From Phycomyces nitens (lineage: Eukaryota; Mucoromycota; Mucoromycetes; Mucorales; Phycomycetaceae), in the NCBI GenBank assembly GCA_022702545.1, contig JAHRBC010000002.1, forward strand, positions 7,130,001 to 7,194,000: a DNA stretch of 64,000 bases. The letters are read 5' to 3'. Shown piece by piece: positions 1-64,000 of the stretch. Made by a program: the position numbers and the translations under genes. Numbering within the stretch: position 1 is the first letter of the stretch; every line of letters begins with the position of its first letter. The notes under the pieces were generated by a model. The model was not told where the DNA came from. It did not search any database and was given only the letters and a program-made list of their open reading frames with translations.

Positions 1-916
1 GGTGGCTAGTCTCCACAGATACAGCCTGGAATATATTTTTCATCCTGTCAATGCTCCCTTGTTTTTGTTTTCATCTTGGCTACTTGATGTCAACCAAAAG
101 GAACAAAATTCATGCGACGGATTTTTTTTGGACAGTTATCTGCTCTGCGATATCTTAGATTTTAAACGTAGAGAGAGAAAAAAGTACAAAAAAGTACAAA
201 AAAGTACAAAAAAATAATAATATGTGAATCGAAATTCATTTGGTCAGCATAAAGAAAGATTCTGGAATAGACCTCTTGGTATTGTTGTACGTCGATAAAG
301 ACCTGTTAAAGACCAGTTTGTGCGTTAAAGAATAATGTACCAACAAATTATCCAACAAAAAAAAATAGACGCAATTTGTCTGTATCTACTGAGAAACCAT
401 ATTGCCCACAAGATACAACAATCAGTCGGTCAGTGCACTGGCAAAATCCAAATTCAAATACAAATTACAGAATTTGTTATTCTTACGGTCGCCCAACGTT
501 CTGGGCTCTAATATTGCATCAATCTGTAATTCATTCATTGGCCAATTAGGCATAGACTCTGTATTTTAGCACTCCTTTTTGTACCATAAAGAATAAATGC
601 AGGCTAGTTATTTGCTGCGGCAGAGCAAAAACCACGGCGATTTCGTCACTTTCTTACAAATATAGCAATCCCAAAAAGACGATGTACGAGGCCAGATTCG
701 CCCTTTTTTTTTTACAACTATATTTCATAATATATATTTTGTTATTATTATTAATAACATTGATTGATATTGGTACTTTTTACCTTCTTTCTTTTCTTTT
801 TTATTTTTTTTATTTAAAAAAAATAAAAATAAAAATAAAATATTAATATATTTGTAAATCTACATTTATATTACATATTTAAAAAAAGAGAAAAAAAAAT
901 AATAATCTGCTGAAAG
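1..916. other. 5' intergenic region upstream of the helicase gene
   Basis: No gene is supported here. The stretch is AT-rich, with A/T homopolymers concentrated in the last 250 bases (about 700-905), which form the likely promoter and 5' UTR of the helicase gene starting at 917. A short repeated AAAAAGTAC motif lies at 178-212. Reading frames here are short and have no recognisable protein similarity. Confidence 0.5.
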
Positions 917-3322
<2,406 letters not shown>

Positions 3323-4213
3323 ACAACAACAAATCATGACAATCCCAAAGAAAAAGAAGAAGAAGAAGAAGAAGAAGAAGAATTGAAATTGAAGAGAGAT
3401 TCTTATATCCTTTGCACGGACCAAGCAACAACATCATCAACAACACAGCTTTATTTTAATATCCATCGTATTAAGAACCCAAAATCTGTGTGTGTTTTAT
3501 ATTATTATTATTATTTTATCAAGGGCCTTGTAATTTCCGCGTACTTTTATCATTGTCTCTCTCTCTCTCTCTATTATTTTATTTGCTTTTCTCTCGCTCG
3601 CTCGCCAAATCAATCTGCTTGCTTTTTTTTTAAAAAGAAAAAAAAGAAAGAAAAAATACCCTTTTTTTCTTTTCTTTTTTGATAGACCATTTTCTTTTTT
3701 TTTTCTTTTTTTTTTCTATTCATTTTCTGTATACAAAATCATCTGCGTCATTTTTTTATTATTTATAAATGTATTCCAATATACAAACATTTATATATAT
3801 ATACTCTTTTCATAATCCAGAAAACAATGTGTGTGTGTGTGTGATATTACGGCAAGACAGGTGGAAAAGGAAATTATTAAATTGACACAATGATAATATA
3901 ATATAACGATATTATTATTAGGGTTTTATTGCTTAGGCTACTTTCTAGGTGACATCATGCAAGAACTGCAAATATTATGCTATACATTTATATATATATA
4001 TATTACAATACATTTTTTATAGTCACTATATATATAGTAAATAAGAACAATAGGTAGTGCTTTTTTGTCTTGGTACAGAGAATATACAATATTCTTTTTT
4101 TTTAAAAAATAAAATAAAATAAAATGTATATATATATAAAAATATAAATAAATAAATAGAATAGAATAAAATATATATATATATAAATATATATTTATGC
4201 TCTTTCTGGTATT
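3323..4213. other. Intergenic region between convergent genes
   Basis: The 3' flanks of the helicase gene (+) and the transporter gene (-) share this 890-base, strongly AT-rich spacer. It holds only microsatellites: GAA repeats near 3350-3380, CT repeats near 3560, a GT run near 3828-3842 and TATATA runs near 3990, 4125 and 4170. No gene or structured RNA is recognised. Confidence 0.6.
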
Positions 4214-5657
4214 TTAGTCTGATTTGAAATCAGCAATCAGTGCTTCAACAGACTCCTTGGTACCAAAAATAAGACCAACGATTCCTAGAATAACCACCAA
4301 GAGGCACCAGATGAGCTCATAGAATGGCTTATTTCTGAACCCAGTCAGACGCAGGTAGAAAATGACGGGGAAGATAAAGATCAGAGTGCAGTTTGCAAAC
4401 GCACCCAACAAGGACATCAAGTCGTCAAAGTGAGGCACAGACACACCAATTGCACCCAGTGCAACCACAATGACAATTCGCAGGAATGCACGGGCAAAGA
4501 ATTCTCCCCACTTTCCAAGCCGGACGACTGTGATGTTGCACATTTCTTCGATATCGAGCGACAGGGAAGTGATCAGGATAGGAGCGGCAGTCAGGACGTG
4601 GATGGTCATCAAGACAATGGCAATGGTTCGGGGAACACCAGTAGGAATGCTGTTGTAGATGGGACTCAAGACGGTGGTTCCATAAATGTAGTAGCCTGGA
4701 ACAGCTGTAACGATGTACATGATGGCACATGTAGACAGACCTGCAGCCAAGACTTTTGGCCAGTCCTTTGGTTTCTTCATGGATGCCTCGACGTGGGGGT
4801 AGACAACGTTTCCTCCGAATGAAAAGGAGATTGTGCTGAGGGCGATTGGGAACTGGTCCCAGATAACAGGATCATGGACAATGTTCGTCTGGTTCTTCTC
4901 GTCAAGGCAGGCCATGACAAGCACGATGATGACGACGATGAGGGTTGCTGCAGCACCAAATGCACTCATGAACGCGACCTCTTTCATTGACTTTACGAGC
5001 ACGAATGGGATGGCGACGATTGCACAAGAGATGATGATCCAGGGAGTGTTGCCTAGTTCGGCTACGGTTCCTTTGCAGAGCTGGTTGAGGTTGTTGCCCG
5101 AGAGAACCATGTAGAGGACCGGGGCACCAAGAAGAAGACAAAAGTTGAAGAAGAAGGTGACCCAACCACCTACAAATCCAAATGCAGCAGTGGCAATGTC
5201 TTTGTAGGTATGGAGTCTGTTCTTTCCGTTTGCATAGAGACAGCGGACCAGGATTGTTCCAGTGTACTAAACAAGACAAGATGATATGAGATGGGATGAG
5301 AAACGGTTGTTGGGAGCTAAAAGGAAATATTATTTACAATTGACATGGCCCAAGCCAAGAAGATCACAAAAACGCCAATCCAGCCACCTTGCTTCAAGGC
5401 ATAAGGCAGGCCGAGTGTTCCAGTACCAGCAACGACACAGACGACGTTAAAGTAGGCTAGAAATGATGAGCCTGCGCCTTCACGATCAATGTCTTTAAAG
5501 GACTCGGCCGAATCGGCAACTATGGAGAGTTAATTGAATGATTCAATGAGGGGGAGGGGAGAGGCTTACTGCTGAATGCTTCAAATGATACATGATCTTG
5601 GATATCGACTGATTGTTTCTTTTCTTCGTCAATCGCCTTTTTGCTTTTTGGACTCAT
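4214..5657 (-). CDS. AAAP-family amino-acid transporter (Avt-like, vacuolar type)
   Basis: This is a multi-pass permease of the amino acid/auxin permease family (Aa_trans), most like fungal Avt transporters that move neutral amino acids across the vacuolar membrane. Three exons on the minus strand are proposed: 5657-5570, 5519-5338 and 5266-4214, giving about 440 residues and an intact frame. After a short polar N-terminus (MSPKSKKAIDEEKK) comes the family's first-helix region with GTGTLGLPYALKQGGW, a strong signature. About ten further hydrophobic segments follow to the end (IADFKSD). Substrate and direction cannot be read from the sequence. The 2.2 kb upstream (5658-7839) has GA and GT repeats at 5715-5775 but no evident regulatory motif. 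Confidence 0.9.
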
Positions 5658-7839
5658 AAGTGTATTTTTGATATTAAGATTTGGTCAATAGTGTAGTCTA
5701 GTCTAGTGTAGTATAAAGAAGAGAAAGAGAAAGAGAGAAAGAGAGAGAAAGAGAGAGAGTGTGTGTGTGCGTGCAATAGAACTAGGAAGCCAAAGAACGA
5801 ATATTTTTTTTTCTCTCTTTCTTTCTTGCAAAATAATTTATAGGTTTAACTGTTTTTGTACAAGATCAATTGCCGTATATGGCAGTGTGGCTGTATTGAT
5901 TTAAATGACCGCCAGTGTCTTTTGGATGTTTATTTTGTTCAGATGCCGATTAGAAAGCTCTATTTTTTGCGGGTCTCCTCTGTCTGGTTGGACGAGGGTT
6001 GCTTGAGTCATATGCCTTGAATCCATATATCCTTTCAATTGTCCTGGCTGATATTGAAACCCATGAACAAAACTGCCTTTTTTCTTTTTTACCAATTGTT
6101 CTTTATTTACCCTTATCAGTTGCCTAGCCAATCTACTCACTCTATAGAATCAGTGCGGGATCTTTTCTTTTTTTTGTAAAAAAACCCCATGGGTTCCTGT
6201 TTGTTTTTTTTTATTTTTTTTTGTTTCTCACGAAATTAAGTTGGTGCAACAGATCGAACAAAACCTAATCTTTCGAACCATTCAGAGTGCTATTTGTAGT
6301 CCATATATGGAAAGTGGCATTACTTGCACATCAAACAAGCAACTCTATAAACACGTTCCTATAATTGGCATGTATTCAATACCTGTCAAATGCAGCACTC
6401 GAACAGCAAGAGAATATATACACACACACACACATTTTTTTAAAGATATTAAAATCCAAAATAAAATAAAATTATATATACACATTTTAATAGAAATGCC
6501 AACGCGACGTATGTGCTGCAATTGCGTACACGAGGACCTTATAATTAAAACATGCCCACCAACAAACCCACAATTGGGTCCTTTTCTATAATCAGCATTA
6601 TTATATTATAATGATAAAATATATGTGCACCTGAAATTGATCGTATGAGAAAGACTGGGTGGTGAGAATAAATTAGGGGCCGTGAAATCAGCACATTAAT
6701 GTGGCCACCATACACAAAGATCAAATTACAAGAGAGAGAGAGATAAAATGAGATCCAAAGGCAGATTGGGTTGTACAAATATATATCTCTATCCAAGGTG
6801 TACAATGACACGGGGACAAATTAACACTCGCTGATTACCATCAAGAGCCATCTTGTGAACCGTGTCAATAGAGATCCCGCAGAATCATCTGGCCAGGTAT
6901 CTTTGAGCAGAAAGAAAAAAACCGCCCCCAAAAAGCAAATCTTGTCAGGGTTGGAAATAAATAATCATAATAAATAATAATAAGATATATTTTAGCCTTC
7001 ATAATCACATTTGCCTCGAGGTCTTTGCTCCAATTGAATAAACGGCTCATTTACAGTGCAAGCCACTGTCATTATCAGACCACAATACAACTGCCAGACT
7101 ACATTTTTATATGTATATTGATTTAAGCAGGCCTGGTAATGCCCTGTCATTCCACTTTTATAGCAGATTTCATACTAGTTTACCGTGGTCTCCCTTTTTT
7201 TTTCTCATTGTCCAACTGAGAAATAGGAGTCCAAATCCACCGTATGTCTTTCTTTGGGGGGGCGGTTTTTTGTTTGTTTGAATGTATATAATATTTTAAT
7301 TGTTATATACATGGGCAACATTTGTGGGATAAATTGGGTGATCTAACCTGCAAGATTTACCAGTAGTTCTTGTCAATAATCATAATATACTCACTTGTCT
7401 ACAAAAATGATTTCTCTGGTCAACTTTAAAAAACAAAACAAACAAAACAAGATACCTCTGGATGTACCAGCAAAGAGTACAATCCCTCTATGCAATACAT
7501 CTTGCCATTTCACAAACACTCGACATGTTTCCATGCCAACAATTAATTATATAAAGATTGTCATGGTTACAGTATCTGATGGCCTCTAATCATCTTGTCT
7601 TGTAAATCCTTTTTCTTTTTAAAAAATACAAAAAGGTGGCAAAGGTTTTTGTCAAATGGCTTTTATACAACCATGATTATATCAAATACAATAATATATA
7701 TATATGTATATATATATAAAGAGGCCTGGGAAATAATCCCTGGGAATACAGAAGACAATGGGATACTAAAATGTATCCCAATACCATTGGACTCACTTAC
7801 ACACACTCACACACACACTTTGCCACCCGTGTTCTGGTT
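5658..7839. other. Intergenic, AT-rich, no gene supported
   Basis: This 2.2 kb lies between the 5' end of the transporter gene and the 3' end of the gamma-subunit gene. It contains A/T runs, a GA/GT microsatellite at 5715-5775 and CA repeats near 6420. Open frames are at most about 115 codons and show low complexity without recognisable domains. The transporter promoter should lie in the first few hundred bases. Confidence 0.5.
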
Positions 7840-9192
7840 TTATTTTTTGTATCCTACAAGATACCCAAGTATATCCGAAAGACTGACAATCCCAACCAGT
7901 TTGCTTTCGTCATCAATTATAACCAGACGATAGGTACGCTGCTTTCGGATCATGTTAAAGATGGACTGGAGGGTTGACTCCAATGTGCAGGTATGGACAC
8001 CAACATAATCCTATCCACCCTCCCCACATCAGAACCATACCACCAATTGCTATCCAAACACACACACACACTTACCGCAGGTCTGGAATCCAACACTTCA
8101 CCCACAGGAACATTCAGTTTGTTATACAGACCACTCTTTGCTATACTCTATAAACAGATTTCAGTACACATTATTATTATTATTTTTACCACCAAGGTTA
8201 TCTACGGACCATGACATCCACAGTTTCGTATACATTCAGAACCACGCCTATCGAGAACCAAATAGAGAGTCTTTATCATGAGCACCAAACCAAACTCCAC
8301 CACCCATCCCCCCCTACCGTTCTCATCCACAATCGGAATCGCACTGATATTCATCTCGGCAAACGTATTGATGATCTCGATAACAGGCGTATCGACAGTA
8401 GCCGTGGCAACATCGCTGCCATATGTTCCAATCTGTAGATCCCCCAAAGTCTGCTTCAAGGCATCCGTCTGTTTGAACTATCCAGTTTGCCATCAGTATA
8501 CCCACCCCTCCCCCTTTACTTTTCTAACCTCCCCCTCCCTCCCTTTTTTTTTATGCCTCTTACATTTACAGCAATGAATTTGAGCAATCGATACTGAGTA
8601 ATCACACTCACAATCATCTCTGTTCCACACGCACTCTCGTCTCTATCCAACAGAGCCACCCGATGTGCTCTACTCTCGGCCAGCAGCCGACATGCCTCAT
8701 GGAGACTGGCCATGGGATGCATCGATAAGAGCTGCTGTGGCGCAAGGGTCCCGTTGTGCCGTTTGGGATCACGGAGATCTTGGATCTGAAGAATGTCGAG
8801 TTCGAGCAGGGTGTCGGGATCAGAGGCATGGGCATAGTAGTATTGGATAAGCTTGATGAAATCCGCAACCATCAACATTCCGGCAAATTTCTGGGTCTTG
8901 CTTGACCAGAGGGGAGCCGAGACAATGCCTGAAAGGGTGGAATGGGCAACTTCTGTCTCTAGGTCCCAGCCAAAATGGAGGTAATGTATGAAGAAAATGT
9001 GCACCCACCATTCTGCATCAGTGCAGTCAAGGCTCTCTTGACCAGCAAGGATGTATCAAAGACGACGAGACGGTAGCTGACTGGCAAGACGTCGTATGCT
9101 GTGTGTTCCTTGAGAAATGACTCGATGAGCACCTGGATGCTCTCATCCTTGGAGGCATTAGATTGGGATTGGCAATCAGAGGATGAGGCCAT
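7840..9192 (-). CDS. SNF4: AMPK/SNF1 complex gamma subunit, CBS-domain protein (Snf4-like)
   Basis: This is the nucleotide-sensing gamma subunit of the SNF1/AMPK kinase complex, which controls energy and carbon metabolism. Six exons on the minus strand fit together in frame: 9192-9009, 8928-8564, 8477-8318, 8247-8206, 8140-8076 and 8010-7840. They give 328 residues, close to the family norm. Supporting stretches are YDVLPVSYRLVVFD near the start, GIVSAPLWSSKTQKFAG and DFIKLIQYYY in CBS1, CRLLAESRAHRVALLD in CBS2, FAEMNISAIPIVDENG in CBS3, and VGVHTCTLE followed by KLVGIVSLSDIL in CBS4. The acceptor at 8929 was chosen over an upstream one because it restores the conserved NGIVSAPLW. The exon 4/5 junction (VMV/PKSGLYN) is the least certain. 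The gene is divergent from the peroxiredoxin gene, 288 bases away. Confidence 0.93.
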
Positions 9193-9480
9193 GATAAGCA
9201 AAAAAAGAAAAAAAAAAGTGTACGGATAGACTGTAGAAAAGAGAGAGAAAGGAGGGGGGGAGAAAAACGGGGGAGGAGAAAGAATGATCTCTAGGTCTTA
9301 TCAAGCAAAGATAGGCCCTTCTCTCTTTTGGTGGCAAGATAAGCGGCGATATCCGTGTATATATATATATAAAGAGAGAGACAGAGTGTGCTATGCAATA
9401 ATTATAGGCACGAGTGACTGTCAATATTCTATTTTTTAAAGAGATCGGTTGGGGGACAAGAACGGTTTCTTCTTTACATC
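9193..9480. promoter_or_regulatory. Divergent promoter region, gamma-subunit gene / peroxiredoxin gene
   Basis: Only 288 bases separate the two start codons, so both promoters must lie here. A TATATATATATA run at about 9358-9371 lies 110 bases before the peroxiredoxin start. GA-rich stretches at 9240-9285 lie nearer the gamma-subunit start. No specific factor site is claimed. Confidence 0.45.
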
Positions 9481-10023
9481 ATGTTGAGAACAAGTGCGGC
9501 CAGATTTATTACGCGTCGATCCTTCCACGTATCCAGCGTACGTGCCATCAAAGAAGGCGACAGTCTTCCTTCTCTCCAAGTTGCCCGCAAGTCTCCTGGA
9601 GACACGGTCGACATCAACAAGCTGTTTTCCGAAAAGGCCAAGGCGGTCCTGTTTGGTGTTCCGGGTGCGTTTACTCCAGGCTGCTCAAAGACCCATCTTC
9701 CTGGATTCATCAAGCTTGCAGATGAGCTCAAGAAAAAGGGAATTGACTATGTTGCCTGTATTTCTGTAAACGATCCATTTGTCATGACTGCCTGGGGAGA
9801 GTCCCAGGGAAACAAGGACGAGGTCGAACTCTTGGCCGATCCTACTGGAGCACTGGCAAAGGCAATGGATCTCAACTTTGATGCGACTGCTGCGTTGGGA
9901 GGCCACCGTTTCCAGCGTTTTGCTGCTATTGTTGAACACGGCAAGGTCAAGAAGCTCTTTGTGGAACCTGACAAGACTGGATTGAATGTCAGCTTGGCTG
10001 AGAATGTTGTAAAGACGCTTTAA
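9481..10023 (+). CDS. Peroxiredoxin 5 family thioredoxin-dependent peroxidase, mitochondrial type
   Basis: This is an atypical 2-Cys/1-Cys peroxiredoxin of the Prx5/Ahp1 family that reduces hydrogen and alkyl peroxides. It is a single exon of 180 residues. The N-terminus (MLRTSAARFITRRSFHVSS) is basic, hydroxylated and free of acidic residues, as in a mitochondrial presequence. The catalytic block PGAFTPGCSKTHLPGF contains the peroxidatic cysteine with the usual Pro/Thr environment. Downstream, ACISVNDPFVMTAWGE and a FQRFAAIVEHGKV strand are typical of the family. No second cysteine is seen near the C-terminus, so a one-Cys mechanism or another resolving partner is likely. An alternative cytosolic product could start at an internal Met, but none is well placed. 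Confidence 0.95.
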   Translation: MLRTSAARFITRRSFHVSSVRAIKEGDSLPSLQVARKSPGDTVDINKLFSEKAKAVLFGVPGAFTPGCSKTHLPGFIKLADELKKKGIDYVACISVNDPFVMTAWGESQGNKDEVELLADPTGALAKAMDLNFDATAALGGHRFQRFAAIVEHGKVKKLFVEPDKTGLNVSLAENVVKTL

Positions 10024-11279
10024 TTGAATGACGTACAACACCCAAATAAACACACAATATACCTCTTGGACAATACGGCCATGGATATTAGAAACAAGAC
10101 CGGGAGTGCATATTTATATGTTTATGTTTATATATTCTGCAGGGATTCTGTGCTTGTGGTTGGTCCTCAAGAGATGGCCTCCTTATATACTCTAAAATGC
10201 AAGTATAAAGTCATCCTGGATTCCAAGTCCTTTATACATATATATATATATATAACACATCAGTTAGAACTTGGTTTGTATAGAGGTTTTTTTTTTTGGA
10301 AGCAGAAAAGTAGCATGAAGAGCAGCTTATTGTGTTGAAAATGGTAGAATTGAGCAAAAAGTAGTGTGTACCTTGGATATATATTGGCCAGACTTGCTTT
10401 AATGCTCAAAATACAGCAGGCTTCCACATCTGTTTTATAAGGAGAAAAAGTGCATGTTGCATATAGTCTTCACTAAATTATGGCTTGTATAAACAGTAAT
10501 AATGTGCGTACTATTTCCAACTCTATAGTCGTACATGATACATCATTAACACCCAAAAATATATCACAGTGGAATAATGCTTGGTCTTCGTACTCGCTTT
10601 CTAATGTGTCGATCTACTGTATAAATATTGGACAAAACTACTCTTTTTTTTTTTAAAAAAAAAAGAAGTCTGTAGGATCAGATCAAATATTGGCCATCAC
10701 GTAATATCTATCAGCAATATATGTTTTATTGAAACAAGCCATATCTAATGAATCCACACCCTGAATGGGCAATGTCATTTATTGAAACGAGGTTGAAACA
10801 TTTTTCATAAAATGTTTTCCAAAGACAAGATATTTTCAAATCTATTATTTCCTATCGGAAGAGTGTTGTATTTCAGAGATATGATTTATTAAAGACTTTG
10901 AAGGCTGTAAGCGCATCTATACATATATACCTATATATATATACATATTACTGATGATGAATCTGAATCAAGATCCTTCCAGACCACTTCATAAATATGC
11001 TGGAATTGGCCCTGGGTTGTTCATCTTGCGCTTTATCAGCCAAGAGCTGATTCTATACAGTAATTGGCAGTTGATTTACGTACAATAGTCTAAAATCAAT
11101 CTGTTAACTTTGAATGGTCAACAGAAAGTACTCCATATATAATACTGTTAGCAACTAGTGGTTTTATGACAATATATGCTAAAGTATGTATTTTTTTTGT
11201 GCTTATCTTGAGATTTATTTCTCATACTGCCAACTAAACGTCTTGTACACTCTAAGCTTAGTTTCTCTCATTATTGTTG
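10024..11279. other. Intergenic, no gene supported
   Basis: This is the 3' flank of the peroxiredoxin gene followed by AT-rich sequence with TATA microsatellites (10228-10255, 10920-10945). Open frames are short and without recognisable features. It appears to be non-coding single-copy or highly decayed repeat DNA. Confidence 0.45.
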
Positions 11280-11925
11280 CAAGATAGTCTTCAAATAATC
11301 AAGAGATTTGGTTCCGGCTCTCCTCTTGTCGACAAGCATCTCTAGGGCATTTTACAAGTACTCAATGGGGTTCAATCATTTCCCTCTAGTCAGAGATGCA
11401 ACTCGTCTGATCATATCATATCTTTCCATTGATTGATTATCAGACCAATTTACTCTTTCCAAAGCCTAAAGAAGTCTGGCCTTCTTGTGGCTATCTGTCA
11501 GTCTAGGTTTATATGCTGCAATAAAAGACTGGAAATCTAAGCACTTGACAGAGACGATTACCGTTTTCTTTGCATACATTAATCTCTATGCTGTCTAACG
11601 ACACCTTGAGCTGATTATAGGATACACATGGATCCTTTTGAATAACTATTTCCAGATGTCTATCTACGGTGTCCTCTAGTTTTCTCTTTGCTCCAGGTTA
11701 TTCTTTTAGGGAAAGAGCAATCAAAAGTTTTGTGTAATTGACAATTATTTACACACTAGACCTTGGTATCTCGACTATGTTTGCAATCCGCTGGAGTGAA
11801 TGCTTGGCTTTGTAAAGAAGGTATACGCCCCAGTAGTTTCTATCTTTACGGTTTTTAAATCGTCCACGTATATTATGTTCTGGTTCTCTAGATGCCATGT
11901 TCATTCGATTAATAGACTGATTGAG
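11280..11925 (-). pseudogene. Decayed Tc1/mariner transposase
   Basis: Minus-strand translation gives scattered blocks typical of fungal Tc1-like transposases in the right order. There is a helix-turn-helix region resembling SLQRIANIVEIPRSSV, then PGAKRKLEDTVDRHLEIVIQKDP with a following YNQL, then AAYKPRLTDSHKKARLL and ALERVNWSDN (the second from a different frame). A tract then matches the usual MIWSDESRVAS position, and the C-terminal NPIEYLWNALE-like region follows almost directly. Frameshifts and stop codons are frequent, and the segment between the last two blocks is missing, so a central part of the DDE domain is deleted. No terminal repeats were found. It is a relic. Confidence 0.7.
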
Positions 11926-12229
11926 AGAGAGAAAAGGTATAATAGTTTGAGATTTATATCAAATGTATGTAAATCATCTGCCTGCGGCTGTATAAAGGCT
12001 TCAAAATTTGAAAGAGAAAGAGAAAAAGAAAAAGCCAAAAAGCCAAAATGGTAAAAAGGTAAAAAGGTCTTGGTGTACTTTGTAAGCTAGATTCGAATTT
12101 AGTTTGTAGAACAAGAAATATAAGTATTAGTCTTGAGCCAAGGTAGAACACAATCATTGCTAGTTCTAGGACACAGCGTCTTGTTTACTAGGCAATGGCT
12201 TCCTTCTCTATCATACACAATCCACTTGG
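11926..12229. other. Unassigned sequence between relic transposase and repeat arm
   Basis: Nothing is recognised here apart from GAAA-rich low complexity near 12008-12045 and two AAAAGG repeats near 12050-12070. Confidence 0.4.
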
Positions 12230-12558
12230 CCAAGGCACACAGTACAAGTTTTTTACAGAAACTAAATTTATTTATAATTCACTTGGATTCAGTAATATCC
12301 TCCTCTTTCTCTTTTTATAAAAGTTCAATACAAAATAATGGGCTTATACCTTTTTATGCTTTAAAGTTTCAAGCCTTGTTTGCGTCACTACATATATTTT
12401 TCAAGCCATAGATTTTTATAAAAAAGCCAATAAAGCAACTGGTTATATATTTCATGGTGACTTTTAACAAATGTATTTCTGAACAAGTCTTTGCTAATGA
12501 CAATAATTTGGTTTTATATTAAAAGAGATCTTTTGGGTATTCTCACAGATATCTAGGA
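12230..12558 (+). repeat. Arm of the C2H2-gene repeat, left of the DIRS insertion
   Basis: From about 12240 the sequence matches 25270-25440, and from about 12400 to 12558 it matches the reverse complement of 25444-25620. It therefore corresponds to the central part of the palindromic repeat at 23.5-27.5 kb. The match resumes at 17008 on the other side of the DIRS element, which shows that the two parts were once contiguous. The outer edge near 12230 is approximate. Confidence 0.8.
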
Positions 12559-12610
12559 TTGTCCTGTTGAAACAAGTTTCTCGGGACAATTATGTGAGTC
12601 CATCGGACAC

Positions 12611-12735
12611 CGAACAGGAACAGAGAAGTGCTGTGATCATCTTATATTTTATTGAGCGAAAAGAAATTTGAAACAAATTGTTTTAAAATTGATTATAAAA
12701 GTCGCTTATGAATCAAAGTAATGTACTTCGATCAT
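12611..12735 (+). repeat. DIRS left inverted terminal repeat
   Basis: About 125 bases beginning CGAACAGGAACAGAGAAGT and running to the ATCAT at 12735 are the reverse complement of 16857-16981 with very few differences. Outside it, 12559-12610 is a unique left extension that is complemented only in the internal region at 16702-16774. Confidence 0.92.
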
Positions 12736-12801
12736 CTTTTCGCTCGCAGGTCATTACCGCACAAAAAGCCTGCATCCACACTATCTATTTTTCTTTCAAT
12801 T

Positions 12802-13746
12802 ATGACTATACAAGATCAAGCTCAAGCTCACGAACTCCAGGTTCTCTTGAAACAAGCCGAGACACACAGGGCTCAACTGCAAGCACAATTGGATCAACTG
12901 ACTGCCCAACCAGTTCCTATGGACACTCAGCCCTTACTACTCCATGATCTCCCTGTACGTCAAACCTACGAATGGGTTCCTTCTGAGAAACTTGCTAGTC
13001 TGGTGCCTTCCCTTCAGCACTCTCTTTTCTCCCAGACTTTCACTGAGGAAGAAAAACGCAACTTACTTGATCAGTACCCTCCGATCTCAGGGGTCAAGTA
13101 CTCCCCTCCTGCCACTCTCCCTCAAGCCAATAAGGCCTTTCACTGTGGACAGCACCGAGAGGACTCCTCTCTCCGGCAAATCCAGTATGCCGTTTCAGGC
13201 GTCCTAAGACCTTTGGACGTTCTTGCCCACTCTCTCCTTCAAGTGGTCCCCGAGGATCAACAACAGCGCATCTTCACTATCTTGGATGACGCCCGATCAA
13301 TGCTATTACATGTTGAAGGTACAATCAACAACCAGCGCAATGACTTAGCTTTTAGAGCTATCAACCCTACATTCTCGATGGCTCCTCCAGCCTCAGACTA
13401 CACTATGTCCCCCGACGCTTTCAGGGAAGCTATTGTTCAGCAAACATCGGCTCAGAAGGCTATCCGCGATGCTCGCCCGGTTTCCCGCTCTCGTTTCAAC
13501 CGGCAATCTGGTGCTACCCCCAATGGCCAGCAGTTTTTTCGAGCCGCCCCACCACAAAACGCTGGTGGGCATCCCGTATCAACCTCAAACCAGAGCTTCC
13601 AGCCTCGCCAGAACAACCAATCCCGTCCAGCCAACTTTCGGAAACCTCAGGGCCAACACAACCCGACTTTTCAGCCTCAACAGACCCGACCCTCTGGCAA
13701 CCAATACAGCAACAATCCGTTCCGATCGGGAAACAACCCCCAGTAG
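12802..13746 (+). CDS. DIRS gag-like protein
   Basis: This is the putative structural protein of the element. Starting at the ATG at 12802 it has 314 residues; the frame is open from 12721, where another ATG lies inside the terminal repeat. The first third is Gln/Ala-rich and helical (QDQAQAHELQVLLKQAETHR), consistent with a coiled coil. The middle holds YEWVPSEKLASLVPSL and LDQYPPISGVKYSPP, of the kind seen in DIRS gag proteins. The C-terminal 100 residues are rich in Asn, Gln, Arg and Pro without a CCHC knuckle, suggesting nucleic-acid binding by a basic tail. Its 3' part overlaps the upstream extension of the pol frame by up to 400 bases, so pol is probably made by frameshift or reinitiation. 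Confidence 0.8.
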   Translation: MTIQDQAQAHELQVLLKQAETHRAQLQAQLDQLTAQPVPMDTQPLLLHDLPVRQTYEWVPSEKLASLVPSLQHSLFSQTFTEEEKRNLLDQYPPISGVKYSPPATLPQANKAFHCGQHREDSSLRQIQYAVSGVLRPLDVLAHSLLQVVPEDQQQRIFTILDDARSMLLHVEGTINNQRNDLAFRAINPTFSMAPPASDYTMSPDAFREAIVQQTSAQKAIRDARPVSRSRFNRQSGATPNGQQFFRAAPPQNAGGHPVSTSNQSFQPRQNNQSRPANFRKPQGQHNPTFQPQQTRPSGNQYSNNPFRSGNNPQ

Positions 13747-15614
13747 GTAGACGTCTCCAGCAATTCTCTCTAGCCTGGCAACGCCTAACCGACAGTCGTT
13801 GGGTTCACAATGTCGTCAAAGACGGCTTCCGTATTCACTTTCGTCAAAACCCTCCACTACGTTACAGTCCATTCAATATCAAACCTTCCACACCAGAACA
13901 ACGACAGCTCCTCCGTCAAGAAATCTCCGACCTCCTCTTCAAGAAAGCCATAGAACCTGTTTCAGACCTGTCCCCCGGATTTTACAGCAACATGTTTGTA
14001 ATTCCCAAGCACAATGGCGGCCACCGACCGGTATTCAACCTCAAGTCCCTCAACCAGTACCTCGATGCGCCGCACTTCAAAATGGAAGACATGAAACAAG
14101 TGATCCACTTGATGCGCCCCAAGGATTATATGACATCCATAGACCTCTCAGATGCATTTCTCCATATCTTGATCCACAAGCACTCTCGCAAATATCTTCG
14201 TTTTTCCTGGAACAACCAAGTCTTCCAATTCCGCACGACTCCCTTTGGTCTCTCCATCGTCCCTTGGCTCTTCACACGACTCACCAAAACGATTCTCAAG
14301 TGGGCCCGTTCCTCGGGAATTCGTTTGACCGCCTACCTAGACGATTGGCTCTTACTTGGAGAAACCCAGGAACTGGTCTCCAACCAGACGACTGCGGTCC
14401 TCCAGCAACTGAAATCTCTGGGTTGGTTGGTCAACGAAAAGAAGTCACACCTGACCCCGACCCGCCGGATAGAACACTTGGGTTATGTCTTGGATACAGA
14501 CTCAATGACTGCCAGCCTACCAGGGAAGAAGATCCGCGACCTACGGAAATCAATTCAGGCACTTTTGACCGATACATCGACTACCCCACGGAAGGTGCAC
14601 AGCCTGACAATGCGCATCAAAGCTGCGACTCTGGCAATCTTCCCAGCCAACTTGTACACCCAACATTTGCTTCGGTTCAAGAACCAATCCGTTCGTTCAC
14701 CGAACTCCTGGGACCTCCCGATCCTGCTCCCCCAGTCCTGCCGCCAAGAGCTCCAGTGGTGGTTAGACAACCTGACGAAGTGGAACGGCAAGGCCCTCAT
14801 AGCATCCGACCCCCAATTCCAAATTCACGTAGACGCAAGCAACAGTGGATGGGGCGGTGTCTTCCAAGACCAGCACGTTTATGGACATTGGACCACCGAG
14901 GAAGCATCCCAGTCCATCAACTGGAAGGAGATGAAGGCAGTACAATTGACACTACAGACCTTCCCCTCTCTTTGCAACACAACGATCCTGGTCCACACGG
15001 ACAACACGACCTCCATGACCTACATCAACAAGCAAGGCGGCACTCGCTCTCTCCCCCTCTCCAGTCTGGCAACCGAACTTTGGGAAATGTGCATTGCACG
15101 AGGCCTGTCCCTTACAGCGAAACACATCCCGGGGAGACTCAATGTACAAGCCGACTGGGCCTCCCGACAAGTCTTCACGAAGAACCTGTGGCGAATCCGT
15201 CCTGCATATTTCAATCAGATCCAACAAACTTGGGGTCCCCACGATGTGGATCTATTCGCCGACCGTCTCACAGCCCTCCTCCCGCAGTATGTTTCTTGGA
15301 AGATAGACCCAGGGTCAATGGCGATCGATGCTCTCTCTCTGTCGTGGAAGACCTTCCAGAACCCTTACCTCCATCCTCCATGGAACTTGATATTGAAATG
15401 CCTGCACAAGATCCAGACCGAGCAGATTACAGCCACAATAGTAGTCCCCTTTTGGCCGAGCTCGATATGGTTCCCACTTCTCCAGGCTATGGCTATGGCT
15501 CCACCTCTCCTTCTGACGGCCAAGACAATCGAGACCATGTCACCACTCACACCGCACCCACTGGCCGGCACGAAGTGGAAGCTCTCCGTTTGGAGAGTCT
15601 CAAGCGTACACTAG
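13743..15614 (+). CDS. DIRS reverse transcriptase-RNase H
   Basis: This is the polymerase of the DIRS element. The frame is open from about 13344; the first ATG is at 13992, and conserved RT sequence begins near 13743. RT blocks are MFVIPKHNGGHRPVFNLKSL, HFKM, YMTSIDLSDAFLHI, FRTTPFGLSIVPWLFTRL and the catalytic TAYLDDWLLL with both aspartates. RNase H follows, with HVDASNSGWGG, the glutamate in NWKEMKAVQ and VHTDNTTSMTYINKQGG. Continuing toward the end are HIPGRLNVQADWASR and PHDVDLFADRLTA, usual in DIRS pol. No stop or frameshift interrupts the 1.87 kb. It overlaps the recombinase frame by about 235 bases. Confidence 0.92.
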   Translation, partial: VGRRLQQFSLAWQRLTDSRWVHNVVKDGFRIHFRQNPPLRYSPFNIKPSTPEQRQLLRQEISDLLFKKAIEPVSDLSPGFYSNMFVIPKHNGGHRPVFNLKSLNQYLDAPHFKMEDMKQVIHLMRPKDYMTSIDLSDAFLHILIHKHSRKYLRFSWNNQVFQFRTTPFGLSIVPWLFTRLTKTILKWARSSGIRLTAYLDDWLLLGETQELVSNQTTAVLQQLKSLGWLVNEKKSHLTPTRRIEHLGYVLDTDSMTASLPGKKIRDLRKSIQALLTDTSTTPRKVHSLTMRIKAATLAIFPANLYTQHLLRFKNQSVRSPNSWDLPILLPQSCRQELQWWLDNLTKWNGKALIASDPQFQIHVDASNSGWGGVFQDQHVYGHWTTEEASQSINWKEMKAVQLTLQTFPSLCNTTILVHTDNTTSMTYINKQGGTRSLPLSSLATELWEMCIARGLSLTAKHIPGRLNVQADWASRQVFTKNLWRIRPAYFNQIQQTWGPHDVDLFADRLTALLPQYVSWKIDPGSMAIDALSLSWKTFQNPYLHPPWNLILKCLHKIQTEQITATIVVPFWPSSIWFPLLQAMAMAPPLLLTAKTIETMSPLTPHPLAGTKWKLSVWRVSSVH

Positions 15615-16618
15615 AGGATACTCTTCTTTCTGAAGATGCCCGAAAGCTCTTCTTGGACTCACTGACCGATGACAGCCCAACTAATCGCATCTACGCCCGA
15701 GGACAGCGCCTTTTCATACTATGGGCCATTGCGAACGAAGTCTCACTCTTGCACTTTACCGCCACGGATATGGTCAACTTCTTCACTTCCCCCAAAATGT
15801 CCAACTATAATGTCAACACTTTACAGACCTTCCGTTCTGCCATTCGTCGCCTCCACAGCCATCCTGCTACTCTGTCGTCCGACCCACGCCTGATTGACCT
15901 TTTCAAGTTACTTAAACGTTCCGCGCCACCCGTAGCCATGTCTAGACCCTTGATTGACCTCTCTCCTACCTTTGTGTTCTTGTCCACTATACCTTCGGAT
16001 CCATCTACCTCTCTTGCCCCTTTGTCCCGCAAGACCGCCTTTCTTCTGGCCATGGCTGCATTTCTTCGCCCGTCGGACCTTCACCGGGTGATTCTTAGCA
16101 AATGCAGTATTGATGGTCAACGTCGGCTCCATCTGGTCATACACGCTCCCAAGGAGACACGCGCGGGACGCCGTATTATAAAATCTCCTATAATTCAGCC
16201 ACACGATTCCAATCTCGCCCTTTGTCCTGTTCTAGCTTTCTCAGTACTACGAGATCACCCTGGCACGACGTCAAGACCGATCGACACACTCTTTGTTTGC
16301 GCGAAGTCACCCTCCCTTCCTGTTTCCGCTCATACTATTTCTTCCTGGCTAAGAACACTCACTCAGATGTCTACCACAGTCAAGCCTTGCCCATCCGTGC
16401 GCTCTATTGCTTCAGACCTTGCTATCCAGAGTGGTGCTCCTTTAGATGATGTGGTTGCCATGGGAAATTGGTCCAACCCTTCTATCTTTGACACTCACTA
16501 CCGTCGATCTCGCGCACTTCGCACCAACATCACTGAATCCGTACTCCCATCTGCATTCTCCTCTACTCGTTCCCCAGATAATGGCTCCACGCATCCTGAC
16601 TCCAACATGGTATCGTAG
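15380..16618 (+). CDS. DIRS tyrosine recombinase
   Basis: This is the integrase of the element, which inserts a circular cDNA by tyrosine-recombinase chemistry without duplicating the target. The Met at 15380 gives about 412 residues. An N-terminal SAM-like core-binding domain (YARGQRLFILWAIANEV, LQTFRSAIRRLHSH) precedes the catalytic domain. The catalytic Arg lies in AAFLRPSDLHRV, a basic strand in HAPKETRAGRR, a second Arg in PSVRSIASDLA, the Trp in MGNWSNPS and the nucleophile Tyr in IFDTHYRRS. The His of the usual HxxR is replaced, as is frequent in this group. The same frame is open upstream to 13799 across the whole RT region; that part is probably not translated. Confidence 0.88.
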   Translation: MELDIEMPAQDPDRADYSHNSSPLLAELDMVPTSPGYGYGSTSPSDGQDNRDHVTTHTAPTGRHEVEALRLESLKRTLEDTLLSEDARKLFLDSLTDDSPTNRIYARGQRLFILWAIANEVSLLHFTATDMVNFFTSPKMSNYNVNTLQTFRSAIRRLHSHPATLSSDPRLIDLFKLLKRSAPPVAMSRPLIDLSPTFVFLSTIPSDPSTSLAPLSRKTAFLLAMAAFLRPSDLHRVILSKCSIDGQRRLHLVIHAPKETRAGRRIIKSPIIQPHDSNLALCPVLAFSVLRDHPGTTSRPIDTLFVCAKSPSLPVSAHTISSWLRTLTQMSTTVKPCPSVRSIASDLAIQSGAPLDDVVAMGNWSNPSIFDTHYRRSRALRTNITESVLPSAFSSTRSPDNGSTHPDSNMVS

Positions 16619-16701
16619 ATTGGACGTTTCCATATATGTTTGCATTCCTTTCCTTCTTTATTTTTCGTTATTTCTTTGTCTTTTTGTGCTTCTCTGAAGC
16701 A

Positions 16702-16819
16702 GCACTTCTCTGTTCCTGTTCGGTGTCCGATGGACTCACATAATTGTCCCGAGAAACTTGTTTCAACAGGACAATTGTGAGGTTAGTCCGGAGGACTAAC
16801 CGAACAGGAACAGAGAAGT
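16702..16819 (+). repeat. DIRS internal complementary region
   Basis: The first part (16702-16774) is the reverse complement of the left end, 12559-12631. The second part (16775-16819) is the reverse complement of the right end, about 16963-17007. They meet at ACAA/TTGT, exactly the predicted circle junction. In DIRS elements this region templates completion of the ends during circle formation. Its outer arms (CTTCTCTGTTCCTGTTCG and complement) can also pair with each other. Confidence 0.93.
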
Positions 16820-16856
16820 CACCCACCCTATCCCGACCCATTTGACCTGCTCGCTA

Positions 16857-16981
16857 ATGATCGAAGTACATTACTTTGATTCATAAGCGACTTTTATAAT
16901 CAATTTTAAAACAATTTGTTTCAAATTTCTTTTCACTCAATAAAATATAAGATGATCACAGCACTTCTCTGTTCCTGTTCG
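16857..16981 (-). repeat. DIRS right inverted terminal repeat
   Basis: This is the reverse complement of 12611-12735. It is followed by a unique right extension, 16982-17007 (GTTAGTCCTCCGGACTAACC and CTCACAA), that contains its own short palindrome GTTAGTCC/GGACTAAC and is complemented only at 16775-16800. Confidence 0.92.
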
Positions 16982-17007
16982 GTTAGTCCTCCGGACTAAC
17001 CTCACAA

Positions 17008-18074
17008 CAAAAGTATCATTCGTGAGCGAGTGACATAAAACAAGGCTTAGGATATTAAAGCATAAAAGGAAATAGTCTGCTTATTTTTATTGGTGTTTTA
17101 TAAAAAAGGAAAGATGTGGAAGAGCAGAAACACGACGAGGATATTACTAAACTCGAGTGAATTATAAATAAATTTGTACTCTGAAAAAGACTTGTACCAC
17201 AAATATACCAAAAACTTTGTTCCTGAATTTTTTTACCAAGAAAATATTTGAATGTCTTTTCAAAAGAATATATTTTATAAGGTGTCAGTGCACAGACCAT
17301 ATACTTCTTTAACCATCACAATGACTTAAAATAACTTTAAATTATTATCAATATAGTTTAATAGAATCCCCAAGTCTTTTAATATTCAATAAATAAACCA
17401 TCACTTTAACCATATAGCCAAGATGTCTATTTAATACTGAATTGATCATCTTTAAGTATAAGGGATTATATATGTATATTAGTGCACTCTTATTATACTT
17501 GTATACAGCCTATATATTCTTGAATAGCAAAATATGGAATTATTTTAGTAATTGAAATGGTCTTTATATAACCAGCTATACAAATCCGAATGAAATAGTA
17601 TATTAGACATAGTCTCCATAGAGTTATATCAAAAAATAATATAATTGACTATCTATCAATGTAGGTTGTAGAGTAGTAGCAAACTATAACATTTATTTGT
17701 CTGATAAAGTTTATGAAATATAATATTTTTTGCGATTATATTGAAAACAAAAGACAGCGTTTGGTCCAAGAAGTATAATTAAAGAAGTTGAATAGGTTGA
17801 TATGTTGATCAAACTGACGGACTCTTAAAAATGGCCATCATTTTTTTGAGTTTGTTTTTTTAGGCCAATCAGCAACGTGTCAAGTTACACAAAACCTCTG
17901 TAGGTAAACATCTTCTACATACTACTTCACTCAAAGGACATCGGTCTTCTATGTTTCTCAAGATATATCATGGACCTAAGTATAAAATAGAGAGGCTGAA
18001 ACCAATTTTTTCCTCATTCCTTCTTCTCAATTCCTCTACTTTTTGCTTCCCACTACTTTCCTGCTTCTTTTACA
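17008..18074 (+). promoter_or_regulatory. Upstream region of C2H2 gene copy a
   Basis: Long AT-rich upstream sequence is shared nearly base for base with copy c (25600-26649) and, inverted, with copy b (24393-25440). A TATAAAATAG box at 17981, followed by a CT-rich leader (TTCCTCATTCCTTCTTCTC), is identical in the three copies and lies about 95 bases before the ATG. The conservation of the promoter block suggests the family is transcribed, or was when it was copied. Confidence 0.6.
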
Positions 18075-18914
18075 ATGGATATTGCTGCGTTTGACGATTC
18101 CGTGCTTGATCCACAGCGTGATACAGATAATTTGGCAAGTGTTGACCCGAGTGTCTGGATTATAAGGGAGACGAGTGCATATAGCTAATCTATGGACTGT
18201 TCGTCATCGTTTTGGTCAAACTTGCTATTAGGCTTTAAATGGTAATTTATACAATTGCAAATTATTCAATCAAGTACCCTAAATATCTTTCTAGATCTTT
18301 TTCAGGAAAATGGGTTCAGATATCTAAGTTATCCCAGCCAAGGAACTCCCACCGAGTACCCTCTTTATTATGGCCGTTTAAATAGCCCTTTATCAGGTAA
18401 AATTCACCATAAAATATTCAAAGCGACTCGTACGTCCTAGCCAATATTCAGGTTACACTAACAAATCTACTTATAGTATGTTTTTGGCTTTCTCATTCTC
18501 CAACTCTTCCCTCTCTGAATTATAGTTCCCCAGGATCTTCTCAAGGTTACTCTGAATATGGTAAATATTATGTTTGTATTATGTGTTGGTTGCTAGGTAT
18601 CTAATGATTGAATTTCTTATAAAGATGTACATCCCCAAACATCTCCAGCACAAGTCCAACATCAATCCGCGCTTGTTATTATGCACTACAACCCAAATGG
18701 GCGGCCAGCTGTGATGAGAGAAAATTCAGATCTGGATCGATCAAAGAAGTACATGTGTTCAAAATGTTCTGAAGAGTTTGATATCAAATTCAGCTATAAA
18801 AGACACATGGAGACGCATTCTGTCGACCGGCCAAAATTTGGCTGCCATCTATGCCCAAAATATTTTACCACCAAATACAATCTAAATAGACATATCATTA
18901 CCTTTCATGAATAG
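18075..18914 (+). CDS. Two-finger C2H2 zinc-finger protein, repeat family copy a
   Basis: This is a putative nucleic-acid-binding protein of about 180-195 residues; its function is not recognised. Exon 1 starts at the ATG at 18075 (MDIAAFDDSVLDPQRDTDN) and ends at one of several phase-1 GT sites between 18139 and 18180, so its end is uncertain. Later exons are clear: 18295-18396 (LFQENGFRYLSYPSQGTP), 18477-18560 (SHSPTLPSL, ending GYSEY) and 18625-18914. All junctions are phase 1. The last exon encodes two C2H2 fingers: YMCSKC...HMETH and FGCHLC...HIITFH, joined by the linker SVDRPKF. There is no transposase domain. The gene is in a four-copy repeat family (see 23529, 26650, 39154). The 3' flank carries AATAAA-type signals near 19015. 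Confidence 0.75.
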
Positions 18915-19400
18915 TCTCTTTTCAACTATGCCCATATATCATACCTTCAAGTTATCATCTATCACACTTTTTATGGCCACTTTTATATGAATCGCCCTTC
19001 ATTATCTTCACCTTTAAATAAATACATAAATAAAAAAACAATTGTATATTCACTAGATAGGCCGTCAAATAACAGAAAGTAACAATTGCTATAATCATAT
19101 TTTTTTATTTTTTAAATAGCAAAAAGTAATAAAACTATTTTATTATGAGTATTATTGATTCTCTGATCATCCAACTGGTCATTCTGGTCAGGGTTGGCGG
19201 TAGAATTGCTCCTTACCTGCTAGTTTTTTGGGTCTATCTAATAAACTATGGGTGGTCAGGTAAAAATATTCTTTGCTTGTTTTGCGGGTGTGTCAAGACC
19301 TGGCGCATGTGAGTATATAGGTCACCCATGAAAATAAAAAGAATAATTGAAAATATATAAAAATAAATAATGATAAACACCTAGGTAGCAGGGGATTCTT
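18915..19400 (+). repeat. Conserved 3' flank of the C2H2 repeat
   Basis: This non-coding stretch is kept in copies a, c (27490-27975) and d (39994-40465). It begins with the 3' UTR and then includes a GC-richer core near 19165-19330 with TGGTCAGGGTTGGCGGTAG and GGGTGGTCAGGTAAAAA, ending AACACCTAGGTAGCAGGGGA. In copy d there is no LINE after this end, so the LINE in a and c was inserted here. The role of the conserved core is unknown. Confidence 0.65.
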
Positions 19401-19551
19401 TTTTTTTAATTATTTTATTGATCTGCCGTCACTCATGGTGTGCGGCTTCTAGATTGCTATTAAAATGGACTTGGAGGTAAGGAATAAAATAAAATTGACA
19501 GGATAAGGTGAAGAAAAGGAAAGGGAAAACTCCCTAAGCTAGTATAACTCG

Positions 19552-21250
19552 CTATTTATCTATAGTACTGGAGGCCTTCGTAGCCACTACTCCAGGAAGA
19601 AAAGGCTGATTGTCAAAGACAGACTTCCAATAGGTATTCCAAATTGCCTTGGCTGTTATAACCACCAGCAGAATCTGAGTATCACGAATGTGAGAAACAC
19701 AGGGGAGTTGACATGATCTCAGCATCTGCCGAACATCATCCAACGTCCAGCTCTGGCAGAAACGAAAGAGGACTATGTTACACACCCGGCGTTTCTTAGG
19801 ACAGAAGAAGAGGAAATGGTCTTGGTCTTGGTCTTGGGTGTCGGTGGAGCACACGAAGCACATGGGGTCTGAGATAATACAAGGCATGATGGTGTTAATT
19901 GCCAGTCGTGTGGGAATCTGCTTCCATATCACTTTTCACCACAAAGTGCGGCAATGATGTGGAATAAGCAGGGACCAGAAACGACGCCATCGGGCAGGAG
20001 GGAGAAGAGGTGGAGGAGGAAACGGACAAAGATTCCGGCGCAAGGCTCCTGTGGATGCTTTGACCAGAGGGCGTTTGTCCAAAAGGACCACGGAGAAAAG
20101 AGAGGACAGACTAGGCGGAGGAGGTAATATTGGATATGAGAGCTAAAGGCACGGAAGAAACCAAGGACAATATACCATTCTACCAGCATCAATCTTGCTG
20201 AAAAATTGGCCAATACGGTTCCGTGCTCTTGAGCGATTCGCCAAAAAGTCGCGGACAGAGAAGCCCATCATCATCTACCAGAAAGGCATCCAGGACAAGA
20301 AGTGACTTAATATTCATTTCCGGAGAAACGAATGGCGGGACAAAAGTCCAAACAGAATCCAAGGGGAACTCAAGAATCACCACAGATGCTTCACTGAGTT
20401 CAGAAGGAAGAATATAGGGAAGCAACCGAGAGCAGTCACGATGAATCAGCAATAGAGAACTGGGGCAACTCACAGTACTACAAGGAAACAGCAGATCTAT
20501 ACTAACAGAAGGAGAACTAAAGTGAAGAGGAAGTAAAAGTTCTAAATAGGGTAATAGAAAGGAAGAAGATTGAGAGAATGATCAAGAATGCAAAATGGGA
20601 AGAATCCATCGCAGTTGGAGAGTGCATTGTTGGTGATCAGGATCCAAAAGGCCCAAACCCCCAGACTTGCGTGGTAAGCAAAGAAGAGGCCAACCAGAGC
20701 AGCCAAAACCAAGGTGGAGAAAAGAGCAATCATGTTTGCGGATAGCAGCAAAAAAAAAGAGAGGTTCAGGAGTCACATAGAGGACATGCCAGATGGAGCT
20801 CAAGAGAAAAGCGTTGGCAACGATACTCTTACCGCGCACTGACAAGCCTCTTGCAGATAACATAGTACAATGACGTTCAAGTTTGGCAAGGAGGGCAGCG
20901 CGGAAAGACTCGAGTTGGGCAGGGATATTGGAAGCATAAAGAACAACAACAGCAAAAGGATCAATGCGTTGATCAGTATGTGTAACCTTTACAACTAGTG
21001 CACGGTCATCTGGTGACACGTACAATTGTTCAGTCGAAAAGGGGATCGAAAGAGATAAGGCCACAGTGCAAAGTCCAAAGACTTGCCTGGGCTTGGAAGA
21101 CAAGGTGCATAGTGGAATGATGGGATGGAAGGAGATGGGTCTCATATAGATCAAGTAAGGAAAGTAAGGGAGAGAAGGAGCGGAGGTGACGGATAAAGAG
21201 ACGTTTGGGGAATTGCGGATTAGTGATGGTGGAGAGGAGACCTCAAACAT
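19552..21250 (-). pseudogene. LINE ORF2 remnant: endonuclease part, post-RT region, zinc-binding tail
   Basis: Reading the minus strand, an endonuclease-type segment (LYVSPDDRALVVKVTH, then DPFAVVVLYAS) runs straight into post-RT sequence (LSARGLSVRGKSIVANAFLLS, RKSGGLGLLDPDHQQ). The RT palm with its YADD box is missing. After frame breaks come remnants of the next region, then a last open segment (19552-19932) with DPMCFVCSTDTQDQDQDHFLFFCPKK, the CX2C...HX4C zinc-binding pattern found at the C-terminus of many LINE ORF2 proteins. Several frameshifts are present. It cannot encode an active enzyme. Confidence 0.75.
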
Positions 21251-21289
21251 TCAAGCTTCTTAAGCGGATAGACTATACAGTAATTTAAA

Positions 21290-22622
21290 AAGATGGTTGG
21301 CCAGACTGGCCAGAGGGAGAGTCAAGTTCTTCCATAGGCGTATGGCCGTCAAGATCAGGGAAGGGCTAATTACCCTGCGCATATGCCTGGACGGAGAGGT
21401 CAAGTAAGGACTGGGGAAATTCATCATCTGTCATGACTGGCCGGGATACACCATCCTTAGGAAGGGCAATGTCTTGAGTGGCAAACTAGTACTTGCTGGC
21501 AACAGTACCTCGACTACTGAGATCATACATTGGTATGTCAATGTCATCACCAATGGGGGCAGGGGGTCGAGTGGATCCAGCCTTGGACCGAGTGGTCATT
21601 ACCGACATGGATCGGCGACGAATAGGCTCGGGAGCCGAAGAGATGTGATCAGGAGGTCCAATGTTTGTCGTCGAACTTACAACAACACTGGGAGGAGATG
21701 GGAGAGTGTTGGAAGCTGCCTGAAGATCACTGAGAGTTTCTGCTTCAGTAATCTCCAACTGGAGTTGCTCTTGCTAAAGACGCTTGGCCTCAACGGTGTC
21801 AGGAGGGGCGGGGAAGTTTCTGCTGGCCATCTCATGGCCCAAGACACCACAACGCTTACAGCGGGGTGTACGAGATGGGTGCTGTGTACATGCACGCAGG
21901 GAGTGACCTTCCTCACGGCAATACCCACACACGGGTGGAACATCCTTGGAACGCAGCTCCACTACGCAGGAAATGGATCCTTCCAAATGAAGGCGGACGT
22001 GGAGAGATTTGGGTGTATCTAACCCAGATGTGTCCAGAAGGACGGTAGCTTCATCACGGAAAGTTCTACAGTGGGAGACGTAGGCACGCAATTGAACAAC
22101 CTTTCCATACGAATGGAAAGTCTCTTCAATGGGGCCAAGAAGGTCAGTTTTGGGATCGCAGGCGCTGATGCGATACATGTTAACCTTTACACTATGACTA
22201 TTGGAAGGTAAACTTGGAGAAGCGACTATTCTTGTGCCCTGATACACCAGGCCGTCGGAGGTGGCTTTCACCCAGGTGGCAGGTTCGGTGAAAAGGGCCT
22301 CTGTCAAAAGGCCCTATGAGCGAGTGTAACGCAAGGTCAACGAAGTCATCTGGCCAATGTGTTCAGAGAGTACATCATCTACTGCGTTGGCAGGAACAAG
22401 TTTGCCGAGATTGAACAAAACGCTCGACGGATGGATGGTGCTGGCCCAAGCATCGGATGCTGGATTCATGGAGAGGCTCTGGTCAAAACCAGGTGCAGTA
22501 AAGATATGAAGAGACTTGTTCTTCGGACGTGACGGTGTGCTCTGTGAACGGATCGCCGGTCGTTGTACCTGCCATGGGTTGACAGTACTGCCCTGTGAGT
22601 TCGATCCCTCAGGGGTACTCAT
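21290..22622 (-). pseudogene. LINE ORF1 (gag-like, CCHC) with nonsense codons, copy 1
   Basis: The start is at the ATG at 22622 (MSTPEGSNSQGS). A first half without recognised domain is broken by a stop near 22315. It is followed by VYQGTRIVASPSLPSNSH and an RNA-binding-like DPKTDLLGPIEETFHSYGKV. Then come two knuckles: CGYCREEGHSLRAC, intact, and CKRCGVLGHEMASRNF, where the last Cys is Phe. An amber codon near 21774 (after VEAKRL) precedes a further 150 codons with TRSKAG and IGDDIDIPMYDL. The same amber is present in copy 2, so it predates the duplication. Confidence 0.72.
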
Positions 22623-22690
22623 ACTATTTCTTATTACGGGGATTTGTGTCGGTAGAATATTTATCCGCACAAAACAATTCTTTAGCTGTG

Positions 22691-23528
22691 AAGAGGGATC
22701 AAATAATCGATACTTTACACTCTCAAAAAACAAATCATCGTCTCGTTTTTTCAATCTCAAATTCTGAAAACATATTATTTATATCAACCTCTTCATCCTA
22801 TATCTTCAACTAATAACATATATTTTATAATAAATAAAGTAAAAAATAAAAAGCTATTAATGTTTGGCGTGGACATTACAGGATTTGGTTATAGACTTAT
22901 TTCTGTCAAGCATACTTTCACAAACAGTATGCAATACTCTGGGGTTTAGTTACTTCAAATCCTAAACGATCCAATTTTTAGAGGTATTTGTTTGGTTAAT
23001 AACCCCCTTTCTCTCTTGAACTTTGGCCTTTGAGAGGTGTCAAGCATCTTTGATCGACTAGATATTAGGACTCTGGGATTGCCAGTAGTAAAATCGCAGA
23101 ATCACCCACCAAATATTCGGTCATGTTGTATGTGAGTCAGTATGTTGGCTGACTCTGTCTTATATTTAAACACGGTGTTATATTTTTTCATTTAATTGTA
23201 TATCTCATATTAAAGCCCACTATCGATCAATCTGTATGAACATCTTGGACAATAGTTCCTTCAATAAATGGCAAGGGACCAAGCCTTTCGGTCTGTAAAT
23301 GTATATTACTATCCAACAACCCTTTCTATAATTTTTAGTTGTAAGAATATACAAAGTGTTTGACCCGACTCGATATATATTTAAATACACAAGTTATATT
23401 TTAGTTACGGTGGAAATGTTCAGAACATACAATTGTTTTTATTTATTTAAAAACGAAAACGATAGAGGAATTTATTCATAAAAAACTGGTAAGGAAAGAA
23501 TGCAATGTATAGGGATTTAAAGGCATGA
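22691..23528. other. AT-rich spacer between the LINE and C2H2 copy b
   Basis: No gene is seen. The last part, 23450-23528, is the 3' flank of copy b, which is unlike the 3' flank of copies a, c and d. Confidence 0.45.
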
Positions 23529-24392
23529 TCAATGGGTATGGTTGGGAAGAGGAGACTTGTGATAGATACTGATATGTCTATTTAGATTGAATTTGGTAGT
23601 AAAGCGATTGGAGCATACATTGCAAGCAAACATTTTTCGGTTACCATAGTGTTTCTCCATGTGTCGTTTAAAGTTACTTTTTAAACTAATTTTTTGAAAG
23701 CACATCGGACATGTGTATTCTGTCGATTTACCAAGATCTGAATTTTTTCTCATCTTAGCTGACCGTCCATTTGGGTTGTAGTGCATAATAACAAGCGCGG
23801 ATTGATGTTGGACTTGTGCTGGAGATGTTTGGGGATGTACATCTTTATAAGAAATTCAATCATTAGATACCTAGCAACCAACACATAATACAAACATAAT
23901 ATTTACCATATTCAGAGTAACCTTGAGAAGATCCTGGGGAACTATGATCCAGAGAGGGAAGATTTGGAGAATGAGGAAGCCAAGGATACACTATAAGCAG
24001 ATTTGTTAGTGTAACCTGAATATTGGCTAGGACGTACGAGTCGCTTTGAATATTTTATGGTGAATTTTACCTGATAAAGGGCTATTTAAACGGCCATAAT
24101 AAAGAGGGTACTCGGTGGGAGTTCCTTGGCTGGGATAACTTAGATATCTGAACCCATTTTCCTGAAAAAGATCTAGAAAGATATTTAGGGTACTTGATTG
24201 AATAGTTTGCAATTGTATAAATTACCATTTAAAGCCTAATAACATGTTTGACCAAAACGATGACGAACAGTCCATAGATTAGCTATATGCACTCGTCTCC
24301 CTTATAATCCAGACACTCGGGTCAACACTTGCCAAATTATCTGCATCACGCTGTGGATCAAGCAGGGAAACGTCAAACAAATCAATAGTCAT
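23529..24392 (-). CDS. Two-finger C2H2 zinc-finger protein, repeat family copy b (divergent fingers)
   Basis: This is the same four-exon layout as copy a, on the minus strand, starting at the ATG at 24392 (MTIDLFDVSLLDPQRDAD). Introns and the first exons are almost identical to copies a and c. In the last exon identity collapses after NPNGR. Finger 1 reads YTCPMCFQKISLKSNFKRH and finger 2 FACNVCSNRFTTKFNLNRH, and the protein ends with an extra KSPLPNHTH. The C2H2 ligands are all kept, so the change is not decay. The 3' flank also differs. The gene is head-to-head with copy c in the palindrome, with a shared centre near 25440-25620. Function is unknown. Confidence 0.72.
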
Positions 24393-27310
24393 TGTAAAAG
24401 AAGCAGGAAAGTAGTGGGAAGCAAAAAGTAGAGGAATTGAGAAGAAGGAATGAGGAAAAAATTGGTTTCAGCCTCTCTATTTTATACTTAGGTCCATGAT
24501 ATATCTTGAGAAACATAGAAGACCGATGTCCTTTGAGTGAAGTAGTATGTAGAAGATGTTTACCTACAGAGGTTTTGTGTAACTTGACACGTTGCTGATT
24601 GGCCTAAAAAACAAACTCCAAAAAATGATGGCCATTTTTAAGAGTCCGTCAGTTTGATCAACATATCAACCTATTCAACTTCTTTAATTGTACTTCTTGG
24701 ACCAAACGCTGTCTTTTGTTTTCAATATAATCGCAAAAATTACTAAATTTCATGAAATTGATTACACAAATTAATGTTATAGTTTGCTACTACTCTACAG
24801 CCTACATTAAAAGATAGTCAATTATATTATCTTTTGATATAATTCTATGGAGACTATGTTTAATATACTATTTCATTCGGATTTGTATAGCTGGTTATAT
24901 AAACACTATTTCAATTATTAAAACAATTTCATATTTTGCTATTCAAGAATATATAGTCTGTATACAAGTATAATAAGAGTGCACTAATATACATATATAA
25001 TCCTTTATACTTAAGGATGATCAATTCTGTATTAAATAGACATCTTGGCTACATGATTAAAGTGATGGTTTATTTATTGAATATTAAAAAGACTTTAATA
25101 TTTATTTAAATTATATTGGTAATTATTTAAAATTATTTTATGATATTGTAGTAGTTAAAGAAGTATATGGTCTGTGCACTGACAGGTTATATATTATTCT
25201 TTTGAAAAAGGCATTCAAACTGTTTTCTTGGTAAAAAACTAAGGTACAAAGTCTTTAGTAGATTTACAGTACAAGACTTTGGCAGAGTACAGATTTATTT
25301 ATAATTCACTCGAATTTAGTAATATCCTCCTCTTCCTCATTTTCCTTTTATGAAAATTCAATACAAAATAATGAGCTTATACCCTTTTATGCTTTAAAGT
25401 TTCAAGCCTTGTTTTACGTCACTCGCTTACGAATGATACTTTTGTCCTAGATCTCTGTGAGGATATCCAAAGAGCCTCTTATAATATAAAACCAACTTAT
25501 TGTCATTAGCAAATACTTTTTTTTTCATAAATACACTTGATAAAAATCACCATGAAACATATAACCAGTTGCTTTATTGGCTTTTTTGTTTTGGATTTAC
25601 GGCTTGAAAATATATTTAGTAACGTAAACAAGGCTTGTAACTTTAAGAGGGTGTAAGCCCATTATTCGCCTTTGGAGTTTTATTAAATAGGAATAAGAGG
25701 ATTTGGAGGATGAGAATATTACTTAATTTGAGTGAATTATAAATAAATTCATACTCTGCCAAATTCTTGTACTGTAAACCTACTAAAGACTTTGTACCTT
25801 GGTTTCTTACCAAGAAAACAGTTTGAATGCCTTTTTCAAAAGAATAATATATAACCTGTCAGTGCACAGACCATATACTTCTTTAACTACTACAATATCA
25901 TAAAATAATTTTAAATAATTACCAATATAATTTAAATAAATATTAAAGTCTTTTTAATATTCAATAAATAAACCATCACTTTAATCATGTAGCCAAGATG
26001 TCTATTTAATACAGAATTGATCATCCTTAAGTATAAAGGATTATATATGTATATTAGTGCACTCTTATTATACTTGTATACAGACTATATATTCTTGAAT
26101 AGCAAAATATGAAATTGTTTTAATAATTGAAATAGTGTTTATATAACCAGCTATACAAATCCGAATGAAATAGTATATTAAACATAGTCTCCATAGAATT
26201 ATATCAAAAGATAATATAATTGACTATCTTTTAATGTAGGCTGTAGAGTAGTAGCAAACTATAACATTAATTTGTGTAATCAATTTCATGAAATTTAGTA
26301 ATTTTTGCGATTATATTGAAAACAAAAGACAGCGTTTGGTCCAAGAAGTACAATTAAAGAAGTTGAATAGGTTGATATGTTGATCAAACTGACGGACTCT
26401 TAAAAATGGCCATCATTTTTTGGAGTTTGTTTTTTTAGGCCAATCAGCAACGTGTCAAGTTACACAAAACCTCTGTAGGTAAACATCTTCTACATACTAC
26501 TTCACTCAAAGGACATCGGTCTTCTATGTTTCTCAAGATATATCATGGACCTAAGTATAAAATAGAGAGGCTGAAACCAATTTTTTCCTCATTCCTTCTT
26601 CTCAATTCCTCTACTTTTTGCTTCCCACTACTTTCCTGCTTCTTTTACAATGACTATTGATTTGTTTGACGTTTCCCTGCTTGATCCACAGCGTGATGCA
26701 GATAATTTGGCAAGTGTTGACCCGAGTGTCTGGATTATAAGGGAGACGAGTGCATATAGCTAATCTATGGACTGTTCGTCATCGTTTTGGTCAAACTTGC
26801 TATTAGGCTTTACATGGTAATTTGTACACTCGCAAATTATTGAATCAAATACCCTAAATAGCTTTCTAGATCTCCTTCAGGAAAATGGGTTCAGATATCT
26901 AATTTATCCCAGCCATGGAACTCCCACCGAGTACCCTCTTTATTATGGCCGTTTAAATAGCCCTTTATCAGGTAAAATTCACCATAAAATATTCAAAGCG
27001 ACTCGTACGTCCTAGCCAATATTCAGGTTACACTAACAAATCTGCTTATAGTGTATCCTTGGCTTCCTCATTCTCCAAATCTTCCCTCTCTGGATCATAG
27101 TTCCCCAGGATCTTCTCAAGGTTACTCTGAATATGGTAAATATTATGTTTGTATTATGTGTTGGTTGCTAGGTATCTAATGATTGAATTTCTTATAAAGA
27201 TGTACATCCCCAAACATCTCCAGCACAAGTCCAACATCAATCCGCGCTTGTTATTAGGCACTACAACCCAAATGGGCGGCCAGCTGTGATGAGAGAAAAT
27301 TCAGATCTGG
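23700..27310. repeat. Large palindrome of C2H2 copies b and c
   Basis: The left arm (about 23760-25440) and right arm (about 25620-27290) are inverted copies of nearly 1.7 kb with few differences, around a spacer of about 180 bases. The spacer (25444-25620) is also present, inverted, at 12400-12558, so it belongs to the repeat itself and was not added later. The two C2H2 genes are transcribed away from the centre. Confidence 0.88.
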
Positions 27311-27489
27311 ATCGATCAAAGAAGTACATGTGTTCAAAATGTTCTGAAGAGTTTGATATCAAATTCAGCTATAAAAGACACATGGAGACACATTCTGTCG
27401 ACCGGCCAAAATTTGGCTGCCATCTATGCCCAAAATATTTTACCACCAAATACAATCTAAATAGACATATCATTACCTTTCATGAATAG
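26650..27489 (+). CDS. Two-finger C2H2 zinc-finger protein, repeat family copy c
   Basis: The four-exon layout matches copy a. The first exon begins MTIDLFDVSLLDP, as in copy b. Exon 2 contains LQENGFRYLIYPSHGTP, and the last exon encodes the same two fingers as copy a (CSKC...HMETH and CHLC...HIITFH) and ends HE. Thus the 5' half groups with copy b and the finger exon with copy a, a mosaic pattern. An ATG inside exon 4 of copy a is AGG here, which does not matter for the spliced product. The end of exon 1 is uncertain, as in copy a. Confidence 0.72.
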
Positions 27490-27975
27490 TCTCTTTTCAA
27501 CTATGCCCATATATCATACCTTCAAGTTATCATCTATCACACTTTTTTATGGCCACTTTTATATGAATCGCCCTTCATTATCTTCACCTTTAAATAAATA
27601 CATAAATAAAAAAACAATTGTATATTCACTAGATAGGCCGTCAAATAACAGAAAGTAACAATTGCTATAATCATATTTTTTATTTTTTAAATAGCAAAAA
27701 GTAATAAAACTATTTTATTATGAGTATTATTGATTCTCTGATCATCCAACTGGTCATTCTGGTCAGGGTTGGCGGTAGAATTGCTCCTTACCTGCTAGTT
27801 TTTTGGGTCTATCTAATAAACTATGGGTGGTCAGGTAAAAATATTCTTTGCTTGTTTTGCGGGTGTGTCAAGACCTGGCGCATGTGAGTATATAGGTCAC
27901 CCATGAAAATAAAAAGAATAATTGAAAATATATAAAAATAAATAATGATAAACACCTAGGTAGCAGGGGATTCTT
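27490..27975 (+). repeat. Conserved 3' flank of C2H2 copy c
   Basis: It is nearly identical to 18915-19400, including the GC-richer core and the end AGCAGGGGA where the LINE poly-A begins. Confidence 0.65.
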
Positions 27976-28126
27976 TTTTTTTAATTATTTTATTGATCTG
28001 CCGTCACTCATGGTGTGCGGCTTCTAGATTGCTATTAAAATGGACTTGGAGGTAAGGAATAAAATAAAATTGACAGGATAAGGTGAAGAAAAGGAAAGGG
28101 AAAACTCCCTAAGCTAGTATAACTCG

Positions 28127-30234
28127 CTATTTATCTATAGTACTGGAGGCCTTTGTAGCCACTACTCCAGGAAGAAAAGGCTGATTGTCAAAGACAAGCT
28201 TCCAATGGACATTCAAAATTTCCTTGGCTGTTATAACCACCAGCATAATCTGAGTATCACGAATGTGAGAAACACAAGGGAGTTGACAGGATGTCAGTAT
28301 CTGCCGAACATCATCCAGAGTCCAGCTCCGGCAGAAACGAAAGAGGACTATGTTACACACCCGGCGTTTCTTAGGACAGAAGAAGAGGAAATGGTCTTGG
28401 TCTTGGTCTTGGGTGTCGGTGGAGCACACGAAGCACATGGGGTCTGAGATAATACAAGGCATGATGGTGTTAATTGCCAGTCGTGTGGGAATCTGCTTCC
28501 ATATCACTTTTCACCACAAAGTGCGGCAATGATGTGGAATAAGCAGGGACCAGAAACGACGCCATCGGGCAGGAGGGAGAAGAGGCAGAGGAGACGGACA
28601 AAGATGCCGACACAAGGCTCCTATAGATACTTCACCCAGAGGGCGTTTGTCCAAAAGGACCACGGAGAGAAGAGAGGATAGACCAGGCGGAGGAGGTAAG
28701 ATTGGGTATGGGAGTTAAAGGCACGGAAGAAACCAAGGACAATAGACCATTCTACCAGCATCGATCTTGCTGAAAAATTGGCCAATACGGTTCCGTGCTC
28801 TTGAGCGATTCGCCAAAAAGTCGCGGACAGAGAAGTCCATCATCATCTACCAGAAAGGCATCCAGGACAAGAAGTGACTTAATATTCATTTCCGGAGAAA
28901 CGAATGGCGGGACAAAAGTCCAAACAGAATCCAAGGGGAACTCAAGAATCACCACAGATGCTTCACTGAGTTCAGAAGGAAGAATATAGGGAAGCAACCG
29001 AGAGCAGTCACGATGAATCAGCAATAGAGAACTGGGGCAACTCACAGTACTACAAGGAAACAGCAGATCTATACTAACAGAAGGAGAACTAAAGTGAAGA
29101 GGAAGTAAAAGTTCTAAATAGGGTAATAAAAAGGAAGAAGATCGAGAGAATGATCGAGAATGCAAAATGGGAAGAATTCATCGCAGTTGGAGAGTGCGTT
29201 GTTGGTGATCAGGATCCAAAAGGCCCAAACCTCCAGACTTGCGAGGTAGGCAAAGAAGAGACCAACCAGGGAAGCCAAAACCAAGGTGGAGAAAAGAACA
29301 ATCATGTTTGCGGATAGCAGCAAAAAAAAAAGAGAGGTTCAGGAGTCACATAGAGGACATGCCAGATGGAGCTCAAGAGAAGAGAGTTGGCAACAATACT
29401 CTTACCGCGCACTGACAAGCCTCTTGCAGATAACATAGTAAAGTGACGTTCAAGTTTGGCAAGGAGGGCAGCGCGGGAAGACTCGAGTTAGGCAGGGATA
29501 TTGGAAGTGTAATGTTGGGCTGGTTTCGGATCTTTGATATACGCTGCGATATGAACTGCTGGTCCACCGAGAGGGAGGAGAGTTATACACAGAGGAGTTG
29601 GGGGATGTTGGGGATAAGGCACGAAGTGGGTAGCCACAGCGAAGTAATAGGAAGTAATAGGAAGTAATAAGTAGGGTAGTTCTCTCAACGATTCAGACAA
29701 TACGAAATGACCAGAGCGACCTATGTCCTCTGCGACAAATATAGACTTAACGGGAAAAGAATCTGTTTTATTCAAATTGGCTGATAACGAGATAATAAAG
29801 CCATAGCCTCTAAGGTAGTACTATAATGTGAAATTGGGGTCGTGCACAATTTTTGGGAACCCCTTCCAGCCCAGATAGAACTGAATAGATTGCCGGCCCG
29901 GACAACATCACAGAAGCATAAAGAACAACAACAGCAAAAGGATCAATGCGTTGATCAGTATGTGTAACCTTTACAACTAGTGCACGGTCATCTGGTGACA
30001 CGTACAATTGTTCAAGGTGGAGAAGGGGATCGAAAGATATAAGGCCACAGTGTAAAGTCCAAAGACTTGCCTGGGTTTGGAAGAGAAGGTGCATAGTAGA
30101 ATGATGGGATGGAAGGAGATGGGTCTCTTGTAGAGCAAGTAAGGAAAATGAAGGGGAAAAGGAACGAAGGTGACGGATAAAGAGATGTTTTGGGGATTGC
30201 GGATTAGTGATGGTGGAGAGGAGACCTCAAACAT
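28127..30234 (-). pseudogene. LINE ORF2 remnant, copy 2
   Basis: The endonuclease part includes LWTLHCGLISFDPLL, then EQLYVSPDDRALVVKVTH and FAVVVLYAS. The C-terminal open segment (28127-28507) keeps the zinc-binding pattern CFVCSTD...HFLFFCPKK. Frameshifts and stops separate the parts, and there is no RT active site. Confidence 0.72.
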
Positions 30235-30268
30235 TCAAGGTTCTTAAGCGGATAGACTGTAAAGTAAT

Positions 30269-31480
30269 TTAGAAATATGGTTGGACAGACTGGCCAGAGG
30301 GAGAGTCAAGTTCTTCCATAGGCGTATGGCCGTCAAGATCAGTGAAGGGCTGATTGCCCTGGGCATGTGCCTGGACGAAGAGGTCAAGCAAGGACTGGGG
30401 AAATTCGTCATCTGTCATGACTGGCCGGGATACACCATCCTCAGGAAGGGCAATGCCTTGAGTGGCAAACGAGTACTTGCTGGCAACAGTGCTTTGATTA
30501 CTGAGATCATACATTGGTATGTCAATGTCATCACCAATGGGGGAAGGGGGTCGAGTAGGTCCAGCCTTGGACCGAGTGGTCATCACCGACATGGATCGGC
30601 GACGAATAGTCTCGGGAGCCGAAGAGATGTGATCAGGAGGTCCAATGTTCGTTGTCGAACTTACAACAACACTGGGAGGAGATGGGGGAGTGTTGGTAGC
30701 TGCCTGAAGATCACGGAGAGCTTCTGCTTCAGCAATCTCCAACTGGAGTTGCTCTTGCTAAAGACGCTTGACCTCAACGGTGTCAGGAGGGGCGGGGCAG
30801 TTTCTGCTGGCCATCTCATGGCCCAAGACACCACAACGCTTACAGCGGGGTGTACGAGATGGGTGCTGTGTACATGCACGCAGGGAGTGACCTTCCTCAC
30901 GGAAAGTTCCACGGTGGGAGACGTAGGCACGCAATTGAACAACCTTTCCATACGAATGGAAAGTCTCTTCAATGGGGCCAAGAAGGTCAGTTTTGGGATC
31001 CCAGGCGCTGATGCGATACATGTTAACCTTCACAATATGACTATTGGAAGGCAAACTTGGAGAAGCTACTATTCTTGTGCCCTGATACACCAGGCCGTCG
31101 GAGATGGCTTTCACCCGGGTGGCAGGTTCGGTGAAAAGGGCCTCTGCCAAAAGGGCCTCTGCCAAAAGGTCCTTTGAACGAGTGTAACGCAAGGTCAACG
31201 AGGTCATCTGGCCAATGTGTTCAGAGAGGACATCATCTACTGCGTTGGCAGGAACGAGTTTGCCGAGATTGAACAAAACGCTCGGAGGATGGATGGTGCT
31301 GGCCCAAGCAGCAGATGCTGGATCCATGAAGAGGCTCTGGTCAAAACCAGGTGCAGTAAAAATATGAAGAGACTTGTTCTTCGGGCGGGGTGGTGTACTC
31401 TGTGCACGGACCGCTGGTCGTTGGACCTGCCATGGAATGACAGTACTGCCCTGTGAGTTCGGTCCCTCAGGGATACTCAT
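30269..31480 (-). pseudogene. LINE ORF1 (gag-like), copy 2
   Basis: It starts at the ATG at 31480 (MSIPEGPNSQGS). The frame is open to an amber codon near 30758, at the same place as in copy 1, followed by a 157-codon open tail. Unlike copy 1, about 60 codons including knuckle 1 are deleted, so FREEGHSLRAC lacks its first two cysteines. Knuckle 2 is intact here (CKRCGVLGHEMASRNC). A small tandem duplication (LLAEALLAEA) is present near 31150. Confidence 0.72.
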
Positions 31481-31545
31481 ACTAGTTCTTATTATGTGGA
31501 TTTGTGCCAGTAGAATACTTATCCGCATAAAACAATTCTTTAGCT

Positions 31546-32082
31546 CTGCAAGTGGTGAAATGGCCTTTGGTATATTGTGTACTATTTCTTTACTAGCTTT
31601 AAGGTGTTCTTCATCTCTGTTTTATAAAATGTAAAAAAGGAAATTATCTTAATTTAGTAAATCAATCAATTATTATGGTAGGTATTAAGCCCGTATCTAG
31701 TAGAAACTTTACCAAATATATCGGTAAAAATAATTATTTTTACTGCCATAAAAGAGTTGTGTAAGCCAAATTACTATATACAATAAGACACGTCCAAAAA
31801 AGAAATAATACATGGTTTATTTTACCTACCAAAACTGATCATAAGCATGATTTGAGCATTCTCTATAAAACTAGAGTATTAATCATCAGGCATTACAATT
31901 TTTGTTTGATGAGTAAGAATAAAAAAAAAGAGAAAAAAATCGACTAGTAAAAATAAGAAGAAAAGAAAAAAAATGCCAAGGCCAAATTGCAAGTCAGAAA
32001 GCTATTTACGTAATCATTGGTCTAATTGTTGACAGGCAGCTTCTTTGGTTTTCTTTTTTCATTTACTCAACATCACTTTATA
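31546..32082. other. Spacer and likely 5' region of the Plavaka-like element
   Basis: AT-rich sequence with A runs at 31920-31975. Terminal inverted repeats for the transposase element downstream were looked for here and at 35100-35350, but none was convincing. Confidence 0.4.
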
Positions 32083-35000
32083 ATGGGAAAGGAAAAGTTA
32101 ACATATAACAAATAGTTGAGCAAAATTAAGCTCGCAAACCATTCTCTCGTCTGCCACCCATGTTCACAAGAGTGCAGTACATTGTATAACCTTCAGCGAC
32201 ACATTCAAGCCCATGACCCAGTTACCTCTTTGGATTCATCAACTGAGAATGTACTCGATCCCAACGCCACGAGTATTCCTGATTCAGAAAGAGAATTCAA
32301 TGTTGTGGAAGATGACCAAGAAGCAGCATTCCAAGCTGATCTTTCAGCCATGATTGAAGAGGAACAGGAAGAAGCCATGGGAGAGGATCTTTCTTCTCTT
32401 GGAGAGAGAATTTTCAACATGGCATCAACAACAATTAACAACAACGGGGAATCAGATCTCCCTGCCTTGGTCTTTGAAGACTGTCAATCTCTTTTGGATT
32501 TTTCTGCTGTGTCTGGTGAATGGAATCGACGCGCACCTCCCTTCTTTCCTTTCCAAAATCTCCAGACCTTAGTCTTGCAAGCCTTTGTCGACGGTGACGA
32601 CAGTATGATCTCTGTTTCCATGCTTACAAAGATCATGTATACCATTAATCTGATATTTGAGTTGAAGAAGAAAGCAGACGAGGCCAAAGCAGAGTTCAAG
32701 CTGCCAAAGGTCGGAACCTTGCTGAATTATCAGCAAAACAAGTTTAACAAGGTTCCTCTGTTCCCCACCACTGTCAAGAAGGTTACCATCAAGGCTACCT
32801 CTAATTTGGGCTCAGGTATCACCGGCCAAGAAAAGACTGTAGATTGTCACTTCAATTTGCCTTCGGATCATTTACGACTTCTCTTGGCAAACCCTCAAAA
32901 GGCACCATATCTTTCGGCTCTCCCTGATTTCACCAAAGATCAGTGTCTTTCTGTCCAGCAAGGTGAAAAATGGAGAAGAAATCCTTTGTTCCAGCATCCT
33001 TTTGTACAAGCAAACGGCAAAGACTTCTGGGTTGGTGATGTTGTAGTGCTATCTAGTGGACAATCGGTTTTAGTCGAGAAGTTTTACCTCAGAAACACGC
33101 TCACTCTTTTTGATGGATTTATTGTTGAAGACGGCTCTGACAGTGAAGGCCATCCTTTACATAAAGTACAAAGCTCTCCTGTCGCATACGAAATCAAGTA
33201 CCTGGATTCTGTTTGGCTCCCTCCCATGTTCCATAGTCATCCCAAGTACTGGATTTCCTCTGGTGAAGTATCTCTGAATCAAATGCACTATGGCCTGTTG
33301 TTTAAAAACCATCCTTTGCAAAAGCCGATATTCAACAGTGCCAACCAGTTCATTAGATATCAGAAGGCCATTGTCGCCCCACTTGCCATCATTTCTGACG
33401 ATACATCCGGAAATCTGACGAAAACTCATGGTATGTATGACAGTGTGCTGGTAAACTTCCCTGCCATGCCATATGGTATGAGAAACCGACGCGAGAACAA
33501 CTTCTTTGTCACCGCAGTTTCTCAACAAGCCGGATTCAAGTCGACTCACCTGATGCCCGTTCTCGCCGCAGACCTCAAATCCCTTGAAAATGGTGTTGAG
33601 ATGTACTCGTCAGTCTATAACGAGACTGTAACTGTCTGTGCTCCACTGGTCTTCATTACAGCTGACAATGCCCGCCATGCTGAACTTATTGGATTGAAGC
33701 ATTCAACGTCCAATTTCCCTTGTAGAAAGTGCTACCACCGCAACTTGGGAAGAGTGTCTTTTGATGAGTTCAACTCTGATCATCTGGTTCGCCACTGTCC
33801 ACGCAGATCAAAGGAACATTTTGAGCTTGCTGCCGCTGACCCAACCCGCAAAGAAAAGGCAATTCCTGGTGTCTTACCGAACATCGACGACCTTTACCTG
33901 GAAACAGAGAAGCCAACCGATAAGACACTTATTCTTGGTGATCTTGGATATAGTAATACCAGTACCGAAGACCTACTGTGTCTGCAGTCGTTTGATCCCA
34001 CCCTTGATACACCTGTAGAGATTTTGCATACTGTTGCTCTTGGAGTATGTAAATACCTTGTTAGCCATTTGTTCAAGGAAGTTTTAAAGGGAAACACTGC
34101 TTTGCAAGTAAAGTTGTCTGATCTGTTGGAACAAGAAAAAGGTTCTAGGGACTTTACAAGGACTTTCAGAAAGAAGCTTAGACATAGTGGATCTTACCTT
34201 GGCAAGGAGTTCAAGATTCTGGTGCAAGTTCTGCCGCCGATTCTTAATGCTGAATTCACAGACGACCCAAAAATTTGTATGATTGCCAAGCCCTTTACAG
34301 AACTTGGCATTCTATCGTCTTTACTGTTTGTTCGAGAGATAACCACTGACTTTGATCAATATCTCAACAACATTGATAGCGCTGCTCGTCGTCTGGTCAA
34401 GTCCTTGCACGAATATGATGTCTACGCCAATACCAAGTTCAGCCTGACCCTGAAGACCCACCTTCGGCTACACCTGAAAGAAGACATCAAGAGGTTTGGT
34501 TGTGCTTTACATTTTGAGACCGAGAAAGGTGAACAATTCAACAAGTTCATCCGGACTCATTTGGTGTATTCCAACCGTCGTGCTGATAACAGGGATCTTA
34601 CCCATAAGCTTGGAAAGCAAGGTATGCTTAGACACATCGCTAACAGAAGCTCATGGATCGACAGGACTACAGGAACTCGTGTACAAAGTGGATCCGATAT
34701 ATCTGCCATTCTTCATGATCAAGGAAGCAAATTTTCTGACAATTACTTTGGTAAGCGTCAGGAATTTGTGGACAACAATCATGTAAACAGAAAGATTGTT
34801 GTTGGTGTCTCTGTCGCGTTTTCTTACAACCATGATGCAAACAGACTGTTTGCTGGAAAGGTGGTGGAAAGTAATGGTGTTTTGTACATTCAGCATTACC
34901 AACTTTCCTCACCCAACCTGAACTTGGCAACAGTTGGCTGCCAAGCAACTGAACAATACTGCAAATTGGAAGATGTTAGAATTGAATGCATGCTACATCT

Positions 35001-35100
35001 GACCTTTGGTGAGCGCCTTTCTCGCATCAACCTCTTCAAGTTTGGATCTTATCACTTCTTTTGCAAAAACTACTTCCGTTTTTATACTTTAAATCAATAA
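32083..35100 (+). pseudogene. Plavaka/CACTA-like transposase with one early amber codon
   Basis: This is a large transposase-like protein of about 1005 codons. From the ATG at 32083 the frame runs MGKEKLTYNK, TAG (32113-32115), then 994 open codons. A C2H2 finger near residues 25-45 (CHPCSQEC...HIQAH) and an acidic stretch are followed by a long core. The block ITADNARHAELIG with a following FPCRKC (about residues 525-550), then PVEILHTVALGVCKY (near 643), corresponds to the ADxxxHAE...PCRxC and EILH...G..KY pattern of fungal Plavaka-type (CMC/CACTA superfamily) proteins. The rest is free of stops. The single stop may be a recent lesion, or a readthrough site, or the finger may be reached by an upstream exon. 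No terminal repeats or flanking duplication were established. Confidence 0.7.
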
Positions 35101-35352
35101 ATTTCTTTCTTCTTTGCTCTCTCTTTTTTTTCAAAGTGCTTTTTAATTTCGGTTTGGGCTGTTAGCTATTTTTATTGGCTATTTGCCAAAAAGTAACAGC
35201 GAGATTCAATCTTAACGTACAGACTCTCCCAAATTAGATTTATATAGAGTTTACTGAAAAATTGTAAATTCCAGCTTAGAATAGACTTTTAAAGACCAGA
35301 AAACCTTCTTTTTAAACCAAAGGACCCTAAATTACCCTCACAGTACCTAGGC
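35101..35352. other. Spacer between transposase and second DIRS-type element
   Basis: AT-rich sequence with no gene. The 5' part of the second DIRS-type element (terminal repeat and most of gag) is missing, so a truncation or recombination point lies near 35345. Confidence 0.4.
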
Positions 35353-35514
35353 CGAGGGGGCCGTGGACGTGGGACATACCAGGGCAGAGGTTACACGCAT
35401 AACACAAATAATCGCGGAGGCTTTCTTGGGAGAGGACAACCGAGAGGACGAGGAGCACCAACGATGTCTCCAACAAGTCAACCAGCAGCCAACAATGTTC
35501 CCCCTCAAGCTTAG
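35353..35514 (+). pseudogene. Gag C-terminal tail (RGG-rich), truncated
   Basis: An open tail with RGGRGRGTYQGRGY and FLGRGQPRGRGAP ends at TAG 35512-35514. It is the RGG-type end of a gag like the one at 46328 (which has SNRGQQGRGRG). The pol frame, which is one base ahead, overlaps it. The rest of gag is missing. Confidence 0.7.
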
Positions 35515-37396
35515 AACTATTGAAGCACCCGTCCTTAAAAATAGAAAAAATATCAAAAACAATTCAATTAAAAAATGGAAGCTTGCTTTCCAACAATACT
35601 ATGAAAAAAAAAGTCTAGAAAACAAAGAAAACAACAATACTCTACACTACAATATCCCCGCAGATGGGATTGCACCTGGGAGCAGACTCCAAAAGTTCCT
35701 CCCCAACTGGAAAACACTCACGAATCACCAATGGCCGTTATCAGTTATCAGCCAAGGGTACCAAATACAATTTCAAAACCAACCAATTCCCTGGAAGATC
35801 AACAAGCCTTACAAACTCTCAGAGATCTACCAGCAAGCAGTGAACAAGAGTGTAGAGAAATTTCACGAATCCAATGTGATAGAACTCTCACCGAACCAAG
35901 ACAAACGATTCTTGTCACAGTTTTTCACCATCCAGGAACCCAACAAAATCAGACCTATTTTAGACTGCCGACAAATCAACCAATTTATACAATGCAGCTA
36001 TTTCAAGATGGAGGGTGTGCCTGCGTTGAGAGAGATGATAGAAGCAAAGGATTACATGACCAAGATTGACCTAAAAGATGCCTATATTGTAGTTCCAATT
36101 CACCCTCAATCTCGCAAGTATCTCTCATTTCAGTACAAGTCCCTAGCATTTGGGTTGAGTGTAGCGCCTCGGGTATTCTCCAAGCTAATGAGATATGCTC
36201 TAGAGCCCCTGAGACAACAAGGGATAAGGTTGGTCTACTATCTCGACAATATTTGTGTGCTGGCAAAGACCAAACAAGAGATGGAGAAACACTCGAAGAA
36301 AGTGACAGATCAGCTACAAGCCCTGGGATTTATAATCAATTGGGAGAAGAGCAACCTGATCCCGAAGCAGAAACAAGATTTTCTGGGGTTCACGTTCAAC
36401 TCACTGACAAAGAAGATCACTGTGCCAGCCGAGAAGATGAGCAAACTGAGAGTCAGAATACGGAAAATACAAACAAAGACCTTTTCTTGCCGATGGGTCG
36501 CGGGGCTGTTGGGGAAGATTACAGCGATGATACCCGCCATAGGAGAAACCCTGCTCCATATACGACATATCTAGAGAAACCTGGCAATATCTCTACGCCA
36601 CTATCACCAGAAATGAGACAGTAAATACCTAATCTCAACACAGACCCGAATAAAAATGACCTGGTGGTTGGACATAGCACAAACCAAGAATGGTCTACCG
36701 ATACCAGCCACAGTTTAACAACAAGAACCAGCGGTGACAATCCATGTCGACGCCTCCGAAACCGGATGGGGAGTTACCTCGACTGCAGTGGAGACAGCCG
36801 GGTACTGGAGAGAGGACGAAAAAGAACTCTCGATCAATGCGAGGGAGTTACAGACGATACTGTTTGTCTTGCAACTCCACGCAAAAGAATTCGAAAACTG
36901 TGCAATCCAAGTGTTTTCAGACAACATGACAGCACTCAAATACGTGAAGAAGTCGGGAGGGACAGTATCCCCCATTCTACAACAACTAGCCCTGGATGTG
37001 CAGATTCTCTGCAACGAGTACAATCTGAAGGTAAACTACCAACATATCCCCAGATTAAAAAATACACAGGCAGACCAGTTAAGTTGAAAGGCAAAACCCC
37101 TGTACAAATGGACCTTGCCAAGATGATACTTCCAGCAAATCAAAAAAAAAAGATTCGGGATATTGACAGTGAATGCATTTTCCACACGGGAAAATACCCG
37201 GCTACCAACCTTTTGGAGTTACAAGGTAGACCCAGCAGCCGTTGCGACCGATGCTTTCGCACAATCGTGGCCAACAACAGGACTATACTTACACCCACCG
37301 TGGAAGTTGATCCCTCAGGTCCTCCAAAAGATCAGGCAGGATCGAGTCAAGAGAGCAGTGCTGGTGATCCCGAATTGGTCAAGTCAGTATTGGTAG
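35515..37396 (+). pseudogene. Reverse transcriptase-RNase H with mutated active site and several stops
   Basis: The frame is open from 35363 to 36574 with RT blocks KIRPILDCRQINQF, YMTKIDLKDAYIVVPI and LAFGLSVAPRVFSKLM. The catalytic box is YYLDNICVLAK: the second aspartate of YLDD is Asn. In the same frame, stops at 36572 (TAG), 36614 (TGA), 36716 (TAA), 37085 (TGA) and 37124 (TGA) interrupt the enzyme. Between them RNase H blocks remain: TIHVDASETGWGV, the Glu of NARELQTI, FSDNMTALKYVKKSGG, and HIPRLKNTQADQLS. The sequence would be inactive without trans-complementation. Confidence 0.85.
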
Positions 37397-37467
37397 CCAA
37401 TGTTAATGAGACAAACGGTAAGAAAACCGATGGTTCTGCCAATAAGCCAACGGCGGTCCTTAGCCGC

Positions 37468-38688
37468 ATGGATATTGTCAGCAAACATCAGAAGAAGTCT
37501 GGGTTAAGCAAAACAGCCAGTGCATATATACAAGGAACAGTCAGAGACAGTAGCAGTAAGGCGTATGATTGGGCGTGGAAGAAATTTTCTGATTGGTGCC
37601 AGAAAATGGATCCTACTTTGGACATTGAAGACCACAACCCGACCCTCGTGGTAGAATACCTGATATTAAACCGCCACTTAACTTACTCTACTTTGAATAT
37701 ATGGAGATCGGCAATCGCATCTGTGTATGATAAATTGCACCCTGACAAGCAACGTTTGGCGGAAAACAGTCTGGTGCAAGACTTTTTCAAGGCAAAACTA
37801 AGAGAAATGACGACGATCCATCCTAAAGAAAAGCTTCAGACTTGGGATATAAGCCTAGTAGTCCAGTATATCAGATCATGGACCACAACAAACGAAGACA
37901 TGCCCTTACAACAACTGCAGACCAAGACCATCATGTGTTTGTGTATGGCAACGATGTGGCGCCCCAGGTCCGATATTGGAGGCCTCTGCTACCAAGACGT
38001 ATCGTTTCGATCGACCAGCCGATCCGGTATTAAGGGCGACGATTTGTTCAGTACCACAGAACCAGTAAGTAGGGTAACCCTTGCCTCCAGAGCGCCAAAA
38101 GAAGGCCAATTCAAGATGTCTCGTCTTGGATCTCTAGAAGAAGAACCAACATTGTGCCCTGTACAGACCTTGATAACCTTTATCAAACGTACACAAACGA
38201 AGAGAACTGAACTACCTGAGGATCACTCGCTTTTCCTGGCCTACGTGGATCACCCGATTGAGAAACCATCGTCAGCATCAGAGAAGACAGTAGTAGGATG
38301 GATAAAGACGATGATGGAAAATTCGGGGGTGGATACAACATTGTTCACGCCCCACTCTCTACGAGCAGCCTCGAGCACAAGAGCAGTCCAACGGGGAATA
38401 CCAATTCAACAAGTCAAGATGCATGCAAACTGGAGTTTGCGTAGTAACACTTTTGAGAATTACCACCTCAAGCTAAATAACCAACATGAAGAGAGTTCAG
38501 CCTTGGTAAAAACCATTTTTACTGCTAACAATATAGAGAAAGATACCATATCTGGAGTCGAAGCAAAGGCTACGACTATTGTGGTAGGTATGACCCACAA
38601 TAGGACAGTTGCCGAAGCTGAGACGAGAGATATGGTGGACACCCGCCCATGGATAACAAGGATGCTATTTCCCCACCCATCAAACTAA
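37468..38688 (+). CDS. Tyrosine recombinase of the second DIRS-type element, open frame
   Basis: This is an open recombinase of about 406 residues from the Met at 37468; the frame extends upstream without stop. The N-terminal core-binding domain includes SKAYDWAWKKFSDWCQ and YSTLNIWRSAIASVY. Catalytic residues are present: Arg in TMWRPRSDIGGL, Lys region RAPKEGQFKMSRL, HxxR in TPHSLRAASSTRA, Trp in HANWSLRS and Tyr in TFENYHLK. It is intact although the RT of the same element is destroyed, which is unexpected if both decay neutrally. A glycine/threonine-rich tail follows the Tyr by about 75 residues. Confidence 0.8.
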   Translation: MDIVSKHQKKSGLSKTASAYIQGTVRDSSSKAYDWAWKKFSDWCQKMDPTLDIEDHNPTLVVEYLILNRHLTYSTLNIWRSAIASVYDKLHPDKQRLAENSLVQDFFKAKLREMTTIHPKEKLQTWDISLVVQYIRSWTTTNEDMPLQQLQTKTIMCLCMATMWRPRSDIGGLCYQDVSFRSTSRSGIKGDDLFSTTEPVSRVTLASRAPKEGQFKMSRLGSLEEEPTLCPVQTLITFIKRTQTKRTELPEDHSLFLAYVDHPIEKPSSASEKTVVGWIKTMMENSGVDTTLFTPHSLRAASSTRAVQRGIPIQQVKMHANWSLRSNTFENYHLKLNNQHEESSALVKTIFTANNIEKDTISGVEAKATTIVVGMTHNRTVAEAETRDMVDTRPWITRMLFPHPSN

Positions 38689-38690
38689 CT

Positions 38691-39126
38691 AGCAGAAAAA
38701 TAACAACTAATCTCACTCACACGACCAAAAGGTATAAAGAGGGGATTTGATGAAAAGAAACTTTATTTAGATAAAACTGTAAATAAAAACGTGGGGTTCA
38801 GAGAGCCAATACCATATCTGGAGTCGAAGCGAAAAGGTCACTGTTCTATTTATACGAGATTTTTTTGGTGTGTAATCAAGAAATTCAAGCCCCTCCCTAC
38901 AAAAAAAAAGAAATTCAAGCTTTTGTGTGTGACAAGGAAATCCATGATTTTGTATACTAAAACTTTATTTTTTTTTGTAGGGATGTGTACCTATATTTTT
39001 AATGCATATAAAGCATGGCACATTTTGTATCATAATAAAAACAATCTTATATACAGGCTCAAAGTACTCACTTACTGTCTATATCTCCATTACTATTCTT
39101 TATTGTTTTAATACCCTAAAACACAA
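38691..39126. other. 3' flank of the second DIRS-type element
   Basis: It contains a 16-17 base inverted pair, TCCCTACAAAAAAAAAG near 38894 and its complement ending TTGTAGGGA near 38983, about 90 bases apart: a small foldback. No gene is seen. Confidence 0.45.
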
Positions 39127-40465
39127 TACCACTACTTTCCTGCTTCCTTTACAATGAATATTGCTGTGTTTGACGATTCCCTGCTTGATCCACAGCGTGA
39201 TACAGATAACTTGGCAAGTGTTGACCCGAGTGTCTGGATTATAAGTGAGACGAGTGCATATAGCTAATCTATGGACTGTTCGTCATCATTTTGGTCAAAC
39301 ATGTTATTAGGCTTTAGATGGTAATTTATACACTCGCAAATTATTCGACCAAGTACCCTAAATATCTTTCTAGACCTTTTTCAGGAAAAGGAATTCAGAC
39401 ATCTAAGCGATCCCAGTCATGAAACTCCCACAGAGTACCCTCGTAACTATGGCCATTTGAATAGCCCTTTATCAGGTGAAATTCCCCATAAAATATTCAA
39501 AGCTACTCGTAAGTCCCAGCCAATATTCAGGTTACACTAACAAATCTACTTATAGTATGTTCTTGGCTTCCTTATTCTCCATATCCTCCCTCTCTGGATC
39601 ATAGTTCCCCAGGATCTTCTCAAGATTACTCTGGATATGGTAAATATTATGTTTGTATTATGCGTTGGTTGCTAGGCATCTAATGATTGAATTTATTATA
39701 AAGATGTACATCCCCAAACACCTCCAGCACAAGTCCAACATCAAATTACGCTTGTTATTAGGCACTACATCCCAAATGGGCTGCCAGTTGTTCTGAACAA
39801 AGATTTGGAACCAATGAACCCTATGGAACATACATGTTCGGTGTGTTATCAAAGGTCCAGCACAAGACATAATCATAATCGACACATGGAGAAACACTCT
39901 GTTGACCGACCAAGATTTTGCTGCCATCTATGCCCCAAATATTTTACCACCAAATACAATTTAAATAGACATATTATTAAATTGCATAAATAGTCTCTTT
40001 TTAACTATGCCCATGTATCATACCTTCAAGCTATCATCTATCATACTCTTTTATCGCCACTTTTATATGAGTCACCCTTCATTATCTTCACCTTTAAATA
40101 AACAAATAAAAATACAATTGCATATTTACTAGATAGGCCGTCAAATAACTGAAAGTAACAATTGCTGTAATAATCTTTTTACTTTTTAATAGCAAAAAAG
40201 TAATAAAGCTATTTTCTTATGAATATTATTGATCCTTTGATTATCCAACTGGTCATTCTGGTCAGGGTTGGCGGTAGAACTGTTCCCTCCCTGCTAGTTT
40301 TCTGGTCTATCTAGTAAACTATGGGTGGTCAGGTAAAAAATATTCTTTGTTTATTTTGCGGGTGTGTCAAGACTTGGCGCCTGTGAGTATATAGGCCACC
40401 CATGAAAACAAAAAGAATAATTGAAAATATATAAAAATAAATAATGATAAACACCTAGATAGAAG
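39127..40465 (+). repeat. C2H2 repeat copy d, without promoter and without LINE
   Basis: It matches copy a from CACTACTTTCCTGCTTC (39129) to the end of the conserved 3' flank (AACACCTAGATAGAAGGGA). The upstream promoter block is absent, and the sequence before 39127 is unrelated. No LINE follows, so this copy shows the pre-LINE state of the 3' boundary. It is more diverged than a, b and c. Confidence 0.8.
39154..39993 (+). pseudogene. Two-finger C2H2 protein, copy d (probably not expressed)
   Basis: Exon layout is as in copy a, starting MNIAVFDDSLLDPQRDTD. In exon 1 the sequence ATAAGTGAGA offers a better donor than in other copies, where it reads ATAAGGGAGA. The last exon encodes HTCSVCYQRSSTRHNHNRH (finger 1, unlike the other copies) and FCCHLCPKYFTTKYNLNRH (finger 2, like copies a and c), ending KLHK. 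Finger ligands are kept. Because the promoter block is missing it may be silent; the open reading frames make a living gene possible. Confidence 0.6.
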
Positions 40466-42380
40466 GGAAAAATAAATAAGGTATAAGAACAAAAGAAAAA
40501 AAAGTAATAGTGTTTGACACCGCATGACAGAGAGAGTAGTCAGCCAGAAAGAAAAGAGAGCACATAAGAAACCCTCAGTAGGGGGAAACGGCTTTTAACA
40601 AAGTTAATATATACATACAGTTGGTAAGAAGACATGCGAAATGACTATATAGAGAAGAAAAAAGAATGAGACATAAGGAATTGAAAATAAGTAACTAGGT
40701 ATTGACGGTGGTAAGATTGGGAACTAATTTCAGCAAGGATAGTTCTAAAGAGGGATTCCTTTTGTAAAGTCGGACAATCTATTTATGAATCTGATTGCAC
40801 AACAAAGCCAAAAAAAAACTTGACCGTCTTAATCACAACTTTGGAAGGATGCAGACGGAAGGGGTTTACAGAAAATATTAGAAATGCTGAATGTCAGTCA
40901 ATGAAAGGGATCAGCAGTGACAGGCTCTCTCTATCGTCGAGAGATGGATGAGAGCTTGAAGTAGAGTTTTGTTTTAGCGGTAAGAGGCTGCAAGGTCGAT
41001 GAAGATTTGACCAGGATACGGTTCGGGAGGAATTGGATATTGAGAGGTGGTTTGATCAATAACACGCAGGAAAACAAGTAAGCACACCCACCAATCAAAC
41101 CACACAATGTGTTTTGAAGGACCTAGAGAGGCAGCTGAATGTAGTCAATGATATGGGCATTCTGTGACAGGAAAGGGTACAAATATCTTTGAAAATGCTG
41201 TACCATTGCAGTTATAGCTGTGCAGACCAGCATATGAGACCGATTGCCTTTGATAGTGCCACATTGACAGGCTGCGGATGGAGAGGGAGGGAGCCAAGCA
41301 AAACGCTATTTGATCATACGACAACGTTCTTGACGAGTAAGGCAGTAGTAAGACCGGATCTCAAACAGGTTTACACAGACATCTAGTGACAGTAATCGGG
41401 GGATTCTTGCTTGCAAGTTTGCTGGTCATTTCTTTTCGACATAATTAGATATAAGCTTCTTTAAATGGGGCTATTAGCCGAGTTCGGTATTTTTCCAACT
41501 ATTGGAAATATTCCCAAAGTATAATACAGTAATACTTTCCCATTCAGTTTTGGCAATGCCCAGCTCCGTGGTAAAAGTTTTGGGCAAGGAGTCTAAGGGT
41601 AGTAGATAGATATATACAGATGTAAAATACCGTGCTTTGCTTCAAATTTTTACTTTAGTCAATGATTGTATGATATCATTGCCTATTGTGAGCGCAAAAT
41701 CAGCGGTTAACTGCGCTCTATTGCATATTGAAACATATTAAAGTTTTGGTTTTGCATAGATAACCTATTTGAAAGATATATCTTTTCTTGGATGATTTGA
41801 ACATCGTTTTCCATGCTCACATTTTTACATTTGTTTAATTTTTTCGAGTCTTTTTTGACGACGATATCCAATAATGCCTCTTAAAAAATTGAACAAAGCG
41901 CGGTATTTTATGTATCTTTACACCTATTGTGTTATTGATTCTATGATCATTCATCTAACCACTGCTGCTGCTCATTTTTTCGTATCCAAGGCTCTTTTCA
42001 TCATTATATTTGATATTTTATAGATAGTTTGATTCCAAAATTCCTAGTGGATCCAAATAATCGACTCTATGAATGGTGTACACTCTGGATACACTTCCAG
42101 CTGGTTCCACTACATTTAAACTTGATCAGACCAGAGAAGATATGGCCCTATACAGCCTAAAATCTTATTGTTCAGGTACATTCAGGCCCCTAAACATTTC
42201 GGCTAAAAAATTCTGATATCTGCCTTGAGGATCAAGCTGTCAAATATCCTGGCATCATTAAAGACATTGGAAAGCTTATGGCACACAACAATGCAGCTAT
42301 CAATCAATCCAGGAATGGTCTTGCCGTGTAATTCCGAATTTCGTATACCAGATCAATCCTCTCATTGATTAACTATGGCT
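40466..42380 (-). mobile_element. Degenerate LINE debris and unassigned sequence
   Basis: On the minus strand around 40860-41390 a degenerate protein can be traced with LPPSPSAACQCG and KGNRSHMLVC, a zinc-knuckle-like pattern of LINE ORF2 C-termini, followed by low-similarity sequence. The rest (41400-42380) has no recognisable coding content. Boundaries are approximate, and the assignment of the whole stretch is tentative. Confidence 0.4.
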
Positions 42381-42384
42381 TCTC

Positions 42385-42572
42385 AGACTTTTCAACAAAC
42401 TTTATCAGTATTCAACTTACGGCTGAACAACTATATTATGATCCGCCACTTCAAGATGTAGACCCTAAAAGAAGCTTGCAAGCTAAGATCTCGGGACTAT
42501 TTCACCTCTCTAGATATTCAAAATAACTTTTTCCATATATCGGTGCACAAGACATCCAAAAAATACAGAGCT
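42385..42572 (+). pseudogene. Fragment of a DIRS reverse transcriptase
   Basis: In one frame, broken by a single TAG, the translation aligns with the RT of the 12.6-kb DIRS: FNLRLNNYIMIRHFKM, then LKEACKLRSRDYFTSLDIQN and FFHISVHKTSKKY. The counterparts are FNLKSLNQY, HFKM, YMTSIDLSDAFLHILIHK and SRKY. It represents about 60 codons of an otherwise lost copy. Confidence 0.7.
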
Positions 42573-43047
42573 ACTGAAGTATATTTAGTGATTGCAACCT
42601 CTACTATAAAGTGTAAATTAAAGACATGTCTTTGTATCGGTATTATTCTTAGTATATACAAGCAATCCATCTACCAATCTATAGTAATAAAGTATATCTT
42701 GTTTAGCCTATATAATAAAGCCAAAAGTTTAATTCAATATGAGATGGGATCCCTTATACCTTTTTAAAATAGCTGGGTATTATCCATAAAAAAGCCATAC
42801 TTTTTGTATGCTCTGTTATAGTTGTCCAATTCTAGTCAGAGCATCTCTTGGCATCTTTACTGCTGTATGTTTGTTTCCTTTTGAATGAATATTATTATTT
42901 AGCATATCTCAAATATTCTCGATTGGACTCAAGTAAAGCCTTTTTGATAGCCACCCAAGAATATTTAAAGTTTGAATAAAAATCTTTTCGATACTGTAGA
43001 TTTATGTGCTGTGGATAAGAGAAGAAGAAAAGACAAGTAGATCTTCT
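42573..43047. other. Unassigned AT-rich sequence
   Basis: Nothing recognisable. Confidence 0.4.
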
Positions 43048-43318
43048 AAGTATCTTCAAGGGGAATAAGAATATTGGGAGTGTTATTTATTAAAGAAAAA
43101 ATTACTATGACTATGTGTATATTATTATTCAAATTCCCTCGTAATTAGATTCTCTGTTTTGTAATGGACAGTCATCACTGTAGCAGTATAAAGTGTATGT
43201 GTGCTTGGTGTGTAACTAATGAGACGGGGAATTGCCAGAATCATAAGCAAGAAGTAATCGGGAATCAGCCTTGCATTTTGTATTCTAATCTGCTGTGGTA
43301 TGTATACCACACAAAACA
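43048..43318 (-). repeat. Dispersed LTR-like repeat, copy 1
   Basis: About 270 bases shared with 58810-59082 at roughly three-quarters identity. On the minus strand it begins TGTGGTATACATACCACA, itself a short palindrome, contains an AATAAA-type signal near its end and finishes near AAGATA. Size and signals resemble a solo LTR, but the 3' end is not the usual CA and no target duplication is clear. There are no internal genes. Confidence 0.55.
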
Positions 43319-44206
43319 GCTGAAATAGGTTGGAGGATAATATACATTGAGGTAAACCAAACCTAAGACAGTAAAGCGGTTAAGAGAAGATCTGACCAAA
43401 GAGTGAATAAGTATAAGAGAACATCCGAAAAGTATTGTTTTTCACGGATGATATATCGCTATATTTACAAAAATATAAAAGTGGGCTAATATCATATTGA
43501 ATAGATGTTTTACTTTTATTATAAAGACTACACAAGATACACTTTATGCCTATAAATTGTTGGATCGACTGCTTGTATACATTAAGAATAAGATCATTGT
43601 AAAGAAATGTCTTTTATTTACACCTTATGCCCGAGCTTACAATCATACAATATTTTTTTAGTAACCCTGCATTAGCAATACTTATATCCAAGTCTGAAAA
43701 CCTAATAATATACAGATAACCCCATTTTAGAAAGAATATAACTTGGCCAAACATTTATCCGTACTTTGACATGTAAGCTTAACCACTCGCCGCATTATCT
43801 CCATTCGTCAATGGTCCAATCAAAACATAAAGTCAATATCTAGTACATATATCAATAAAGTCCCATAGTGATCCAAACAACTAAAACTCTAGCTGTGGTA
43901 GCTATTCGAGACAATTTACAAATATCTTTATGGTTCTAATAGTTTACAAAGATAGTAACTATTAATAATAAAACCAATATTTTATATCTTGAACACAGGA
44001 ACTAAAAATCATCCAAAGGAAGAAGTACAAGAACAGCGAACTTGTATATTCCCAAGTTTCACTTACTGCGGATTGTACCTCTGTCCTACAATACACTAAG
44101 CCTCCTTTGCTTTTACTCGCATTAGAATTCATAAATTATTAAAACACTCGAAAAACATTAAAACTTTTCTTTCCAATATTTATATACTCCAAATATCCAT
44201 TTTTTC
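43319..44206. other. Upstream region of the F-box gene
   Basis: AT-rich sequence without genes. A TATTTATATAC stretch about 30 bases before the ATG at 44207 could serve as a TATA element. Confidence 0.45.
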
Positions 44207-46018
44207 ATGCTATTATCAGACTTTCCTCGAGAAATCATAGAACAACTTGCGGACAGTCTTTCTCTCGAGGACAAAAGATCTTGTTATCTGGTTTGCAAGT
44301 CATGGAAAGAACTCTTCCAGGATTCTATACACTCTGACCTAGCGGTATGCGAACGATTATTAGAGGACCTTGTTAATCCTTCCCAAGATTATCAACCACC
44401 CTACTTAGAGACCCGGTTACTTGTACGAAATATGACAATTGATTACAGAAAGTCAATAGAAGACAAAGAGATCTACCTACTGCAGAGAACCTTTCCAAAT
44501 ATAAAGTACCTTCATTTTAGCACAACAAAAACAGTCCCGGATAGCTTTGGAGTTGATGCTGACTGGAGTATCTGGAGAATGCTGACAGAACTCCACATTT
44601 CATTTGACCAGAGAACTGTACCCGACCTCGAGAATAAGCTTGTTAAAATTGTTGTGTCTTTACCTGTCTTGAGACGACTGGAGATTTCTAGTAGATCCTG
44701 GGGCCATATACTATCGTTCTCATTAGACGACTTTGAAACAATTCACTCGCATCTAAATCACCTTGGATATTGGGAATTCAGTTCGAATCTATTAGCTCTA
44801 TCCGAGACAGACCTTAAAAGTATGACAAACGTATCACCGGCCACAAATATGGGAAGTCTGAGCATAACTTCTGAAAACACAGACCATCGATGGCTATGTT
44901 ATTTTGCTCACAAATATCCCAATCTGCACACACTGAATCTCCAAATGACAGATTTTCTACCCGAAACCAATGAACAAAGGAGCGATACAATTAAATTGTT
45001 CCAACAAGTGCCTCTGCCATTTCAACACCTTACAAAACTGGAAATTGGGTATCGCCGCTGGACTGGAAGAGATCCTCTACTTTTCTGGGATATAATGCAT
45101 TTCCACAATATGCCGTTAAAGCACATATCTGTCTATATTTATGGATCATATACTACTTATCATGCTGATAATCCTTGTGATGTTGCCAAAAATATCGTAA
45201 AACATTGTTTTCCATGCTTTTTTAAAAACATTGAATCATTCAGTCTGAAATGTCTAAATACACATTCAACCCCAATCGACTTGACAGAGATAAAGTACAG
45301 ACTTTGCAATCTAGTTAAACTGGCTATCGAAACTCCCACGCTTTTTGAAATTGATACTCTCCTGTGTGCAGCGCCTCGCTTGAAATCACTTGAACTCCAA
45401 CACACTGATATCAAAGTTAAAGACAAACTCTACAATTCACAGAGATTTGAGCTCCAGTCATTCAGAGTAAACGACGCAAAAATTACATCAGATGTTCTCC
45501 GGTTTCTGTCCTTCCACTGCAAAAGTTTGAGTGTGTTGGAGCTCAAATTTTCATCAGTATACGGCAATTTTACGACACCTGGGTGCCAGTTTATTGATAT
45601 GACCTACACCCGCTTTGAGAAATTTTATCTGGAAAGGATATCATTTATTATACGAGACAACAACAAGTGTCCAGACAATAGAAATATAACCATTATTACT
45701 CGACCAATTGAAGATTATGCTCCTAAACAAGACTACGATCCAAATGTCTTGCCGGTTGTCGTTGGTAGTCTACCTGTCAAAGCTTATTATGAAGGGTTTT
45801 ACGACAATGGGCCTCATTGTATGCGGGCGCTCTCAACAGAACAAAGATCCCGTATCCAGAAATTTGTCTCAAACTATGTGGAAAACAAAAGAATCACTTT
45901 CAAGAGAGTTCATGATGCAAAGAGGAAAAAGCCGTATAAGAGTTGGGACAATAATTGTGTTTTTGGATATACAAAGATAAAGCTTGGTTATGTAGTTAAT
46001 TTTTATATTGGATTGTGA
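44207..46018 (+). CDS. F-box protein with LRR-like repeats
   Basis: This is a likely substrate receptor of an SCF ubiquitin ligase, single exon, 603 residues. The F-box is at the N-terminus: FPREIIEQLADSLSLEDKRSC with LVCKSWKELF. The following 450 residues contain degenerate leucine-rich repeats (PNIKYLHFS, LPVLRRLEISS, YPNLHTLNLQMTDF, FQHLTKLEIGY, APRLKSLELQHTDI, CKSLSVLELKFSS), as in fungal F-box/LRR proteins. The C-terminal 100 residues are basic and Tyr-rich. Such genes form large, fast-evolving families in Mucoromycota-type genomes. The substrate is unknown. It lies alone among repeats. A second open frame follows immediately (46019-46224). Confidence 0.85.
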   Translation: MLLSDFPREIIEQLADSLSLEDKRSCYLVCKSWKELFQDSIHSDLAVCERLLEDLVNPSQDYQPPYLETRLLVRNMTIDYRKSIEDKEIYLLQRTFPNIKYLHFSTTKTVPDSFGVDADWSIWRMLTELHISFDQRTVPDLENKLVKIVVSLPVLRRLEISSRSWGHILSFSLDDFETIHSHLNHLGYWEFSSNLLALSETDLKSMTNVSPATNMGSLSITSENTDHRWLCYFAHKYPNLHTLNLQMTDFLPETNEQRSDTIKLFQQVPLPFQHLTKLEIGYRRWTGRDPLLFWDIMHFHNMPLKHISVYIYGSYTTYHADNPCDVAKNIVKHCFPCFFKNIESFSLKCLNTHSTPIDLTEIKYRLCNLVKLAIETPTLFEIDTLLCAAPRLKSLELQHTDIKVKDKLYNSQRFELQSFRVNDAKITSDVLRFLSFHCKSLSVLELKFSSVYGNFTTPGCQFIDMTYTRFEKFYLERISFIIRDNNKCPDNRNITIITRPIEDYAPKQDYDPNVLPVVVGSLPVKAYYEGFYDNGPHCMRALSTEQRSRIQKFVSNYVENKRITFKRVHDAKRKKPYKSWDNNCVFGYTKIKLGYVVNFYIGL

Positions 46019-46224
46019 CAGTCAGTATCCCGGATATAGAAATAGCATCCCATAATATCACCATCTCACGTACTTCTCTACCAGTTACACTGAATCTATC
46101 TTATCAATATCCAAACTACTATTCCAATAAAGACAGAGGTTATTCCCTTAAAGTAAACTATCCTATATATATCGTACCTAACACAATTGGTGTTGACTCA
46201 GTTACAACTACAGATGTGGTATAG
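46019..46224 (+). other. Open frame directly after the F-box stop, possible displaced C-terminus
   Basis: An open frame of about 68 codons begins by overlapping the F-box stop codon and runs in another phase (TVSIPDIEIASHNITISRTS to VDSVTTTDVV). It has no ATG of its own near the start. It has protein-like composition and could be the original C-terminus displaced by a one- or two-base frameshift, or a retained second exon. A relation is not proven. Confidence 0.35.
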
Positions 46225-46327
46225 GCTCTCTGAGCCACGCTTTGTTTTTTGAAAATATATATACATATAATAAATTTCTCTATTCCCTTGTCCCTCGTAT
46301 CTTTCCAAGCTGCGCACCGTGGACTAA

Positions 46328-47100
46328 ATGAATATCAATGAACTCTCACCAGAGAAAATCCTCGAGATTATTAAGCTTGGTCAACAAGCACAACAACGAC
46401 AGAGAGATTATGAAGGAGACGAACTACCCGAAGAACTTTACAAAGATTTTGAAGAGTCTTTGACGAAAGGTCTCTAATCCAGTATTAACAGGTTTGCCAA
46501 AGATACCCTCAACTTTGAGGGCGGAAAATGGGCCAAGTCAGGAGCAATCAATCAGATCTTTGTCAAAGACCTCAAGAAATACACAATGGATGCCCATAAA
46601 ATTGTACAGGACAAATATAAGGATGGCGACAAACTCAGGATCACTGGAAAAGTAGCAAGTGAAATCTTCCTTGACCTTAGACACATCAGCACCAGAGGGG
46701 GCAGTGCTACCGACACAGCCGATCTGGAAGACATCATCCAGAAAGTCAGACGTTTGGCCGTCTATGCGTTTGCCAGTGGAAAAGCGCTCGATGAAAATGC
46801 CAAAGATATTAGTATCAGAGCAATCAAACTCCCAACAAGAGCAAGATATCTCAAATATGAAGAAGACAAGGACAAGGACATGGTCTTCGATCAGGAGTGG
46901 GTAGATAAAATACAACAGGCCAGATATGAAGAATCAGTTCTTCAAAGTGCAGTCAGCAATAATAGAGGAAGATATTCCAAAGGTGGATACTCCAATAGAG
47001 GACAACAAGGCAGAGGAAGAGGCTGTGAAGGCAAATTCTATAGTAAAGCACAATCCAACTACTCACAAAAATCTTTTTTTTTGGGAGAGAAAAATCGACT
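46328..47100 (+). pseudogene. Gag of the DIRS/Ngaro-type element
   Basis: It starts MNINELSPEKILEIIKLGQQ. It has one in-frame TAA (46475-46477), then is open through KDLKKYTMDAHKIVQDKY, DLEDIIQKVRRLAVYAFASG and a C-terminal RGG/GN-rich tail (GRYSKGGYSNRGQQGRGRG). The tail runs into the minisatellite-bearing stretch, which replaces the normal gag-pol junction. It resembles gag proteins of this retroelement group in size and in having a basic tail in place of a CCHC. Confidence 0.7.
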
Positions 47101-47152
47101 CCCCCAGGTCCCAATACACAACATTACACACCAGCCAACAACACACCAGCCA

Positions 47153-47290
47153 GGCAACACACCATCCAGGCAACACACCATCCAGGCAACACACCATCCA
47201 GGCAACACACCATCCAGGCAACACACCATCCAGGCAACACACCATCCAAGCAACACACCATCCAGGCAACACACCATCCAGGCAACAATA
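47153..47290 (+). repeat. 16-bp minisatellite inside gag-pol
   Basis: About 8.5 tandem copies of AGGCAACACACCATCC, with one A substitution in unit 7. Because 16 is not a multiple of three, three units (48 bases) give a 16-residue peptide period (HHPGNTPSRQHTIQAT), and all three forward frames stay open across the array. Confidence 0.95.
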
Positions 47291-47438
47291 ACGACATATC
47301 TTCTAAGTATTACCTCCAGATTTTCCAATAAAGTCACAAGTATCATCTCACACAGACACATCTATAGTTCCATAATCAATCTCGGTTCTACAACAACATT
47401 TCAACATTCAAATATATGGAAGTCCTCCAGGAGAACGA

Positions 47439-48182
47439 TTGAACAAATTTATAATAACATGGAAGAACACAATCAATCAACAATGGCCAATAATGGTAGT
47501 AAAGCAAGGGTACAGAATACAGTGGACGAAGTTCCCGATACCGTGGAGAGTCAAACCATTGTCATTACCACCAGAAGACCAAAAAGAGGTGGATTTAGCA
47601 GTGGAGAAAATCAAGAACTCGGATGTGATTGTGATATTGCCTACACAGAACGGGGACTACTTGTCCCAGTTCTTTATCGTCCGAGAAACAAACAAATGCC
47701 GCCCGATTCTGGACTGCAAACGGATCAACCAATTCATTCAGTGTCATCACTTCAAGATGGAAAGAGTGCCTGCCCTGAGAGATATCACCGAGCCAGGAGA
47801 TTTAATGACAAAGATGGACTTGAAAGATGCGTACATAGTTGTACCAATTCACAAGGACTCCTGACGTTTTCTCACATTCAAACAAAAGGGTACAGTGTAC
47901 CAATACAAGTCGCTCCCTTTTGGGATGAGTGTGGCTCCAATAGTATTTTCAAAACTCATGAGATATGTAATGGAACCTCTTCGGAAGAAGGGTATCCGAC
48001 TGGTCTACCACTTGGATGATATATCTATTCTAGCAAAACCCAAGTTGGAGATGGAATAACAGTCATCTCAGGTGATAAGACACCTAACTTCTCTGGGCTA
48101 TCTGATCAACTGGCAGAAGAGTGTATTAACACCTTCATACAAACAGGATTTTTTAGGCTTTCTATTCAATACCAAGAACATG
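47439..48182 (+). pseudogene. Partial reverse transcriptase, two nonsense codons, LINE-truncated
   Basis: One frame, ending at the LINE, contains NKCRPILDCKRINQF, LMTKMDLKDAYIVVPI, YKSLPFGMSVAPIVFSKLM and the intact catalytic YHLDDISILAK. A TGA at 47862-47864 lies where the 35-kb copy has Arg (HPQSRKYL against HKDS-stop-RFL), and a TAA lies at 48057-48059. The coding sequence stops at FLGFLFNTKNM where the LINE tail begins. Confidence 0.8.
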
Positions 48183-48184
48183 GA

Positions 48185-49742
48185 TTTTTTTTGTAGAGGG
48201 GAACTAGTCCCAGATTTTATTGTGTGTTACGAAAGGAACACAACTATTTTTGTATTTTTGTAGGGATATGTTGTAAAAAGAAAAAGAAAAAAAGAGAGAT
48301 CAGAGGGATATCTATGTTAAGTCTATGTTGAAAGCAAATTGTGCAGTGAGAGAGTCTATGTGGGCAAGAATGATATGGGTACGAAAAGGTGTAGCATCAA
48401 AGACATAGCTCCAGTGAGAGCGCCATATAGCCAGTAGGATACTGATAATAACGTGACAAGAGTGCAAGTGAGAATAAGTGCTGGATAATATAGGAAAGAG
48501 GAAGCCAAAGAGTGCGTTGTGTGATTCTGATATCTGTGGCTCATAGCCAAAATATTGGATCCAAATAGACCGCCATATAGGCCATTTGAGAGGGTGCTGG
48601 TAGAGAAAGTGGAAAAGAGTGTCGTATTAATTTGTGCATATGGGACATTCAGTTGTTATAAAGATAGTAGGTGCACGATTATGAAGAGTTACTCTACAGG
48701 AGTGAGCATTGAGAATAGCACAATACCAAACACTCCGGGCGGTATGGTGGATGGGGAGAGACCAGAAATATTTTCATTGTCGCGGTGTTAAAGGATGCAA
48801 CGTATGTGGGGATTTTGCAGGGTCGTGGCAAATATCTCGGAATTGGCGCGTGTTGATCGCAGCAAAACGAGGGCTACCGATCTGAAGAGCGCTAACAAAT
48901 GGAGATCCATCAACAATGAGGGGATTGATAGTGACAAGTGTTGAGTTGGTTTTGTGGTGCAACGTTGTCAGAAATAAAAATGATGAAGGGTTGCTAACGA
49001 GTTCAGAAGGCAAAAATGTATAATAAAAAAGGGATAAAGTACTGTGATAACGCTCGGGTCTATCCAACAGTAAGGAGATTGGGGTAGAATGTATACAAAA
49101 GACAAATATAACAAGAGGTATGCTTATAATTATCGCGAAGAGTGATTATAAGTCAGTGACAATGAAATAAATGTGTAAGGATACAAATCAGGGTTTGATC
49201 AATAAAAATAAAGGTAGATAGAGATACGTTTTATTATTGCTTCATATCAAGCCTTTTATACTGAAGAAATCTATACTATCTCATTATAACTTCTTCTAAG
49301 TATAATTGATGATGTTATACCATGCGCAAGGGTACTTCTTCCACTAGGGTACCTCTTGCACATGGGTTTAAAAGAAATCCTGCAAAAGTCGTCATACTTT
49401 TACAGGATGTTCGTGGTCTGAACGGAACCAAAACGAGACACACCGTGTCAGTAGGAAGTTGCAAAGCAGGATGGTAGCTGGGTGGTAAAGTGGCCCGCCA
49501 AAAGAAAGGTGTGAACTTGGCCCTAAAAGTGGACAAGTCTCGAAATAGCTTGGAGACAAGATATGGTGATACAGATCTTTCAGTTGAGGTACGTTGACGG
49601 ATAGCCCGCATATCTTCATCATACATAAATGCGTTGTAGGCAAGAAGTCTTTTCCAGCCAGTAGTATTACGGTCCGAAGGGTCTGAGTATACCACCACAT
49701 CGAGTATAGGCAAGGAAAGACAAGTGGGATAACTAATGGTAA
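48185..49742 (-). mobile_element. 5'-truncated LINE (family B)
   Basis: The minus-strand LINE 3' end is marked by a T-run at 48185-48192 followed by GTAGAGGGGAACTAGTCCC, a 3' UTR shared with the LINE end at 56533. Degenerate ORF2 C-terminal sequence can be read upward: AIWRSHWSYVFDATPF, HPLKWPIWRSIWIQYFG, TECPIC, RSVWYCAILNAHSC, and an open stretch 49315-49713 with LDVVVYSDPSDRN and SVSPYLVSKLFRDLSTF. It has no RT. It is cut at 49742 by the repeat at 49743. Confidence 0.72.
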
Positions 49743-49951
49743 TGACACATGGTGGGTTGGTTATGTAGTATAAATGTCCAACTCAGTGGCAAGAAAATAG
49801 ATACGGGTAGAAAGACAATCTTAATAAAGAACAGATCAAGAGACTATTTAACTACTTCGGGGCATTCCTACAGATACATCACTACTTCGAAGTTCACTGC
49901 GATGAGCGATACAACAAACACTGGTGAATAAAATAAACCATGTCACGACTT
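49743..49951 (+). repeat. 209-bp element with terminal TGACA/TGTCA, copy 1
   Basis: It starts TGACACATGGTGGGTTGG and ends ATAAACCATGTCA. It is an inverted copy of 50742-50944 at about 95% identity. It contains a GTATAAATG box near its start and an AATAAAATAAA near its end, so it could be a solo LTR (TG...CA) or a MITE. A 60-codon frame is shared by both copies, but nothing suggests it is a protein. No flanking duplication is seen for this copy. Confidence 0.75.
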
Positions 49952-50741
49952 ACCTAATCATGTTCTCAAAGTATATTTCCAAAATTAAAAGAAAGAACAT
50001 TTTATTTGTACTTAAGTGTTATTGATTCAGTAAAAATGTAATTTTATTATAATTAGCTATAGAAAAGAGTATATCAATAATATTTTTCAAGAAAAAGTAC
50101 ATGAGAATCTACTTCTCTGTTTTATATAGTACTGACAATTCTAGGACATTATATATTTCTCGACTTTATGCGATTTTTATTTTTATTTTAAAAAAATATT
50201 GAAAAACAAAGATTATTATTCTTGGAATACGTATAGGTTTTAGGTATTGCTTTTAACAGTGGTGCAAAGATATTTCTGGGATGAATCCAGTAGATTTATT
50301 TTCTGTAGTTATAACAAACATAAAATATTGTTCTCACAAATGATCAATATACAGACCTTCCGATAGAAACGCTTGAAATAGAGTTAAAGGATTCACTGAT
50401 CCTTTATTGTGAAATGGACTGCCCAAATACAATGATATCTACTCGATGCAATTCTAAGTTACACATCGTAAATTGATGTTACAATTTACTTTGTTAAATT
50501 ACCCATTTCTTACTACTTACAATTTCTCTTTCCCTTCCCATTTGCCAAACAATTATTCAATAACTTTCCCAAACCAACGAACACACTTTCGGTATGGTTT
50601 TTATATCATTATATCTTATCCTTGTTAACATCTCTCGTAGTTGGTTTTTATTATTTTATAAATAAAGTTTACAATCCACAACAATTGTATCAATATCTTA
50701 TTAGCAAACAATCTATGATTTGGTCAGATCAATATGACTAG
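49952..50741. other. Spacer between inverted 0.2-kb repeats
   Basis: AT-rich sequence, no gene recognised. The ends do not resemble LINE or DIRS sequences nearby. Confidence 0.4.
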
Positions 50742-50944
50742 TGACACGGTTTATTTTATTCACCGGTGTTTGTTGTATCGCTCATCGCAGTGAACTTCGA
50801 AGTAGTGATGTATCTGTAGAAATGCCCCGAAGTAGTTAAATAGTCTCTTAATCTGTTCTTTATTAAAATGGTCTTTCTACCCGTATCTATTTTCTTGTCA
50901 CTGAGTTGGACATTTATACTACATAACCAACCCACCATGTGTCA
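50742..50944 (-). repeat. 203-bp element with terminal TGACA/TGTCA, copy 2
   Basis: This is the inverted partner of 49743-49951. It is flanked on both sides by CTAG (50738-50741 and 50945-50948), consistent with a 4-bp target duplication, though CTAG is palindromic and could be chance. Confidence 0.75.
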
Positions 50945-51568
50945 CTAGGAGTGTACTTGTTTATGAACTCAAGATCCCGAGTCACTCTCCTCTAAGTATA
51001 AAGTATCATTTATAGTATTTATTATTTTATTGTCATTGCTTTTTAACTATAAAAAGAATCTATAGAGTCTGTCTATTTATTTTATAAAATTACATTTATT
51101 TTTTACTTTATCTTACTTTAGAAAACCCATTAGTCTGATAATCATCACTAAAAGATTTTTAAAATAGCAATAACGATGTCTATGAGGTATCATTTCTCAC
51201 TCTCTTAATTCTACCAACACCATCAATATAATACGTAAAGCATATATACTATTAAACATGCAAAAACGTCTCATACTTGAAAATATTCTGATTTGATATA
51301 TAGTGCCTTCTAAAGTAAGAAGTTAATGATAAACGATAGTTTATATATATAATTATCAATTTTTTAATACTATATACGAATTATAAATTAAATTACAGAG
51401 TAAACAATATATATATATTATTTTCCCCTGATGGCCATGTCATCACAAGGAATAATTTCGTAGCCCTTTTTATTAGCTAGCAATACATTCCAATCGACCA
51501 AATTTAATATAAATACAAGGCTTTTGTCTCTTTTTTTTGCTGTGTATCTCTTTCTGCTATTGTTCAAT
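50945..51568 (+). promoter_or_regulatory. Promoter region of duplicated gene A
   Basis: From about 51170 the sequence is related to 59780-60218, upstream of gene B. Shared elements are GTCATCACA (about 51439; 60098), CCAATC (about 51490; 60148), a TATA element (TATAAATA at 51508; AAATAAATAG at 60156) and directly after it GGCTTTTGTCT (51519; 60168). The spacing to the ATG, about 60 bases from TATA, is the same. Confidence 0.65.
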
Positions 51569-53027
51569 ATGCTCTCCTTCACTGCTTCTCACTTTCTCTC
51601 TCTCTCCGCTGTTCTTGCGCCTTCAAGTGCGTTCTCTCCTGCTGACCTCCCTCTTCCTGTGCCCTTCTCTCCAACTCTCCATCTCCATCTCTCTGGCCCT
51701 TTCTTTCTCTCCATTCCTGCCACTCCTGCCACTCTTGCTGTTGGAGCCGCCTGTGCTGCGCTTGCCGTGCCACTGTTGCTGAGGAATTCTGGAGATATAT
51801 CCAGGGCTTCTGGCTCTTCTGGTGGTGCTTCTGGCCCTTCTGTTGGCAGTTCTGTTGGCCGTTCTGTTGGTCCAAGCCTTGCTCTTGCTCCTGCTTGTGA
51901 CCCTGTTTGTGGTCTTGGTCGTGGTCTTGGTCGTGGCTCTCCTCTTCGCCATGTTTGTGGCTCTCCTCTTGGCTCTGTTCGTGGCCCTGCTTTTGTTTCT
52001 CGTCATGGTCATGTTTACGGCCCAGCCCATGGTCCTGCTTCTGCTTCTGTCCATGGTTTTTCTTGTGGACGTGCTTTGCCACCAGTACCAAGTTGTACTG
52101 TTACTAGAACCCCCACTGAAGGTATGTTTTATTTTTGTCTAGTATCACATATTTCTGAAAGTGGCTACGAAATTCAAAAATATTATTTGCTTTATAGCCT
52201 CTGGTCATAAGCGAGACCATGCAGATATCACTCGTGGTGATGAGGAGGTTTACCGCCCTACATCTCGTCGTCGTATTGGAGACAATGTTCTATCTGAGGG
52301 TAAGGAAGAAAATATTTCACTGGTATACTTTTCTGTGTCTTGACTTATACTCTATTTGTAATTTTTAGCTGTACCCGCTCCTAGAGGAACAAAGCGCGTA
52401 CGAAATATCGACGCAGACGAGCTAAAGGTGGTTTATAAAAGAGTGAAGACCAAATACGAGGCTGGGCTAGTCATGCCTAAAAAATCCAAGAAAATCGAGC
52501 CCTGCCTCTACACAGAGGTGCTCCAAAAAGAGCACTATCTTGGGCTAAAAGAGCTCAATCGTAGTGTACATGGGGAAGACAAGGAGGAGGAGGTTAAAAG
52601 ACCAGCTCCTACAACTCTTCCTCGTCCTACTCTTACAGGGGAGAGTAAGAGGGACTCCTTTACTTGCGCTCCTCCTGGTGGCTGGTGCAACTGCCGCTCG
52701 TTCGCACAGTACGGGTCATGTTATATGTGCCCATCATGCCGTAGCTGTTTCCAGAATTGCCCATGCAAAGTCCCAGAGCTGTCCGAGTTGCCAGTAGTAA
52801 TTCCGGCACAAAGTGACTTTGATTTTCTTGACGACTTCGGAAACCCACGTCTTCCAGTTTCTTCTGGTCACTCTCGCAAATCTCGCGGCTCTCGTCGATC
52901 TCGCGGTTCTCGCAGCTCTGGCAGTTCTGGCGGCTATGATAGGTCCGGTGAACAAGCTCACCAGACCGGCCCTTGGGGGAAGGTGCTCGACATGGCAACA
53001 GCAGTGAAGAGGTTCTTCTCCTCATAA
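51569..53027 (+). CDS. Gene A, unrecognised three-exon family (paralogue of gene B)
   Basis: Function is not recognised. Exons are 51569-52121, 52198-52299 and 52369-53027, all joined in phase 1, giving 437 residues. Exon 1 encodes a Ser/Pro/Ala-rich N-terminus, a hydrophobic segment (TLAVGAACAALAVPLLL) and a Gly/Ser/Val low-complexity part. Exon 2 gives the conserved ITRGDEEVYRPTSRRRIG. Exon 3 starts VPAPRGTKRVRNIDADEL, continues VVYKRVKTKYEAG, contains a Cys-rich cluster (nine Cys in GWCNC...CYMCPSCRSC...CPC) that gene B lacks, then Ser/Arg repeats, and ends TAVKRFFSS. Basic patches could be nuclear localisation signals. A charged antisense frame over exon 1 is a shadow of the repeats. The stop codon lies in a hairpin (53003-53040). 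Confidence 0.78.
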
Positions 53028-53171
53028 GAACCTCTTCACTCAAGCCCAGCTACCTAATCAAGGCTGGGCTTGATATCTGGGACTTGACCTGGAGAACCGG
53101 CAGAAGCAATCCTAGATTGGCAATCTAGGAGGTAACAAGATTGAAACATATCGCACTAACAATCTTGTTAC
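53003..53171 (+). ncRNA. Conserved hairpin series across the stop codon and 3' UTR of gene A
   Basis: There are four perfect or wobble-paired hairpins. H1, 53003-53040: 15-bp arms AGTGAAGAGGTTCTT and complement, with an 8-base loop; the TAA stop lies at the loop edge. H2, 53041-53072: arms CAAGCCCAGC(T). H2b, 53111-53129: arms CCTAGATT. H3, 53132-53171: arms GTAACAAGATTG. H1, H2 and H3 are kept in gene B (61275-61439), where differences in H1 and H2 preserve pairing by wobble. This is annotated as RNA structure inside the mRNA, not as a separate RNA gene. Confidence 0.7.
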
Positions 53172-54640
53172 TAAAATAGCAACAGGCAGCAACAGGGAGC
53201 AACACAAAGCAACACAAAGCAACAGGAACTAACATTACTAACCCTTTCTTTGTATATAAACAGAATACGACACACGTTCCTGTATTTCTCTATTATATTT
53301 TATTGAATTGTATTGAACAATCTTGTATTCCATTGTATTCCACTGAATTGTATTGAATTATTTTGTAATCTATTGTATTCCACTGAATTGTATTGAAACA
53401 AATTGTATTTCATTTTATTATATTGTATTTTACTGGCCTTGGCTGCCTTGAACACATCTATTTGACGATTGAAATATATATTATTACTCTTGGTGTAGTA
53501 CAAAAATCTATATGTCACTGAAATTATCTTTAAATTCTTATTAATATTGAATAACTTTTATAAATCACAATAGTTGTTCAATCGTATTTTTTCAAAGTAT
53601 TCGATATATCTACATTTTTTTCAACCAAGTGTTTATACAGTTAAAGCTGCTATATAAAGTATAGTGCTATATTTTCTCGCATCGTCTTGATTATTTGAAT
53701 CACACATTTTCCAACCGATCAACAACATATTAAAGTAGGGACTCATATTATAGACATGAGTTTGTAGTCAGTAGACCCTTTGACGACAGTTTTTCATATA
53801 CAATCCATAACAATACTGATATTAATATACAGGCAATCTACAGTGCAATAAAATATATGGAAAGGTACGAAAAATCTATTTCCAAAAAAAGTGGAAAGAA
53901 TCTACAAAGATCATGAATAAAGAGAATAACAACAATCTAGCTAATCAAATAGATTTGTTCAGTTTTATAGAGATTTCAATAGGGCATAATTTACTATGAG
54001 TTTCTGGAGAGAGAAAAATAAAATAAAAGCTACATTATTTACTGCCGAGCTATGAGAATAATGTATATATATTGTATTTAGAAAACAAGTCCATGAAGCC
54101 GGGAAAAATATAAGAGCAAAGGTAAGAGATATTTTTATCATTGCCAAAGACCAAAAGCAATTGAACTTATATTTCCAGTGATAGTCCCAAAGGGCGAGCA
54201 AGGGAAAATAAAACATTAAACTAGCAGATATGATAAGATTCATTACCGATGAAAAGACAAAGATCTAAATGCTGTGAGAAGAACAATGGGCAGATGGGTG
54301 TTATCAAAGATATTTGACCAGATTCGTATTATCACACCAAAGCTCATAGATTTTGCATAGAGAAAGTGGTATTCTTTTTACTTGTTTTAGTAATTCCAAT
54401 GGCTCTTTCACCTAAACAATTGAATATGTCAATTTTGAAAGATTCCCTCAGAAACATTATCCCTTCTTCACTGGCTATCTCACTTACCCTTCCACTGGTG
54501 GTCTATCTACATTTAACTAGCCACACACACCAATTTAGCCCGCTTAGCTATGGACATTCTACTCTCAATTCCAACAGTAAATAAAAGATAATTTGCTTCC
54601 TAGTACTTGTAAGAGACAAAGATCTATAAGCTACTACGCA
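53172..54640. repeat. Duplicated 3' flank of gene A with minisatellites and a LINE fragment
   Basis: Short AGCAACACAA units (53178-53222) and a TTGTATTGAA-type array (about 53305-53430) come first. Then follows a stretch shared with 61750-61880 (TGGCCTTGGCTGCCTTGA..., CTGAAATTATCTTT), and later minus-strand sequence resembling the LINE C-terminus around 53990-54400. Corresponding sequence lies at 61440-62600. Confidence 0.65.
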
Positions 54641-56530
54641 AGTATATCAATGAGGTATCTCCACCTATTTTATCTTTTATCACATCCCTTTAGATTTTCC
54701 CAATATGGAGGATCTTTCAGGACATTTGTGTCTGAAATATTTTAGTGGAAAGGAACGATATGTACTTTGAGACTCTTTTATTGTATGAAGATAAATCAAA
54801 TTGAATTGAATTAGAAGTATATTTAATGAACAATAATACCAGTACTTACAGATATTAAAATAAATCTAGTTACTCTGGATATTGGTCATCGTAATGGCTG
54901 TGCTGTCAGTTAACTGGATACTTTAGGGCAGTGTCCTACTGTAGATTAGACGTAATACGTTTGTCTTGGGTAAGGATATTTTGGTTGTAGTTTATATCGA
55001 GTCCTGACAGTACAAATTTCTGGGTTTGTATATCACTTTATGGGATATTTAATCATGCCAAATACAATGGTTTTTTTTCCTAGTTGGTAAAAGCAACGTC
55101 AATAAACGTGGTTTATTAGAAATATAAAAATATGGACAAAATAATACAAGAGTACAACCACGCTCGGATTCATTTTCAAACGGTTTGGAGCAGGATTAGT
55201 CTTTGAGACTAGAGATAAAGCTGGTGCTTTAGCCCCAGCGTGGAAAATGTGGAAAGCAATTAACAGGTGGAAGATCCCCTGGAAACTTAGGATTAACGAA
55301 AAAGTTAGCCTTGTCGTTCTCCATTATCAGATATGTCCAATAAGTTAGAATATTTACGTTTAAGTCTATGAGTGTTGTTATGACAGCGATTGTAAAGGTA
55401 GTCAGGTAAATTGCACTTCTAGCACACGCAAAATTATCACTAAGGGTAGTTAGAGAAAAGGTGTTTAGGGTTATGGCAAGAGTTCCAGTGCAAATGTATC
55501 TTGGACCAAATGGAGCAAACATTTCGATCATCTTCAAAAGTAAAAGCATGAGATAAATGTAGCAGTGGTATTAAAGAAGGACTGTGTGAGGAGTGGATAA
55601 GAGCATAGGCTTGTCCATCAGCCATTCTTTCGAGAATCGTGTGCTCCCCTGAAACATAATGTCATATTTTTTTGATATATTTACCTATGATGATTACTGT
55701 TTTTGATCTATTTTATATAGCAACTTTTGAGAGAAAGACCTTGGCCAATTCTACCTTTGGTCCAAAAGAGAGAAATATATGGGACCATGTTCCACAAACT
55801 GCGATTCCTTTGTTGGCATATTTTAAAACGTCTTTACCTGTTCTCATTAAGATCTCCACGACCGAGAATTTTCCAATGTAATGGAGTGATAATTCGACAA
55901 CAATGGTATATGAAAGGTGCGATTGAGTAGCATCCTTAAATTATGTAAGTGCTACATTAGCAGCAATACTTTTATACAGCAAAGTGTGTGGCTCCTCCGC
56001 GGGACCAGATGGAGTCATCAATGATGCCATGTTCATTGCAAGATATTTGGTAAATGGTATCTGTGTCAACAACCCCCAAAAAAACTAGTGCCCGAGATTT
56101 GGGCGATGGATAATTGAAGCGTAGACTAGTAAAGGTGGGCTAATTGTGGTAGCCATGGGTTCATAGTCTTTTTGTATTCCAGAATTGTTGGTGTCTATGG
56201 TGACAAATACAACAGTCTCAATCTTATCCTCAAGGTATTGGGCGCCAAATAAAGACAGTATTTGGAAAGTCACGAAAGATCAATGAATTATGTCTCTCGA
56301 GTGATTAGTATTCCAAACATGCGTATAAAAAAGCTATCACAGTAAGAGATCAACGGTTCCTGACAACTCCACCCCTGTCTGCTGAACTCAAAAAAATTGT
56401 TTAAATCCGTCTGGTATCCCTGGACATAATTATGATGCTGTCGCAGCCCAACTTAGAGAATTCTCAAGCTTATTTGGGGAAGTATGTGGCACTGTGGTTT
56501 ATAAAAAGTTTAGCATCAATGGTTAAGGCT
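54641..56530. other. Unassigned, probably LINE-derived debris
   Basis: Minus-strand frames such as 55229-55549 are hydrophobic and Leu/Ile/Thr-rich and may be remnants of LINE ORF2, but no motif can be identified. No gene is supported. Confidence 0.35.
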
Positions 56531-58163
56531 ATCTTTTTTCTTGTAGAGGAGAACAAGTTCCAAAATTCATTCTGTGTTACGAAGGGAACATAATTGTCTT
56601 TGGTTTTTGTTTTGATTGACTTTGTAAAATAGAAATAGAGATCTAGGAGAGTGCTATATTGAATCTATTTCAAATAAAAACTGGAAGGTGATAGTATATA
56701 GCTTATAATTAACGGTAGAAAAAAATGGGATTCTATAAAAATCAACACTTCGATGGGCTTTCCAGATGGCTAAGATTATGCTGATAATTACTTGGAGGAT
56801 TGGACGGAAAAATTGAGAGTGGGCGATCAGTGAGGTCAAGATGGAAGAATCCACAGTGTATGTCATTCGACTGTATTATATGGACAAGGTATTTGTCCTA
56901 TATATTTTCCTATATCGACCATTTGTGTGAATACTGATTGAGAAAGTGAGAAAGTGCGTCAATATCAAATATGCAAACTTGACAAGTGGATGTAGAAAAG
57001 ATCGAGGGAGTTCACTGGTAAAATGTCAGTTGGCATGGTGAGGTATTTGGTATAGCCCAGTACCAGATATTTTGGGTTGTGATGAATTGGATGGAGCCAA
57101 AGTAGCTTCCTCTGGTTAGGATGCAGAGGAAAGTTCTCGGACGGCAATGTGGAGAAGTTTTGGCAAATATCATGCAAACGGATTGTGGAAAGGTTACTCA
57201 ACCGTTTGTAGCTATTATAGAGGGTTGAGACAGGAGGAATACATTCAACAACAAGAGGGTGATCAGGAAGTCTTAAGCCAGAGTGGTCCCTGGAGTCCAA
57301 AGTGTCTTTCCAAAATAATGGAATAAACTTGTCTGATTCCTCAGCAAAGTCTTAGAACAGTTTTGCAAGTAGGTAAGGTGAGTCGGTCTGTTTAGATGGC
57401 AGACACAGGCGAATGAATTGTAGATTTTTGACAGGTATAAATGCATCAGGGACCATAAGGCCTTTCTAACCAAAAGTATTTTGTGGACGGGGTCTTTGAA
57501 TATCACTACATCCAACAACCTGAGAGGGACAGGATTAATATCTAGGTGTAATCAAGCAGAAAACTCAAAAGAGGGGGTCTATTGTGGGTAGAATGGTAAT
57601 TAGTGCATTATTCTTTGATTGTACAAATGGATATTGGAGTTTAAAAAAACGAGAGGGAGAAGAAAATCAGAGAAAGACTGGCTAGGATTGGTATAGCAAC
57701 TCCAACGTTGGACAGAAGATTTGTGAATTGGATTGTCAGAAATTGGTTGTATCCAATGTAAAGTTAGAAATTTCTACTAGATCTAGGGATCAAAGGTGTC
57801 CGGTCTTTCGTGAAGTTTTGGAAAGCAAAGATAGAAAAGACTAGCCATTTGAAGCATTTCTCAATGAAGAAACTGACTGACAACAGATATTAGTTTGTCC
57901 AAGATAGTTTGAAAGACATTAGTGGCAAAAAGGGCATGACAGATACTGGTAAGAATCAAAGTGTCAATGACAATAGTATGACCAACAATAAACTTGGATC
58001 GCTGTGAATATATGTTGCAGACGAATTCGACAATGTTTAGAAGCAAAGTACAAAAATGTTTTCTCTTGGCAATTAATTTAATAGAAGTCAAACCCAAGTA
58101 TGTAAGGGTAATTGGAGAAGTGCAATCGTACCATAAGGTAATTGACTTTGTCAATATAAATGA

Positions 58164-58490
58164 TTATCGCTCTGACAATGTGGCTACAAAGAGAGAGAAA
58201 TCCTGTGGCTTTTGCGGATTAATACGAACATTGGAGGTGCATGAGTTGGTATTCGGCTGTTTGTAGAGCACAATGAGATCCGTTCGAGATTTAAGAAAAA
58301 CTAGATCATCATCAGCATAAACTAAAAATTTAATAGGAGGTGGATCAGAAATGCTGTTGTCATCTGTGGCTACATTGAAGTTTGTAAGAGAGTAATCGTT
58401 GACCAATTATTGTGGCAGTAGCTTAAGATTAAGATTAAAAAGTACAGAAGGCAGTGAATCTCCCTGGCGGAACCCTCGATGTTGTATAAT
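58164..58490 (-). pseudogene. RT catalytic core of the LINE
   Basis: GFRQGDSLPSVLFNLNL is followed after about 25 codons by FLVYADDDLVFLKSRTDL, so both aspartates of the YADD box are present. A TAA separates the two parts. It is the only LINE reverse-transcriptase core seen in the window. Confidence 0.78.
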
Positions 58491-58809
58491 TGGAGATGAC
58501 AGAAAGCCGTTTCCATTGACGGAGATATTTGTGTTGAAGAATAGCTACATGATACACTATACGATAGATTGTGGGAAATGGAAGTAGTTAAGGCCTCGTC
58601 TCAATTACCCAGAATGCCCACCGGTGTATGTTTTTGCCTCGTCGAGAATTAATCCAATTGATGGATCGGAGGTGTGTCTGGGATGATGAATTACCATACA
58701 GATCATGAGTCCATTGTCTAAAATAAGACAACCTTTTACGAAGCCTGTTTGATATTAATTTATGAGAGGTTGCGGTGCATAAAGTGAGGTATATGGTTTG
58801 TTAGTATCT

Positions 58810-59082
58810 TTTAAGGGAAATAAGAATACTGTGAGAGTGTTATTTATTGAAGAAAGAATATTATGATTGCTTATATACTATTATTCAAATTCCCTTGTAA
58901 TTAAAGTCCCCGTCGTATAATGGTTGGTTATCACTGTAGCAGTGTGAAGTGTACGTGTGCCTGGTGTGTAACTGCTCCTGAGATGTTAACTTGCCAGGGT
59001 CATTAGCAAGTAGTAACCGGAGATCGGTTGTGGAGTCTGTATTTCACTCAACTGTGGTGTGTATACCACATAAAGTACTCCA
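58810..59082 (-). repeat. Dispersed LTR-like repeat, copy 2
   Basis: It matches 43048-43318 from TATCTTTTAAGGG to TGTATACCACA. It is located inside the LINE RT region, so it moved after the LINE. Target duplication is not clear. Confidence 0.6.
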
Positions 59083-59779
59083 GAATTTAGTAGACGAGTA
59101 AAGAGTTTCGCACAACAATGAATCAGTGCAATGGGGTACCAGTTCTATGACTCAATAGATCGCTTTTCTTTGTAATGAGTTACAGTAAGGTAGAGCTTTA
59201 AGAAAGTGGGAATATACCTTGAGTCAGAGAGTAATTGTATATGATTATTATTAGGTAGGCATAACCATCCTTCAAAAAAAGCATAGACCAGATCTCATAA
59301 GGTGAACCATCTGGCCTTGAACTGCTTTAGAAGGGAGAGCGTTTTGACGCTTAGAGAATTTCGTCGAATATAATGGGTACTGTCATTGAGGTACCAGATG
59401 GACTACCCAAAGCCTGTCTAGGTGGTAAGTTTGGAGCAAGTCATCAATAGATGTGCTGTCAATGAGATCAACAGTATATAACTGCTTGAAAAAGTGTGTC
59501 CCAGCGTCAGGTATTGTGCTAGCTGTATTACACCAGTTGAATGGCGCTTGATGATTCAAGGAAAGTATATCTCTTGTAGCTGCCTTGGCCGCAATTGTAC
59601 ACTCATACCCAAGATCTCGACATTTTCTTGTTAAAAAATTGCAAGTTCAAGCTCAACAAAAAGAAGTTGGCTGTTCCATACATGCTCAATCTTAAATTTG
59701 CGCCTAATCCTGTTGCGTTTTCTTTATATAGTCTTCTCTGCTATGTTCTCCAAAAAGCAATTTGTTTGCGATGATTATC

Positions 59780-60218
59780 GCTTTAAAGAAGTTTTTAAAT
59801 AACAGCAACGATGCATATATGGTACCATTTTTTACTCTCTTAACTCTCTTAACTCTACCAATCTTATCAATAGGATTTATAAATTATGTATACTTTTATA
59901 TGGACAAGCACATATTTTAGTTGACGATACTCCAGCTTGCTATGTAGTGTCCTTTGAAGTAAGCAGTTAATAGTAGATAATGTTTCATTTATAAAAAAAA
60001 ATTGATTTTTCTTAATGCTGTGTATGCATTAAAAAGGAAATTATGAAGTAAAAAAAAATAAACTTATAGGTATACCCTATTTTGGCACGAACGCCAAGTC
60101 ATCACAAACAATGATTACGTGTACTATTTTCTGGTCAGTAGTGCGTCCCAATCAAAATAAATAGAGGGGCTTTTGTCTTTTCTCATTCCTTGCCTTTCTT
60201 TCAGCTATTTATAATAAT
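59780..60218 (+). promoter_or_regulatory. Promoter region of duplicated gene B
   Basis: It shares GTCATCACA, CCAATC, a TATA-like AAATAAATAG and GGCTTTTGTCT with the gene A promoter at the same spacing. Sequence outside these short blocks has diverged, so they stand out as constrained. Confidence 0.65.
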
Positions 60219-61299
60219 ATGCTTGCTTTCACAACCTCTCACCCCACTGCTCTCGCTCTCGCTCCTCTTGGGACTTCTGTTCCTTTGTCGGTCTCTCCTG
60301 AGGCTCTTGCTTCTTTGGAAGTTTCGCCTGTCCAGGCGTCTCTTGCTGTTGGTGCAGCCTGCGCTGCGGTGGCCGCCCCTCTCTTCTTCAGGGCAGTTGC
60401 AAGAGCCCCTGTTACTCCCTCTGCTGTCCCCTCTGCCACCCAACCACTTCGTGTGTTCAGAGTTCCTGTGCAAGGTATGTTCATATTCATTGTCTAGTAT
60501 AATATGTTCCTAAAGCTGATCACGATACTCAAAAAACATCATTCACTTGATAGTATCTGGTCGTAAGAGAAAGCACTCTGAGATCACTGGTGGTGATGAG
60601 GAGGTTGGCCGCCCCACCTCTCGTCGTCGTATTGGGGAATATGTTCCATCGAGCGATGTTTCATCGGAAAACGGTCCATTGGTCAACATACCATCGGACA
60701 GCACTCCATTGGAGGGTAAGTAGCTAAATCATTTGCTAATACGTTTTTTCATGTATTGACCTATATTCCACTTGTCATTCTTAGAAGTACCCGCCCCAAG
60801 AGGTGTCAAGCGCACGCGAGACATTGACGCTGACGAACTCGAGCAAGTATACACGAGAGTAAAGGCTCGTTACGATGCCGGGCCTGTCCTCGCCCACCCA
60901 TTCAGAAGTGTACCATTAGATCTCTGTACATGGGTGGTGCGCCGAGAGCACATGCTTGAGCTCGAGGACCTCTACCGCGACATGACGGTAGCACGGGAGG
61001 AGTTCATCAAGCAGCAGCAGCAACAGCAGCAGACTCCTCCCAGCCCTGTCGAAGAGGTTGGACAGGCCTCCACCAGCCAGCAACCTGGCCAAGAAACCTC
61101 TCCTCCCTCCGGCCCTTCAGAGGAGGTTAACACCAGTGGCATCTCTGAAGAGCCGGCCGGCCAAGAAGCCTCTCCTCCCTCTGGCCCTTCGGAGGAGATT
61201 GACACCAATGGAGTCTCTGGCGAACTGGCCGGCCAGCCCACTCCTTGGGAGAAGGCCGTGAACGTCGCGGCCGCAGTGAAGAGGTTCTTTTCTCTTTAA
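60219..61299 (+). CDS. Gene B, unrecognised three-exon family (paralogue of gene A)
   Basis: Function is not recognised. Exons are 60219-60474, 60554-60715 and 60785-61299, all phase-1 joined, giving 310 residues. The N-terminus (MLAFTTSHPTALALAPLG) leads to a hydrophobic segment (ASLAVGAACAAVAAPLFF), matching gene A. Exon 2 has KRKHSEITGGDEEVGRPTSR plus a PSxxxSENGPL-type repeat. Exon 3 has VPAPRGVKRTRDIDADELEQ, VYTRVKARYDAGP, REHMLELEDLYRDM, a run of seven Gln, two to three repeats of SPPSGPSEE...G, and the end AVKRFFSL. The Cys cluster of gene A is absent. Thus the ends are conserved while the middle is replaced by low-complexity repeats. The stop codon lies in a hairpin as in gene A. Confidence 0.78.
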
Positions 61300-61439
61300 G
61301 AACCTCTTTACTGCCAAGCCCAGCCACCTGATCCAGGCTGGGCTTGTTCTCAATATCCGGCTCGAAGATTCTGGCAGAAGCAACAGGAAGCAACAGGAAG
61401 TAACAAGATTGAAACGTACCCGACTAACAATCTTGTGAC
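61275..61439 (+). ncRNA. Conserved hairpin series across the stop codon and 3' UTR of gene B
   Basis: H1, 61275-61312, has the same 15-bp arms as gene A with one C-to-T change that converts a G-C pair to G-U. H2, 61315-61346, has arms CAAGCCCAGCC; the closing pair is C-G here and U-G in gene A. H3, 61400-61439, has arms GTAACAAGATTG with one mismatch. The extra hairpin of gene A (53111-53129) is replaced by repeated AGCAACAGGA units. Confidence 0.7.
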
Positions 61440-61444
61440 TAACA

Positions 61445-61520
61445 TAGCAACAGGGAGCAACACAAAGCAACACAAAGCAACACAAAGCAACACAAAGCAA
61501 CACAAAGCAACAGGAACTAA
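61445..61520 (+). repeat. AGCAACACAA minisatellite downstream of gene B
   Basis: About five tandem 10-base AGCAACACAA units followed by AGCAACAGGAACTAACATT. The gene A counterpart (53178-53235) has two to three units, so the array expanded or contracted after duplication. Confidence 0.85.
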
Positions 61521-61574
61521 CATTATTGGCTCTTTTTTTGTGTATTAGCAGGAAGGTATCTGGTGTTCTGGTTC

Positions 61575-61750
61575 TTTTTTGGATATTTTATTGTATCAAA
61601 CCAAATTGTATTATATTATATTGTATCAAACCAAATTGTATTATATTATATTGTATCAAATCAAATTGTATTGTATTGTATCAGACTGAATTGTATCAGA
61701 CTGAATTGTATTCAATTGAATTGTATTATATCAAACCAAATTGTACTTTC
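61575..61750 (+). repeat. TTGTATCAAACCAAATTGTATTATA minisatellite
   Basis: Imperfect tandem repeats of a 30-35 base unit built from TTGTATCA(A/G)AC and AATTGTATTATATTA. The counterpart after gene A (53305-53430) has a different, shorter unit around TTGTATTGAA. Confidence 0.8.
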
Positions 61751-62900
61751 TTTTATTTACCTTTATTTTTATGTATTGGCCTTAGTTGCCTCGAGCACAT
61801 CTGCTTCAAATTGAAATATATTATCATTGCCCTTGGTGCGGTATAAAACTTTATATGCGTCTGAAATTATCTTTGAGTTCAAGCGAACATAAACCAACTG
61901 CTATAAAGCACAAAAGTCTTGTGCCGTTGAAGCTTTCTGAACATTAGCTAGATGTACACCTTTTGTAAATCAAGCACTTTTGCAACGAAAACCACAAAAT
62001 AAAGTCTCGACGATATATTCTCCACAATATTCTTTGCCTGTGAATCATACTATGGCAGAAAAATTAACAATGTGTTAATACGAGAAAATCCCAAATTATA
62101 GGTATGAATTTGAAGTCGGTAAAGGCTTTGACGATAGATCCTCGTGTGTGATCCCTGATCAAGCAATCAAAAAAGATGAGAATGTACCAAAGATTGATTT
62201 CCAAAGGAGCGGAAAGAAAATGTAGAGATTATAAATGATGAATATATAGCGGTTCTAGTTTGAGGAATATATTAATTATATAATTTTGTTGTTATTTGGG
62301 AAATGAATATATGGAGATAAGATCAATGTCAGAGAAGAGGTTTGTGATAACGTTTAAGCCGTACTAAGGATCAAAGGCGGTTGAAGCGGGACAAGTTTGA
62401 AGTGAAATTCCCTGTAAAAGTTCCATATGGCAAGCATGGTCCCACGCAAAGCTTGACCAGCAGATGCGATACTATCTAGTGCTGATAAGAATATAAAGGT
62501 CTGAAAAGCCTTGGAAAGTACAATGGGCAGAGGAATGATATTTAGGAGATTTGACCAGATTCTTATTCACACACAAAAGTTAAAACTATGTGCATAGATA
62601 AAGTGAAATTAAGACTTGACCAAGTAATGCTGAACAATATAGAGAGAATAAGATCCAGATGTGGGTATGGCGTGATAAAGGAGAGTATAGAAAGAGAGCA
62701 AGAGACCAAAAGAAGACCAATTGAGGTTTTTGAAAGGATGTATTTTTTTTGGGACTGGTACTGAAGCATTGTGAAGAGCAAGCAGGACAATTTGAATGAA
62801 TGGAGATATGAGGTTAATACTTACATAGAATCCGTACGTGTAGCCGGGATAGGGTTGATTGTGAACCATTTATAAGTATACAAGTCCAGATCGCAAAATA
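61751..62900. repeat. Duplicated 3' flank of gene B with LINE fragment
   Basis: It matches 53430-54640 in patches (TGGCCTTAGTTGCCTCGAGCACATCTG, CTGAAATTATCTTTGAGTTC, and GGAGATTTGACCAGATTCTTATT near 62545). Minus-strand translation near 62330-62560 contains QALRGTMLAIWNFYREFHF, like LINE ORF2 C-termini. Confidence 0.6.
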
Positions 62901-64000
62901 TTATAAAAAAAGGGAGTTTATTCTAAAAGAATAACGGGGTAAAGGATCAATATTGGATTGTATAGTCTTAGAAATCTTATTAAGCATAAATATATCAAAA
63001 TTATCTTCAAAATTTACCAGGATAGCCAGCAAGGTGAACTAAGGTGAGGATCAATTCTTATGTATGATAGAGATATTATTAGCCAAATTTCAAAATTAAG
63101 TAATACATGCTAAAGTTATTAATGGAGATTATACATTGTAGTCAGTGATAATAACAGAAATGTGGCTAGGCATTGATGTTAAGAAAGAAATACTCCAGAA
63201 AAAGAAGAGACGAAGTAATTGATTGTGGATCGTCAGATTGAAGGAAAGTGGAAAGGCATAATGAAAACAAAGCCGCAAGATTTAAAGATGTCTTAAATGA
63301 GATATTACAGCCAGAATATTCGAAGGGCACATTGTTGCATACTGGAATCTAGAATAGCAAGATTGTCTTTCTATTTGGGTATTCACAAAGTGGCCGGGAA
63401 AATGAGAGGAAATAATCCAAGACAGCAACTTTGTCATACTACGGTTCAATTCTTCTCAAAGAAAGAGGCAGAAGAAGAATAACACTGTCAAGACAGGCAA
63501 AAGGTCAGACAAACCCATGGAGTTCATACTTGTAGCATGGCAATAGAAGAAGAGCGATTGCGAGCTATGGATAGTATAGCTGGTCTCAATTTCTTGGAAA
63601 AATAAGGAAATCATGATAGCTCTGATGAACAATTGAAAATATTCGTAAAAATCCAAGGTATCAAAGAGATGTGTATAATGCTTTACCATCCCAAGCAGTA
63701 ATAGTGTATCCACGGAGGAATTGAATTATTCCAGCAGTGCAAGGTACTTAACTACGCTGAATCAAAGGTAACTACTATGTAGAGTATATACAAGAAGGCG
63801 GTGACAAGACTGAGTGTCTGCGAGGCAATATTGAGATCAAAGAAAGTGATTTCGAGATATCGACAAAAATGTAGATAAAACGAGCAATTAAAGAAAAAAA
63901 GGTAGACCTCTCAAGACTTCGCCTTTTTTATAATTGAAAGATTACATTATTTTTGGTGGTGAGACGGGCTGTGTTGGTTTATGTAATGAAGTGGTCCAAA
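62901..64000. other. Unassigned right end
   Basis: No gene, RNA or repeat boundary is recognised. Short frames on both strands lack known motifs. Probably further decayed repeat sequence. Confidence 0.4.

Follow-up and report, generated by a model that had tools for sequence, protein, structure and literature searches.

In yeast ASH1, the E3-type element is a stem-loop that lies near the coding end, reaches into the 3' UTR and is bound by a transport protein (She2/She3). The ubi1 mRNA of Ustilago maydis carries a CA-rich 3'-UTR element bound by Rrm4, and histone mRNAs end in a stem-loop with a 6-bp stem and a 4-nt loop, which replaces poly(A). To our knowledge, structured mRNA elements of early-diverging fungi have been little described. 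The ASH1 mRNA contains four She2-interacting zipcodes along its length, and an E3 RNA zipcode is named (PMC4117797).

Here, we describe a 3' module carried by a multigene family of orphan genes in Phycomyces nitens, to which these systems are the closest known. Like the ASH1 element, the module has a stem-loop at the coding end of a fungal gene that would extend into the 3' UTR, but it has two adjacent, longer stems followed by an array of decamers and is known here from its sequence. What it has in common with ubi1 is a CA-rich repeat sequence in a putative 3' UTR, again in a hyphal fungus, a likeness of sequence type, whereas the P. nitens motif is GCAACA in a 10-nt period. The histone stem-loop, too, belongs to a multigene family and is a short, conserved hairpin close behind the stop; the first P. 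nitens stem, however, measures 15-17 bp and reaches into the coding end, and at the gathering score Rfam gave 0 matches in the 64-kb window, by which we mean the whole stretch of 64,000 nucleotides that was analysed.

Gene family and module architecture

The window contains two paralogous members of the family, each with three exons.

51569..53027, plus strand: paralogue 1 (W1), orphan gene; last exon from 52369, C-terminus ...TAVKRFFSS, stop TAA at 53025-53027
60219..61299, plus strand: paralogue 2 (W2), orphan gene; last exon from 60785, C-terminus ...AAVKRFFSL, stop TAA at 61297-61299

Three protein searches matched 0, 3 and 5 proteins, all from P. nitens, and no homologue from elsewhere; because they scored only candidates sharing 5-residue words (in one search only the best 7996), absence of the family outside P. 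nitens is unproven. Pfam gave no match above the cut-off in four family members and none in the last exons of W1 and W2, and a literature search, with subscription papers mostly outside its reach, found no title or abstract opening on the family or on such an element. In the genome, we found the 3' region in 14 copies; a coding end is recognisable in 13 of them but not in the remaining one (L015). The gene copies are clustered and include the C9 pair, a 3.15-kb inverted pair that is 98.9% alike. All 12 coding ends that were translated (L007 and L015 were left untranslated) contain AVKRFF, as do P0003-P0007; the coding end of L012 is open.

The first-pass annotation had placed a stem over the last codons and the stop of both paralogues, a second stem shortly after it, and then GTAACAAGATTG. 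Both stems were found in both genes (H1 and H2). GTAACAAGATTG is also present after H2, not as a lone motif but as one half of a third stem, H3: it forms the 5' arm, and the partner arm had been missed. The features are as follows.

53003..53040, plus strand: H1 of W1, spanning the last codons and the stop; arms 53003-53017 and 53026-53040, 15 bp, perfect, 8-nt loop
61273..61314, plus strand: H1 of W2; arms 61273-61289 and 61298-61314, 17 bp with one G-U, 8-nt loop
53040..53073, plus strand: H2 of W1; arms 53040-53050 and 53063-53073, 11 bp, plus a loop-side U-G pair
61315..61346, plus strand: H2 of W2; arms 61315-61325 and 61336-61346, 11 bp
53110..53130, plus strand: H2b of W1, a stem present also in L002, L003 and the C9 pair and, shorter, in L015
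53132..53171, plus strand: H3 of W1; arms 53132-53143 and 53160-53171, 12 bp, 16-nt loop
61400..61439, plus strand: H3 of W2; arms 61400-61411 and 61428-61439, 12 bp with one A.G mismatch
53178..53228, plus strand: AGCAACAnnn decamer array of W1
61377..61405, plus strand: first, short decamer array of W2, standing where W1 has H2b
61446..61516, plus strand: main AGCAACAnnn decamer array of W2
53227..53263, plus strand: conserved tail AACTAACATTAC followed by a pyrimidine-rich stretch and CAG, read directly from the sequence

The full order is H1 over the stop codon, then H2, in some copies H2b, then H3 and the AGCAACAnnn array. In both W1 and W2, the last two A's of the stop TAA are paired inside H1. 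GCAACA units take the place of H2b in the W2 clade, L011 and L012, and H3 starts with GTAACA, or with GTATCA in L011 and L012. Among the 13 coding copies the number of AGCAACA units ranges from 3 to 13, and H2b and H3 are each present or absent. Exact decamer pairs are confined genome-wide to these 13 copies, on the sense strand (60 of 60; a reversed-pattern control gave 2), and the array is predicted to be mostly single-stranded.

Stability of the stems

Among 2557 75-nt segments of the window, the two places of lowest folding energy were the H1-H2 regions of the two paralogues, with -43.0 and -42.4 kcal/mol, compared with a mean of -11.3 (sd 5.5) and a minimum of -32.8 kcal/mol outside the W1 and W2 genes. 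The corresponding z-scores were -7.5 (W1) and -5.8 (W2) and none of 200 shuffles was as good in either case, indicating stability beyond composition. A search for perfect hairpins of at least 10 bp returned 35 rows, of which 10, nested in one another, survived a complexity filter; every one of these lies in H1, H2 or H3 of W1 or in H1 of W2, while applying this filter to five Markov controls left 0 to 2 rows per control. H2 of W2 fails this filter because its arm contains no T. The hairpins as first described are real and far beyond chance, but they are only part of the larger module.

The H1-H2 fold occurs in all 13 copies with a coding end, at -38.6 to -50.9 kcal/mol over 74-76 nt. In L015, which has no recognisable coding part, H1 is rearranged, H2 has 8 bp and the decamer array is missing; its energy is -25.1 kcal/mol over a longer stretch of 90 nt. 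Folding is stronger for the sense than for the antisense strand in 12 of the 13 coding copies, L006 being the exception (sums of -588.6 versus -550.7 kcal/mol, with a margin below 0.5 in six copies). The coding stretch directly upstream of H1 is fairly structured too (between -17.7 and -32.7 per 75 nt across the 13 copies), which counts against a role at the RNA level.

Sequence constraint on the stems

In the H1 arm of L001, L010, L011 and L008, codons were invariant in 5 of 5 amino-acid-invariant columns, compared with 3 of 26 in the body of the gene (Fisher p 3e-4); after addition of L003, the ratio was 3/5 versus 1/22 (p 0.013), these rows representing 4 or 5 of the 12 translated coding ends. 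The codons just beyond the arm vary. For the noncoding part we used an alignment (A3) of 11 of the 14 copies. It excludes L014 because of a long insert in the array, L015 because its H1 is rearranged and L007 because its module is the same as that of L008; counts of variable columns also exclude L012, in which the H3 3' arm is deleted. With one row per group, 10 of 37 columns varied in the H1 3' arm and H2 arms and 4 of 24 in the H3 arms, fewer than the 39 of 63 in loops and spacers (p 9e-4 and 2e-4, respectively), the latter comprising columns 54-63, 75-111 and 147-162, with the H1 loop and H2b region lying outside. Ten rows gave 12/37, 5/24 and 42/63.

Identity between copies peaks over H3 and the array (0.87-0.90 for W1-W2 and 0.78-0.95 for W1-C9). 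There is no such peak over H1-H2, where W1 and W2 share 0.85 at H1 and 0.63 at H2 and W1-C9 values are 0.60-0.73, no better than in exon 2 (up to 0.82 and 0.67, respectively). The locus is best conserved in its H3-array half and only moderately so over H1-H2.

Selection on RNA structure had been proposed from differences that leave pairs intact; this argument is weak and holds only in part. The example changes, G-C to G-U in H1 and U-G to C-G in H2, are present, and changes in H1 mostly produce G-U pairs, with 7 sites that keep pairing in this way versus 2 that break it (binomial p 0.09; sites classified by hand). Over the three stems together, however, 8 of 13 sites keep pairing and 5 break it (p 0.29). 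Changes on both sides were seen in 2 cells, a number matched in 24 of 500 shuffles, and the covariation score was matched in 5 of 500, the rows being closely related. Homologues with uncompensated arms, which the first-pass annotation had named as the case that would speak against it, exist in mild form: L003 differs in H1, L009 in H2 and the W2 clade, where the stem decays, in H3, and L012 has lost the 3' arm of H3. H3 is dispensable, given its mismatch in the W2 clade and its loss from L012. Selection on the stem nucleotides is nevertheless supported, since the arm codons are frozen, the stems are less variable, and H1-H2 is found in 13 of 13 coding copies versus an altered form in L015. The family carries a module constrained at the nucleotide level, which starts in the last codons and can fold into the adjacent H1 and H2 and, optionally, H2b and H3, before the array.

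Candidate explanations

We propose, at a probability of about 0.5, that the hairpins belong to a structured RNA element in the 3' UTR through which the mRNAs of this orphan P. nitens family are controlled post-transcriptionally; judged by its sequence, the module is probably a control tag on messenger RNA. The transcript would run through the module, the decamers would offer multivalent sites to a putative RNA-binding protein, and H1 and H2 would separate the decamer region from the coding sequence and protect or label the mRNA, which may place the stability, localisation or translation of the family under common control. Synonymous sites at the coding end are frozen, and part of the 3' module is more highly conserved than the protein. 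Should the module serve as a binding platform, its 13 copies, which differ in unit number, H2b and H3, would be natural variants with which to test what counts.

The main rival is a module related to a dispersed repeat, in which palindromes and GCAACA units stay similar through template switching at the palindromes, through gene conversion or through recombination, and have no role as RNA. It ranks as such because the dispersed repeat shares the linker and the tail and has hairpins of its own. This repeat occurs at 7 places, 92-100% alike over a 381-base query, contains CCGGCAGAAGCAACAGG and AAAGCAACAGGAACTTACATT in the order of the gene family and forms perfect hairpins between GCAACA linkers. 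Helitrons insert such that their TC start follows an A, and the dispersed repeat starts with TC right after A in 2 of the 3 copies read, the ends being covered in part, although no transposase was recognised among its listed open reading frames. The clustering of the family, inverted C9 pair included, also fits, and the H1 and H2 loops of L015 read better reversed, as inversion of a palindrome would give. From such an origin, however, one would not expect codons frozen up to a sharp boundary at the stem, and the exact H1 and H2 patterns occur in the gene family alone (9 and 10 places) and not in the dispersed repeat; the H3 pattern is found at 10 family places and one other on C6. We consider it the less probable account; gene conversion or palindrome self-correction could also account for the likeness of the region between copies. 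It is doubtful that the gene family and the dispersed repeat share a new class of portable RNA module in which hairpins alternate with exposed GCAACA units, one RNA-binding machinery handling both the gene transcripts and the repeat, and H1 anchoring the module at the stop codon, where a terminating ribosome would open or close it. The connection with the repeat would illustrate how such a regulatory module can spread or be captured.

The presence of AVKRFF in every translated coding end and in P0003-P0007 would also suit a conserved C-terminal protein signal, with the 3' arm and the rest as by-products of recent duplication; this is improbable, as it leaves the identical codons and the low variability of the noncoding 3' arm and H2 unexplained. 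Somewhat less credible still is that the H3-array part represents an intron of the 3' UTR or the acceptor of one, with the hairpins influencing splicing; the candidate intron would end at 53263 in W1 and 61551 in W2. In 13 of 14 copies, a sequence resembling TACTAAC or AACTAAC comes after the array and leads into a pyrimidine-rich stretch and CAG (CAA in L015), so that the tail looks like a 3' splice site, and the GTAACA or GTATCA at the start of H3 could be a donor; this donor is weak by general knowledge, and the introns inside family genes are less alike (about 0.5-0.7). A strong stem at the stop had also suggested readthrough or recoding, which we regard as very improbable: the stop lies partly within the stem, and the post-stop extensions range from 2 to 86 aa over the 14 copies (9 in W1, 82 in W2) and are similar among close copies only. 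A conserved readthrough extension frame was rejected, as lengths disagree between groups.

Other features of the locus

Rfam searches of six loci with E up to 1 returned two weak, chance-level matches below gathering, both at 1000-1171 of L015 and outside the module, and a tRNA search returned none. A scan with bacterial-type models, unsuited to a fungus, marked 4 promoter-like sites (3.2 in shuffles) and 1 terminator-like site (0.6). Downstream of the tail lies one further feature.

53425..53580, plus strand: second conserved island

A minus-strand protein gene under this island is not supported, since W1, W2 and C9 are alike over ~35 residues but stops interrupt the frame. The island itself occurs at 11 places, every one in a family copy, and from its sequence may mark the transcript end.

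A structured module at the 3' end of an orphan gene family

Two intron-containing paralogues, W1 and W2, end at 53027 and 61299 of the window, which is G000:C4:7130001-7194000. Searching the genome (48,981,352 bases, 11 contigs) with the W1 region and a region of contig C9 as DNA queries, which gives repeat counts as lower bounds, we found at least 14 copies of the family's 3' region. Eleven of the 14 lie on C4 (at 6.80, 6.87 and 7.18-7.34 Mb) and two on C9, where the gene is duplicated in inverted orientation (3.15 kb, 98.9% identity; 711-3856 and 6355-9501 of locus L067); the last, L015 on C8, is decayed and aligns only in its 3' part, and tblastn recognised no family protein there (best E 0.70). 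Protein searches returned 0, 3 and 5 matches, from P. nitens only among the matches listed, and Pfam gave no match above cut-off for four family members and the two last exons. The C-terminus of W2 matches the end of family protein P0006 exactly, and locus L003 is 98-100% identical to family protein P0007 across all three exons, which places the genome in P. nitens or very near it.

The first-pass annotation had placed hairpins at and after the stop codon in both paralogues, which was right yet understated: of a larger module it recognised H1, H2 and a single H3 arm. H1, a stem of 15-17 bp in most copies with an 8-nt loop, stretches from the AVKRF codons past the TAA stop, whose final two bases are paired within it, and H2 (about 11 bp) follows immediately 3'. 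Next come a spacer that contains H2a, a weak stem, then GGCAGAAGCAA, H2b or GCAACA units, H3 and an array of AGCAACAnnn decamers. H2a pairs at 8/8 positions in L008 and at 7/8 in L011 and L012, including two pairs altered on both sides, and is poor in the remaining copies. The 13 copies with a recognisable coding end carry 3 to 13 AGCAACA units each, and L015 carries 0. Beyond the array, GGAACTAACATTA or a close variant precedes the first of two features:

W1 53227-53263, W2 61512-61551: 3'-splice-site-like sequence downstream of the stop and decamer array, seen in 13/14 copies
W1 53425-53580, W2 about 61774-61917: second conserved island 3' of the module, at 11 places, family loci only

The two lowest-energy 75-nt places in the window are H1-H2 of W1 and of W2 (z-scores -7.5 and -5.8), and the 13 coding copies fold at -38.6 to -50.9 kcal/mol over 74-76 nt. 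A genome-wide search found 9 places with the exact H1 pattern and 10 with that of H2, each in the gene family; the H3 pattern turned up at 10 places in the family plus one outside it, on C6. Exact decamer pairs fall inside the coding copies in 60/60 cases; the reversed pattern, used as a control, gave 2 matches.

Identity in 60-nt windows, a measure limited by short aligned windows and array repeats, peaks over H3 and the array (53160-53249; 0.90 W1-W2, 0.95 W1-C9). It reaches 0.85 in H1 (W1-W2), is 0.42-0.63 over H2 and its spacer (W1-W2) and 0.60-0.73 over H1-H2 (W1-C9), and rises to 0.78 (W1-W2) and 0.87 (W1-C9) in the second island (53430-53500). Introns show about 0.5-0.7 and coding windows 0.0-0.82, highest in exon 2. 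The best-kept part of the locus is thus the distal half of the module, not the module as a whole.

Selection on the stems

It had been argued that differences between copies preserve pairing. Across 11 copies, 98.9% of cells are paired in H1, 98.3% in H2 and 87.1% in H3, and H1 substitutions are indeed mostly to G-U. This argument is only partly right, because all three stems have breaks: in H1, L003 (one mismatch, one deletion) and L008 (one); in H2, L009 and the stem base of L008; in H3, an A.G mismatch throughout the W2 clade and L011, with one more in L006, a C.C mismatch in L008 and loss in L012. Moreover, both-side changes occupy only 2 cells, matched by 24/500 shuffles, and transitions keeping pairing through G-U versus breaking it (7 to 2 in H1, 8 to 5 overall) are not significant. 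The H1 3' arm also lacks two basal bases in W1 and L002.

Selection on nucleotides was nevertheless right in kind, and is better supported by codon and column tests than by compensation. Residues shared between groups have unlike codons in 42-72% of cases. In L001, L010, L011 and L008, all five arm codons (GCA GTG AAG AGG TTC) are identical, against 3/26 single-codon columns among the other amino-acid-invariant columns (p 3e-4). L003 has two synonymous arm changes, and its inclusion gives 3/5 arm versus 1/22 other columns (p 0.013). Non-coding stem columns are likewise less variable than loops and spacers. The codons flanking the arm vary (the upstream Ala codon, and the Phe codon with its third base in the loop), so the edges of codon freezing match the stem. 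A gene-conversion tract would leave this match unexplained.

Mode of action and a related dispersed repeat

A structured 3' element is the most likely way of working suggested by these sequences. Strong stems at the stop with a repeated, exposed motif are as predicted for multivalent protein binding, which might act on stability, place or translation; ASH1 E3 and the CA-rich element bound by Rrm4 are possible analogues. Readthrough, proposed earlier, is unsupported. The H1-H2 fold has lower energy in sense than in antisense in 12/13 coding copies, of which L007 and L008 are identical in sequence, with a gap below 0.5 kcal/mol in six of the 12 and the opposite in L006; this bias leans towards RNA without proving it.

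The hairpins and linker could instead be a mobile module related to a dispersed repeat, found at at least seven places (five on C8, one each on C4 and C1). About 4.8 kb long between compared copies, with differing 3' ends, it contains perfect 10-11 bp hairpins with GCAACAGG linkers and loops between them:

L066 3710-4055 (G000:C4:7283700-7290000): dispersed repeat hairpin array, hairpins and GCAACAGG linkers

CCGGCAGAAGCAACAGG precedes this array and AAAGCAACAGGAACTTACATT ends it, and the gene family has both linker and tail stretches in the same order; the tail pattern (at most 1 mismatch) occurs at 19 places, each in the family or the repeat. The two modules are related, and the mobile-module explanation therefore stays alive beside the structured 3' element. 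The repeat's 5' end, TCAGCGATCTTAGGGG, immediately follows an A in 2/3 copies read. Its stop-free frames are short or low-complexity (at most 189 codons on the array strand and 322 on the other; two copies read), and minus-strand frames of 131 and 194 codons run across the array.

Against the range of the 13 coding copies given above, the fold energy of decayed L015 is -25.1 kcal/mol over a 90-nt stretch. An outer GCAGT stem encloses a new palindrome there, and H2 has 8 bp; as L015 is one copy, the association of stem with coding end is a single contrast. The H1 and H2 loops of L015 (G000:C8:3101076-3104227) seem reversed, as palindrome inversion would leave them. Next to this copy, on the opposite strand, a RuvB-like helicase gene seems to end.

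Other features of the window include:

13799-16618, 35363-38688: tyrosine-recombinase-like ORFs of 674 aa (Phage_integrase score above cut-off) and 939 aa (score below it), plus an ORF for reverse transcriptase, suggestive of DIRS/Ngaro-type elements
47126-47287: 16-bp tandem array ACACACCATCCAGGCA, 10.2 copies, within a 477-aa ORF (46586-48019)
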